From: Salvelinus alpinus
Taxonomy: Eukaryota > Chordata > Actinopteri > Salmoniformes > Salmonidae
Reading direction: 5' to 3'
NCBI RefSeq assembly: GCF_045679555.1
Contig: NC_092091.1
Location: forward strand, 16,354,572-16,418,571
DNA: 64,000 nucleotides
The notes beneath the pieces were generated by a model. It was not told where the DNA came from, searched no databases, and saw only the letters and a list, made by a program, of their open reading frames with translations. Positions within the stretch are counted from its first letter, which is position 1; the number at the start of each line of letters is the position of its first letter. A program made the translations under genes and the position numbers. Below are positions 1 to 64,000 of this stretch, piece after piece.

Positions 1-640
1 TGCATGAGTCAAACATACCCTTAACACAATAGTATTGCAACACATTTAGCAATATTGCAACAAATATGGAAGTTTGAGTATAACTTGGAAAGGTTTAGAC
101 TTTGATTAAACTGGGTTCTAACCATGCTAGGTCAGTTATCATAGAGTGAAATTCAAAGAAGGGGCTATGCCTATAAGAGGAAATTAGAAGGATTCAAAGA
201 AAATTTCTTCAATCTCCAATTAAATCGTATTTTTTAATGGTTGTATTGGAAATTAAATAGACCTTCTCTCATTTCCAATTATAATGTTTCAATGGAAATC
301 AAATAGATTTTCTCAGAATCCTCTTCATTATTCCGGTGAATTGTTACTTCCTGGAAAGAGATGAATGGATGACCAGTGTGTGTGAGAGCAGAACTGCGCG
401 TGTTACCAGAATATAAGGATCTGAGTGATGATCCAGCAGCAGAGCCAAACCAAAGGTCATGGCTCACACTGCTGTGTTTTCCACCCACTCTGTCCTGTGA
501 CACAGGCTCTCCCGCTGGGTGACCTGGCCTGTGGTGAGCCTCCCAACGCTGGGCACAGTAACATGAAAGAGCCCCTGGGAACCATGGAACATGCCTGTTC
601 TGATCCTGACTACAGGCCTGATCAATAAACCACGGATAGC
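1..640. other. AT-rich sequence without a recognised gene
   Basis: I see no exon-like ORF with splice signals, no transposon ends and no tandem repeat here. The short ORFs have no recognisable motif. Confidence 0.5.
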
Positions 641-641
641 A

Positions 642-1750
642 TACTCCCTGGTAGAGTTAGTAAGCCCACTCCCTGGTAGAGTTGGTAAGCCCACACCCTG
701 GTAGAGTTGGTAAGCCCACTCCCTGGTAGAGTTAGTAAGCCCACTCCCTGGTAGAGTTAGTAAGCCCACTCCCTGGTAGAGTTAGTAAGCCCACTCCCTG
801 GTAGAGTTAGTAAGCCCACTCCCTGGTAGAGTTAGTAAGCCCACTCCCTGGTAGAGTTAGTAAGCCCACTCCCTGGTAGAGTTGGTAAGCCCACTCCCTG
901 GTAGAGTTAGTAAGCCCACACCCTGGTAGAGTTAGTAAGCCCACTCCCTGGTAGAGTTGGTAAACCCACTCCCTGGTAGAGTTAGTAAGCCCACTCCCTG
1001 GTAGAGTTAGTAAGCCCACTCCCTGGTAGAGTTAGTAAGCTCACTCCCTGGTAGAGTTAGTAAGCCCACTCCCTGGTAGAGTTAGTAAGCCCACTCCCTG
1101 GTAGAGTTAGTAAGCCCACTCCCTGATAGAGTTAGTAAGCCCACTCCCTGGTAGAGTTAGTAAGCCCACTCCCTGGTAGAGTTAGTAAGCCCACTCCCTG
1201 GTAGAGTTAGTAAGCCCACTCCCTGGTAGAGTTAGTAAGCCCACTCCCTGGTAGAGTTGGTAAGCCCACTCCCTGGTAGAGTTAGTAAGCCCACACCCTG
1301 GTAGAGTTAGTAAGCCCACTCCCTGGTAGAGTTAGTAAGCCCACTCCCTGGTAGAGTTAGTAAGCCCACTCCCTGGTAGAGTTGGTAAGCCCACTCCCTG
1401 GTAGAGTTAGTAAGCCCACTCCCTGGTAGAGTTAGTAAGCCCACTCCCTGGTAGAGTTAGTAAGCCCACACCCTGGTAGAGTTAGTAAGCCCACACCCTG
1501 GTAGAGTTAGTAAGCCCACTCCCTGGTAGAGTTAGTAAGCCCACTCCCTGGTAGAGTTAGTAAGCCCACACCCTGGTAGAGTTAGTAAGCCCACATCCTG
1601 GTAGAGTTAGTAAGCCCACACCCTGGTAGAGTTAGTAAGCCCACACCCTGGTAGAGTTAGTAAGCCCACACCCTGGTAGAGTTGGTAAGCCCACTCCCTG
1701 GTAGAGTTGGTAAGCCCACTCCCTGGTAGAGTTAGTAAGCCCACTCCATG
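642..1750. repeat. 25-bp minisatellite, about 44 copies
   Basis: A head-to-tail array of a 25-base unit read as CCCTGGTAGAGTTAG followed by TAAGCCCACT. The units are almost identical. Most variation falls at two positions: GTTAG or GTTGG, and CCCACT or CCCACA. There are no spacers. Because 25 is not a multiple of 3, reading frames through the array cycle and the apparent ORFs are artefacts. The high identity and block-wise runs of the variants suggest recent unequal exchange or slippage. Confidence 0.97.
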
Positions 1751-2540
1751 GTACCAGACACATCACATGACACCAAGAGTCATTTAGCATGAGGCAAATG
1801 GGCAGAAAACAAGCAGATGATCTGTCAATGGGGCTCCATCTAATTCATAATGTGGTTGTTAGTTCTCTCTAAGCATATTGTTTGAAGTGCTTCTGGAGTC
1901 ATTGTTTGCGTAAAGACCCAAGCGTCACAAGCAGGTGTTGAATAATAGGCACAGAGGAGAGAGAAAGGCCTCGGAGAGGCAGGTGTCTTGGCAACAGGCA
2001 GGCAGGGCCTTCCCTTGCCGTCTCGCGGGGTTCTTATCGAAGCATACCTTGCACCTGAAAAATAAGAGCTGAGAAGCTTGAGGGGTTCTTTGAAATGTAA
2101 ATGACGCCCCCCCACCTACACACCTATCCCCCACCTACAGACCTACCCACCCACTCTCTGGACATTGTGTGTCTGTATATCAATGCATTTGCAAGTGTCC
2201 AACACTCTACACCAACACTTCATTCACACCGACACCACAAATGCCCTGGACATTTCACAATGGCACCTCAGTCATGATGTTTGTCAGTAAATGTGCAGTA
2301 TGACACACTGCTGGACTGACTCCTCTGTCATCATGACTATGAGATATTCACCTTAAATTATAAACATTTTGATGTTACCTATTGCATGATGCATATTAAA
2401 TAGAAAGAGGCTTGTGCAGCTTACAATGCTGATATAGACATTGCTATTGTAATGTTTTCAAGGACACAGTTACAACATCTGGCCTACAATCTCCCTATGC
2501 ACCACCCTATCTAGTGAGTTCCCTAGGTCCTCCATAGTCA
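1751..2540. other. Intergenic sequence between two minisatellites
   Basis: No exon, transposon terminus or RNA gene could be supported. There is a C-rich run near 2105-2155 with short imperfect repeats of CCCACCTACA. Confidence 0.45.
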
Positions 2541-3083
2541 GATGGGCCTATGTCATTGAGATTAAACTATTCTATCTCTATGGGCCTATGTCATAGAGAT
2601 ACAACTATTCTATGACTATGGGCCTATGTCATAGAGAAAAAACTATTCTATCACTATGGGCCTATGTCATAGAGATACAACTATTCTATCACTATGGGCC
2701 TATGTCATAGAGATACAACTATTCTATGACTATGGGCCTATGTCATAGAGAAAAAACTATTCTATGACTATGGGCCTATGTCATAGAGAAAAAACGATTC
2801 TATCTCCATGGGCCTATGTCATAGAGATACAACTATTCTATGACCATGGGCCTATGTCATAGAGATACAACTATTCTATGACTATGGGCCTATGTCATAG
2901 AGATAAAACTATTCTATCACTATGGGCCTATGTCATAGAGTTACAACTATTCTATGACTATGGGCCTATGTCATAGAGAAAAAACGATTCTATGACTATG
3001 AGCATATGTCATAGAGACACAACTATTCTATTACTATGGGCCTATGTCATAGAGATAAAACTATTCTATCTCTATGGACTATG
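2541..3083. repeat. 38-bp minisatellite with inverted-repeat units, about 14 copies
   Basis: A tandem array of a 38-base unit containing TATGGGCCTATGTCATAGAG, then ATACAACTAT and TCTATGAC. In many units TCTATGAC and GTCATAGA face each other across 11 bases, so each such unit can fold into a short hairpin. The variable part is the A-rich stretch (GATACAACT, GAAAAAACT or GATAAAACT). Confidence 0.95.
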
Positions 3084-4785
3084 TGCTCAGCTGCTCTGTA
3101 TGCAGCAGGGTGGCATCATGTGACTAGCGTTTCCAGGATACCTGGAGTGCGGCTAAGCTGCCCAATTAACGCTCGTCTTGAAAACCATTGCCTCATACAG
3201 TTTAAGTGATTGCTCTCAATGAGGGTTTGCTTCATGCAGATTGCAACCAGGGCATGAAAATAAGGTTTATTTGTCAATTGAGAGACGACGAGAGAAAATC
3301 CAATAAAATCATAGGCTATCACTACACAAGGTGAGTGTTTAAACCTTTTTGAATGTGAATTAGGCATAGGCAGCTTAGTATCCCAGATTGTTAGCCTACA
3401 AATGATTAAGGAACAATGTGGGATAATATGATGGTAATTTAATCTAATGATATAACCGTTTGATTATTGAAGAATATAATAATTATATGAGCCTACTCTA
3501 TTGTTACACAACATATAAGGTTGTTTTCTACTATTTTTTTGTTATCTGAATTCTTAAAAAAAACTGTCATGGACTGTCAGTCCCTTAAATCGATTGCCCA
3601 GAAGAATTTGAGAGTTGCATTTCCCCAGCCCATTTATACCAAACCTATGGGACTGGATCACTATCAGACCAAGATGTCAAGATTTATATTTTAATATTCC
3701 ATCAAATCAATTGATGACATTTGATACGTCTAATGGAGGCAATATTTGTTCAATTTTGTTATTTGTATATTCAATACAATTTTTCCTTGACAGAGTTGTC
3801 AACACAGGGGCCACAACGGACCACATTTACCGGGGGTGTATTTATTACGGAAACCGTTTACCGTTTAACAACCAAACAGAGAAAATTTAACGAAATGGGG
3901 CAGGACCTACCTGATTGTGTCCAATAGGAACTCTCGTTTGTTTTTTCCTCTTGGAATGGACGGTTTTTGCAACAACAAAAAAATGACAGACGAAACGTTT
4001 TGCAACAGAATCGGCGTAATGGTTATACCTCAGTAGAATTCCTAATCTCGTTATTGAGGTGATTTGTCCACGTGAGCTTCCGTACTGTTCATTCAGCTGA
4101 GAGCTGCAAAGAGCGAGTGGATGGGGGTTTGTGCTAACTGGAATTTCTATCCATTTCATTGTTGTTGTATGGACATTATGCAATAGTGTACTGTTTGTCT
4201 ACATTATTTCGAATGCGCATTTATTGTGTGTGTGTCTCTTGCTGATTGGCGAGCATTCATTAAACAGCGACACTGCACCAACCTGTTCTAGCTAGCTAAA
4301 TTTGCTAACAGTAGCTAGCTAACTAACGTTAGCAAGCTGTGTGCATACGGCATACCATAGCAGGCAGCAATATTATAATGCAATAAATTAATTTAGCAGA
4401 AATATGCTACGCTAAAAATGATTTGATTAGGCTCGGTTAGTCAATGCACGGCTTGGCACACGTCCCCAGGAATCCTACCGCTAGCTGATTAACTGGCTGG
4501 TAAAAGCAGCAGCGAGCCGACCGCCACCACCACAACATGAGTCAGATTAACGTTAGATGTCGGACTCTTTGAATACTCTCTGCTGCTACTTATCATTAAT
4601 TTCAGTTTTACGGCGTCGGAGGGAGATTCTCTACTTTGACAATTGGTATATTTAGTTACCTAGGCAGTGTTGATTGATAGTTACAGATTGTCAGCAGCCA
4701 TTATCAACACTGATATCGGATAGCTTTGTAAAATGTTGAAACCAATGTTGATCATCAGAATCCTCAATTAATCTGTCTGTTTCAG
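3084..4785 (+). promoter_or_regulatory. Probable upstream region and first untranslated exon of the phosphatase-like gene
   Basis: The next feature starts with an exon preceded by a clean acceptor (CTGTCTGTTTCAG at 4773-4785), so transcription must begin further upstream. About 4420-4640 is richer in CpG than the surroundings and is a reasonable place for the promoter and untranslated first exon. I could not fix the TSS or the donor. No transposon was recognised in this stretch. Placement is inference. Confidence 0.35.
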
Positions 4786-4795
4786 GAGGCAGAAA

Positions 4796-7700
4796 ATGGA
4801 AACCGTGGAAAAATGGAACAAATGCCTAATATCACCTAAGTTATTGGATAGAAAAGTATTTCCCAAACAAAATGGCAAGACAGGTACTTGTTCTTCATGG
4901 GTTGCACTTTTAGTAATGTACACATAAAACAATGTTGCTTAACAAGTCATTGTGTATGAAGGAATGGTAAATGAAAATACAGAACTGAAAATATTAATGT
5001 TCTTTCATTCACAGGCATGATTGTGAAGCATCTTCACAACACATTCAGACTTCAACATAGTTTGCAGATACAGTCCATCAGTCGCTCAGAATGTGCCACT
5101 GGTAAGAAAATATTTGTCCTAAAACCTAGTGCCCTTTTTTATCCTGATAATATTTCAATGTTGACTATTTTTTGAGCATTGCATCCTAATTGTTGGGGTT
5201 GGGTTTTTGATAACAATCTGTTTTAGCACTATGCATTAGCTACAGCATATACAGAGGGTTCATTCTTATCATAACTAATCACATTGTAACACAGGTAAAT
5301 ATTCACACTGCTTTTGTCAATCAGGGATATCTCAGTGTTAATGTTTAGCCCCTCAGCAAGCAACAATTGGTCTAATATAAAAGGCTCCATTGTCTAGTAC
5401 AGCGTTTCCCAAACTCGATCCTTGCCCCCTCCCCGGGTAAACATTTTGGTTTTTGCCCGATCACTACACAGCTGCTTCAAATAATCCAAGCTTGATGATG
5501 AGTTGGTTATTTGAATCAGCTGTGCAGTGCTAGTGCAAAAACCAAAATGGGACCAGGACTGAGGGTTTGGGACCAGTACAGGGTTTGTGAAACCCTGTAC
5601 TAGTAGAACAGAAATGGCAACATTCACGGAGTGGTTGAGCTATTTATAAAACCACAGATGTTGCACTGTGACTATCCTTTTGCTTGTATGAGGCACTATG
5701 CTGTTGAGGCCTTTCTCGTAGTTTTCAAGAAACATTAGAACTGCAGAGTTACAGAACTTGGCAAGGCCTAATCTCTGGATGTTTTCCTACCTGTATATGT
5801 AATTCAGGCTCCTGTCCAAATTTGATGATGAGTAGGAATGAGCACCACGAGCCTCGGGCTGTCCCTGTTGCCCTCACCCCCCAGCTTGTCCCAAGGGCCC
5901 ACCGGCCCCTCTGCCTCTCCGTCTCCTCAGATAGCAATGGCCGCTTCAAAGCTCTGGAGACCCAAGAGTGGAAGAACAATCTCAAAGCCCAGGTATGTCT
6001 GTCTACTAGGCCTATACTGGTGGTTTTCCCCATCAGTGACTACTGTTAGCTATGTGGGTGGCTGTAGTACTTGCATTGGAACCAGGGGTTGGAATCAAAA
6101 TTCTTTGCCCAGAGCCACAATTTCTTTCTTTCTGTTCCACTGTTCCGACTAGCAAAATAAAGTTCTGAACTGGTTCGAACACCAAAAAAGAAACTGTTTA
6201 TCGTTCCTTTTTGTTCCCTTTTAAACCTCTGAAATCAAATGACTTCACCAATGAATAGAGCTGCTTGCTATGGAGCTGGCAAGCTATGTACAGGCATTGG
6301 ACAGACAAGTGTAGCAAAGGGTGTGACGTGACTGACATTGGAATGTCTTTGAACTTCAAAGAGTTGGCTTAACTAACGTTGGACCAGAGTTAGCCCTTGA
6401 TTATGAGTTTTTTTGAGAGCTAGACCAGAGCTAGCTATAGTGCATTCGGAAAGTATTCAGACCCCTTGACTTTTTCCACATTTTGTTATGTTACAGCCTT
6501 ATTCTAAAAATGAGTAAATCGTTTTTTTCCCTTATCAATCTACACATCATACCCCATAATGACAAAGCAAAATAGTTTTTTATACATTTTTGCAAATTAA
6601 TAAAAACAATAATGAAAATAATATCACATTTACATAAGTATTCAGACCCTTTAGTCAGTACTTTGTTGAAGCACCTTTGGCAGCGATTACAGCCTAGGGT
6701 CTTCTTGGATATGACGTTACAAGCTTGGCACACCTGTATTTGGGGAGTTTCTTCCATTCTTCTCTGCAGATCGTCTCAAGCTCTGTCAGGTTGGATGGGG
6801 AGTGTCGCTGCATAGCTATTTTCAGTTCTAGAGATGTTGGATCGGGTTAAAGTCCGGGCTCTGGCTGGGCCACTCAAGGACATTTAGAGACTTGTCCCGA
6901 AGCCACTCCAGCATTGTCTTGGCTGTGTGCTTAGGGTAGTTGTCCTGTTGGAAGGTGAACCTTCGCCCAGTCTGAGGTCCTGAGCACTCTGGGGCAGGTT
7001 TTCATCAAGGATCTCTCTGTACTTTGCACTGTTCATCTTTCCCTCGATCATGACTAGTCTCCCAGTTCCTGCCACTGAAAAACAACCCCACAGCATGATG
7101 CTGCCACCACCATGCTTCACTGTAGGGAGAGTGCAAGGTTTCCTCCAGACGTGACGCTTGGCATTCAGGCCAAAGAGTTCCATCTTTGACCAGAGCACCT
7201 TGAGTCATTTCTTAGCCTTTTGACAAACTCCAAGCGGACTGTCCTGCCTTTTACTGAGGAGTGACTTCTGTCTGGCGGCTCTACGATAAAGGCCTGATTG
7301 GTGGAGTGCTGCAGAGATGGGAGAACTTTCCAGAAGGACAACCATCTCCACAGAGGAACTCTAGAGCCTCAGAAGGGCCTTGGTCATCTCCCTGACCAAG
7401 GCCCTTCTCCCCCGATTGCTAAGTTTGGCGGCCAGCTCTACGAGTCTTGGTGGCTCCAAACTTCTTCCATTTAAGAATGATGGAGGCCACTGTGTTCTTG
7501 GGGACCTTCAATGCTGCAGACATGTTTTGGTACCCTTCCCCAGATCTGTGCCTCGACACAATCCTGTCTCTGAGCTCTACGGACAATTCCTTCGACCTCA
7601 TGGCTTGGTTTTTGCTCTGACATGCACTGTCAACTGATGGACCTTATATAGACAGGTGTGTGCCTTTCCAAATGATATCCAATCAATTGAATGTACCTCA

Positions 7701-10502
7701 GGTGGACTCCAAGTTGTAGAAACATCTCAAGGATGATCAGTAGAAACAGGATGCAGCTGAGCTCAATTTTGAGTCTCATAGCAAAGGGTCTGAATACTTA
7801 TGTAAATAAGTAATTTCTGTTTTTTATTTGTAATACATTTACAAAAATTTCCACAAACCTGTTTTCGCTTTGAATTTATGGTGTATTGTGTGTAGATTGA
7901 TGAGGAAAAACTATTATTTAATCAATTTTAGAGCAAGGCTGTAATGTAACAAGATGTGGAAAAAGTCAATGGGTCTGAATTCTTCCCGAATGCACTGTAG
8001 CTAACAAGCTTGTGTGTGCAGAGCAGAACCAGAAATAAAATAAAAACACATCTTACATTTTTTTAGCTAATAAATCCAATGTGAAATATGAAATCTATAG
8101 TGTCCTTAACTAGCATTAAAAAAGGTAATCCATTGTTCTCTACAATAAACAAACATATAAATCCAACATGAAAAGTGTTGGTCCCATGTTTAATGGGCTG
8201 AAATAAAAGATCCCAGAAATGTTCCATACAGTGCTTATTTCTCTCAAATTTTGTGCACAAATTTGTTTACAACCATGTTAGTGAGCATTTCTCCTTTGCT
8301 AAGGTAATCCATCCACCTGACAGTTGTGGCATATCAAGAAGCTGATTAAATAGCATGATCATTACACAAGTGCACCTTGTGCTGGGGACAATAAAAGACC
8401 ACTCTAAAATGTGCTGTTTTGTCAGACAACACAATGCCACAGATGTCTCAAGTTTTGAGGGAGTGTGTAATTGGCAGGAATGTCCACCAGAGCTGTTGCC
8501 AGAGAATACAATTTTCATTTCTCTACTATAATGTCGTTTTAGAGAATTTGTCAGTACGTCCAACCGGCCTCATAACCCACGTGTAACCATGCCAGCCGTG
8601 GACCTCCACATCAGGCTTCTTCACCTGCAGGATCGTCTGAAACCAGCCATCCGAACAGCTGATGGAACTGTGGGTTTGCACAACCAAATAATTTCTGCAC
8701 AAACGGTCTGAAACCGTCTTAGGGAAACTCATCTGTGTGCTCGTCGTCCTCACCAAGGTCTTGACCTGACTGCAGTTGGGCGTCGTAACCGACTTCAGTG
8801 GGCAAATGCTCACCTTCAATGGCCTCTGGCACACTAAAGAAGTGTGCTCTTCACAGATCAATTCTGGTTTCAACTGTACTGGGAAGATGGCAGACAGCGT
8901 CTATATAGCATCGTGTTGGCGAGCGGTTTGCTGATGACAACGTTGTGAACAGAGTGCCCCATGGTGGCAGAGTGCCTGTATTCCAGTCATGTGAAATCCT
9001 TAGATTAGGGCCTAATGAATTTATTTAAATTGACTGATTTCCTTATGTACTGTAACTCAGTAAAATCTTTGAAATTGTTGCGTTTTATGTTTTTGTTCAG
9101 TGTAAAATCTCTCCCTAATTTCTGAATGACGCCTGTAATGTCAGTAGCTACAGTAGACTATGCTTCGGGGGGAGGGGCAGATACCCTACACATGCACACA
9201 CATTGGCAAAGATTTCCAGCTGGCAGGCAGACACTGGAATTAGTTTCTGAGTTGACAGTGAGGGCTTTGCATAGGCGCTTTATTTTTTAATTTTTTGTGG
9301 GACTGGAAAAAAATGTCCGGAATGTAAAATAACGTTAACCTGTTCTCATGCTTTTTAAAATAATGCCTCTGTTCCAGAACAATATAGATCACATTCATTG
9401 TCAGTTCTGGTTCTGTTCCTCTAAAAAAAAAAAAAAACGTTTCGGTTCCAACCCCTGATTGTTACTAGTATTTTAATGTATTGCTGACATCCCAAAATTA
9501 TTTTCTTTGAAAGGACACAGATTTGATCTTCTGGTATGGTGCCCTACTTCAGTATGCTTTGTGTGTGTGTTTGATGTCATTTGTGTCTCCCTGCAGATGG
9601 AGCAGGCCCACAGTGCAGGAGCAGCCAGCAGCACAGGCTCCCTGGAGAGGGCCTCGTTGTTTTGTGCCTCTGGTTCCACCACGGCCTCCAGCTCTGGCCT
9701 ATCCAGTCCCGTGGAGAACCTCACCAAGAGCAAGTCCTCCAGCCGCTTCTCCCTATTTTCCCCTCCCTGGAACAGCAGCTCAGAGTCCGACTCCAACCCC
9801 CCCTCCCGCTCCGGCTCCAAGAAGCTGCGTAACTACAGCATGAGAGCTGCCACAGGTCCGGCCGGGGTGGGGTCAGTGGGCAGGGCGGGTCCACCAGACA
9901 CCCCAGACACGCCCAAACAGAACGTCCCGGAACACTTCCAGTACTCTGAGCCCGTCATCTCCAAGGTGACGGACTACATCTTCGTGGGCAACCTGAACGC
10001 AGCGTACAACGGGCGCACGCTGTGTCGCAACAACATTGACAGCATCATCGACATGAGCAGCATGCCGGGGGACCCCGGCCCAAGTCTCAGCCTTATCCCC
10101 TGCACCTGCTCCCGAGGAGCCCGCCACAGCTGGTCCCGCCTCAAGGTGGACATCCGCGATGTCCCAGACGCGCTGGGCGAGGGAAGCCCCGCCCTGAAGC
10201 AGCACTGCTTCGAGGACATCAACGAGTGCATCGAGGCTTCCACGGAAAAAAGGAAACGAGTGCTAGTCCACTGCCGTGACGGGTACTCCCTGGCTCCGAC
10301 CTGTATCATCCAGTACCTCATGGTGAAGCAGAATATGCGGCTGATCTCGGCCTACGAGCTGCTGAGGGCCAAGTACCCCGTTAACATCAGGGAGTGTCAC
10401 CAGAATGTGCTGGTGAGCCTGGAGAGAGCTCTGCGGCCTGGAGGGAACGTGGACCCAGAGTGCTTCAAGCAGGCCATCTCAAGGAAAGTGGCCTGGACCT
10501 GA
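4796..10502 (+). CDS. Dual-specificity-phosphatase-fold protein, probable pseudophosphatase (4 coding exons)
   Basis: My splice model joins 4796-4883, 5015-5101, 5808-5992 and 9597-10502. All junctions are GT-AG, the phases agree, and the product is 421 aa. The ATG at 4796 is the first in the exon that follows a good acceptor at 4785. Residues 1-120 (exons 1-3) have no motif I recognise. Residues 121 to about 235 are Ser/Pro-rich and probably disordered. About 238-405 resembles the DSP fold, beginning SKVTDYIFVGNLNAAYNG, with a candidate acid loop VDIRDVPD and the P-loop VHCRDGYSLAP. The Cys (residue 346), Gly and Ser of the HCxxGxxR loop are present, but the Arg that should be sixth after the Cys is Leu. 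Arg binds phosphate in this family, so I infer a phosphate-binding or scaffolding role rather than catalysis, as in STYX-type proteins. I cannot assign a named orthologue. Its 3' end faces the troponin array. Confidence 0.85.
5400..5597. mobile_element. Palindromic hAT-like MITE in intron 2
   Basis: A 198-base element with inverted ends, CAGCGTTTCCCAAACTCG at the left and GTGAAACCCTG at the right. Inner arms mirror each other (TGGTTTTTGC against GCAAAAACCA, and TTCAAATAAT against ATTATTTGAA approximately). It is flanked by a related 8-bp pair, GTCTAGTA (5392-5399) and TACTAGTA (5598-5605), 6 of 8 matching. The 8-bp duplication and CAG ends fit the hAT superfamily. Confidence 0.75.
6438..7997 (-). 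mobile_element. Tc1-like transposon, full length, decayed transposase
   Basis: Inverted ends AGTGCATTCGGAAAGTATTC and the GAATGCACT reverse complement are bounded by TA at 6436-6437 and 7998-7999. Length is about 1.56 kb, normal for Tc1. The transposase reads on the minus strand in fragments: an N-terminal helix-turn-helix part at 7419-7601 (LRDRIVSRHRSGEGYQNMSA) and a central part at about 6884-7198 containing KHGGGSIMLWGCFS. Frames are broken between the parts, so the copy is inactive. Confidence 0.93.
8143..9102 (+). mobile_element. Second-family Tc1-like element, internally deleted
   Basis: TA flanks are at 8141-8142 and 9103-9104. The right end reads TTTTTGTTCAGTG. On the + strand, codons near 8756-8930 give GRRNRLQWANAHLQWPLAH, then after a stop RSVLFTDQFWFQLYWEDGRQ. 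This is the Tc1 transposase region around the first catalytic Asp (here TDQ where TDE is usual). At 960 bases it is far shorter than a full element, and the DNA for the last two catalytic residues is missing. Confidence 0.88.
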
Positions 10503-10655
10503 CCTGGCTCCTCCCCCTCCACTCCCCCTGTAGTTTGGCCCTCTTTATTTTTCTAATCTAACCGTGGCATTCAATGGATATTTTTCTATGGACAATTTTT
10601 GAAAGGCAGCTTTACTTTCTGTCATAGTCAACTGGATATGGAGATGTTGCCACTA

Positions 10656-11254
10656 ACAGTGAGCTTCAAAAGTATTGGGACAGTGACACATTTTTTATGT
10701 TTTGGCTCTGTACTCCAGCACTTTGGATTTGAAATGATACGATGACTGAGGTTAAAGTGCGGGCTGTCAGCTTTCATTTTAGGGTATTTTCATCCATATC
10801 TGGTGAACCATTGTAGAAGTGTTTAGAAACCATATTCTATTCTTATTTACAATAAAAGTGACTCCAAAATGACACTACACATTATTTACCATTAATTTCT
10901 ATTGGGCACAAAATAATCTGAAACACCACCAAAACAAACAGCAAATGCCTCCAACAAATTTGTAGAGTCTCACAAGCTTGATGTAATCTTTGCGTGCTAG
11001 GAATATGGGACCAAATACTAAACTTTTGACCAGTTTAATACAAATATAAGTGAATTTGTCCCAATATTTTTGGTATGTGCAAAAAGTGCTGTACTTTCTT
11101 AACGGTTCACCCGATATGGATGAAATTACCCTAAAATTAAAGCTGACAGTCTGCACTTTAACCTCAGTCATCGTATCATTTCAAATCCAAAGTGCTGGAG
11201 TACAGAGCCAAAACAACAACAAATGTCAGTCCCAATACTTTTGAAGCTCACTTG
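10656..11254. mobile_element. 599-bp MITE with very long terminal inverted repeats
   Basis: The left arm starts ACAGTGAGCTTCAAAAGTAT and the right arm ends TACTTTTGAAGCTCACTTG. The inverted match continues for more than 100 bases on each side (for example TTTGGATTTGAAATGATACG against CGTATCATTTCAAATCCAAA). TA dinucleotides at 10654-10655 and 11255-11256 fit a Tc1/mariner target. There is no coding capacity. Confidence 0.85.
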
Positions 11255-13035
11255 TACTTGCGACGCATCAAAATGCTTGTGAAAATGTAAATGCAAGTTG
11301 ATGTATTTGTCCTCTTCTGAGCCCGTGAATTTGACTTTGATGTTTCTCCATAAGCGATTAGATGTTTTACTCTTTACGTCTGCTAGATATGGAAAATGTT
11401 TCATTCTAGACTGTGACTTCAGGCTGAATAAGCCCTGTGCCACGTTGGTTTTATTGTGGCTGTGTTTTTATTTCAGGGGAATTTGAATGGGAGTTCTCAG
11501 GAGAACTAATGATGATGTCATTCCAATATAGCTGCAAACACTGCTGATCTAATCTGAAAGCTCTGTGTGAATAATGGAGGACGTCACTGCTCTCTTGGAT
11601 CTACATCGGCCAATCACAGGAGCAGATCATTACTGTACTATATCAGCGACATGCAGGGGACTTTGCACATGGATGCCGATTTGTTGTTGTAAATCCCTCC
11701 CTCACACCTCAATTGGTCTGTGACCCTCCTGCCACAGACAGACATAACAATGTGGTATCCTCCTCAGACATTTTCCATTATGGTTCAGAAGACCAGGTGG
11801 AAGACATTGAATTATCATAAATCATCCTCTATGAGGAAAACTAACTTACATGACGTTCCCTATCACTTTAACTCACCGTTGTAAACATTTGCTGTGGTAC
11901 TTCTTGGAAACTGTGGCTTTGTAATTTCAGCTGTTGTGTATGCAATGAAAATGGATGGTCAGTATCTATCTCTCTGGAATGTCAGTATTAGTATATTATA
12001 AATCCGACTGAATGGTGATTCAGTGTTGTACTGCGAGAAATTCTATTGCACTACCTAAAAAGGTTCTCCAGAAATGCACAGTTTGATGGGTATTAGTAAG
12101 CTGACATGAATTTAAACACCAGTTATAACTTTTTTATTATCATTGTTCTGTGGTATGGAAATGTCTTTTTAATATTATTGTTTTGAAGACTTTGTGCTCT
12201 AGTGTTCGATTCAGTTAATTTGGTCCCAATATTTTTCCCTTAAAGGGACAGTTTGTTCAAAAGTAATATTTTCATTATTTTACTTATCTTAGAAGTAGTC
12301 ATAGACCAGTAGTGACTACGTCTAGGATTAGGGTTTCATTACTTTGCTTCAGCCACAACAGGCTAAATGTTAGCATTCTCTACCTCAACACAAGGGTTGA
12401 ATGTTGCCCACTTTAGAACTGTCTGAATTGCAAAGTCAACTCAAATTAACATAACATTGGAAAGCAAGACTTTCTCTCCAGGGAGTTGTGTAGAGGCTCA
12501 TATGATTTAGAAAATAGTTACATTTCTGTAAAAAAAAAAAAAAAAATGGCTTGCTACAGTAATTTATCATATTCATAAAATGCCACTGATCCAATGTTAT
12601 TGTAGTATGATTATGATCATAAACCACTATTCTTTTATCTGACAGATTTAATATTAGAATTGCTTATTTTTGTCAGTAGTGGTTATAGTACATTTTTGTT
12701 GTTCTGTGACCAGTATGGGTGGAATGGAAGCTTCAGTATATGAGTATGGTGCCTTTGCTTGAATTTGTCTTGTGCGACTGTACAGTGACACTTGCACACT
12801 TTGTATGCAGTTGTTGGGCGTTGATAAACATTTTTCTACTTTAAAATGTTGCCTATTGATGCTGTCAATGTTTTTAATTGGAATACATGACGTAAGGATT
12901 TTATGAAAGAATACAGTTATGTGAATTGGTTATTGCTGTAACATGTTTTGGTGGTCAGTGGGTGCACAGTCTCATGTACTATGCGAAATGTGGCTGTGAC
13001 CATTCATCCATGATGTGATCGGGGTTACAGAATGA

Positions 13036-13155
13036 CCCTAACTTTCCCAGAATTCCCAGGTGTTCCAGAAATCCTGGTTGGTGGATTCAGGGTTTTCTGT
13101 GGATTTCCACCTGATTCCTGGGATCTGGAAACCCTGGGAATTTTGCGACCCTAAA
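13036..13155. repeat. Palindromic interspersed repeat, copy A
   Basis: CAGAATTCCCAGGTGTTCC at the left mirrors GGAAACCCTGGGAATTTTG at the right. A related copy is at about 62224-62392, so this is a dispersed fold-back element rather than a local palindrome. Family not assigned. Confidence 0.6.
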
Positions 13156-13270
13156 TGTGATTATTCAACATTTTGTGCACTTCTGCACGCCATACAATTT
13201 AGGCCATAGACGGATGTTTTAACATTTTCATGGTGAATATACTATATTTAAAAAATAAATGGTTATAGAA

Positions 13271-15120
13271 GGTTTATTTGACCCTTGTGATGGTGTCTTT
13301 GGGTCGTCTCTCAACTTTGGTTTGGTTTTACAACTTGTTCTCAGGTGAACTGTATAATGGCCCAGAATGTTTTGACTGAACTGTATATGAAACCAGAATA
13401 TGTGAAGCTACGCATTTCCTGTGTCGAGTTTTTGGTAGGTGTACATATTAAAAAAAGACGTTACATCATTGCCATATGTATATTGTTTGACCGGATTATT
13501 CTGTATAGAAACGTAAACAAAGTTGAGTCTTAGTGTTCTCAGGGTTCTATTCATTAGTGTATACCATAGCAAATGTTGCAAAACGTTTTGCCACAAAACC
13601 AAGTTTCTTATCAGTTCAGGTAGTCCATCCCCATTTCTCTCTGTTTTCTTCAGTTTGATGTCTAGTGAATTTACACGAGGCTAATCTTGGATTCCCCCAA
13701 TTTAATATCAATCGTGATGTGAACAAGTGCACTCTCAAGGAGGGCGGAAAGGGTAGAGAATCATAGGAAAATGGGGGTTTCAAGGTTTGAGGTCGAGGAT
13801 CAGGAAACTATTATTCTGCTATCTGAAGAGGAGACACACACACACAAAATACCCTCTGCAGAATAAGGAGCCAGGCACCAGTTTTAAAATAATCAGCTTT
13901 AAACATTCACATTTGTGAAGAAATTGCATCTTGACAACATCAGACATTCCTGCAGAGGGTGAAGGGGGGCTTGCTGACCGTGACCCCATCACAGTATTAT
14001 TAGCCTTATCCCACACACAGGGCTAACACTCTCTGCTGCTGTGGCCTGTCTGTCACCAGCCTCCATGACTTCTATGACCTGCACGACTTCAGCTTTCCCT
14101 TTATTCCATCGCCTTGCCCCTCTTCTGGCTCTCACTGGTCCTTAAGTGCTACATATCCTCACAGTTTGCCTCTCTCCTCCCCTCCCATCTCCCCCATTCT
14201 CAGGCTTCATGTTGAGGCTGCTGTATTCACTTACCCACCTGTCCAACCCATTAGTGATGTGACGTCTGCAAAGAGCCTTTTTACATGCGATCGGGCATTT
14301 GATATCATTCCCACCCTTTGCCCATTGTAACACAGTGTTAGATTCAATGTAGTCCGGCTGTCTGGAAGAAACAGCTCTTCAGCTAACGTCATACCATACT
14401 GAATATGGCACTAAATTAAACATTCATATTCAATGGCAGATATTACATATATTATTACTAAAACAAACGTTCTTCTGTTTAGTATAAACACTTTTTCTCA
14501 GTGCTATGGTGACCGCCACCTCAACCTGGTATGTTCTGGAAGAAATGCCCAAGCATGATGCTGGTATATATTGATTCTCCTCTAACACATCACCATTAAC
14601 TGCTCACTGTTTCTCTAAAGTAGCTTGCGCTGTGCTGTTGCTACTTCTGGTTAATTATACAAGTCTATTGGTCATTTCATGTACAGCTTCCTGAATAGTC
14701 TTCACTGTGCAGCCAAAACAAATTCCCTGGACCATTCTCTCACCCGCTGTCTCCTTAACTTTCATCACTGAGCATTCCCTCCTTCTTTTCTTCAGCCTGC
14801 TCAAACTGATGGTGGTGGTATCACACTGCCACTTCTCTGTAGAACTCTTTCTGAATGGTCATCTCCCTATCAAACGCACTAACAACCCTAGCCCTGTCTC
14901 AATTCTTCACACTTTCTGAAGCTAAAGTGACTATCTGACTCGCAGCAGTAAACCAAGCTACCCACAACTAATCAGAAAGGAAGCATCAGACCACTTTCTT
15001 CTGTACTAAATAAGGCTGTTGTCTAAAGGAATTGTCACATAACAATCACAATATCATCAGAGTAAGGTTATTTATAACGGAGGAGGTGGGAGTCAGATAT
15101 AGTATTTCAGGTGCTTGCCT
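13271..15120. other. Intergenic region between the phosphatase-like gene and the troponin array
   Basis: No ORF with splice signals or a known motif was found on either strand. The boundary between the two transcription units must lie here. Confidence 0.4.
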
Positions 15121-15291
15121 ATTGGTCTGTGGATGAATCTACTTCCATAAACAGAAAGATGGGATTTCCTTGGCCATTGGGAATTGCAATATATACCATC
15201 TTATGATTCCATCTGCTGCTGTAGCCACTAGCCGGTCTCACCCATCCTTCCTCCAAAATCTGTCGCGCTCCTCTTCCTGCTCAGCTCCTAG
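15121..15291 (+). promoter_or_regulatory. tnni2: Promoter and untranslated exon 1 of tnni2 copy 1
   Basis: ATTGGTCTG at 15121 and CCATAAACAGAAAG at 15145 are shared with copies 2 and 3, with the same 25-base spacing as in copy 2. TGCAATATATACC at 15185-15197 is identical to the sequence before copy 2 and looks like a TATA box. The exon would start near 15220-15230 and end at 15291 with donor GTGAGAACT. It pairs with the acceptor at 18706. The TSS is inferred. Confidence 0.7.
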
Positions 15292-16044
15292 GTGAGAACT
15301 GCTCTTCTTTCAGCCGGCTATAGCTTGACTGCTCTGTGCTATTGGTGAATTGTTTGGATTTATTCAGTGGTCCATCTGGTTTCAAATGAGTTTGTGCCAG
15401 TTTATGTACGGGTTCTATTTTAAGGCTTTGGGACTTATTGCTTCTTTGTTTGGATGTGGTGGTTTCTGTGGTGGGTGTTGCCTATTAAAGCATTTTGCCT
15501 GGTTTCATGCAGTTTCAATGAGATATTGTCAATCCATTGAAGATTAGTGTAGGTTTTTATGGAAGTACAATGCAAACATTTGTGAAGGAGACATTATCCA
15601 GCCCTTTCTACATTACACGAGGACAATCTAGGTTGTTCTAGACCTAGATGCTGTTTATGTGGGCTGTTTGACATTACTAGACACCTTTAACTGATGAATG
15701 TGAAATGTGATACCCCCAGTGTTTATCTTGGTGTCAACGCAAACAATTTTTCACTATATAACACAGATGAGGATTTGGCTGGAATATAATCTCAAACCCG
15801 GAGGATGTTATGTTGGTTGTGGAGATGGGAAGGCATAAAGAAGCTAACGCAGGTTGCCGAATTGGATAATAAAGTAGATCGTAGAGAATTATACCAGGTT
15901 ATCACTGAGGTAATATCAGTTGGGTAATGTGATGAAGTGATTGATAGGGTTTCTAAACATGTCTTTCTTTGTGTGTTGAAGGTAATCCTACATTTTATAT
16001 AAATGTTTAATGAAGTGTGGCATTACACATCAAATTTTAGATCA
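15292..16044. other. Intron 1 of tnni2 copy 1, first part
   Basis: Nothing recognisable beyond intronic sequence. Confidence 0.4.
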
Positions 16045-16470
16045 GAATTTAACACTCACAGTGAAAAACTCCCTAGAAAGGCCAGAACCTAGGAAGAAAC
16101 CTAGAGAGCAACCAGGCTATGAGGGGTGGCCAGTCCTCTTCTGGCTGTGCCGGGTGGAGATTATAACAGAACGGCCCAAGAAAACAGCAGGTCTGGGACA
16201 GCTAGCACATCCGGTGAACAGGTCACGGTTCCATAGCCGCAGGCAGAACAGTTGAAACTGGAGCAGCAGCACGGCCAGGGGACAGCAAGGAGTCATCAGG
16301 CCAGGTAGTCCTGAGGCATGGTCCTAGGGCTCAGGTCCTCCGAGAGAGCGAAAGAAAGAATTAGAGAGAGCATACTTAAATTCACACAGGACACTCCGTA
16401 TAAGGAGAAATACTCCGGAGAAATACTCCAGATAAAACAGGCTGACCCTAGCCCCCGACACATAAACTAC
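16045..16470 (-). mobile_element. Interspersed retroposon-like repeat fragment
   Basis: The first part (about 16060-16170, containing CCTAGAAAGGCCAGAACCTA) is the reverse complement of sequence at about 47600-47700 in this window, where it runs into a LINE-type tail. The rest has the AG-rich, low-coding look of an untranslated repeat part. Family not assigned with certainty. Confidence 0.6.
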
Positions 16471-17620
16471 TGATTTCAATTGAATGTAAACGATACCTAC
16501 CCATGACTGTGTTTGTAAGTGACAGAGACATGGTAGTTGCATTCAATAACATTTAGCCCTGAAATGACCTCCTAAGTGAATGTGTTTACATTTAAAGTAA
16601 ACCCTTTATGACCATATATTATACATTTCATAAGGCCTTTAGTTATGCCTAGTTATCCTCGACATTGTGGTATGAAAATCTTTGCACATCAGACCTGCAA
16701 GTCTTACAATACACTGGTTTGTGAAGTGATTAGTAATTCCTATCAGAATCCAGCCAGATGGAGGAAATCCAACAATTTGACAATTTTATCACTCACAACC
16801 TTTATTCAGAATGATTGCTATGGTGAACGACTTGACAAACAACACTACCTAAACCATGTAAACTGGAATTACCATCTCAGTAACGGGTGCAATAAGTCCA
16901 ACCCTTTACAGATTGGATTAGTTTAGAAAATGTAAGTCATTTAACTTTGATATAGTTTAAGATAAAAAAATCACTGTGCATGCAGACACAGATATTAAAA
17001 CAAACTATTTCTAACAATCAACCTGGAACAAAGCTTGTTAGGAAATATGATAACAAGTAACCCTCTAACTTCCTTTGCAATCAGAGATTTAACAGAAATG
17101 TCACTAGCAAACATAGTCATGGGTGGTACCTCTAAAATGTACTCGAAAGGCACGCTGGGAAACACATATGCAAATAAGACTATACACCCTGCCTACAGTG
17201 TTAAAACAACACCCAAAACCCAGTTACTGTAACACCACAGGTGCTAATTCCCTAACGCTGAGAAAGCATCAACTGTTATAAAGTGTTAATTTAAGTTGGA
17301 ATTTGCAATACCCATAGTGTTAGAGACCCTAAACTCTTGAGGTGTTAGTTTATCAACACTTTGAAAAGTGTTAGTTTAACACTATTTTGGTGGGCCACGT
17401 ATAATGACTAAGAAGGTGTTCAATTTAACACTGTGTTTTTTTTTTTACTGAGGATAGTCAGTGTCCATGGTACTATCTGCCAAAGATACAGATTCAAAGC
17501 CACATCTCATCCTTTATGAAAGCACTGGGATTATCAATTTAAAATAATTTTTTTACAAGAGATTTAGGTTCAGCAGATTTATCCAGAGGCTTTTATTTTG
17601 GTGTTTGACAGGTCTTCTAA
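16471..17620. other. Intron 1 of tnni2 copy 1, middle
   Basis: No exon is seen. Between about 17220 and 17440 there are several short direct and inverted copies of GTGTTAGTTTAACACT-like sequence, possibly an old MITE, but I could not set its ends. Confidence 0.35.
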
Positions 17621-17623
17621 CCA

Positions 17624-17800
17624 TAAAAGGGCAATCTGTGATTGGTACATCCATTTTTTTTTACTTTTAAATTAAAGATATATAGCTGTTTTTGAATTTG
17701 AAAGTGATTACATTTCTCCAGCCCCATCCTACCACTGTTTACCAAAACAGTGTTAGGGTGGCCACTTTATTAATGTTTGAATCCCCGATTGCCCCTTTAA
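17624..17800. mobile_element. Small MITE, copy A (AAAGGGCAATCTG ends)
   Basis: The left end AAAAGGGCAATCTGTGATTG and the right end GATTGCCCCTTTAAA are inverted. The interior (TTTTTACTTTTAAATTA, then ATTTCTCCAGCC) is shared with the longer copy at about 59755-60092. No coding capacity. Confidence 0.65.
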
Positions 17801-18050
17801 ACAGTCAAAGCTCTATTGAAGTGCTGGATCAAGTGGACTTTTCCAGGCAGGTGAGCCCTTATTTCAGATGTGATGGTGTAACATCTCTGCCATCTCAGGG
17901 ATATTCTAGAGGGTAGGCTGGGCATCAACAGAGGTGGTATCAGGTTGTTGATAATCTCCCAGCCTTCCATTATGGAGCTACTCAAGGAGAACAGCTGGCC
18001 TTCATATTCTTAGACTAATTTAGACCCTGCTGCTTTTCCAGGGCCAAATG

Positions 18051-18169
18051 GCCCTCACTTGTGTTGGGGGGCTATAGTGTTTCCCCTCAGCCCTCACTTG
18101 TGTTGGGTGGGCTATAGTGTTTCCCCTCAGCCCTCACTTGTGTTGGGAGGCTATAGTGTTTCCCCTCAG
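18051..18169. repeat. Three tandem copies of a 39-40 bp unit
   Basis: CCCTCACTTGTGTTGGG followed by GGCTATAGTGTTTCCCCTCAG occurs three times in direct succession with one- or two-base differences. Confidence 0.93.
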
Positions 18170-18706
18170 TGGAACAATTATGCATGACTGCCCTGTATAA
18201 GGAACTTCCATGGTGATTAAACTCAGCATGACTTCTGATTGATCCTCCTTGAGAGATTCCTGGAGAGATTAATTGGTACATCTGTTTAGATTAGGTGAAC
18301 AAAATAATATCTAATTATCTCCACCTAAATTCCATCAATGTTCGTCTGAAAAAGAAATTGAAAATACATCAACAATTTGATAGTTTGATAATCAACATAC
18401 TCAACATTAGAACATGTCAAAAGTTAGGACATTTGACCATTGTAGTTACAGTATATATCACATAAATTTACATAGTTGTGAATTGTATTCTTATTCTTTG
18501 CCACTGTAAAACAAAGCCATGCAGTTGATAACAGAAAGTACACATAAAAATAAATATGTTTTCCACTTGCAATTTGTAAATCTGACAAATTTTTGCAGCC
18601 TTAAGAAAATATTTAGCTGATATGACAGGCGATTGGCAGTGCAGTAATTGTATTGCTTTGAATTAGTTTGAAATGTATATGAAATAATGACCTCTTTTTT
18701 TCACAG

Positions 18707-18731
18707 GGTGTGAAATCAAACAAACGGCAAG
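18707..18731 (+). other. tnni2: 5' UTR part of the start exon, tnni2 copy 1
   Basis: The acceptor TTTTTTTCACAG ends at 18706. The 25 bases before the ATG resemble the same segment in copies 3 and 4 (GTGTGAAATCAAACAAA-type, ending in CAAG before ATG). This supports both the acceptor and the chosen ATG. Confidence 0.85.
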
Positions 18732-21700
18732 ATGTCGGAGTGAGTAACTTATACATTGATCGCATCTCATATTTTTGGATGTGGATGTGTAATACATGAA
18801 AATGAACATGATATTTTCTCTCACCTTTTCATAATTTTATCTCTTCAGGAAAAAGATGTCTTCGAGTCGGCGGCATTACCTAAAGGTAAACACTTTCAAA
18901 TATCTGATCTTAATTTGATACTTGTCAACAACTATCAATACAAGGAGAATTGAGGGGAACACAAGTATACAATATCTCAAGGTTCCTGTTTTACACGAAA
19001 TGTCCCAATTCTGGTATGGCTGAGCTTTTCATACGTGTAACCTGCACGCCTCATTGTCTCCCAGAGCTTGATGCTCTCCATCGCTAAAGGCTTACTGGAA
19101 GACGAGGCAAAGGAGAATGAGCAGGAGAGAATAAGATGGATGGCGGAGAACTGCCCTCCCCTGTCCCTGCCAGGGGGTACTCAACAGTTACAGGTAAACC
19201 AAACAAACAATCAATCAAATCAATCAAACTCAACAATCAAAATTTGGTCAAACCCCAAATCAATGTAAAATATATGCCTTCATATATAAGATGATTACAT
19301 AATTAGTTACTGTATTCAAATGTATTGAATAAAGTGTTCACTATTGTTATTATGATTATTATTATGAATAGTAGTAGTAGTATTAGTTGTAGTAGTCATA
19401 GTACCAGTAGCAGTAGTAGTAGCACTAATAGAAGTAGCAGAAGTACTGCAGTAGTAGTAGCAGTAGTAGTAGTAATAGTAGTTGCAGTAGTAGTAATAGT
19501 AGTAGTACCAGCAGCAGCAGTAGTAGCAGAAGCAGTAGTAGCAGTAGTACTAGTAGCAGTAGTAGTAGTAGTAGTAGTAGTAGCAGTAATACTAGCAGTA
19601 GTAGCAATAGTAGTTGCAATAGTAGTAGCAGCAGTAGTAGTGATGGTAGTATATATTTGTTTTATTAGTATAATGATGATGATGATGATTATTATTATTA
19701 ATGCTTGATTTTTGTTGATATCACCTCAGGAGTTCTTGAAAGAGCTGCATCATAAGATTGACGTGATAGATGAGGAGAGATATGACCTGGAGAGCAAAGT
19801 GAACAAAGCCACTAAGGAGGTATACTGTATTCACTTTACCTCACACCTACTAAAACTTGGAATGCATTCCATGAGTAATTATGTGGTGCCAGTTAGATCA
19901 ATGTTGTTGTTCTCCTCTTCTTCCATTGGTCAGATTGAAGATTTGAACATTAAAGTTATTGACTTGAAGGGCAAGTTCAAGAAGCCAACTTTGAGGAAAG
20001 TGCGTATGTCTGCTGATGCTATGCTCCAGGCTCTGCTGGGCTCCAAGCACAAGGTGTCTATGGATCTGAGATCCAACCTGAAACAAGTAAAGAAGGAGGT
20101 CAAAGAGGAGGTGGGTAACTGTTCAGTAAGATAACAGAATATTGTAGAGATGTCACTTTGGGTAATCTCTCGTGGATAGATGCGCGTAACATAAATGGTG
20201 CAACTTTGTTGCAAGACTCAAATTTTTCATCACTGATCATTTGGACAAATCACAATTTCGCAGGTGCTCGCATATTTCAAATTTCAGAAGGGGAGGGGAC
20301 ATTTGGCCCATAGACTTGTACAAAACTGGCTGAGAGATTCTGTTTAGAGGGGTAGAGACTTCACGAGTCTCATTAGTACAAAGTACATTTGTAGGACTTA
20401 ATCAAGCATCAATTTCACAAGATTTTTGTTCTGAGTGTCCGAGATTAGCCATTGGCAGACATTGTTATTGTCCAACCTGAGGCCTTGTTAATCTACACTA
20501 AGAGGTTCATCATACTGAAATTAGTTCACACATAGATAAGCTCAGCAGAGCGCACCCATGTAATAAGGCTGTTTGATTTGATGTTGTATAGAGTTGCCAA
20601 ACCACTGATACAGGGTCAGATATATTTTCATAGCATTGGGTTCATGGGTCATCTACAGCTATACAACTTCTGCCAAACAACTGCTCCACTCCGACTTTTT
20701 TATTTATTTTTTTATTTAACCTTTATTTAACCAGGTAGGCAAATTGAGAACACGTTCTCATTTACAATTGCGACCTGGCCAAGATAAAGCAAAGCAGTTC
20801 GACACATACAACAACACATAGTTACACATGGAGTAAAACAACATATAGTCAATAATACAGTGAAAAAAAAAAATAAAAAAAATAAATAAGTCTATATACA
20901 ATGTGAGCAAGTGAGGTGAGATAAGGGAGGTGAAGGCAAACAAATATATGTATAAATAAATAAAAATATAAAAGGCCATGGAGGCGAAGTGAGTACAACA
21001 CAGCACGTAAAATAAAAACTAAAAAAACAATGGAATGGTTGGTTTGCGGTGGAAGAAAGTGCAAAGTAGAGACAGAAATAAAGGGGTGCAAAGGAGCAAA
21101 ATAAATTAATAAATAAATACAGTAGGTAAAGAGGTAGTTGTTTGGGCTAAATTGTAGATGGGTTATATACAGGTGCAGTAATCTATGAGCTGCTCTGACA
21201 GCTGGTGCTTAAAGCTAGTGAGGGAGATAGGTGTTTCCAGTTTCAGAGATTTTTGTAGTTCGTTCCAGTCATTGGCAGCAGAGAACTGGAAGGAGAGGCG
21301 TCCAAAGGAAGAATTGGTTTTGGGGGTGACTAGAGAGATATACCTGCTGGAGCGCGTGCTACAGGTAGGTGCTGCTATGGTGACCAGCGAGCTGAGATAA
21401 GGGGGGACTTTACCTAGCAGGGTCTTGTAGATGACCTGGAACCAGTGGGTTTGGCGACGAGTATGAAGCGAGGGCCAGCCAACGAGAGTGTACAGGTCGC
21501 AGTGGTGGGTAGTATATGGGGCTTTGGTGACAAAACGGATGGCACTGTGATAGACTGCATCCAATTTATTGAGTAGGGTTTTGGAGGCTATTTTGTAAAT
21601 GACATCACCGAAGTCGAGGATTGGTAGGATGGTCAGTTTTACAAGGGTATGTTTGGCAGCATGAGTAAAGGATGCTTTGTTGCGGAATAGGAAGCCAATT

Positions 21701-24700
21701 CTAGATTTGACTTTGGATTGGAGATGTTTGATGTGAGTCTGGAAGGAGAGTTTGCAGTCTAACCAGACACCTAGGTATTTGTAGGTGTCCACATATTCTA
21801 AGTCAGAGCCGTCCAAAGTAGTGATGTTGGACAGGCGGGCAGGAGCAGGCAGCGATCGGTTGAAGAGCATGCATTTGGTTTTACTTGTATTTAAGAGCAG
21901 TTGGAGGCCACGGAAGGAGAGTTGTATGGCATTGAAGCTCGCCTGGAGGGTTGTTAACACAGTGTCAAAAGAAGGGCCAGAAGTATACAGAATAGTGTCG
22001 TCTGCGTAGAGGTGGATCAGAGAATCACCAGCAGCAAGAGCGACATCATTGATGTAAACAGAGAAGAGAGTCGGTCCAAGAATTGAACCCTGTGGCACCC
22101 CCATAGAGACTGCCAGAGGCCCGGACAACAGACCCTCCGATTTGACACACTGAACTCGATCAGAGAAGTAGTTGGTGAACCAGGCGAGGCAATCATTAGA
22201 GAAACCAAGGCTGTCGAGTCTGCCAATGAGGATGTGGTGATTGACAGAGTCAAAGGCCTTGGCCAGGTCAATGAATACGGCTGCACAGTATTGTTTCCTA
22301 TCGATGGCGGTTACGATATCGTTTATGACCTTGAGCGTGGCTGAGGTGCACCCATGACCAGCTCTGAAACCAGATTGCATTGCGGAGAAGGTGTGGTGGG
22401 ATTCGAAATGGTCGGTAATCTGTTTGTTGACTTGGCTTTCGAAGACCTTAGAAAGGCAGGGTAGGATAGATATAGGTCTGTAGCAGTTAGGGTCAAGGGT
22501 GTCCCCCCCTTTGAAGAGGGGGATAACCGCAGCTGCTTTCCAATCTTTGGGGATCTCAGACGACACGAAAGAGAGGTTGAAGAGGCTAGTAATAGGGGTG
22601 GCAACAATTTCAGCAGATAGTTTTAGAAAGAAAGGGTCCAGATTATCTAGCCCGGCTGATTTGTAAGGGTCCAGATTTTGCAGCTCATTTAGAACATCAG
22701 CTGACTGTATTTGGGAGAAAGAGAAATGGGGAAGGCTTGGGCGAGTAGCAGAGGGGAGGGCAGTGCTGTTGTCCGGGGTGGGGGTAGCCAGGTGGAAAGC
22801 ATGGCCAGCCGTAGAAAAATGCTTATTGAAATTCTCGATTATAGTGGATTTGTCGGTGGTGACAGTGTTTCCTATCTTCAGAGCGGTTGGAAGCTGGGAG
22901 GAGGTGTTCTTATTCTCCATGGACTTTACGGTGTCCCAGAACTTTTTTGAATTTGTGTTGCAGGAAGCAAATTTCTGCTTGAAATAGCTAGCCTTGGCTG
23001 TTCTAACTGCCTGTGTATATTGGTTTCTGGCTTCCCTGAAAAGTTGCATATCACGGGGGCTGTTCGATGCTAATGCAGAACGCCATAGGATGTTTTTCTG
23101 TTGGTTAAGGGCAGTCAGGTCAGGAGAGAACCAAGGGCTATATCTGTTCCTGGTTCTAAATTTCTTGAATGGGGCATGCTTATTCAAGATGGTGAGGAAG
23201 GCATTTTTAAAAAATGACCAGGCATCCTCTACTGACGGGATGAGATCAATATCCTTCCAGGATACCCCGGCCAGGTCGATTAGAAAGGCCTGCTCGCTGA
23301 AGTGTTTCAGGGAGCGTTTGACAGTGATGAGTGGAGGTCGTTTGACCGCTGACCCATTACGGATGCAGGCAATGAGGCAGTGATCGCTGAGATCTTGGTT
23401 GAAAACAGCAGAGGTGTATTTGGAGGGCAAGTTTGTTAGGATGATATCTATGAGGGTACCCGTGTTTACGGAATTGGGGTGGTACCTGGTAGGTTCATTT
23501 ATAATTTGTGTGAGATTGAGGGCATCAAGCTTAGATTGTAGGGTGGCTGGGGTGTTGAGCATGTTCAAATTTAGGTCGCCTAGCAGCACGAGCTCTGAAG
23601 ATAGATGGGGGGCAATCAGTTCACATATAGTGTCCAGAGCACAGCTGGGGGCAGAGGGTGGTCTATAGCAGGCGGCAACGGTGAGAGACTTGTTTTTAGA
23701 GAGGTGGATTTTTAAAAGTAGAAGTTCAAATTGTTTGGGAACAGACCTGGATAGTATAACAGAACTCTGCAGGCAGTCTTTGCAGTAGATTGCAACACCG
23801 CCCCCTTTGGCCGTTCTATCTTGTCTGAAAATCTTGTAATTGGGGATGAAAATGTCTGAATTTTTGGTGGTCTTTCTAAGCCAGGATTCAGACACGGCTA
23901 AAACATCCGGGTTGGCAGAGTGTGCTAAAGCAGTGAACAAAACAAACTTAGGGAGGAGGCTTCTAATGTTAACATGCATGAAGCCAAGGCTATTACGGTT
24001 ACAGAAGTCATCAAAAGAGAGCGCCTGGGGAATAGGAGTGGAGCCAGGTACTGCAGGGCCTGGATTCACCTCTACATCACCAGAGGAACAGAGGAGGAGT
24101 AGGATAAGGGTACGGCTAAAAGCTATGAGAATTGGTCGCCTAGAGCTACAAGAGCAGAGAGTAAAAGGAGGTTTCTGGGGGCGATAAAATAGTTTAAAGG
24201 AATAATGTACAGACAAAGGTATGGTAGGATGTGAATACAGTGGAGGTAAACCTAGGTATTGAGTGATGATGAGAGAGATATTGTCTCTAGAAACATCATT
24301 GAAACCAGGTGATGTCATCGCATATGTGGGTGGTGGAACTGAGAGGTTGGATATGGTATAGAGAGCAGGGCTAGAGTCTCTACAGTGAAATAAGCCAATA
24401 AACACTAACCAGAACAGCAATGGACAAGGCATATTTACATTAAGGAGAGGCATGCTAATCGAGTGATCAATAAGGGTCCAGTGAGTAGAGGTTGGTTGGG
24501 GTCGTGGCGATCCAGACAGCTGGCCGGGTATATGGCTATCGGTAGCAGCATAGGATGGAGGTCTGTTTGTAGATACCTCGTGCGTTTCCGTCGGTAGGTT
24601 AGTGGGGTTCCGTGTAGTGGGGTTCCGTGTGGTAGAGGGGATCAATCCAAATTGGCAAAATAGATATAGTGACCCAAGGAAAAAATAAAATAAATAAATA

Positions 24701-25733
24701 ATAATAATAATAATAGTTGTCCAATATACTTGTTCAAATAGCAGCCGATAAGACAGCTAACGAATTAGCGGGCCTCAGATGAGCGTTCAGGTAACGTCGG
24801 GACGGAGGTGCCAGTTGGATAAATCCCTCGGGCAGATAACGTCGGCAGTCAGTCGCGGCAGTCAGTCGTGAAGGCCCGGTGGGGTTCCGTATCTGCAGCA
24901 GCAACAAAAGAAACGGGTCCGGGTGGTGATGGAACTCCTCAGCTGGCTAGCTCCAGAATGATTAGAGTTTGCTCCGGGGTCGACGTAAGCCAATAGTCAC
25001 ACGGTTTGCAGCTAGCTAGCTGCGAAATCAAGGTACAAGTGTCCAGAGCCTGCGGCTGGAATCCGGGGAAACTGAGAGAAAAAAAAAAGAGTCCCGGAAT
25101 GCTCCGGTCCGAGTCGCGTTGCACAAAAGTGCCGGTAGATTATCGAGCTAAAGGAATAGCTGATGACCACTAAACGTGGGCAGCTGAAACACCAACGCTA
25201 GCCAGCAAACCGGCTAATTTCGGGGCAGCTACAGATTAGCTTCTGGCTAGCTATCGGAGTAGCTTCTGGTTAAGCTTTCATGCTATCTTCTGAATTAGCC
25301 CCTGGCTAGCTTCCACGATGGATTTTCAGATTGAGGTAAGTAATACTTTTGTAATTGGTGAAGCGGGTTGCAGGAAAGCTTTTGCAGGAAAGCTTTTGTA
25401 GTTGAGTTCTTGGATAATAAAATAGATAAAAGATATGCGAAGAAAGGTGTAAATATATATATATACAGGACACGAACAATACGGAACAGAAAAAGACGTC
25501 TGAACTGCTAAGCCACCTTGGAATAGAGGTGACGAATAGACTTGACGACATGTTGTTTGGCTTCAACACTCAAATATCTCAAGGTTATAATTTACTGAAT
25601 TTTTAACCCTGAACCTTTGACTATGTTGCTATTGCAGGATAAGGAACTGCGTAATGTTGGAGACTGGCGTCAGAACATTGAAGACAAGTCCGGAATGGAC
25701 GGGAGGAAGAAGATGTTTGAGTCCGAGGGTTAA
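18732..25733 (+). CDS. tnni2: Fast skeletal troponin I, copy 1 (178 aa)
   Basis: Coding exons are 18732-18739, 18849-18885, 19065-19193, 19730-19819, 19934-20110 and 25638-25733, all GT-AG with matching phases. Troponin I is the inhibitory subunit of the thin-filament troponin complex: it binds actin-tropomyosin and, when Ca rises, troponin C. The protein starts [15 protein letters not shown]. About residues 16-58 are the N-terminal TnC-binding part. About 59-100 form the helix pairing with troponin T ([19 protein letters not shown]). The inhibitory region is about 101-114 ([14 protein letters not shown]), followed by the switch segment ([15 protein letters not shown]) and a C-terminal actin-binding end with [21 protein letters not shown]. 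Length and motifs match the fast isoform; the slow and cardiac N-terminal extensions are absent. The last intron is 5.5 kb because it contains a full LINE. An AATAAA lies at 25896-25901. Subfamily: with copy 2. Confidence 0.96.
19365..19690. repeat. (GTA)n-type trinucleotide repeat in intron 4 of copy 1
   Basis: About 320 bases of imperfect AGT/AGC triplets, ending in GAT and ATT triplets. It produces spurious ORFs of Ser, Val or Leu runs on both strands. It lies between the 129-base and 90-base exons. Confidence 0.95.
21163..24453 (-). CDS. LINE polyprotein: 2A-like motif, APE endonuclease, reverse transcriptase (1096 aa)
   Basis: The frame is open further upstream to about 24757, but the first in-frame ATG is at 24453. 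The TTG at 24645 is not a credible eukaryotic start, so I start at 24453. Numbered from that ATG: residues about 9-25 are hydrophobic ([15 protein letters not shown]); about 107-121 are hydrophobic ([16 protein letters not shown]); 125-133 read GDVEVNPGP, matching the 2A consensus DxExNPGP. The APE endonuclease follows: HVNIRSL (N162), SESW (E189), GDLN (D293) and SDH (356-358). The reverse transcriptase has [10 protein letters not shown] (727-736), [10 protein letters not shown] (785-794) and LYADD (815-819). There is no internal stop. In known 2A sequences the ribosome skips the last Gly-Pro bond, which here would give a 132-residue N-terminal protein and a 964-residue enzyme. The clade looks like the CR1/L2/Rex group, not resolved. 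Confidence 0.93.
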   Translation of the reverse strand: MPLLNVNMPCPLLFWLVFIGLFHCRDSSPALYTISNLSVPPPTYAMTSPGFNDVSRDNISLIITQYLGLPPLYSHPTIPLSVHYSFKLFYRPQKPPFTLCSCSSRRPILIAFSRTLILLLLCSSGDVEVNPGPAVPGSTPIPQALSFDDFCNRNSLGFMHVNIRSLLPKFVLFTALAHSANPDVLAVSESWLRKTTKNSDIFIPNYKIFRQDRTAKGGGVAIYCKDCLQSSVILSRSVPKQFELLLLKIHLSKNKSLTVAACYRPPSAPSCALDTICELIAPHLSSELVLLGDLNLNMLNTPATLQSKLDALNLTQIINEPTRYHPNSVNTGTLIDIILTNLPSKYTSAVFNQDLSDHCLIACIRNGSAVKRPPLITVKRSLKHFSEQAFLIDLAGVSWKDIDLIPSVEDAWSFFKNAFLTILNKHAPFKKFRTRNRYSPWFSPDLTALNQQKNILWRSALASNSPRDMQLFREARNQYTQAVRTAKASYFKQKFASCNTNSKKFWDTVKSMENKNTSSQLPTALKIGNTVTTDKSTIIENFNKHFSTAGHAFHLATPTPDNSTALPSATRPSLPHFSFSQIQSADVLNELQNLDPYKSAGLDNLDPFFLKLSAEIVATPITSLFNLSFVSSEIPKDWKAAAVIPLFKGGDTLDPNCYRPISILPCLSKVFESQVNKQITDHFESHHTFSAMQSGFRAGHGCTSATLKVINDIVTAIDRKQYCAAVFIDLAKAFDSVNHHILIGRLDSLGFSNDCLAWFTNYFSDRVQCVKSEGLLSGPLAVSMGVPQGSILGPTLFSVYINDVALAAGDSLIHLYADDTILYTSGPSFDTVLTTLQASFNAIQLSFRGLQLLLNTSKTKCMLFNRSLPAPARLSNITTLDGSDLEYVDTYKYLGVWLDCKLSFQTHIKHLQSKVKSRIGFLFRNKASFTHAAKHTLVKLTILPILDFGDVIYKIASKTLLNKLDAVYHSAIRFVTKAPYTTHHCDLYTLVGWPSLHTRRQTHWFQVIYKTLLGKVPPYLSSLVTIAAPTCSTRSSRYISLVTPKTNSSFGRLSFQFSAANDWNELQKSLKLETPISLTSFKHQLSEQLIDYCTCI
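24055..24081 (-). other. 2A-like translational recoding motif
   Basis: Codons for GDVEVNPGP in the LINE ORF. All consensus positions (D, E, N, P, G, P) are present, directly after a Leu-rich stretch, as in active 2A sequences (upstream helix then the DxExNPGP turn). 2A-like sequences are known in several APE-type non-LTR retrotransposons. Activity in this copy is inferred. Confidence 0.85.
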
Positions 25734-26064
25734 TTTAGTCTATCATTTCCCTGTATAGATCCCGCAAAGCAACACAAAACTCTCACTTGTTTGAACATTT
25801 CTCTTATTGAGCACTATGGTATCATTTGAACCAGTGTATGTGTCTGTAAAACGAAAGGACAATTAAATGTTTCGAGTGGAACAGAAACTTGCGTTAATAA
25901 ATGCTTTTCAGATTGCCACAATTTCTTGTACCTGTGTGATCAGATCTATGTTTTGTCTCTGTCTTGTCTAAATGTACCTCTAGTCTAGAACATGTGTTAT
26001 GTTTGTTAGTTCAAATATATATGACAAACATATTTTCTGCCAGTTTTTATCTTCTTTTGTTTTT

Positions 26065-26093
26065 CCTGATGTAACATCTGTTGTTACATCAGG
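26065..26093. other. Perfect 12-bp inverted repeat with 5-base loop
   Basis: CCTGATGTAACA, loop TCTGT, TGTTACATCAGG. It lies about 330 bases downstream of the copy 1 stop codon and 165 bases past its AATAAA. Confidence 0.9.
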
Positions 26094-26327
26094 AGTGATG
26101 GTTGCTCAATTGCCTTACAGTACACAGCCTGACTAGACTGTGCAGTATGATAGGCACAGTGTTATCACGTGATATGGAGTGAAGTGCCACCAATGTCTAT
26201 CACTCTAGAATCATATTCACAAGTCCTCTAGAGGAATTGCCAGCCAGTGATTTACAACCTGACTGACAGATATAATGTGACCTGACCATATTAAACCCTC
26301 AGTAATAGCACATTCTGACCTTACCCA

Positions 26328-26411
26328 CTGGGCATGGACGTCAATTCAACGTCTATTCCACGTTGGTAATTTCATTGAAACATTGTTGATTCAACCAGTG
26401 TGTGCCCAGTC
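26328..26411. repeat. Short fold-back repeat
   Basis: CACTGGGCAT at the left and GTGTGCCCAGT at the right are inverted. Between them, TTCAACGTCTATTCCACG and a diverged inverted part form imperfect arms. It looks like a small MITE of unassigned family. Confidence 0.5.
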
Positions 26412-26542
26412 GGTAGAAGTTTGGCTAATTGTATGTTCTGGTTTGCTAGAGGTACAGTATCAGTTGATAGTAAACAGTAGTTAAGAAACAAGCAGAGCAC
26501 TATTGGTTGTTGCCTGGGTAACCACTTATTGGATATAAAGAG

Positions 26543-26930
26543 ATGTTGTCAGGTGGTGCAGCTGTGGAGGGTGTGAGTGAAGAGGAGAAGAACTCTTCTT
26601 GGGAAGTGGGGTAAGTGAGGCGAGCCGCGAGGCAGGCCTAGTGCCTGGCCATGGCTCTGTTAATTGATTAAATATGTGAGAACTGATTATAAATGTTAGT
26701 AATTAGGTAGCATTGATGGATGGTTTCAAGTAGCACTCAAGATGTTTCCAGTTTCATTCTTTCATCCACAGTGAAAAATGGAGTTAGTAGAGAAAAAGAT
26801 ATCCATGAACCATCCTTGTCCATCTTACTTGTCTTTCAGTGGGAGATCTGAAAGTGACAGAACTGTCATCAGGTCCTTTGGGCGCCTCAGAAGCCACGGA
26901 CATAAATCTCAGACACATGATGCCTCCGAG
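26543..26930 (+). other. Candidate unassigned two-exon coding segment
   Basis: 26543-26610 (ATG through GTGGG, donor GTAAGTGAG) and 26840-26930 (acceptor GTCTTTCAG, donor GTACGAC) have good splice signals. They join in phase to 53 open codons (MLSGGAAVEGVSEEEKNSSW, then EVGGRSESDRTVIRSFGRLR and further). A TATAAAG lies at 26534-26540, too close to serve as a TATA box for this ATG. No homologue is recognised. It does not join in frame to the copy 2 start exon. It could be an exon of an unknown transcript, a relic, or chance. Confidence 0.3.
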
Positions 26931-27226
26931 GTACGACCAGTTCAATAGTTTGGCATCCTTTTACGATAAACATCATGGGTGCCAGTTGCACGTCTGGCCT
27001 TCTGATAATGTGTGAATTATAGCATTCTCTATTACTGTTGGTGTGAGTGGCCTTTAAAGTTCTGAGTACTGGCCATGCATGCTCCTTATGGGTGATGGCA
27101 TATGCTAAATAAAAGATGATGAAATAAGAACAACCATCTTGAAGGACGTGTTATTTATACTAGAGCCGCTGGGGGAGGGGAAGGAACAGGGAAACACCGT
27201 ACTGTATTTCATGACCTTGTCAGCCC

Positions 27227-27386
27227 ATTGGTTTGGTCTGTAATCCGCTTCCATAAAGAGAAATGGAGGATTATAGCGAGGGATCAGAAAATGCAATATA
27301 TACCTTCTTAACACTTGAGCTGCCTGCGATCAGTCAGTCAGTTGGGGATCCCTTAACAAGCCTGTGCTGCTCTCTTTATTCCCGAG
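27227..27386 (+). promoter_or_regulatory. tnni2: Promoter and untranslated exon 1 of tnni2 copy 2
   Basis: ATTGGTTTGG at 27227, CCATAAAGAGAAA at 27251 and TGCAATATATACC at 27292-27304 match the block before copy 1. The donor at 27386 is GAG|GTGAGAACC. The acceptor for the next exon is at 31865. Confidence 0.72.
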
Positions 27387-28344
27387 GTGAGAACCAACGC
27401 TTACAGTATGTCCCTCTCTGTCTGTTCTGTACTTCTAACTAGTTAGACACTATCTGAAGGAGAGAAGATTTATTAAGATTTTACTCAGGTTTTAGTTTTC
27501 GGAGAAACTACATTTTTCTAGCTATGATATACAGAAGCATTGTGGTCTTTGCGCTAACTTATTAATGAGAAATTGCAGAATTATAGTGATATGCCTATTT
27601 AATGTCAATACTTGGCTGTTGGTTGAGGAAAATAAGATTGTTTTATAAAGATTTTAGCATGTGAAATGCATTTTAGTTTGTGAAATGAATGGGAATTGTA
27701 TTGTGTATTGCAATTGTATTGCACTGTAGCTAATTATTCATTTGTATTTGGTTGTTATTGTTGGCTCTAGTCCAAGAGTGTTAAATGTCTTTCCTGTAGT
27801 CATAAACTGATGCGTTTGGATTGTTGCTTTATGTAGTACTGCTCTTTCTACATGACATCTTATTCTTATTCAAATATATTTAATCTCTGTCACTAATGTT
27901 TAAATGACTCAAATGATATATAATTCGAAAAATACTGACAACAAAGTTTTCAAAATCATAACTCAATTACTCAATTACTTGGTTTATTTCAATACATTTT
28001 ATAGATATTTTTTTTGTTTTGTACAGTATTTCATGATTTATTTTGTCGGTGTATCTTAATTTGTAAACTTTCAATAGTAGTATTTGCATAAGAAAATGTT
28101 CTCAGGTACCAGTAGTGTATTGAATGTGTTTTAGTAAGCAGACCGTATAATTATCTATGGGGTGGTAAATGATAGATGTAAATGGACTGATGATGTGACA
28201 TGTAGAAATGGTACACCACCACAAGACATAAATCTGAAAGCGATCGTCAAATGTTTTCCTTCCTCTCAACACCATATTTTAGACATACCTACACAGCCTG
28301 TTACAACGTTATAGACATCTCTGATACATCACCTAATTGGCAAT

Positions 28345-28352
28345 CTGGACAA

Positions 28353-28385
<33 letters not shown>

Positions 28386-28397
28386 AAAACATAAACA

Positions 28398-28433
<36 letters not shown>
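28345..28433. repeat. (TA)n microsatellite
   Basis: Mostly alternating AT for about 90 bases, interrupted by AAAAACATAAACA. It directly abuts the left end of a Tc1-like element whose target is TA. Confidence 0.95.
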
Positions 28434-28435
<2 letters not shown>

Positions 28436-29945
28436 CAGTACCAGTGAAAAGTTTGGACACACCTACTCATTCAAGTGTTTTTATTTATTTAGACTATTTA
28501 CATTGTATAATAATAGTGAAGACATCAAAACTATGAAATAACACATATGGAATCATGTAGTAACCAAAAAAGTGTTAAACATATCAAAATATATGTTATA
28601 TTTTAGATTCTTCAAAGTAGCCACCCTTTGCCTTGATGACAGCTTTGCACACTCTTGGCATTCTCTCAACCAGCTTCACCTGGAATGCTTTTCCAACAGT
28701 CTGGAAGGAGTTCCCACATATGCTAAGCACTTGTTGTCTGCTTATCCTTCACTCTGCGGTCCAGCTCATCCCAAACCATCTCAATTAGGTTGAGGTGGGG
28801 TGACTGTGGAGGCCAGGTCATCTGATGCAGCACTCCATCACTCTCCTTCTTGGTCAAATAGCCCTTACACAGCCTGGATGTGTGTTGGGTCATTGTCCTG
28901 TGGAAAAACAAATGATAGTCTCACTAAACGCAAACCAGATGGGATGGCATATCGCTGCAGAATGCCGTGGTAGCCATGCTGGTTAAGTGTGCCTTGAATT
29001 CTAAATAAGTGTCACCAGCAAAGCACACCCACACCATCCCACCTCCTCCTCCATGCTTCACGGTGGGAGCCACACAGATCATCCGTTCACCTACTCTGCG
29101 TCTCAGAAAGACACGGCGGTTGAAGGCAAAAATCTCAAATTTGGACTGATCAGACCAAAGGACAGATTCCACCGGTCTAATGTCCATTGCTCGTGTTTCT
29201 TGGCCCAAGCAAGTCTCTTCTTATTATTGGTGTCCTTTAGTAGTGGTTTCTTTGCAGCAATTAGACCATGAATGCCTGATTCACGCAGTCTCCTCTGAAC
29301 AGTTGATGTTGAGATGTGTCTGTTACTTGAACTCTGTGAAGCATTTATTTGGGATGCAATCTGAGGTGCAGTTAACTCTAATGAACGTATCCTCTTCAGC
29401 AGAGGTAACTCTGGGTCTTCCTTTCCTGTGGCAGTCCTCATGAGAGCTAGTTTCATCATAGAGCTTGCTGGTTTTTGCAACTGCACTTGAAGAGACTTTC
29501 AAAGTTCTTGAAATGTTCAGTAATGACTGACCTTAATTTCTTAAAATAATGATGGACTGTCGTTTCTCTTTGCTTATTTGAGCTGTTCTTGCCATAATAT
29601 GGACTTGGTCTTTTACCAAATAGGCTATCTTCTGTATATCACCTATAACTTATCAAAACACAACTGTTTGGTTCAAATGCATTAAGAAGGAAATAAATTC
29701 CACTATTTAACTTTCAACTAGGCACACCTGTTAATTGAAATGTATTCCTCATGAAGCTGGTTGAGAGAATGCCAAGAGTGTGCAAAGCTGTCATCAAGGC
29801 AAAGGGTGGCTACTTTGAAGAATCTCAATTATAAAATATATTTTGATTTGTTTAACACTTTTTTCGTTACTGTATGATTCCATATGTGTTATTTCATAGG
29901 TTTGATGTCGTCACTATTATTCTACAGTGTAGAAAATAGTCAAAT
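28436..29945 (-). mobile_element. Third-family Tc1-like transposon, broken transposase
   Basis: The left end CAGTACCAGTGAAAAGTTTG follows TA. The right end has decayed near GTAGAAAATAGT. The minus strand carries transposase fragments: [20 protein letters not shown] and [20 protein letters not shown] (about 29103-29486), [13 protein letters not shown] with KHGGGGGMVW (28924-29208), and [19 protein letters not shown] (28723-28911). These include the first Asp (SDQ) and the final Glu region of the DDE triad. Several frameshifts separate them. Confidence 0.92.
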
Positions 29946-30431
29946 TATTTGTATTATTTTCTACATCTACAATAGACTGACATCTTTACTAGACCCGGTC
30001 CAAAATCTGTGCTATGTGATGTTTGAAAAGACAACATTTCACTAGCCGGCGGGCTAGTTGGGTACATTTTCAACTAACCCGGTGTGAAAAGTTCTAGCCA
30101 TCGTCAACCATAATTTCTATCCCTGCATGTCAGCTCACAAGAGTTGCTGTACTGTAAATACATCTATGCCTGTTTAGTTGAGCTTATTGAAGCTGGAGTG
30201 ATACTATTTCAATTAAACATTTTAAAAGTAATGTGCAGCTCTGTGAAGTTCCCTCTCTTCTGCAAGTATGAAGGACGAGAGTTTTTCAGAACGGTACTGC
30301 TTTAAACAGTATTATTGGACATTCATGGCTTTGGTTAATTGCACAATAAACTAATCTGAATTTGAATCTGAACAATAATCACCCCGGATAGAAAAAGAGA
30401 TATGCTAAGAAACACATTTTTATAATACATA

Positions 30432-31142
30432 CACTATCGTTCTAAAGTTTGGGGTCACTTAGAAATGTCCTTGTTTTTGAAAGAAAAGCTGTGTACTACT
30501 CCCTTCACAGAACAGTGCACACTGGCTCTACGCAGAATGGAAAGTGCACCGGGGCCTCCCACTCCTCTTTCTATTCTGGTTAGAGCCAGTTTGCGCTGTT
30601 CTGTGAAGGGAGTAGTACACTGCGTTGTACGAGATCTTCAGCTTCTTGGCAATTTCTCACATGGAATAGCCTTCATTTCTCAGAACAAGCATAGACTGAC
30701 GAGTTTCAGAAGAAAGTGCTTTGTTTCTGCCGATTTTGAGCCTGTAATCGAACCCACAAATGCCGATGGTCCAGATACTCAACTAGTCTAAAGAAGGCCA
30801 GTTTTATTGCTTCTTTAATCAGAACAACAGTTTTCAGCTGTGCTAACATAATTGCAAAAGGGTTTTCCAACGATCAATTATCCTTTTAAAATGATAAACT
30901 TGGATTAGCTAACACAACGTGCCATTAGAACACAGGAGTGATGGTTGCTGATAATGGGGCTCTGTACGCCTATGTAGCTATTCCATGAAGAAATTAGCTG
31001 TTTCCAGCTACAATAGTCATTTACAACATTATCAATGTCTACACGTTATTTCTGATGAATTTTATGTTTTTTTAATGGAAATTTGCTTTTCTTTCAAAAA
31101 CAAGGACATTTCCAAGTGACCCCAAACATTTGAACGGTAGTG
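30432..31142. mobile_element. Fourth-family Tc1-like element, 711-bp deletion derivative
   Basis: The ends CACTATCGTTCTAAAGTTTG and the reverse complement of CAAACATTTGAACGGTAGTG are flanked by TA (30430-30431 and 31143-31144). The inverted match continues into AAATGTCCTTGTTTTTGAAA. The interior has a second, nested inverted repeat: TACTCCCTTCACAGAACAG near 30497 and CTGTTCTGTGAAGGGAGTA near 30596. Only short traces of transposase remain. Confidence 0.88.
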
Positions 31143-31865
31143 TATATTCAGTGTAATTAATCATGGAGAATGGAGACAGTTGAGTGAGTACAATGAACTG
31201 ACCTGATGGAGCAGCAGCAGTTATTTTTGAGACAAGGCCTAACGTCTTGGTCATCTAAGGGATGTTCTAGAAGGCAATGGCAGGGCTGGTGGCAGGGCTG
31301 GCACCACCAGCTGCGGTGTTGGGTTACTGTGACCTCTCAGAGACAAGCCTACAATAACACAGAGCCATTTTAGACAAGATCTGGGCCCAATTTAGATCTC
31401 CTCAACACAAGATAACTTCCCCGTCTCCAGGGAAACGATACCCAGAGCCCAGACCAAAGATTTGGAGTCGACTGAGTTTAAGGAATTCGGAATGTATTCT
31501 TATCACTTGTCTCAATTACAAAAGCAAGTAAGAAGAGCGTTGTAAATCATAGCTGCATGCCATGGCCCCCGTTGGAAGTAGGGCTGAACAGGGATAATTG
31601 TAAAAAGGGACAGACTTAATAACACAAATTAGAAATAGCCTCTTATTCAATGTGCTTAAAAAATATATACTTTTTTCATGCTTTGACTACTTTTTTGTAT
31701 TGACCGGTCTAGCATTCTCCATGTACCTTATCCTATATAATAGTATCAGTAATCCTACTGGTGTAGTTTTGTAATTGGTATAGCTGAGGATATACCAGTA
31801 TTGTTGGTATAATGTTTGCTATTATGAGTACATCATTCATGTTTACTGTTGTTTTGCATTTCTAG

Positions 31866-31890
31866 GAAGTGAAGACACAAAACAGCCAAG
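31866..31890 (+). other. tnni2: 5' UTR part of the start exon, tnni2 copy 2
   Basis: The acceptor CATTTCTAG ends at 31865. The segment ends in GCCAAG before ATG, as in copy 3. Confidence 0.85.
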
Positions 31891-33986
31891 ATGGCTGAGT
31901 AAGTATAGGCCAATACTTTGTCTACATGTTGTGTTTCAAGTGTTTAGGTAGTTGTACTTAACCTGACTTTCTTTCCTTGGTCCAATAGCAAGAAAGGCAA
32001 CGTGTCCTCAAGCCGTAAGCACACTCTGAAGGTAAGGAATCCCACACAGCCATTTTAATGTTTTACGTAGAATAAAACATGTAATAATGTATAAAAATCA
32101 TAATATAACATACTTTTAAAAAGTAGTAAAACAAAGGGAGATATAGGTCAATTATCTGTCAACTGTCATAATTTGTCTCCAGAGTTGTATGCTGGCACTT
32201 GCTAAGGATTGGCTTGAAGCTGAAGCATTAGAGAAAGTTAAAGAGAGGGAGAGATACATGGAAGAGAACTGCCCTCCTCTGGAGATGTCCCACTCCAAGG
32301 ATGATTTGACGGTATGATATTCAGATATTCAAAGACAGACATTATGAAAACATATCATACCTGCTTGATACAGTGTGTTGTATGAATTGTGCTTCTATCC
32401 GGATCAGCTGTACTAAGTTCAAGCATAAAAATAGGTATTGTATGAAGACAGTTACATTTTCCTTTGTTGCATTCTTTCATTAGGAGCTTTGCAAAAAGAT
32501 GTACGACAAAATTAATGTGATTGATGAGGAGAGATACAACTTAGAATATAAAGTGATCATGGTTTGCAATGAGGTAAGCAACTGTCTTGTCTGTTCCGTT
32601 TTTTAATGTTTCAATATAAATATACAGTGCCTTCAGAAAGACTTATTACACATTTTGTTGTGTTACAGCTTGAATTAAAAATGGATTAAATAGATTTTGA
32701 TTCTCACCTATCTACACACAATACCCCACAATGACAAATTGAAAACATGTTTTTAGATATTTTTGCAAATGTATTAAAAATGAAATACAGAGACATCTCT
32801 GAGTAAAATCACCTTTGGCTGTGATGACAGCTGTGAGTCTTTCTGGATAATTCTCTAAGAGCTTTCCACACCTGTATTGTGAAACATTTGCCTATTATTA
32901 TTTTCAAAATTCTTCATTCTCTGTCAAATTAGTTGATCATTGCTAGACAACCATTTTCAGGTTTTGCCATTGATTTTAATGTAGATTTAAGTCTAAACTG
33001 TAACTCGACCACTCAGTAATATTCACTGTCTTCTTGGTAAGCAACTCCAGTATTGATTTGGCTTTGTGTTTTAGGTTATTGTCCTGCTGGGTCTTGAAAG
33101 GTGAATCAATCTCCCAGGGTCTTGAAAGGGTCTTTGTGGCTGAATTTGTGTTTGATATTCACTGCTCGACAGAGGGCTATAGAGATGAGGTAGTCATTCA
33201 CAAATCATATTAAACACTATTACTGCACACAGAGTGAGTCCATGCAACTTATTATGTGACTTGTTAAGGCTTGCCATAACCAAGGGGTTGAATACTTATT
33301 GACTCGAGACATTTTAGCTTTTCATTTTCTAATTGACTTGAAAAAATTTCGAAAAAAGAATTCCACTTTGACATTATGGGGTATGGTGTGTAAAAAAAGT
33401 TTATGAATGTTAAATTCAGGCTGTAACAAAATAACATTTTGAAAAAGTCAAGGGGTGTGAATACTTTCTGAAGGCACTGTATATACAATATATATATATA
33501 ACAGTATATATGGTATATGATAAATATATTTTATATGTATACAGTTCCTTTGTTGAGCCCACCTGAAACACTGATTTTCCTGTTCCAAAATTCCACCCAC
33601 TAGGTTTTAGACCTAAACATAAAAATAGTTGACCTGAGGGGCAAGTTCAAGAAGCCAGCTCTGAAGAAAGTGCGTATGTCTGCTGATGCTATGCTCCAGG
33701 CTCTGCTGGGCTCCAAGCACAAGGTGACCATGGATTTGAGATCCAACCTGAAACAAGTGAAGAAAGATGAGAAGAAAGAGGTGGGTCCATTAGGTTGGAT
33801 ATCGCATCGGGAGATATTGTCAATGTTGAACGAACTTTAGGCCTTGATATTCTACACTTCATTGTCTTCTCACCCTTTCTACCATCACAGGATAAGGAAT
33901 TGCGTGACGTTGGTGACTGGCGTAAGAACATTGACGACAAGGCTGGTATGGACGGCAGGAAGAAGATGTTTCAGGGAGATAATTAG
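31891..33986 (+). CDS. tnni2: Fast skeletal troponin I, copy 2 (180 aa)
   Basis: Coding exons are 31891-31898, 31989-32031, 32183-32311, 32484-32573, 33604-33780 and 33891-33986, all GT-AG. The second exon is 43 bases instead of 37, which adds two residues: the N-terminus is [17 protein letters not shown]. The first exon encodes MA rather than MS, and the split third codon gives Asp instead of Glu. Motifs in order: TnC-binding part ([20 protein letters not shown]), TnT-pairing helix ([16 protein letters not shown]), inhibitory region [14 protein letters not shown] at about 103-116, switch [15 protein letters not shown], and C-terminus [20 protein letters not shown] ending FQGDN. It is closest to copy 1 in the inhibitory and C-terminal exons. 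The intron between the 90- and 177-base exons holds a Tc1 derivative. AATAAA at 34122-34127. Confidence 0.96.
32625..33479. mobile_element. Tc1-like deletion derivative in an intron of tnni2 copy 2
   Basis: The ends CAGTGCCTTCAGAAAGACTT and AGTACTTTCTGAAGGCACTG-like inverted sequence are bounded by TA at 32623-32624 and 33480-33481. Length is 855 bases. No intact transposase segment remains. It is related to the elements at 6438, 35170 and 62570. Confidence 0.9.
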
Positions 33987-35169
33987 ATCATTTGGCTGTG
34001 TTTGTATGATGTGACTGACTACTGTCCTGTAATGTCTTACTGTCAACCACATATTGATTGATACCCATTACAACCAGTACTGTAACTATATGACACATCT
34101 TTGTTTCTTTTGAAGACACAAAATAAATAGAAGGAAACAGAAACAGAGAGTAAGAAAGTCTTCGGAAGATGTGTGTAATGGTCTGTCTGTTGATTTACTG
34201 CTTTACTCCCTGTAGTAGAGTAGCCTACTGTACAGTGACAAACTTTTCAAATAAATTGTCTTAAGGAAATCATTCAAAATGTATATTATTTATATTTTGT
34301 CATTCTGATACACAAAGAGAACTCAAATGCAAAATCTTGCAACCACTTGCAGTGGTTCCCTGGTGATGTTCTAGACTGGAGTGCCGAGTTGCCCATATCT
34401 CTTTCTTTTCAAAAGTCACAAATGCAGATCACTCCTATAGTTAAAGATGCGTTATAAAGGTTTTGATTCATTTCAGACAGTCGTTTTGAAAGTAGCCCAA
34501 AACGGGCTCCTGAAAATAGTGCACAATTGTGTGCAACGTCACCCATTTTGTATGATACGTTACATCCTCCAAATAAAAAAAAATTATAATCTTAAAATCC
34601 CGTTCAATCTCTTTAATACTCCTCTCCGATTTTCTAGTCTAATTTGAGCAGCAGGTACAGTAACACGTTTCTTGAGGTTTTGAAATCAATGCTTTCTGTC
34701 ATGTTGTACCACGTTATCTGGAACATTATTCAGTTACTGTTGGATAAAGAAAACTTCATGTTAAGTAAAATCATGATATTTGTTTTATAGATTTTATATT
34801 TGTTTTTAAGAGTTATTCATTCAACAGTTCAGGCTAATATGAGAAAAAAAAACGTCAACAATTGGGCTCAGCAATTTTTTCTGCAGTCTTTTTGAGGTCT
34901 TTGTCACTGAAATTAAGGTGAGTTACTTCATTATTTTGCATTTTTCCCTTTTGTATTACATAGTAAAAGCAAGTATATTATTTCATTGTTCACTTCTTAC
35001 AATTGAAACAAATTGACTAAGCAATTTCATGTTTTCAAAATTGTAGTTAAATGTTTCCTGTCTACAATTTGCATTTACTGTATTTTATTATTTTCCTACT
35101 CTCAACAGATAAATACTCACTTAAACATCAGATGGAATCTTATTGATGCTTCAGTGGTAAGTGTCTTTA
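33987..35169. other. 3' flank of tnni2 copy 2
   Basis: Contains the copy 2 3' UTR and AATAAA signals (34122, and a second AAATAAATTG near 34247). No other feature was recognised. Confidence 0.5.
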
Positions 35170-36619
35170 CAGTGCATCCGGAAAGTATTCAGACCCCTTG
35201 ACTTTTTCCATATTTTGTTATGTTACAGCCTTATTCTAAAATTGATTAAATATATTTTTTCCCTCATCAATCTACACAATACCCCATAATGACAAAGCGA
35301 AAACAGATTTTTTTTGGTGCAAATTTATCAAATAAAAAAACTGAAATAGCTTATTTACATAAGTATTCAGACCCTTAGTTATGAGACTCAAAATCTAGCT
35401 CAGGTTCATCCTGTTTCCTTTGATTGGACATGATTTGGAAAGGCACACTCCTGTCTATATAAGGTCCCACAGTTGACAGTGCATGTCAGAGCAAAAACCA
35501 AGCCATGAGGTCGAAGGAATTGACCATAGAGCTCGAGACAGGATTGTGTCAAGTCACAGATCTGGGGAAGGGTACCAAAAAATGTCTGCAGCATTGAAGG
35601 TCCCGAAGAACACGGTCGCTTCCATCATTCTTAAATGGAAGAAGTTTGAATCCACCAAGCTCTTCCTGGAGCTGGCTGTGCGGCCAAACTAAGCAATCGG
35701 GGGGAGAAGGGCCTTGGTCAGGGAGGTGACCAAGAACCCGATGGTCACTCTGACAGAGCTCCAGGATTCCTCTGTGGAGATGGGAGAACCTTCTAGAAGG
35801 ACAACCATCTCTGCAGCACTCCACCAATCAGGCCTTTATGGTAAATCAGGCCTTTACTCCCGCTTGGAGTTTGCCAAAAGGCTCCTAAAGGACTCTCAGA
35901 CCATGAGAAACAAGATTCTCTGGTCTGATTGAGATTGAACTCTTTGGCCTGAATGCCAAGCATCACGTCTGGATGAAACCTAGCACCATCCCTACAGTGA
36001 AGCATGGTGGTGGCAGCATCATGCTGTGGGGATGTTTTTCAGTGGCAGGGACTGGGAGACTAGTCAGGATCGAGGGAAAGATGAGCAAAGTAGAGAGAGA
36101 TCCTTGATGAGAACCTGCTTCAGAGCGCTCAGGACCTCAGACTGGGGTGAAGGTTCACCTTCCAACAAGAAAACGACTCTAAGCACACAGCCAAGATAAT
36201 GCAGGATTGGCTTCGGGACAAGTCTCTGAATGTCCTTGAGTGGCCCAGCCAGAGCCCGGACTTGAACCCGATCGAACATCTCTGGAGAGACCTGACAATA
36301 GCTGGTCAGCAACCCATCCAAACTGACAGAGCTTGAGAGGATCTGCAGAGAAGAATGGGAGAAACTCCCCAAATAGAGGTGTGCCAAGCTTATAGCGTCA
36401 TACCCAAGAAGACTCAAGACTGTAATCGCTGCCAAATGTGCTTCAACAAAGTACTGAGTAAAGGGTCTGAATACTTATGTAAATAAGATATTTCGCTTTG
36501 TCATTATAGGGTAATGTGTGTAGATTGATGAGGGGAAAAAACGATTTAACAATTTTAAAATAGGGCTATAATGTAACATAATGTGGAAAAAGTCAAGGGC
36601 TCTGAATACTTTCCGAATG
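35170..36619 (+). mobile_element. Tc1-like transposon, near full length, broken transposase
   Basis: The left end CAGTGCATCCGGAAAGTATT is preceded by TA (35168-35169). The right end decays after TACTTTCCGAATGA. Transposase fragments are on the + strand: RARDRIVSSHRSGEGYQKMS with AALKVPKNTVASIILKWKKF at 35540-35660, then pieces near 35714-35932 and 36000-36060 (the GGGSIMLWGCFS-type region). Stops and frameshifts break the frame. Confidence 0.92.
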
Positions 36620-36779
36620 ATTTGAGGATTTGTATTTATTCTTCCAGTAGCACAGTTTACATGCATATTCTGACAAATGTAACAAGTTATTTTAAGACAC
36701 AGTGGCCGTGAAAGGGGGTGTAGGGATATGCAAAAAACCCAGCAGTGGGATATGAGAATGAAAAACCCAGCAGCATTGT

Positions 36780-37070
36780 AGTTCTTGACACAAACCGGTC
36801 TGCCTGGCACCTACTAACATATCTCTTTCTAAGGCACTTAAATATTTTGTCTTGCCGATTCACCCTCTGAATGACACACATACACAATCCATGTCTCAAT
36901 TGTCTCAAGGCTTAAAAATCTTTCTTTAACCTGTCTCCTCCCCTTCATCTACACCGATTGAAGTTGATTTAACAAGTGACATCAATAAGGGATCATAGCT
37001 TTCACCTTGATTCACCTGGTCAGTCTGTGTCATGGAAATAGCAAGTGGCCTTAATGTTTTGTACACTATA
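36780..37070. repeat. Probable transposon remnant
   Basis: Non-coding sequence ending in TTAATGTTTTGTACACTATA, which has the look of a transposon terminus. The other end is missing or unrecognised. Family not assigned. Confidence 0.35.
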
Positions 37071-37439
37071 GGACAAATATAAGCACCCACCAAATGATTC
37101 TTATTATATAGAAAGCATTTTGTCCAGATGTCCCCCTCGGTTAATAAAGGAATTTGCAGAGGATCTAGCTAGTTTCAGTTTAGTTTCAAGTTTTATTAGT
37201 CGTATGTAAAAAACACGTAGTATACAAAGTCCAACAAAATGCTTACTTGCAGGTTCCTTCTCAACAGTGCAAAACAATAAGAAATAATAAAATATAAGAA
37301 CATAAAGTAAATGGCATTTGAGCATAAGTATAATACATGAAGGCACAATTTATAGTCCAATATGTACACGTGTATCAGGGAGGACTGGGGGGGCAATCTC
37401 TGGTGGTCACACACTTAGTAAACACCTATTGGGTTATGT

Positions 37440-38420
37440 ACCTTCAGTGTGGTCCCCAGTCCTAGAAAGAAAAGTGACTGGAGACCAATCTCTACTCCAT
37501 CCTGTCTGGGCAAATTCCAGGAAAAGTTCATTGTGAAGAGCTTCTACCTAGTTGCTCTTCAGGAATGCAAAAGCCAGTTTGCATACTTGGCTAAACACAG
37601 CACAGCAAATGTGCTGGTCAGACTCATACACACCTGGCTTACAGAGACAGACTTAAAGCAATCCACGGTGGTTCAGGTTCTGCTGGCGGACATGTCAAAA
37701 GCTTTTGATCGCGTCGACCATGCTAAACTCCTCCAGCATCTGGCCAGTCTGGGTCTGTGTCCAAGGCTACTCACCTGGCTTCACAGCTACACAACAGGGA
37801 GAACACAGAGGGGGATGGCAAATGGAATGTACAGCTCATGGATAGAGGTAACATCTGGGGTCCCACAGGGTGGGGTTGTCTCGCCTTACCTCTTTCTGCT
37901 CCACATGTGCACTCGGAGAGTCATCTTTGATTTGTCCTGTTCTTTAAGGCTAGAAAACATTGAAAATGACACCTCAATGGAAGAGGAGGTGAAGTAACTG
38001 GATGAATGGGCGGCAGACAACAACGTACTTCTGTCCAACTAAGAATTTGTTTCTCTGGAAATCCTCCCCAGCAGGCTCCAATGATCCTGGGTAGACAGGT
38101 TGTTCCAGTTGGAACAAAATACCTTGGCTTCCACTTGGACAACCAACTCAGTGGTAACCAACATATTGACCAGGCAGTGAAAAGAGCTTCAAAGCATCTA
38201 CCCTTCCTGACTGTGATGGCAAGAAACAGTCTTCCCACTGATGACCTTGTGGAAATATTCACCACACTGATCCCACCATGCCTTGAGTACGCCAGTGTGT
38301 TGCTGGTGAGCTCCACAAAGAAGCAGCAAGCTGCACTGGACATGGTACAGAAAAGGACAAGCAAGATAATAACAAAAAATAGAGACATCCCACTGACTCT
38401 TCACCCTGTTGCAGGATAAC
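37440..38420 (+). pseudogene. Broken LINE reverse transcriptase fragment
   Basis: The + strand reads reverse transcriptase motifs: LLADMSKAFDRVDHAKLLQH (finger/palm, with the first catalytic Asp) and TSGVPQGGVVSPYLF at about 37449-37910. After a gap, VGTKYLGFHLDNQLSGNQHI and LEYASVLLVSSTKKQQAALD, from the region after the catalytic domain, follow at 38006-38419. The segment that should carry YADD is missing between the two parts, and the frame changes. It is clearly different from the intact LINE at 21-25 kb. It lies between copies 2 and 3. Confidence 0.85.
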
Positions 38421-38930
38421 TTTCCTGTAATGCAGGAAATGTAAAACTTCTAGTGTATTTGAGGTTTAAAAAGGCTTCTGAAGTTTGTAATTCCCACTTT
38501 GAAATTTCAGACTTGATTTTCCCTTACGAAAAATGTATCAACCCCTACAAATATGTCCATTAATTATAATACACACAATACTTCCCATTTCCTGTTGCTT
38601 GCTGCAAGATTATTTTCCTGCTGTAGCAAACTGCCTCAAATGAAGATCCTACATCTCCACATAATCTCCTACCACAGAGAAGGGGAGACAGTACTTGCAG
38701 AGTCCTCCGAAACCAGAACTAATTGTCCAGCATCAACGCAAGGACAAATAGGCTGAAAAATTCTGCTATACAGTCTTGGTCTTCACTGTACGTTTGTAAC
38801 TCATTTTGCAATTGACAGGCGGTTAAATAAATAAGCATTACAACTAGAATAACAATCTTGAAGAGTTGCTTATCTATATGAAGGCAGCAGGGAGGTTGGG
38901 TTGTGGCTAGAGTTACAGCAGCTTGCTGAA

Positions 38931-39101
38931 CCATTGGTCTGGAGCGGGACTTCAATCCAATTGCGGGACTTCAATCCAATTACATAAAGAGAAATGCAAA
39001 GTTTTGCGATCACAGTATGCCATTAAAACCCTCATAACATTTCAGTTGCCTGTCACAGTCCCAAATGTGTGTACTGCTCGATCGCCAGCTTTCTCTAACA
39101 G
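38931..39101 (+). promoter_or_regulatory. tnni2: Promoter and untranslated exon 1 of tnni2 copy 3
   Basis: CCATTGGTCTGG at 38931 and TACATAAAGAGAAATG at 38981 match copies 1 and 2. Between them a 19-base unit, GCGGGACTTCAATCCAATT, is tandemly duplicated (38944-38962 and 38963-38981). The TATA equivalent is weaker (CCATTAAAACCC near 39019-39031). The donor at 39101 is CAG|GTGAGAACC. The acceptor is at 40786. Confidence 0.7.
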
Positions 39102-39404
39102 GTGAGAACCTCTCACCTGTCTATCCTGACTCTCTATCTGCTCCCTGTTTTCAGCTTGGTTAAGCCTCACAGGATTTCAGCAACTCCACTGGCTTTACTG
39201 TTCTGGATTAGCACTCCTCCTTCAGTGTGGAAACCCTGCAATCAGCTGCACACGTGAGATCAGACCAGATGTCTCTCTGTGTGTAAAAGTACTGTTTAAA
39301 TTGGTTTAGATAAAGCTTTGATGATAAAGAAACTAGTGATAAATCTTTAATGTTGAGGGGGGATATAGTCCTGTCAAAACACCCATATTATAGAGCATTT
39401 TACA

Positions 39405-40786
39405 ACAGTTGGGTCTAATCCTGAATGCTGATTGGTTAAAAGCGCCAACACCGGCTTCTCGAGCATTATCACTTATTTAACAACTTTGCTCACTTGTCTT
39501 TTAGTCATAAAATTGTCATAAAATTAATATCACAAGAAATAAGAATGTGCAGGGTAAACATAGTTATCTTGTTTAATACGTTTGTTTGAGTTCAATATTG
39601 TCTGTAATGTAGTGTTAAATATATCTAATTTTGTAACTGACGTCACCGAATCAGAAGTGGCAAATTCTGGCGAACATTGATGTTCAATGAGGTGTAGCCA
39701 ATTCTTGGGAACATTGCCAGCTACTTGATATTTTGAAACCAGACTCCTACATGAGCAATTCATTTAGAAAGCTATACTCGTCAGTCTACTTTGACGTCAG
39801 TGGACATACATTTAATTCGATTTTGTCAGTTGTCATGTATTTATGTCATGTGCATCATGCCAAAGTACATTTGGTTTTGTTTACAAATGGAATGATTTTT
39901 TGTAAGTTTATAATTACTAGCATTTCCATTTTGATTGTTGTTGGATCTTCAAAGATTAGTTTGAAATCGTTTAAATTTGGAAAGCGAATATGTCTTGGGT
40001 CGTCACATACATCACTGATAATCACCTCTGTCCTTCAAGACCACATCCTCAGTCACTGGCAGATGCTTACAAATATTGTAAAGTACATGTAGCATGTTTC
40101 ATCATTTTGTCCAATCATTTTTTTTTATGGGGCAGAAGGTTGCGTGGTTGTAAATCTATTGATTATTCTGTATGTTGGGGATGAAGCTCCTTCAAATCGT
40201 CCTTGGCCGTCTCAGTGGTGTCCTGTGCTACAGTAAGGTTTGGAGGCACATGAGAAAGTGTTAGGTTATAATTGACCTGCTGATGACAACTGACAGTATC
40301 AGAAGAGAATCCCAAGAAGACAGCTGGCTCCTTCCTTAGACACAATTTTAGAAATGAGCTCCTTTCCCTGAACACAGCAGGGAAATAACTATCCTAACCC
40401 TCTGAGTGAAACTGGCGTCAGTGTGCTGCTAACAGTGCTGTCCCTGTCCCCTTGCTGGGCTTGAACTAGTGGTCCTCTGGTCGCAAACACACGTGACCGC
40501 CAAACCAGTTGTGCTGTAGAAAAGGATCCAATTCGATAGCGCCATTGGCGCCATTTCAAGCTAGCTGTGGAGTGAGCTTACGGCACATTCTTAATTGTTA
40601 CATGAGGAAGCACAATGTTACCTCTCATTCATCGAAGTCAATTCTGTTTGGTAAAGAATTGCTATTGGTATTCAAATGCTGTTCAAATGAAAAAAAGTTG
40701 TCAAGAGTGCATAAATATTTGCAGGTGTATTGTATATTCTCTGTGTTGAGTTAATTACATTGTTGTATTGTCGTTTCTTTCCAAAG
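39405..40786. other. Intron 1 of tnni2 copy 3
   Basis: No exon was found. Part of it (about 39405-39500, GTTGGGTCTAATCCTGAATG) looks like an interspersed repeat fragment, not delimited. Confidence 0.4.
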
Positions 40787-40812
40787 GGGTCTGAAGCAAA
40801 CAAGAGGCCAAG
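40787..40812 (+). other. tnni2: 5' UTR part of the start exon, tnni2 copy 3
   Basis: The acceptor CTTTCCAAAG ends at 40786. The segment ends GAGGCCAAG before ATG. Confidence 0.82.
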
Positions 40813-43800
40813 ATGTCTGAGTAAGTTCCAATATGTTCTTATGATATCAGTGACTATATTTGTCTGCCCTGTGTGAATAATATTAACTTCACTACTATAT
40901 TGGTGTTCATCAATGGAATAGCCTCTCATTAGGGGCGAGTGGGGTAAGATGGGACATTTTATATATGCTCAATATGGAAAAATAAATATAGCATTCACTC
41001 TATGATGTATACTTTATGATCTTGGACATCCATGTATACAGTATCAATAAATTGCCTTTTTTATTAATGGTTGGAAACTCATCTTTACCTCTCCAGTGCC
41101 CCATGTCCCATTTTTTTTTTAAATCAAAAATGTAAACATTTCTAGGAAATTCACACATCTTTTGATCAACTCTTTTAGGAAAAAAATGGCATCGAGTCGC
41201 AAGCATCATCTGAAGGTAATTTGTTACAAGTAAAAAAAAATAAAAAAAAATTGGAAATAAACTTTATCTTGAGCACAATATATTATAATATTACATTATA
41301 CTGAAAGTCTTTGTGTGTTGTGATGTGTATTCCACTGTTAACCTTCATCCAGTTGTGTCACTATTCCTGCTTCTCTCTTCTCCAGAGCTTGATGCTCCAG
41401 ATTGCTAAGGGCTTGCTAGATGCAGAGGCCATAGAGGCAGTGGAAGAGAAGAAAATGTACATGGATGAGAATTGCGCTGCATTGGACATGCCTGGGTCAT
41501 TGGCGGAACTGCAGGTACAGTATCAAATGCTTAAACTACATTTTCAATCTACACTGTCAGGAAATTCACTTTCGTTGCCCCACAGTGCAGGTGGGTTGTT
41601 TTTATTACATTCAGTTCTTAATTTCAATCTTTAGTTGTTCAAGGTTCCTTTTGTTAATAACCTCCTGCAGGAACTGTGCAAGACAATTCATCACCAGATT
41701 GATAAAGTGGATGAAGAGAGATATGACCTGGCAGGCAAAGTGGGCAAGTGTGACAAAGAGGTACAGAAACCATAATTAATCTGTCAAGTGAAATCCTATT
41801 GTAGCCATTTGAGGTTGATTATGTTTGTTGATTTTCTCTCTTGTTAAGAGTGCAGATCTAGTCTTTTTCCTGACTTCCTCTCTTCACAGATTGAGGATTT
41901 GAGGATTAAAGTGATTGAGTTCCAAGGCATGAAGAAGCCAGCTCTGAAGAAAGTACGTATGTCTGCTGACTCCATGCTCCAGGCACTGCTGGGCTACAAG
42001 CACAAGGTGTCTATGGATTTTAGAGCCAACCTGAAAGAAGTGAAGAAGGAAGTCAAAGAGGAGGTGGGTATTTGTGTGGAAACCTACAAAGCAGAGAATT
42101 GGTATAATACTATGGAAGGATATCAGTGCATACTCATGGGAAGATGTAAGATGTTTTGAGTTGGGGAGGTCACCTTTATAAGAAAGCGGTGCCTGTCTCT
42201 ATCATCGAATTTGCGTATAGTGGCGCAGAAGACAGAAGCAGAAGACATTCTATGATTTAGCAAAAGCATTTCATGCAATTCTACATAATTTTACATGAAG
42301 GGAGACATTTGCAAAATATTTTTTAATACCAAACAAACAACCGTAATGACAGGGTACTCTCACCCTGAAACAACCGTAATGACAGGGTACTCTGACCCTG
42401 AAACAACCGTAATGACAGGGTACTCTGACCCTGAAACAACCGTAATGACAGGGTACTCTGACCCTGAAACAACCGTAATGACAGGGTTCTCTGACCCTGA
42501 AACAACCATAATGACAGGGTACTCTGACCCTGAAATAACCATAATGACAGGGTACTCTGACCCTGAAACAACCGTAATGACAGGCTACTCTGACCCTGAA
42601 ACAACCGTAATGACAGGGTATTCTGACTCTGAAATAACCGTAACTAGAGTGTACTCTGACCCTGAAACAACCGTAATGACAAGGTACTCTGACCCTGAAA
42701 TAACCATAACTACAGGGTACTCTGACCCTGAAACAACCGTAATGACAGGGTACTTTGACCCTGACAAACTGAGATCAATAGAAACAACCTAGTCTTGAAT
42801 GCAACCAATAGCCTAGGCCAAGTATTCCCAAACTGGGGTACGCGAAATGCCGTCGAGGGTACGTTAAATAAAACATTTTTAAAAATCTAAATATATATAT
42901 ATATTTTTTTTTTTCCTTCACATTTTCAAACAGTCCATTTATATTTTCCAACGGGTCTATACATTTGGGTGAGGTTTTTTTCTCACCTGAGTAGCCTTGT
43001 TTCACTGGCAAAAATGAAATTAAACCATCTAGTGTTCAGCGTAATAACAACACAATGTCAAATACAGGTAGCCTAGTCAAATAATGAACATCCAATCACA
43101 TTAACCGTTACTCTCTTGCGGGAATTCCACTAACGGACCGTAAGTAGTCAAATGTAGCTGCTGCTCATTCTGTTTGCTCGAAAATTAATAAATGGTTAAA
43201 AAAAGTAAGGCCTGCGTCCATAGAGACACATACCAGCTCTACTGGTAGTACTGCTACAACCAGCAGTACTACGCCTACACCTGTCTGACACAAGTTGTTC
43301 TGCTTCCACGAGTACATCCAATGCTAGCATCAGTAATTTTACATTTGTTATTAGCCCAGCTAGCATGGACACTGACAGTTGTGAATCTGATGCAGCCGAA
43401 GAGCTACTGCCCCCTTACCCGGGAAAGCACCGAACAACAGACAGGGTCCATGGACCATCGAAGATGTGCAAATATGATGAGAACTACATTTATTTGGGGT
43501 TCACTTATATTGGGAGTAGGGCCTTTCCTCAGCCACAGTGTGTTATGTGCAAAAGTACTATCTCACAACTCGATGAATCCTTCACTCTTGTGCAGACATT
43601 TAGAAACAAAACATGCCAATTTGAAAAATAAGCCACATTTTTTTTGAGCGAGAATTAAGACGACTTTCGAGTAGTAAGACATGTATAAAAGCAATAGTTC
43701 CATTAATAAGAACAGGCTAGAAGTGTCTTATATGGTGAGCTACCGAGTGGCTAGGACAGGCAAGCCCCATGCTATTGTGGAGGACTTAATTCTTCCTGCT

Positions 43801-46800
43801 GCTGTGGATATGGCTGGGACAATGCTGGGGAAAAAGGCCCCCAAAAACTATACAGACAATGACCTCATCAAACAACACTGTTTCACGACGCATCAGTGAC
43901 ATGGCAGGAGATGTCTTGAAACAATTACTGGTTCGCATACAAGCCAATGAATTCTATGCATTACAGCTGGATGAGTCAACAGACGTGGCGGACCTGGCAC
44001 AGCTCCTGATAAATATTAGTTACGTTTATAGGGGGTCATTAAGGAAGACATCCTCTTCTGGAAACCAGGACAACAGGAGAGGACATTTTTAAAGTACTGG
44101 ACAGCTTTGTGACATCAAATGGACTTTGGTGGTCAAGATGTGCTGGTATCTGTACTGATTGGTGCAAAAGCCATGACAGGGAGACATAGTGGAGTGGTAA
44201 TGTGAGTGCAAGCAGTTGCTCCTGACCCCACTTGGGTACACTGCACTTGGGTATTTTCTGCACTGTGCAATGATATGGGCAGCGACCATGTAAGTGCGCT
44301 GGTTATCAAGGGGCAAAGTACTGACACGTTTCTTGAATTGAGAGACGAACTTAAAGTTTTCTTTACTGACCATCATTTTCATTTGTCTGACCGCTTGCAT
44401 GGTGACGAGTTTCTCACACGACTGGCCTATCTGGGTGATGTTTTTTCTCGCCTGAATGATCTGAATCTAGGATGACTGGGACTCTCCGCAACTATATTCA
44501 ATGTACGGGACAAAATTGGGGCTATGATTAAGAAGGTGGAGCTCATCTCTGTCTGCATTAACAAGGACAACACACAGGTCTTTCCATCATTGTATGATTT
44601 TTTGTGTGCAAATTAACTCAAGCTTTCGGACAATGTCAAATGTGATATAGCGAAGCACCTGAGTGAGTTGGGTGTGCAATTACGCAGGTACTTTCTCGAA
44701 ATGTATGACACAAACAACTGGATTCGTTGTCCCTTTCTTGCCCTGCCTCCAGTCCACTTACTGATATCTGAACAAGAGAGTCTCATCAAAATTGCAACAA
44801 GCGGTTCTGTGAAAATGTAATTTAGTCAGAAGCCACTGCCAGATTTTGGATTGGGCTGCGCTCAGAGTATCCTGCCTTGGCAAATCGCTCTGTTAAGACA
44901 CTGATTCCCTTTGCAAACACGTACCTATGTGAGAGTCGATTCTTGGCCCCCACTAGCATGAAAACTAAATACAGGCACAGACTGTGTGTGGAAAAAGACT
45001 GAGACTCTCTCCAATACAACCCAACATTGCAGAGTTATGTGCATCCTTTCAAGCATACCCTTCTCATTAACCTGTGGCAAGTTATTCACCATTTTTTGAT
45101 GAACAAATAAGGTTTTATATGTAAGATGGCTAAATAAAGAGCAAAATTATTGATTATTATTATATTGTTATTTGTTCCCTGGTCCTATAAGAGCTCTTTG
45201 TCACTTCCCATGAGACGGGTTGTGACAAATGTTTAATAAATGTGTGTGTGGCAGGCTTACAACGATGGCAAAAAACAACATTTAAGAGTGTGCAAACCCT
45301 GGTGCTAGAGGGGGTACGCAGCTGGAGGTTGAATGTTTAAAGAGGTACGGGACTATAAAAAGTCTCTCAGTCCCTGCCGCTGAAAAATATCCCCACAGCA
45401 TGATTCTGCCACCACCATGCTTCACTGTAGGGTTGGTGCCAGATTTACTCCAAATGTGACGCTTGGCATTCAGGCCAAAGAGTTCAATCTTGGTTTCATC
45501 TGACCAGAGAATCTTGTTTCTCATGGTCTGAGAGTCTTTGGGTGCCTTTTGGCAAACTTCAAGCGGTGTGAAAGTGCCTTTTACTGTCTGGCCACTCTAC
45601 CATAAAGGCCTGATTGTTGGAGTGCTGCAGAGATGATTGTCCTTCTGGAATGTTCTCCCATCTCCACAGAGGAACTCTAGAGCTCTGTCAGAGAGACCAT
45701 TGGGTTTTTGGTCACCTTCCTGACCAAGGCCCTTCTCCCCCGATTGCTCAGTTTGGCCGGGCAGCCAGCTCAACGAAGAGTCTTGGTGGTTCCGAATTTC
45801 TTACATTTAAGAATGATGGAGGCCACTGTGTTCTTGGGGACCTTCAATGTTACAGCCATTTTTTGGTACCCTTCCCCAAATCTGTGCCTCGATACAACCC
45901 TGTCTCGGAGCTCTATGGACAATTCCTTCAACCTCATGGCTTGGTTTTTGCTCTGACATGCACTGTCAACTGTGGGACCTTATATAGACAGGTGTGTACC
46001 TTTCCACATCATGTCCAATCAATTGAATTTACCACAGGTGGACTCCAATCAAGTTGTAGAAACATCTCAAGGATGATCAATGGAAACAGGATGCACCTGA
46101 GCCCAATTTTGAGTCTCATAGCAAAGGGTCTGAATACTTATGTAAATAAGGCATTTCTGTTTTTTTTATTTTTAATATGTTTAAAAAAATCTAAAAATCC
46201 GTTTTCGCTTTGTCATTATGGGGTATTGTGTGTATATTGCTGAGGATTTTATTTTGTTTAATCTATATTTTTGTTTAATTTATTTTGTTTAATCTTTTTT
46301 AGGATAAGGCTGTAATGTAACAAAATGTGGAAGAAGTCAAAGGGTCTGAATACTTTCCAAATGCACTGTATGTGCGCTCAGCGGTGATGGCAGACGCACT
46401 CGTGCCAATAACCTATCCCTCAAAGATACTTTGTAAAACAATGCTGTTCGCTCAATATTGGGAGTTGATCAAATATCAGTAGTGGATAAAGTACCCAATT
46501 GTCAAACTTGAGTAAAAGTAAAGATACCTTAATAGAAAATGACTCAAGTAAAAGTGAAAGTCACCCAGTAAAATTCTACTTGAGTAAAAGTCTAAAAGTA
46601 TTTGGTTTTAAATATACTTAAGTATCAAAAGTAAAAATCATCTAAATATGAATAATAAAAAATTCCTCATATATTTACAAACCAAATGGCAAAACTCAGA
46701 CATATTTTACAAATGAAGCATTTATGTTTAGTGAGTCCGACAGATCAGAGGCAGTTGGGATGACCAGGGATGTTCTCTTAATAAGTATGTGAATTGAAAA

Positions 46801-49683
46801 AATGTCTGTCCTGCTAAGCATTCCAAATGTAACGAATACTTTTGGGTGTCAGCGAAAATGTGTGGAGTAAAAAGTACATTATTTTCTTTAGGAATGTAGT
46901 GAAGTAAAAGTAAAAGTAGTCAAAAATATAGATAGTTGAGTAATGTACAGATACCCAAAAAACTACTTAGGTAGTTCTTTAAAGTATTTTTACTTAAGTA
47001 CTTTACACCACTGTCAAATATTTTGTTAGCCTAACAACAGACTATAGACAGATTAGAGTCTTCTGTATTCAGCAGTAGCTATTTGCTTTCCAAACTGTTT
47101 TTCCCATTATTGTATTTTGAAATATTGCGAAAGACCAGGCAATTTTAGCTGCTCACTGTTCACAGTGGCGACTCAACAATCAGCTGTTTGATATTTGCCA
47201 CAAGTGCTGCCCAAATTGCAGCAGGCGTCCTGACTGTATGCGCTTGTGATTACACACAATCCACAGCTAAAGAAGCTATTGATCCTCTGTCGCTAAATTA
47301 AGCTCTCTGGTACATTCATTTGAATGATTTCATTTATTGTTGTACAGACAGGAACCTATAACTTTGCCAAATCTATTTAAATGTATCAGAGGGTGCTGCA
47401 GCACCCCTACTTCTAGAGACGGCAGGAGCGGCAGGAGCGGCAGGAGTGGTAGAGATACTCTCAATGATCGGCTATGAAAAGCCAACTGACATTTACTCCT
47501 GAGGTGCTGACCTGTTGCGCCCTCGACAACTACTGTGATTATTATTATTTGACCATGCTGGTCATTTATGAACATCTGAACATCTTGGCCGTGTTCTGTT
47601 ATAATCTCCACCCGGCACAGCCAGAAGAGGACTGGCCACCCCTCATAGCCTGGTCCTCTCTAGGTTACTTCCTAGGTTTTGGCCTTTCTAGGGAGTTTTT
47701 CCTAGCTGCCGTGCTTCTACACCTGCATTGCTTGCTGTTTGGGGTTTTAGGCTGGGTTTCTGTACAGCACTTTGAGATATCAGCTGATGTAAGAAGGGCT
47801 ATATAAATACATTTGATTTGATTTGATACTTCACGAGGCTATGTATCAGTCGTGACCAAAAGTTTTGAGAATGACACAAATATTAATTTCCATAAAGTTT
47901 GCTGCTTCAGTGTCTTTAGATATTTTTGTCAGATGTTACTATGGAATAGTGAAGTATAATTACAAGCATTTCATAAGTGTCAAAGGCTTTTAATGACAAT
48001 TACATGAAGTTGATGCAAAGAGTCAATATTTGCAGTGTTGGCCCTTCTTTTTCAAGACCTCTGCAAAGTCAATTAACTTCTGGGCCACATCCTGACTGAT
48101 GGCAGCCCTTTCTTGCATAATCAATGCTTGGAGTTTGTCAGAATTTGTGAGGTTTTGTTTGTCCACCCGCATCTTGAGGATTGATCACAAGTTCTCAATG
48201 GGATTAAGGTCTGAGTTTCCTGGCCATGGACCCAAAATATCTATGTTTTGTTTCCCGAGCCACTTAGTTATCACTTTTGCCTTACGGCAAGGTGCTCCGT
48301 CATGCTGGAAAAGGCATTGTTCGTCACCAAACTGTTCCTGGATGGTTGGGAGAAGTTGCTCTCGGAGGATGTGTTGGTACCATTCTTTATTCATGGAGGT
48401 GTTCTTAGGCAAAATTGTGAGTGAGCCCACTCCCTTGGCTGAGAAGCAACCCCACACATGAATGGTCTCAGGATGCTTTACTGTTGGCATGACACAGGAC
48501 TGATAGTAGCGCTCACCTTGTCTTCTCCGGACAAGCTTTTTTCCGGATGCGCCAAACAATTGGAAAGGGGATTCATCAGAGAAAATGACTTTACCCCAGT
48601 CCTCAGCAGTCCAATCCCTGTACCTTTTGCAGAATATCAGTCTGTCCCTGATGTTTTTCCTGGAGAGAAGTTGCTTCTTTGCTGCCCTTCTTGACACCAG
48701 ACCATCCTCCAAAAGTCTTCGCCTCACTGTGCGTGCAGATGCACTCACACCTGCCTGAGCAAGCTCTGTACTGGTGGTGCCCCGATCCCGCAGCTGAATC
48801 AACTTTAGGAGACGGTCCTGGCGCTTGCTGGACTTTCTTGGGCACCCTGAAGCCTTCTTCACAACAATTGAACCGCTCTCCTTGAAGTTCTTGATGATCC
48901 GATAAATGGTTGATTTAGGTGCAATCATACTGGCAGCAATATCCTTGCCTGTGAAGCCCTTTTTGTGCAAAGCAATGATAACGGCACTTGTTTCCTTGCA
49001 GGTAACCATGGTTGACAGAGGAAGAACAATGATTCCAAGCACCACCCTCCTTTTGAAGCTTCCAGTCTGTTATTCAAACTCAATCAGCATGACAGAGTGA
49101 TCTCCAGCCTTGTCCTCGTCAACACTCACACCTGTGTTAACGAGAGAATCACTGACATAATGTCCGCTGGTCCTTTTGTTGCAGGGCTGAAATGCAGTGG
49201 AAATGTGTTTTTGGGATTCAGTTAATTTGCATGGCAAAGAGGGACTTTGCAATTAATTGCAATTCATCTGATCACTCTTCATAACATTCTGGAGTATATG
49301 CAAATTGCCATCATACAAACTGAGGCAGCAGACTTTGTGAAAATGAATATTTGTGTCATTCTCAAAACGTTTGGCCACGACTGTACAGCACATTACATTT
49401 GAAGTCAATTTTTTTTGTCATATTAAATTATTTTATTGACTAATATCACTCCATATTGACTAAAATCACTCTATGAATGTACTTTCTTTCCTTTTTACAA
49501 AACCCTTAAAGCTCAAATTTTAAATAACCTAAACAAATAGCTTAGATTCTCTCTTGACCGGATCTCTCTGCTGTAACACCCACTCTACCCTTACAGGACA
49601 AAGATGCAGTTGGTGACTGGCGTAAGAACATTGATGACAAGGCAGGCATGGACGGCAGAAAGAAGATGTTTGAGGCCGCATAA
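40813..49683 (+). CDS. tnni2: Fast skeletal troponin I, copy 3 (174 aa)
   Basis: Coding exons are 40813-40820, 41179-41215, 41386-41514, 41671-41760, 41890-42063 and 49597-49683, all GT-AG. The N-terminus is MSEKKMASSRKHHLK, followed by SLMLQIAKGLLDAEAIEAVE and the TnT-pairing helix HHQIDKVDEERYDLAGKV. The inhibitory-region exon is 174 rather than 177 bases: it reads [14 protein letters not shown] where copies 1 and 2 have KGKFKKP or RGKFKKP, so one residue of the basic segment is missing. The switch is ADSMLQALLGYKHKV. The C-terminal exon is shorter (28 aa, [20 protein letters not shown], ending MFEAA). The last intron is 7.5 kb and full of repeats. AATAAA at 49931-49936. Subfamily: with copy 4. 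Confidence 0.95.
42340..42775. repeat. 33-bp minisatellite, about 13 copies, in the last intron of copy 3
   Basis: The unit is ACCGTAATGACAGGGTACTC followed by TGACCCTGAAACA. Because 33 is divisible by 3, the array stays open in some frames on both strands (TVMTGYSDPET repeated on +) and produces ORFs of up to 165 codons. These have no splice context and I do not treat them as genes. The last units are more diverged. Confidence 0.96.
42820..45362 (+). mobile_element. hAT transposon, ZBED-like, broken and truncated at the right
   Basis: The left part reads ATTCCCAAACTGGGGTACGC. The right part reads GAGGTACGGGACTATAAAAA, where an inverted partner of the left end would follow, but a Tc1 fragment starts instead. 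The + strand carries transposase pieces: a BED-type zinc-finger part with YLGFTYIGSRAFPQPQCVMC (about 43470-43560), HLETKHANLKNKPHFF in another frame, EDLILPAAVDMAGTMLGKKA (about 43770-43850), and DVLKQLLVRIQANEFYALQL followed by DESTDVADLAQLL (about 43859-44092), which matches the ZBED5/SCAND3 class of hAT-derived proteins. Later parts continue to about 45000. Several frameshifts are present. Confidence 0.85.
45362..46368 (-). mobile_element. Left-truncated Tc1-like transposon
   Basis: The right end TACTTTCCAAATGCACTG is followed by TA at 46369-46370. The left end is missing and the sequence begins inside the transposase at about CAGTCCCTGCCGCTGAAAAA. The minus strand reads MRNKILWSDETKIELFGLNA and KHGGGRIMLWGYFSAAGT at 45400-45524, then more decayed N-terminal codons. 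The junction with the hAT element is abrupt. Confidence 0.88.
46477..47013. mobile_element. 537-bp hAT-like MITE with perfect 8-bp target duplication
   Basis: The ends CAGTAGTGGATAAAGTACCC and GTACTTTACACCACTG are inverted. The exact 8-mer TCAAATAT flanks both sides (46469-46476 and 47014-47021). The interior is made of short repeats of AAAAGTA and AAGTAAAAGT on both strands and has no coding capacity. Confidence 0.93.
47575..47827 (+). mobile_element. LINE-type 3' tail
   Basis: Non-coding sequence containing CTGTACAGCACTTTGAGATA and ending in ATTTGATTTGATTTGATA. A short tandem hexamer tail is typical of CR1/L2-type retroposons. The first part, to about 47700, is the inverted partner of 16060-16170. 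Confidence 0.7.
47847..49383 (-). mobile_element. Fifth-family Tc1-like transposon, almost intact
   Basis: The ends CAGTCGTGACCAAAAGTTTT and the reverse complement of AAAACGTTTGGCCACGACTG have TA near 47844-47845 and at 49384-49385. The inverted match continues through GAGAATGACACAAATATT. It contains the transposase ORF listed next. It is in the last intron of tnni2 copy 3, antisense to it. Confidence 0.94.
48185..49045 (-). pseudogene. Tc1 transposase, nearly complete, one nonsense codon near the C-terminus
   Basis: An open frame of 286 codons. The N-terminal paired-like DNA-binding part is ETSAVIIALHKKGFTGKDIA with SMIAPKSTIYRIIKNF, then a second helix-turn-helix region (TSTELAQAGVSASARTVRRR). 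The DDE domain has IFSDESPFQLFG (first Asp), CLFQHDGAPC (second Asp) and NSDLNPIENL (final Glu). The frame stops right after ENL with TGA, where the family has Trp (TGG). Downstream codons still read SILKMRVDKQNLTNSDKLQ. I therefore call a single nonsense change that removes the last few dozen residues after the catalytic Glu. Function, if any, would require readthrough. Confidence 0.9.
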
Positions 49684-51403
49684 ACGCTGTGGCACGACTC
49701 AGTCCCATTTCACCTGCCTTTCTCTGTGTCCTAATAATAAGTCAGTTGTTGTCAGCCATGGCTGTATTTTGTGTTGGATATATAAAGTGGTATTGTGGTT
49801 AAGTCAGATGTGGATTTGTATGACCATGTTGTCGACTGAGATAATTACCCTTTTCACAGCAACTTGAACATATTTTGAAGAACACTTACTGTATGAAGAA
49901 ATGTACTTAAGTATATATGACTGAATATTAAATAAATATTTGAACGTTTACAACTGGAATAGCATTTTTATTTTGCTTGCATTTCTTTTAGGGTTTTGTG
50001 ATTAAAAAAAAGAGAACACGACTTATGCAGTTACCTACTTGATTTGGGTATGAGTAGCACACTATTCAATGTTATTCAATAGCAGATAGCAGTTAGAAGC
50101 TAGATGTAAAAAAAAAAAAATGTAACGACTGAAGGACTTTAATCTTAGGACATCATTTCTTAGAACATGTCACACACACCAAAAGGTATAAGCTCTGTAT
50201 ATTCTCTCTCTCTCTGCTGAATCCTGCTGTAATTATGACTCCTAGAATTGGTAGCATCTCTTTCTTGTTTGGGATTCTTGTGCATGGAAACTGATACCAA
50301 CATATTTAGGCTAGGATTTAATCAATTGTAAATTTAATCAATTGTTCAATACTAATACTAATACAAAAATATAAACACTAATTTTATATGAGAAATGAAA
50401 AATGAATATATTGTAACATGTTATAACGACTTTCATGACTACGCATTAATAAACTATTTATAATCTATTAGTAAATAAGTATTTCATTATTTGTAAACAT
50501 TTATAAACATGTATACGTTTTTATAAGCATAGAAAGCATTACATTTCATAAGCATTAGTAACATGTGTTTTAACTTTGGCCTATAATGGCTAATTCGTGA
50601 AAGTTATTGTAAAGCATTACCGAATATTGGATTGTTAGTATTTCTCAAAAGAAAATCAGCATGCATAGTGTGTTGACCAGGGTAGTTGAGTATTCATGAT
50701 GTTTTCTTGTATTCATGATGAAAAACCTATATTTTCTTGTGTCTTATGACACCATAGGTTGGTGTTGTATCTTGTGACATCTCCGCTGTAGCGAGAGCAA
50801 GACCGCGGTGGACTAGCATGGATATGACGCCCTCTACTGCCTCACCGTAGCACACACAACTGCAGGTATGGGAGAAATAAGAAACCTGTTGGCTGGCCAT
50901 AGTAATCAATTCAGATATGGATCATCTGTGTAATAGATCATCTTTGCGTTTTTGCTTACTACAGCTTTGATGTGATTTATTGACGAGTGCTTTGGTTTTA
51001 TTGTCAATTACAGTGTAGAATTCAATCTGGGTAGATGCAAAATTGAGAAATCTGGGTAGATATATATATATATTGAATGGAAAAAGGATATTAGGTGAGT
51101 GATGTAAGGATTGTTTTTAGATCATGGTGCTTTATGAGATAAAAGAGAAATGGTTGTAGTTGTGATTGTTAAAGCCTATTGGAGAAATAACTCTGTGTGA
51201 ACAATGCATGGCAATATCTTCTATAACTGATCAACCAGATGATGCATGTTTCCCCTGTCTGTATCTCTTCTTCTTGCCTGCAGTAAGGCACATTTGCAAA
51301 ACCGTTTCCCTTACTTTCAAGGTGACACTTTTCACTGGGTATCATACTTCACAGTCTGTGTCTTTAAAGGACAAATTAGATGATGCCTACAATATCAGTG
51401 TAG
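49684..51403. other. 3' flank of tnni2 copy 3
   Basis: Contains the 3' UTR and polyadenylation signal of copy 3. Beyond that I see only AT-rich sequence with a short TA run near 51060. No gene or element could be supported. Confidence 0.5.
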
Positions 51404-51545
51404 TGTGGTTCAGTTGGTAGTGCTTGGTACTTGCAATGCCAGGATTTTGGGTTCGATTCCCACGTGGGACCTGTACGAAAAAAATGTAGGTACTCACTAC
51501 TGTAAGTCACTCTGGATAAGAGCATCTGCTAAATGACTAAACTGT
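51404..51545 (+). mobile_element. tRNA-derived SINE (salmonid type)
   Basis: The A-box-like TGGTTCAGTTGGTAGTGCT and B box GGTTCGATTCC (51450-51460) are spaced as in a tRNA. They are followed by an unrelated body and the tail CTCTGGATAAGAGCATCTGC, then TAAATGACTAAACTG. The salmonid HpaI/SmaI-type SINEs have this layout. It is not a tRNA gene: there is no foldable acceptor stem. Confidence 0.85.
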
Positions 51546-52454
51546 AATAAAGAGCCACAGAAATATTTGCCACCACAAATTTCCCCAAAAGATTTCTAGG
51601 AGGGGCCATTACATTTTAGCAGATGGCTGGTGGATATAGAACTAGGCCTACAAGATTAGCCAGCCAGCTAATTCTGGCGCCAAATGATCTAAATAAAAAT
51701 TCAGGATGGAGGATAGTCAAAGCAGGGCCGTCTCCAGGCATAAGCAACATAAGCGGTCGCTTAGGGCCCCCGGCTGCTGCAGGGCCCCCAACAAATTAGT
51801 ACTATTTATTTATATTTTTTGGGGGGGGAACTCAGTCGGATCTCAATTTACTATTTCAGAGTGAGAATATTAGAATACAGCAGGTGCAATTTCGAAATGT
51901 GGTTGTGTGTCAGCAGTTTTTCTCTTGTTATGTCAGTCAATGACAGTCACTCAATTAGCCATGTCGGCTAACACTTTTTTTATTGGTAGTTAGTCTAGCC
52001 AGCTATCTAAACTTGTGGTAATCATGGCTAAATACCAACCGTGCACACAGGGCTCGTGCCCAGGGTCCCTGACCTCCAGAGGGGCCTCCATTGATTTTGT
52101 TAGACATTCTCACTCTTATCATATTAACATGGCATAAGTCATTACAAAATGTGTATAATTGCAGAAAATTTGCTTTAAAACTGCAGAAAATTTGCTTTAA
52201 AACTGCAAAAAAAAGTATCTCTATCCATGGCAAAATAGGTAGATTGCGGGAAATTTGTTGTAAAACTGAAAAAAATGAAAAAAAGATCTCTGTCCCATGT
52301 CACAATTCATAGGATTGCAGTGAACTTGCTTTAAAACTGCAACATTTTCTCTACGCCCCATGGCAAAATGTGTAGAATTGCAGGAAATAAACTGCGGTCG
52401 GTTTTATCTCAATATCAAATAATTTCTGGGTAACAGTTAAGTACCATGGGTACC

Positions 52455-52640
52455 TTACTCTGCCACCCAAGTCACAGACTGTTCTCTCATGGCAAGTGGT
52501 ATCGTAGTGCCAAGTCTGGGACCAAAAGGCTCCTGAACAGCTTCTACCCCCAAGCCATGAGACTGCTGAGCAGTTAATCAAATGGCTACCCGGACTATTT
52601 ACATTCTCACCCTTTGTATTTTATTTTATTGCACTGGCTC
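52455..52640 (+). mobile_element. LINE 3'-end fragment
   Basis: Codons on + read AKSGTKRLLNSFYPQAMRLL then SS and a stop, which resembles the extreme C-terminus of a LINE ORF2. It is followed by untranslated sequence and a CA repeat. It is embedded in the hAT-like element. Confidence 0.65.
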
Positions 52641-52696
52641 TAAATGCACACTCACTGGACTCCACCCACACACTCACACATACTACACTGACACTA

Positions 52697-52697
52697 C

Positions 52698-52741
<44 letters not shown>
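52697..52741. repeat. (CA)n microsatellite
   Basis: About 22 CA dinucleotides in an almost pure run. Confidence 0.97.
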
Positions 52742-52742
<1 letters not shown>

Positions 52743-52994
52743 CGGGCTCAAGCATTGATTTTGATTGTTTTCAATAAAAATTGTCAGTGTATTCCAAACT
52801 CATAGTATGGAAATATGTATAAAACAAAGGCAAATACACTGGGCCTTTAAAACAAGCATTTTTCTCTCCACCGTCAAGAGCGGTGCCTCTCAAATGTTTT
52901 GCCGTGATGTGGGGGGCCCCCCTGCCAAAACTTGCTTAGGGCCCCCAAAAGGCTGGAGCCGGCCCTAGGTCAAAGTATGGATCAGACCCCTATT

Positions 52995-53031
52995 TTAAAA
53001 TTTAAATTTAACCCTTATTTTACCGGGTAAG
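52995..53031. mobile_element. Short LINE tail remnant
   Basis: TTTAACCCTTATTTTACCGG resembles the 3' end of the intact LINE (TTTAACCTTTATTTAACCAG at about 20716). Too short to say more. Confidence 0.5.
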
Positions 53032-53399
53032 TTCCTACCATAATATACTGTTTTTCCAATGCTTATTATATCTGGCCCTGTAGTGTAGGCCTACTTTGAC
53101 CACATTCACTTATCATTCATCGATTAAGACTTGATCACAACAAGAAACTATAGAGGGGATTAAATTGTGACAAGCAGTTTCATGTTGCTTGTTATTATTT
53201 AAGTTACAGAGCAAGATGTGGAAATATTATTGATACTGTAGTTATCTGGTTTGGCAATGTGGAGCCTATATTTAGATAACGGGGCATGTTACAGGGCATG
53301 ACAGGGCAGTATATCAGGCTGACAGGGGGCCGGCAGCATCACTGACCACTACCATAAAGACTGACCTACTGGAGTAAGCATTACCATGTTGAGGGAGGG

Positions 53400-53532
53400 A
53401 TAAACCACTGGTGTCCACCCATCAGTATTTAATACTGTGTACTCCCTCATTTAATCTGCTATTGGCTTGACATCCTCTCCCTCTCCATCTCTCACAGCTG
53501 CTCTTCATTTTTCATCATTCTTTTTCTCACAG
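53400..53532 (+). promoter_or_regulatory. tnni2: Promoter and untranslated exon 1 of tnni2 copy 4
   Basis: AGTATTTAATACTG near 53424-53437 is a TATA-like element. The exon ends CTCACAG|GTGAGGATA at 53532. The shared blocks of copies 1-3 are not visible. The pairing acceptor is at 55135. Position in the array and donor type support the call; the TSS is inferred. Confidence 0.55.
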
Positions 53533-53671
53533 GTGAGGATAATAGTGGGGTCTTATAGTGCTCCAGCATGCATAATGTGCTCCTGTCTCTTGACTGCTTT
53601 GAACTGTATCTAGTGTTGCAGCTGTTGGTTTCTGCACATTGACAGATAATACGATCACAGTAGTAACATGG

Positions 53672-53790
53672 TCCTGTATGGCTCAGTTGGTAGAGGACAG
53701 TGCTTGTAACACCAGGGTTGTGGATTCCATCCCTATGGCCACCCACATGGAAAATGTATGCATGTGTGCTGGCTAAATTGTTTTGGGATA
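53672..53790 (+). mobile_element. SINE fragment
   Basis: ATGGCTCAGTTGGTAGAGGA and GGATTCCATCCC are degraded A and B boxes, as in the SINE at 51404. The tail is lost. Confidence 0.7.
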
Positions 53791-54261
53791 TAAGGGGGAA
53801 ACAAATACAGGTCTGTATTCTCACCTTTCCTTTTTTATGTGATAGATGTTATTTTCAATGATTCATTATGTGCACATGATTGACAGATATTAAGGAATTT
53901 GAATGTTTAATTGAATTAATTGAATTGCTGAATTGTTTTGTGTCACCAGATGTGAATCTAGCTATTCAGGAAGTATAGCTAGCTCAACAGTTTGAGCCTT
54001 CTTGGTCACTAGAAATATTTTACTCCGTAGGCAGATTGCATGTATCAGCCCAGCATGATGCTCAAGGGAACCTTGTTACCTGGATGTTTTTGTTCTCCTA
54101 TGTGTGTGCAATCTTATGCAATTTTTTCCTGAACAGGTAGTGTTCTAGAAATTAAATATAAATAATCATCAGAATATGAAACCTTTTTTGTATCATGAAT
54201 GAATAAAAAATATACATTATTTATTTGCAAGATTTTAACATTCATGAGAAAAAAAAGTCTG

Positions 54262-54516
54262 TTTAAAGTGATAGTTCACTTTTTGGAAATATTAGCGTAT
54301 TTTCGACTTCTTTAGGGTGTTTCCTCCAAACTGTATTTTAATTGTTTAGCTAGTTATTGGTTTCCTACAAACTGTATTTCAATTGGTTAGCTAGTTATTT
54401 AACTTGGTTAGCTAGCTAGTTATTTTGAATCGGTTTGGAGAAAACAACTTAAGGAACTTAAGGAAATTGGAAGAAAGCTACAATTAAAAAAAAAATGGTT
54501 TAACTATCCCTTTAAA
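54262..54516. mobile_element. MITE with TTTAAAGNGATAGTT ends
   Basis: TTTAAAGTGATAGTTCAC at the left is inverted relative to GGTTTAACTATCCCTTTAAA at the right. The interior has three copies of TTAGCTAGTTATT-like sequence. No coding capacity. Confidence 0.75.
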
Positions 54517-55135
54517 GGATCAATATTATAAAGAGCGACTCATGGTTTTAACAAATTAGCAAAAATGTAGTTGTAGTTGTAGTTATAATTAAATGTAGGT
54601 CAGCAGCTCAGTAATTAAGTAGGTCATAATTTAGCATGCCAAATACCAGTTTAGATTTGTCGTCCTCAGGGAAATAAGAAACTATCATTGAGAATGTATA
54701 TATATTTTTGGCATCTGAATAGGTTGAAACCCTATCTGTTAAAGCATAAAATTGTTCCAAGTGGCAAGCAGCAACATGATACATGTTTGTGAATATTTCA
54801 TATCTGCATGCTTATATCTGCAATGTGAAACTAGTTGAAAGGTGTTCTGTTGACAGTGTCTAGCTGCCAAATAATATGCTAAAATCGCAGATTATCCAAA
54901 TGTCCTGCATCAGCATAAAAACAAAAATACATACCCAGTAAAGTGAGCCAGGGTAGACTCCTACTTGCTGTTTAATTAAAGTGATCTCTATATCTTGTTG
55001 TGTGCTACTGTCATTTGGTGGATTCATTTTGCCATTATTACTGCTCTTCTGAGTCTATCACAGTACAACATATAAATTTATAACAACACTTGTTCTGTCA
55101 AAGATTTGAATCTTTTAATTTCTGTCTTATACAAG

Positions 55136-55158
55136 GTGTGAAAAAATAAACAAGCAAG
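55136..55158 (+). other. tnni2: 5' UTR part of the start exon, tnni2 copy 4
   Basis: The acceptor TTATACAAG ends at 55135. The segment ends AAGCAAG before ATG, as in copy 1. Confidence 0.8.
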
Positions 55159-58100
55159 ATGTCAGAGTAAGTATAATATTACATTAGTCTCAATAAAATC
55201 TGAGAGGTGACTGATTGTCTGAGTGCATCGCGAACATTTCATGTGTCTACTTCTTCCTCTCACAGGAAAAAGATGACATCGAGTCGCAGGGGCCATCTGA
55301 AGGTAAATATACTGATTTAACCCAATTTCAGCTTCCAATATGAAAAACTGTTTTGTTCTTACTCTCCTTTGATTGAACATTTACAGTACCAGTCAAAAGT
55401 TCGGACAGACCTACTCATTCAAGGGTTTTTCTTTATTTTTACTATTTTCTACATTGTAGAATAATAGTGAAGATTTCAAAACTATTAAATAACACATATG
55501 GAATCATGTAGTAACCAAAAAAAAGTGTTAAACAAATCAAAATATATTTTATATTTTAGATTCTTCAAAGTAGCCACCCTTTGCCTTGATGATAGCGTTT
55601 TGCACACTATTAGCATTCTCTCAACCAGCTTCATGAGGAATGATTTTCCAACAGTCTTGAAGGAGTTCCCACATATGCTGAGCACTTGTTGGCTGCTTTT
55701 CCTTCACTCTGCGGGTCCAACTCATCCCAAACCATCTCAATTGGGTTGAGGTCTGGTGATTCTGGAGGCCAGGTCATCTGATGCAGCACTCCCTCACTCT
55801 CCTTCTTGGTCAAATAGCCCTTACACAGCCTGGAGGTGTGTTGGGTCGTTGTCCTGTTGAAAACAAATGATAGTCCCACTAAGTGCAAACCAGATGGGAT
55901 GGCATATCACTGCAGAATGCTATGGTAGCAATGCTGGTTAAGTGTGCCTTGAATTCTAAATAAATCACAGACAGTGTTACCAGCAAAGCACCGTCACACC
56001 ATCACACCTCCTCCTCTCAGCTTCACGTTGGGAACCCCACATGCGGAGATCATCCGTTCACCTACTCTGCGTCTCACAAAATCTCAAATTTGGACATCAT
56101 CAGACCAAAGGACAGATTTCCACCGGTCTAATGTCCATTGCTCATGTTTCTTGGCCCAAGCAAGTCTCTTCTTATTATTGGTGTCCTTTAGTAGTGGTTT
56201 CTTTGCAGCAATTCGACCATGAAGGCCTGATTTACGCAGTCTTCTCTGAACAGTTGATGTTGAGATGTGTCTGTTACTTTGTTAAGCATTTATTTGGGAA
56301 GCAATTTCTGAGGCTGGTAACTCTAATGAACTTATCCTCTGCAGCAGAGGTTACTCTGGTTCCTACTTTCAGTGGCGGTCCTCATGAGAGCCAGTTTCAT
56401 CATAGCGCTTGATGGTTTTCGCGACTGCACTTGAAGAAACGTTAAAATTTCTTTACATTTTCTGCATTGACTGACCGTCATGTCTTAAAGTAATGATGGA
56501 CTGTCATTTCTCTTTACTTATTTGAGCTGTTCTTTCCATAATATGGACTCGGTATTTTATCAAACAGGGCTATCTTCTGTGTACCACACCTACCTCGTCA
56601 CAACACAACTGACTGGCTGAAACGCATTAAGAAGGAAAGAAATTCTACAAATGACCTTTTAACTAGGCACACCTGTTAATTGAAATGCCTTCCAGGTGAC
56701 TACCTCATGAAGCTGGTTGGGAGAATGCCAAGAGTGTGCAAAGCTGTCATCAAGGCAAAGGGTGACTACTTTGAAGCGTCTCAAATATAAAATATATTTT
56801 GGTGCGTTTAATGCTTTTTTGGTTACTACATGATTCCATATGTGTTATTTCATAGTTTTGATGCCTTCACTATTATTCTACAATGTATAAAATAGTAAAA
56901 ATAAAGAAAAACCCTTGAATGAATAGGTGTGTCCAAACTTTTGACTCATACTGTGTCTATACAGGTAAGTCAATTAAGAACCCATTCTTATTTGAAATGA
57001 TGACATGTCAAAAGTGTGAGCACAGTAGCAATATACAATACAAATACCTTTCCTTATTTAATTAAATACCCACAAATGAACTATGTGTACAAGTGATTGT
57101 GTAAAATGTATCAAGACAAACACAAACGGCAGAAACACATTAGCTGGCAGTTGCCTGAAGTTAACGTGCTTAGGCTCTCAATTATTTATTCAGACACTTG
57201 GTAATACCACAAGGTTACTTTCTTGAATTTATAAGGAAATACAATACATTTGAGAGTGCCTGAAATTGATGCTAGGCCTAACTTTGCATTGGTGATTCCT
57301 ACATGTTTTGGTGTAGTCGTGTTAGCTGCTCTGACACCTATTCTTCCCCTGGCCTCCAGAGCTTGATGCTTGCGATTGCCAAAGACCTCCTGGAGAAAGA
57401 AGCAGCAGACTTGATAACAGAAAAGGCAGCTTTTATAGCAGAAAACTGCCCTGCTCCGGTATTGTCTGGGGGTCTTCCTGAGCTGCAGGTATTTTACCAT
57501 TCTAACCAGTTAATTCTCATTTAGTCTGCTTTGAATACCTGACATATACAATAATTCATACAACCATACAATTGGTACCACAAAAATCCTAACCTAATTA
57601 TCTTTCATGTTACATATTTGATTTTGAGATACGTGTTAAGGCGGCATTTGGATTTATTTGATTTGCATAGAAATGAAAATGAATTGAATGAGATGGATCT
57701 GTGCCAAAAGCTGAAGAGACCATTAAGATACACTGTGTTTCTCATACAAATGAACTGTGATATGTTTGTGTGTCAACAGGAAATGCTTAAAAAGTTGGCC
57801 CAGACCATTGACAAGGTTGATGAGGATAGATATGACGCCGAGGCAAAAGTGAAGAAGACAGACAAAGAGGTACAGTACATTGCATTCCATATTGTCTTCA
57901 TCCTGGAAACATATAGCGCTGGTTTTGACTATGTGTTGACTCACCCTCTTCACAGATTGAGGACTTGAGAATGAAAGTGGTTGAGATCCAGGGCATAAAG
58001 AAGCCAGCTCTGAAGAAAGTGCGTATGTCTGCTGATGCTATGCTTGCAGCTCTGCTGGGCACCAAGCACAAGGCTTCCATGGATTTCAGAGCCAACTTGA

Positions 58101-58378
58101 AAGAAGTGAAGAAGGAAGTCAAAGAGGAGGTGGGTATTTGTGGGGGAAATTACGAAGCAGAGAATCACAGTACTTTAGGAGTTGGCGGCAGTTGTCCCGA
58201 ATGTGCTCAGAACTTTGAGGAAAGGATCAGTTACATGAATTTCATATTACATCCTCAAACACTAAGAATGTCACATCGTACATTTTATGTCATGCAGGAG
58301 GAAGTCGGTGACTGGCGTAAGAACGTTGATGAACAGGCTGGCATGGACGGCAGGAAGAAGAAGTTTGAGACCGCATAA
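55159..58378 (+). CDS. tnni2: Fast skeletal troponin I, copy 4 (172 aa)
   Basis: Coding exons are 55159-55166, 55266-55302, 57360-57488, 57780-57869, 57956-58129 and 58298-58378, all GT-AG. The N-terminus is [15 protein letters not shown], followed by [20 protein letters not shown] and the TnT-pairing helix [18 protein letters not shown]. The inhibitory exon is 174 bases and reads [14 protein letters not shown], one residue shorter than in copies 1 and 2. The switch is [15 protein letters not shown]. The C-terminus is the shortest of the array (26 aa, [18 protein letters not shown] then RKKKFETA), with Lys where the others have Met in RKKMF. The intron after the second coding exon holds a complete Tc1. 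A variant signal ATTAAA is at 58551. The end of the 174-base exon and the start of the next intron are nearly identical to copy 3. Confidence 0.95.
55384..56953 (-). mobile_element. Third-family Tc1-like transposon, full-length ends, decayed transposase
   Basis: The ends CAGTACCAGTCAAAAGTTCG and the reverse complement of CAAACTTTTGACTCATACTG are intact, with TA on the left (55382-55383). Length is 1.57 kb. Same family as 28436-29945. The minus strand still reads [20 protein letters not shown] near 55700, but the rest is shifted and broken. Confidence 0.93.
56963..57000. mobile_element. Short LINE tail remnant
   Basis: CAGGTAAGTCAATTAAGAAC resembles the LINE 3' region at about 20733 (CAGGTAGGCAAATTGAGAAC). 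Confidence 0.5.
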
Positions 58379-58617
58379 ATTACTGAATTTGTTTTTGAAT
58401 CCATCTTTTAGGTTATGTTGTTGTACCGTCACAGAGTTAGAGTCATTTTGTCAATCTATTTAACTTAAACGTATGTCTTATGTCAATAGTAAAAAGCTAT
58501 TGAAGAAAACGTATTTTACCTATGTCCAATATTCATGCCAAAGCACAGTAATTAAATGAATGCTTTGAAGAAGACAGTCTTTTTTTGTTACTTTTGATAT
58601 GTATATTTCTTGAATAC

Positions 58618-58785
58618 AGTGGAGAATGCTGAGGGGAGGATGGCTCATAATAATAGTTGGAACAGAGCAAATGGAATGGCATCAAACACCTGGAAACCAT
58701 ATGTGTGATGTATTTGATACCATTCCACCCACTCCACTCCAGTCATTACCACGAGCCCATCCTTTCCAACCTCCTGTGCTTGAAC
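58618..58785. repeat. Fold-back interspersed repeat
   Basis: GCAAATGGAATGGCATCAAA at the left mirrors TTTGATACCATTCCACCC at the right, and GAGGATGGCTC mirrors GAGCCCATCC. It looks like a MITE of unassigned family, about 240 bases downstream of the copy 4 stop. Confidence 0.6.
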
Positions 58786-59754
58786 ATTGGTATGCATGTG
58801 GGACATCCATAACTAGGGCTTTTCCAAATATTAATGGGTTGCACTTACGTCACTTATGTGCACCTACCAGACAGCTGTGTCAAGGTTCTCTATTCCCTCC
58901 CCCAATGAAATATCAACTTATCAGGAACATTGAAAATCACAACCTAGCATAAGATAATACTGGTGTAAAAAGACGCCTAAGCAGAGTCCACACTTCCGGT
59001 TTCCAGGAGAAACTGAAGTTAGGTTGAAAACACTGTATCCCTGAAAACCGGAAACATTTGCTTTTTGCAACCCTGCAGAGTGAATTAATGTAATATATTT
59101 GTTGTAAGAATATAGGAATATATTTCCTACAAACATTTCATCATAAATGTCAACGTCATTAGAATATAATGTGTCATGCGAAATAACTTGATGAAAACAC
59201 AATTTAATTCAAACTCAATAACGATTGGCTTGATTTAGTTACACATTTTAGATGTGTATTAATCATTTAAAATATGTTTTATATTTAATTAAACATTTCA
59301 TAATTGAATAAAGAATATAATAAACAATTTACAATAATAAAGTTATTATATAATTAGTAATATAATATATATAAATAAATATAATCTCTCCATCTCTCTC
59401 TCGCTCTCGCTCTCTTTCAATCTCTCGCTCCTTCTCCCCATCTCACCTTTGAGCAACAGAGGGCTTTTTGCTTGCCCACTTTTTGCTCAGGAATTTGTCA
59501 TTATTTGTAGATATTCAATTTACAGGTGTATTGCAATGCAAATGAAGTTGGATTGAGGAACTCTAGTCCTGCAAATGGTGAGTAACACTTTTTTCTCCTT
59601 TTTAAAAATCCTTAAAAAAATGGATTCCTGAGGCCAAAAATTGTTCTGACAATAATGACAAATACAGAAATTGTTCAACAGTTTCACTTTAATGCCATTG
59701 ATAGCATGGTTCCCTTGTTAAACTTGACAACCCCTTTTTCCATTTTTTATTTTA
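58786..59754. other. Spacer between copies 4 and 5
   Basis: AT-rich sequence with a CT-rich stretch (CTCTCTCGCTCTCGCTCTCT) near 59391-59440. No gene was recognised. Confidence 0.45.
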
Positions 59755-60092
59755 AAGGTGCAATCTGCAATTGGTACTTCCATTTTTTACTTTTAAATTA
59801 TTTCTATATACACATTGATTATTGAAGAACATAACTTAAAAATGCCTCATGAGCTTAGTTCAACTGTATTTTACTCCAATGTTTGTAAACAGTGTAAACA
59901 ATATCTTTATAGTCTCAAAACATGGTTAAAATTATCATTTTGATTACATGGATGGTTAGTCCTTGCGTCAATAGCTCTGTTTATGAATTTGAGCGTGTTT
60001 ACATTTCTCCAGCCTCATCCCTCCACTTTTTGTCAAAACAGTGGCAGGGAAGTCGCTTTCTATTGTTTGAACTGCAGACTGACCCTTTAACA
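59755..60092. mobile_element. MITE, copy B (AAAGGTGCAATCTG ends)
   Basis: AAAGGTGCAATCTGCAATTG at the left and CAGACTGACCCTTT at the right. A longer relative of 17624-17800, sharing TTTTTACTTTTAAATTA and ACATTTCTCCAGCC. Confidence 0.65.
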
Positions 60093-60409
60093 ATTGCCTT
60101 CTAATTATTGAAAATGGAATTATCATCAATCACCCAAAAGTGGTTCAAGGATATATCAACGTTGACCCTTGCTTAACCGGGTTTATCTATCCATGTCGTC
60201 AGTGCTTAACTGGGATGGCTTTGTCAAACCTTTCCAACATGGTTGGTATGGAAGCCAAGTGGCAGCTCAGGTTTTGGGAGACACCTTGCAGAAAGGGAAA
60301 TTTATGATGTGAGTTGGAGGAAAGGGTTGCTGGTATTTCAGGAGCCCACAGTTCCTTTGGCCTAAGGAGTCTCCAACACCACAAGGTCCCTGGGTGTCTG
60401 CTGATTCAT

Positions 60410-60512
60410 CACTAGTCTACATATATATACCCTGTTTGATTTGTTCTTTGCCTGTGACTTACCAGTTTCTCCCCTTCTTCACCAAGTGTGTCCTGTCCTC
60501 CTCATCTCATAG
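60410..60512 (+). promoter_or_regulatory. tnni2: Promoter and untranslated exon 1 of tnni2 copy 5
   Basis: A TATA-like ATATATATATACC lies at about 60420-60432. The exon ends CTCATAG|GTGAGAACC at 60512, the donor shared by copies 1-3. The acceptor is at 62133. Confidence 0.65.
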
Positions 60513-62133
60513 GTGAGAACCTCTCTTTTCCTCCTCTCTGATCTTTCTATCACACAGGATCTGTCTTACTGATACATAAGGTTGGATGTGACTTATTGAT
60601 AAATAATGGAATACAGTCTCACCGTGGGGGGTAATTAAGACTTACACAGTGCACATTTATAGACGTTGATGATAAGGGGATTTCATGGCTACATTTACAC
60701 AGATATCCACTAACAGGTAGCACCTGGAAATGATCGCACTAAGTGACACCTGTCACAAGTTCACTACATTTGAATACAGGTGAATACATTGAGGTAAATA
60801 TGTCAGGGTGGATACTATGAAAGACTATTGAGCCTGTCTAGACAGAATGATGTGGCCGACGGGCCTCTGTGTTAGACAGTGTGACCCTGTGTGGAGGGTG
60901 GGGGGGGAGTCCTGCTCAAGGGCTATACTCTAGCATGGAAGGCGGTTGAAGACATTAACTTAGCTATACCCATACCAAAACCAAGTTTTTTTTTGTGGTA
61001 TTTAAGGCTTTTATATTTTTTTGTTATGTATGTTGCTCAGATATTCAATGTGAATAACTGTCATGGATAGCGATATGGGATTTGTGATAGAGATCTAGAA
61101 TTTTGATTATACTGTAACTCGAATGTGATAACTAGGTTACAGCAGACAGTGTTTACTGAAGGGGGCTTCTAGGCCCTTGGTTCGTGGTCCGTTCCTCTTG
61201 GGCTACAGCTAAGAACTGGGTGTGCCACACGTGTGAAACATTTGGTAACCTACAGAATAGTTTCAGATCCACTGGTCACTTGATAGAGCATGGTGCTTGC
61301 AACACTCAACTGTTATGCCATGTCTATCAGGTATTTGAAAGTAACAGCCCAATACATCTTTTCATTATCATGTATGTTCCTAGTTGAACAGATTGGAAAA
61401 GGATGTATTTGCAAGAGTTTTTATTGTACATTTCTCTGTTTGCTGAAGTATACTTAAAGTAGGAGCATTTATTTGATCATTTGAATATGAATGAATATGA
61501 ACGTATTTGAACTGAATGTGTCATTGACTTTAAACTAGAGAAAACAGAGAAGTTCTTAAAAACATAATTCCTATTCTTAACATTGCTATACATTGATGAT
61601 GTGTGGTTTAACAACAGTGTCTTACAACATTTGAGCCATACTGTATTGCTTAAAATAATAATCAAAGATTTGATTGAGGGGCTTTACATGACAGAAAGTA
61701 TGCTCCCCAAAATGCACGAGGAAAAGTGAAAGAGATGTAATGACGGGGTTCACTAAGGACGCAGGTTGTAGTGATTTGAGTGATACCAAGATGTTCTCAG
61801 TGTGGAGCAGCACGATGATGCCTGCAGAGGTTTTGTGTGCTAATGACATCAATAAAGTAACAGCCCATGAATGTCAGGGGTGACTCTTGTCTCCAGCTGT
61901 CCAAATTTAGCCTGATCAAAATTGTTCCAACAAGTTTTAACAGTCAAATGGATCAGATTTCCCCTCCCTTCCTTGATGTGTCCAAATTGCTCCATTAGCA
62001 GCCAGTGTTCATTAATCATTCTTGAGCTGGATACACAAGCCTGTTCTAATTTTAGGCTTATGAGGCAAATAGCACCCTGCGGTGCACGCTAATGCTAAAA
62101 ACATTTATCTTCCTCATTGTCTTTTTGTTACAG
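60513..62133. other. Intron 1 of tnni2 copy 5
   Basis: A degraded SINE-like piece (GATAGAGCATGGTGCTTGCA, 61281-61300) is the only repeat I can suggest. No exon was found. Confidence 0.45.
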
Positions 62134-62158
62134 CGTCTGAAGCACACATTCCTCCATC

Positions 62159-62166
62159 ATGTCTGA
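62159..62166 (+). CDS. tnni2: Fast skeletal troponin I, copy 5, start exon only (cut by the window edge)
   Basis: The acceptor CTTTTTGTTACAG ends at 62133, then a 25-base UTR segment, ATG TCT GA and donor GTAAGTAT at 62167. This is the exact layout of the start exon in copies 1-4 (M-S-E with the third codon split). No second coding exon was found before 64000. The intron contains a fold-back repeat and a Tc1, so the remaining exons lie beyond the window. The call rests on exon structure and position in the array. Confidence 0.8.
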
Positions 62167-62223
62167 GTAAGTATCCATTACCTTGTTGTTTGCCACATTT
62201 TCTTCTTTTCACAGGATTTTAGA

Positions 62224-62392
62224 TAGTGTTGCAAAAATGAGGTAGCTTTCCCAAAATTCTCTAGTTTTCCAGAAATCCCGGTTGGAAGACTCCCGTAATC
62301 AGGAGTGAATAAGCAGGAATCTGGAATCTTCCAACCAGAATTTCTGAAAAACCTGGGAATCTTCGGAAAGTTACAGATTTTTGCATCCCTAG
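62224..62392. repeat. Palindromic interspersed repeat, copy B
   Basis: TTTTCCAGAAATCCCGGTTG mirrors CAACCAGAATTTCTGAAAAA. Related to 13036-13155. Confidence 0.65.
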
Positions 62393-62569
62393 TCTTAGAC
62401 AAGCATAGTGTTAGAAAGTAGGGATTTTTTTAAATACCAACTCAGAATAAATAAACAAACAGACAAAGAACCATACAAACAAAAAACAAACAGCAAACCC
62501 TAACCCTAATATTGAACAATTGCTAGTATGCCTAAACCGTACTCTAACATGGGCAAATATACACACATA

Positions 62570-63747
62570 CAGTACCTTCAGAAGGTATTCAGACCCCTTG
62601 ACTTTTTCCACATTTTGTTACATCAAAGCCTTATTCTAAAATGGATTTAAAAACAAAAAATCCTCAGCAATCTACACACAATACCACATAATGACAAAGC
62701 AAAACCAGGTTTTTAGAAATTTTTGCAAATTTTTGCAAATGTATTAAAAATAAAAATTAAAAATAACTTATTTACATGAGTATTCAGACCCATCGCTATG
62801 CTCAGGTGCATCCTGTTTCCATTGATCATCCTTGAGATGTTGCTACAACTTGATTGGAGTCCACCTGTGGTAAATTCAATTGATTGAACATGATTTGGAA
62901 AGGCACACACATATAAGGTCCCACAGTTGACAGTGCATGTCAGAGCAAAAACCAAGCCATGAGGTCGAAGGAATTGTCCGTAGAGCTCCAAGACAGGATT
63001 GTGTCGAGGCACATACCTGGAGAAGGGTACCAAAACATTTCTGCAGCATTGATAGTCCCCAAGAACACAGTGGCCTCCATCATTCTGAAATGGAAGAAGT
63101 TTGGATCCACTAAGACCGGCCAAACTGAGCAATCGGGGGAGAAGGGTCTTGGTCTGGGAGGTGACCTAGAACCTGATGGTCACTCTGACAGAGCTCTAGA
63201 GTTCCTCTGTGGAGATGGGAGAACCTTCCAGAAGGACAACTGTCTCTGCAGCCCTCCACCAATCAGGCCTTTATGGTAGAGTGCCAAGACGGAAGCCACT
63301 CCTCAGTAAAAGGCACATGACCACCCGGCTTTGATTTGCCAAAAGGCATCTAAAGACTCTCAGACCATGAGAAACAAGATTCTCTGAACGCTTTGGCCTG
63401 AATGCCAAGTGTCACGTCTGGAGGAAACCTGGCAGAAACTCTCCAAATACAGGTCTGCCAAGCTTGTAGCGTCATACCCAAGAATACTCGATGCTGTAAT
63501 CGCTGCCAAAGGTGTTTCAACAAAGTACTGAGTAAAGGGTCTGAATACTATAAATGTTATATTTCCATTTCTTTATTTGTTATAAATTTGTAAAAATGTT
63601 TAAAGACCTGTTTTTGCTTTGTCACTATGGGGTATTGTGTGTAGATTGATGAGGGTAAAAAACAATTAAATACATTATAGAATAAAGCTGTAACGTACCA
63701 AAATGGGAAAAAAGTCAAGGGGTCTGAATACTTTCCGAAGGCAATAA
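62570..63747 (+). mobile_element. Tc1-like transposon, internally deleted, in tnni2 copy 5
   Basis: The left end CAGTACCTTCAGAAGGTATT follows TA. The right end is GTCTGAATACTTTCCGAAGG with the last bases decayed. The + strand N-terminal transposase piece LSVELQDRIVSRHIPGEGYQ, with PKNTVASIILKWKKFGSTK, is at 62959-63120. The centre, with the first two catalytic Asp residues, is missing. Confidence 0.9.
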
Positions 63748-63929
63748 TATGTAAAGAAAAGTATGAAATAAATTACATAGAAATTGAGCAGGATGCTTTC
63801 TCATTGCCAGCGTACAAACTATTGGGTTTGAGTCTTTCACAACAACAACGTGAGAAAAGTCTATTTGAACTTTTTTGACCTTCCCATTCTATTCAGCATG
63901 CTATAGAATATCACTGATACAACCCTTGG

Positions 63930-64000
63930 TCAACATATTGACCAGTCATGTCCCTTCAACATATTAACCAGTCATGTCTCTTCAACATGTTAACCAGTCA
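63930..64000. repeat. 26-bp tandem repeat at the window edge
   Basis: TCAACATATTGACCAGTCAT with GTCCCT is repeated, with small changes, at 63930, 63956 and 63982. It continues past the window end. Confidence 0.9.

Follow-up and report, generated by a model that had tools for sequence, protein, structure and literature searches.

An intact, multicopy LINE of Salvelinus alpinus with an in-frame 2A-like motif and a leader with a signal-like start

Results

The element and its surroundings

The DNA analysed (the window) is a stretch of 64,000 nucleotides of the Salvelinus alpinus genome (NC_092091.1, positions 16,354,572 to 16,418,571), which carries an intact LINE on its minus strand. The features of the element are listed in Table 1.

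Table 1. Features of the LINE, in window coordinates.
Feature	Position	Strand	Basis or remark
Full-length APE-type LINE, about 4.8 kb	20697..25522	-	Ends common to 10 fetched copies
5' leader RNA, about 1,069 nt	24454..25522	-	
Single intact ORF, 1,096 codons, ATG (24453) to stop (ending at 21163)	21163..24453	-	
Predicted 132-residue leader, residues 1-132, ending ...NPG	24058..24453	-	No match in Pfam (E<=10)
N-terminal hydrophobic, signal-like segment, residues 8-24	24382..24432	-	Hydrophobicity
2A/StopGo region, residues 106-133, Leu-rich context	24055..24138	-	Resembles the LLLLSG-like class in an excerpt of PMC12846837
Core octapeptide DVEVNPGP	24055..24078	-	DVExNPGP in 67/68 sampled copies
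AP-type endonuclease (EN) domain, residues 162-358	23380..23970	-	Pfam PF03372 Exo_endo_phos, E 9.9e-08
Reverse transcriptase (RT) domain, residues 656-897	21763..22488	-	Pfam PF00078 RVT_1, E 2.3e-32
3' UTR with tail ...CCTGGTTAAATAAAGGTTAAATAAA	20697..21162	-	

The AP endonuclease is N-terminal to the RT within one ORF, as in APE-type LINEs, and by sequence this ORF matches LINE-1 ORF2p and R2 chains in the PDB. With this domain order (AP endonuclease, then RT), the element may belong to the CR1/L2/Rex1 assemblage; Rex1 elements are described in an excerpt of PMC6274825. The boundaries were taken from ten other copies retrieved from this genome, six of which have their 5' end exactly at 25522 and four 2-10 nt away from it, while their tails fall at 20695-20699 in window numbering. 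Eight of these copies aligned with the window LINE in one piece from end to end, and two (L015 and L018) in two pieces reaching both ends. No convincing target-site duplication was found for the window copy.

The 5' leader RNA of the window copy contains an out-of-frame ATG at 24551, which opens a 38-codon upstream ORF overlapping the main ATG. Read by eye, the copies of a second subfamily (subfamily B, below) that were compared here have an upstream ORF of 6 codons, and in them the stretch between 24551 and the main ATG is frame-shifted. Translation from a non-AUG codon upstream of 24453 was also considered, as the frame is open there; however, it is not favoured because about 30 codons of this extension are frame-shifted between the subfamilies (5-nt and 1-nt differences, by eye).

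Repeated exon-like segments of two repeat families, D11 and D19, are found at 19748-19806, 25650-25731, 32502-32560, 33903-33984, 41689-41747, 49603-49684, 57798-57856 and 58298-58379. They look like a tandem cluster of what we take to be troponin I genes, and the LINE seems to lie inside an intron of one copy of that cluster, on the opposite strand. The window also contains a 286-codon transposase ORF on the minus strand (48185-49045), judged by eye to be Tc1/mariner-like, with repeats of similar kind in inverted and direct pairs (for example 28758-29947 with 55714-56903), and minisatellites with 25-, 38- and 33-nt units at about 488-1900, 2428-3187 and 42236-42863.

The 2A motif and the leader

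GDVEVNPGP occurs once in the ORF, with NPGP at residues 130-133 (codons 24066..24055), and this is the sole NPGP in the six frames of the window; the composition-based chance expectation of the octamer in the ORF is about 2.8e-6. The motif has the form (D/G/C/N)(V/I)ExNPGP, in frame upstream of EN, by which 2A-bearing LINEs are recognised. A first-pass annotation had reported this motif within 24055..24453, in frame in an intact APE/RT ORF and without naming a strand. Its coordinates were correct, the strand is minus, and the 1,096 codons, the Pfam matches to EN and RT and the single NPGP all bear it out. Separation is predicted between G132 and P133, giving an N-terminal product of the 132 residues that had been proposed, the separate production of which is expected from the sequence.

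When the Kyte-Doolittle mean was taken over 19 residues at a time, all values above 1.6 in the ORF fell within residues 1-24 and 107-127. The annotation had counted two hydrophobic segments before the endonuclease. The N-terminal one (residues 1-24) stands, but the second looks like the Leu-rich context of the 2A itself. The hexapeptide before the octamer is LLCSSG, and excerpts of PMC12846837 describe LLLLSG-like upstream hexapeptides, linked to D at p12 and to a preceding G, within a StopGo class of RNA viruses; according to these excerpts, the L-rich motifs end in (A/S/C)G before D, and the one of the two that was tested (motif 6, through a representative) was active in lysate. The window LINE shares with this class the D-V-E-x-N-P-G-P core and the Leu-rich residues ending in SG before D, although it is a retrotransposon and not a virus and has LLCSSG rather than LLLLSG. 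Due to this likeness, we read one of the two hydrophobic segments as part of the 2A and the other as a signal-like start.

The same excerpts state that upstream context affects 2A activity, and LLCSSG is similar but not identical to the context tested there. The motif could in that case be inert in the window LINE, with one polyprotein being made. We regard this as very unlikely, given a canonical octamer that has a G before the D, sits in a Leu-rich context and is kept between subfamilies. Ribosome skipping by the window LINE is very likely on the strength of these sequence features.

AF2 modelling of the leader alone was uninformative (mean pLDDT 40), and the helix that it placed at residues 10-27 has low confidence, residues 11-20 having a pLDDT of about 54. 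The absence of a visible classical ORF1, also noted in the first pass, was upheld: classical ORF1 proteins are separate and have an RRM, CCHC, esterase or PHD domain, whereas neither the leader nor the in-frame extension upstream of it gave any Pfam match, and the element contains no second ORF of at least 250 aa.

Copy number and retention of the motif

A 318-residue query against the same genome (2.37 Gb) gave 28,151 candidates. Of the best 125, which were scored, 123 were identical at 100% and two at 99% (as printed, over 318 residues); 88 of these best 125 had open frames of at least 1,096 codons and 29 had fewer than 700. With an RT query, the best 147 of 99,389 candidates were scored and all were printed at 100%. 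The window LINE is young, full-length and multicopy. It differs from the ten first-fetched copies by S102C.

The octamer was intact in all ten of these copies, some of which overlap with the 68 described here. A first sample comprised, from the 147 RT-query matches, the first 40 whose open frame reached 1,100 or more, and D-V-E-x-N-P-G-P was kept in 39 of them (the free position x being V in 37 and G in 2), the remaining one, L075, having no leader match. A second sample of 28 copies (8 available as loci and 20 fetched), out of 40 matches from a search with a LINE from a mussel record, was partly selected through the 2A end of the query. Three of its copies (L108, L109 and L114) have a stop or deletion in the leader. 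When both samples were pooled, DVExNPGP was present in 67 of 68 copies, all except L075; 66 of the 67 were found by codon pattern, and L102 has a synonymous Asn codon. Frequent loss of NPGP from otherwise intact copies, which would have spoken against the first-pass reading, was not seen (39/40 keep the motif), but the test is low in power because the copies are young. Retention of the 2A is consistent with function, although not strong evidence for it.

One copy, L011 (G000:C1), is near-identical to the window over the first 370 codons and more diverged in the RT (residues 641-900: 14 synonymous and 8 nonsynonymous differences). It is possibly a mosaic, or this could be an effect of choosing copies with an N-terminal query.

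Selection on the leader

The window copy represents subfamily A, and a copy of subfamily B (L053) is 97.9% identical to it over codons 1-162. Between the two there are 1 synonymous and 4 nonsynonymous differences in the first 100 codons, 2 and 1 in residues 101-132, 6 and 3 in EN (133-370), and 12 and 4 in RT (641-900). The contrast of the first 100 codons with the rest was not significant (p = 0.15).

A search of the same genome with the pattern GD-I-ExNPGP, which excludes the DVE form of the window itself, gave 44 matches, compared to 0 for a backward control, and these form an older subfamily with a leader of like layout. Sequences were taken for 22 of the 44 (2 as loci, 20 fetched) and 20 were aligned, after L137 (upstream part non-homologous by eye) and L141 (frame-shifted and near the young forms by eye) had been dropped. 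L126 and L129, which resemble the young forms closely, were excluded from the old majority sequence. Of the 20 aligned copies, 19 differ in length by 3 nt, in frame.

Between the old majority and subfamily A, the leader has a dS of 0.224 and a dN of 0.095 (ratio 0.42), and the ratio with subfamily B is 0.50. The dead-copy control, in which copies are compared with their majority, gave 0.64, and the contrast with 0.42-0.50 was not significant (p = 0.42). Nonsynonymous to synonymous (N:S) counts were then made per segment on well-aligned older copies only, 15 to 17 of 18 depending on the segment. Residues 106-125 have an N:S of 20:25 (17/18 copies) compared to 251:126 in the spacer (15/18 copies; p = 0.005), and nearly all of this segment lies outside the search pattern by which the copies were chosen. 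Synonymous differences are also fewer there (0.083 vs 0.138 per site), therefore part of the low divergence is not protein constraint. The constraint on the 2A core cannot be tested with these copies, as they were picked by that core (residue 125 onwards). Residues 1-24 (76:36, p = 0.82) show no extra constraint relative to the spacer, and the same comparison for residues 134-162 (57:31) gave p = 0.80. The first pass had proposed examining purifying selection on the 132 N-terminal codons. The low N:S of residues 106-125 may in part reflect such selection in the 2A context; for the leader as a whole the substitution ratios are below 1 but indistinguishable from the dead-copy control, and outside the 2A context, including residues 1-24, no significant constraint was detected, therefore we do not claim selection on the leader. 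Among the replacements in the older subfamily, F18I and G20V keep the N-terminal segment hydrophobic, whereas L4P and the single-copy L21S do not.

Related LINEs in the same genome and in distant records

When genome records of bacteria and archaea were scanned by pattern, four octamers preceded by SG were found, three of which belong to LINEs: L019 (JAAEPJ010000017.1, the 'Cli_8' MAG record), L020 (NZ_CAHJWD020000073.1, a Bathymodiolus brooksi symbiont record) and L021 (JANQNF010000073.1, an archaeon MAG record). These are probably animal-type LINEs present in prokaryote records as host contamination. At E<=0.01, Pfam found RT in all three and EN in ORF2 of L019 and in L021, but not in L020. 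L022, from Brevibacillus, has a frame of only 87 residues and was taken as chance. The MAG genomes of L019-L021 yielded one pattern match each, the known ones. No relatives by protein were found in the viral contigs or genome contigs searched. The octamer itself was present in 18 viral contigs, several being copies of one sequence, and these were taken as chance: none has a directly preceding Leu-rich stretch, and the 50 residues after the octamer are unlike EN/RT by eye. A stricter 2A pattern gave 0 matches in viral contigs.

The window ORF is 27% identical to both L020 and L021, and 29% identical to L044, a LINE from its own genome with APE and RT in ORF2 (one of 46 matches read), which we take to be an L2 element. 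Unlike the window LINE, L044 has a separate ORF1 with a GDSL esterase domain, and NPGP is found in neither of its ORFs.

The leaders of L019-L021 have 87-106 residues and end in LLLLSG or LLLSG followed by DVExNPGP. The starts of L019 and L021 are signal-like, being the most hydrophobic 15 residues of each protein; that of L020 is less hydrophobic, and its start codon is uncertain. The most hydrophobic window within the first 30 residues was matched, outside the 2A, by 0 of 988 other 30-residue stretches in the window protein, 0 of 251 in L019, 0 of 969 in L021 and 17 of 1,045 in L020. The combined p of 1.7e-7 is rough, since overlapping stretches were taken as independent, and four elements make a small sample. 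When the window protein was compared by blastp with those of the other 2A-LINEs, no alignment began before its residue 89, therefore the leader starts share no detectable sequence.

It could be that the 2A works and the leader is a mere carrier, replaceable by any other peptide of a length that brings the 2A into the exit tunnel, with the hydrophobic start a T-rich by-product or a relic. We give this somewhat less than an even chance. It would fit the lack of significant constraint on residues 1-105, the unshared leader starts and the leader without a Pfam domain. However, distant LINEs repeatedly have a hydrophobic N-terminus, unmatched in three of the four by any other 30-residue stretch beyond the 2A, and F18I and G20V preserve hydrophobicity in the older subfamily, though L4P and L21S weaken this point. 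The like layout in a few distant retrotransposons suggests that the leader may have a job of its own.

L019 differs from the window LINE in what follows the 2A, namely a 253-residue charged protein that looks coiled-coil by eye and has no Pfam match, with EN/RT in a separate ORF2. The leader and 2A precede this ORF1-like protein, therefore the leader is an addition there and not a replacement. This makes doubtful the suggestion of the first pass that the leader is an ORF1 substitute, that is, an RNA-binding or chaperone protein. Such a role is compatible with the lack of a second ORF of 250 aa or more in the element and of a known ORF1 domain in its leader, but the window leader has no RNA-binding domain recognisable by Pfam, and together with L019 this leaves the reading quite improbable.

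Discussion

The window contains what is probably an active, or very recently active, APE-type fish LINE, in which a 2A would release a 132-residue leader whose signal-like start would dock translation at a membrane. From the features described we infer both the skipping and the membrane step, the latter being plausible. One mRNA would be translated from the ATG at 24453. With about residues 106-132 in the ribosome exit tunnel, the 2A peptide would block formation of the glycyl-prolyl bond (StopGo/2A), the leader would be released, and the same ribosome would continue with the endonuclease-reverse transcriptase from P133. In this way, the leader could bring the translating ribosome, together with the element RNA, to a membrane that the enzyme itself would not be drawn into. 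Membrane delivery is put forward as the most likely extra role because of the signal-like, hydrophobic start of the leader; such a start is strong in three of the four 2A-LINEs seen and weaker in the fourth (L020), which we count in favour of membrane direction. The overlapping upstream ATG ahead of the start in the window copy counts against this explanation, as do the lack of significant constraint on the leader outside the 2A context and the low pLDDT of the leader model. In addition, signal sequences at the N-terminus are reported to inhibit the separation of certain artificial polyproteins by 2A (excerpt of PMC2978324), therefore a signal-like start and a 2A may not combine freely.

Another combination of the two elements is found in sea urchin NLR genes, the leaders of which include 2A peptides doubling as signal sequences (excerpt of PMC4981915). 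The likeness to the window LINE is a hydrophobic leader and a 2A forming one N-terminal unit. The NLR genes are, however, cellular genes with the 2A at the extreme N-terminus, in leaders of 26 residues where the 2A is itself the signal, whereas in the window LINE the 2A ends at residue 133, the hydrophobic start is a distinct part of a 132-residue leader, and a LINE enzyme follows. As has been proposed for the urchin leaders, a fraction of the ribosomes might not skip; the resulting fusion of leader and enzyme would then go into the secretory pathway, and the skipped enzyme would remain cytosolic. The NLR precedent and the signal-like start of the window leader speak for such dual targeting, but about 100 residues separate the signal-like segment from the 2A, and it is hard to see what use an EN/RT that must reach chromosomal DNA would have in the ER, hence we consider dual targeting unlikely.

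If membrane docking is taken further, the signal-like N-terminus, the spacer and the Leu-rich 2A might be one transferable 'leader-2A' module, kept across LINE clades and phyla and set before whichever protein comes first (EN/RT here, ORF1-like in L019), which would dock translation at a membrane and then free the enzyme or ORF1p. We offer this extension tentatively and do not consider it the likelier outcome.

APE-type LINEs with a 2A are known from the clades Rex1, Crack, L2, L2A, CR1 and Ingi. Such non-LTR retrotransposons were reportedly described by Odon et al. in 2013 (Mol Biol Evol 30:1955). Like them, the window LINE has an in-frame 2A upstream of an APE endonuclease and RT, and its family is, as far as this analysis tells, a new addition to the group. 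What it adds is a fish family with subfamilies, together with the observation that the leaders of four elements start hydrophobically. In the literature searched, with the text of Odon 2013 outside its scope, no account was found of the role of the piece upstream of the 2A in LINEs.

To summarise, the presence of 2A in LINEs was already known, and the part worth following is the recurrence of a hydrophobic leader, which in L019 stands ahead of an ORF1-like protein. Since four distant elements start hydrophobically and one of them keeps an ORF1-like protein as well, the question of whether the leader is a lost ORF1 becomes a testable question of membrane docking. The fish family is young and has many intact copies, which makes it a practical system for such tests.
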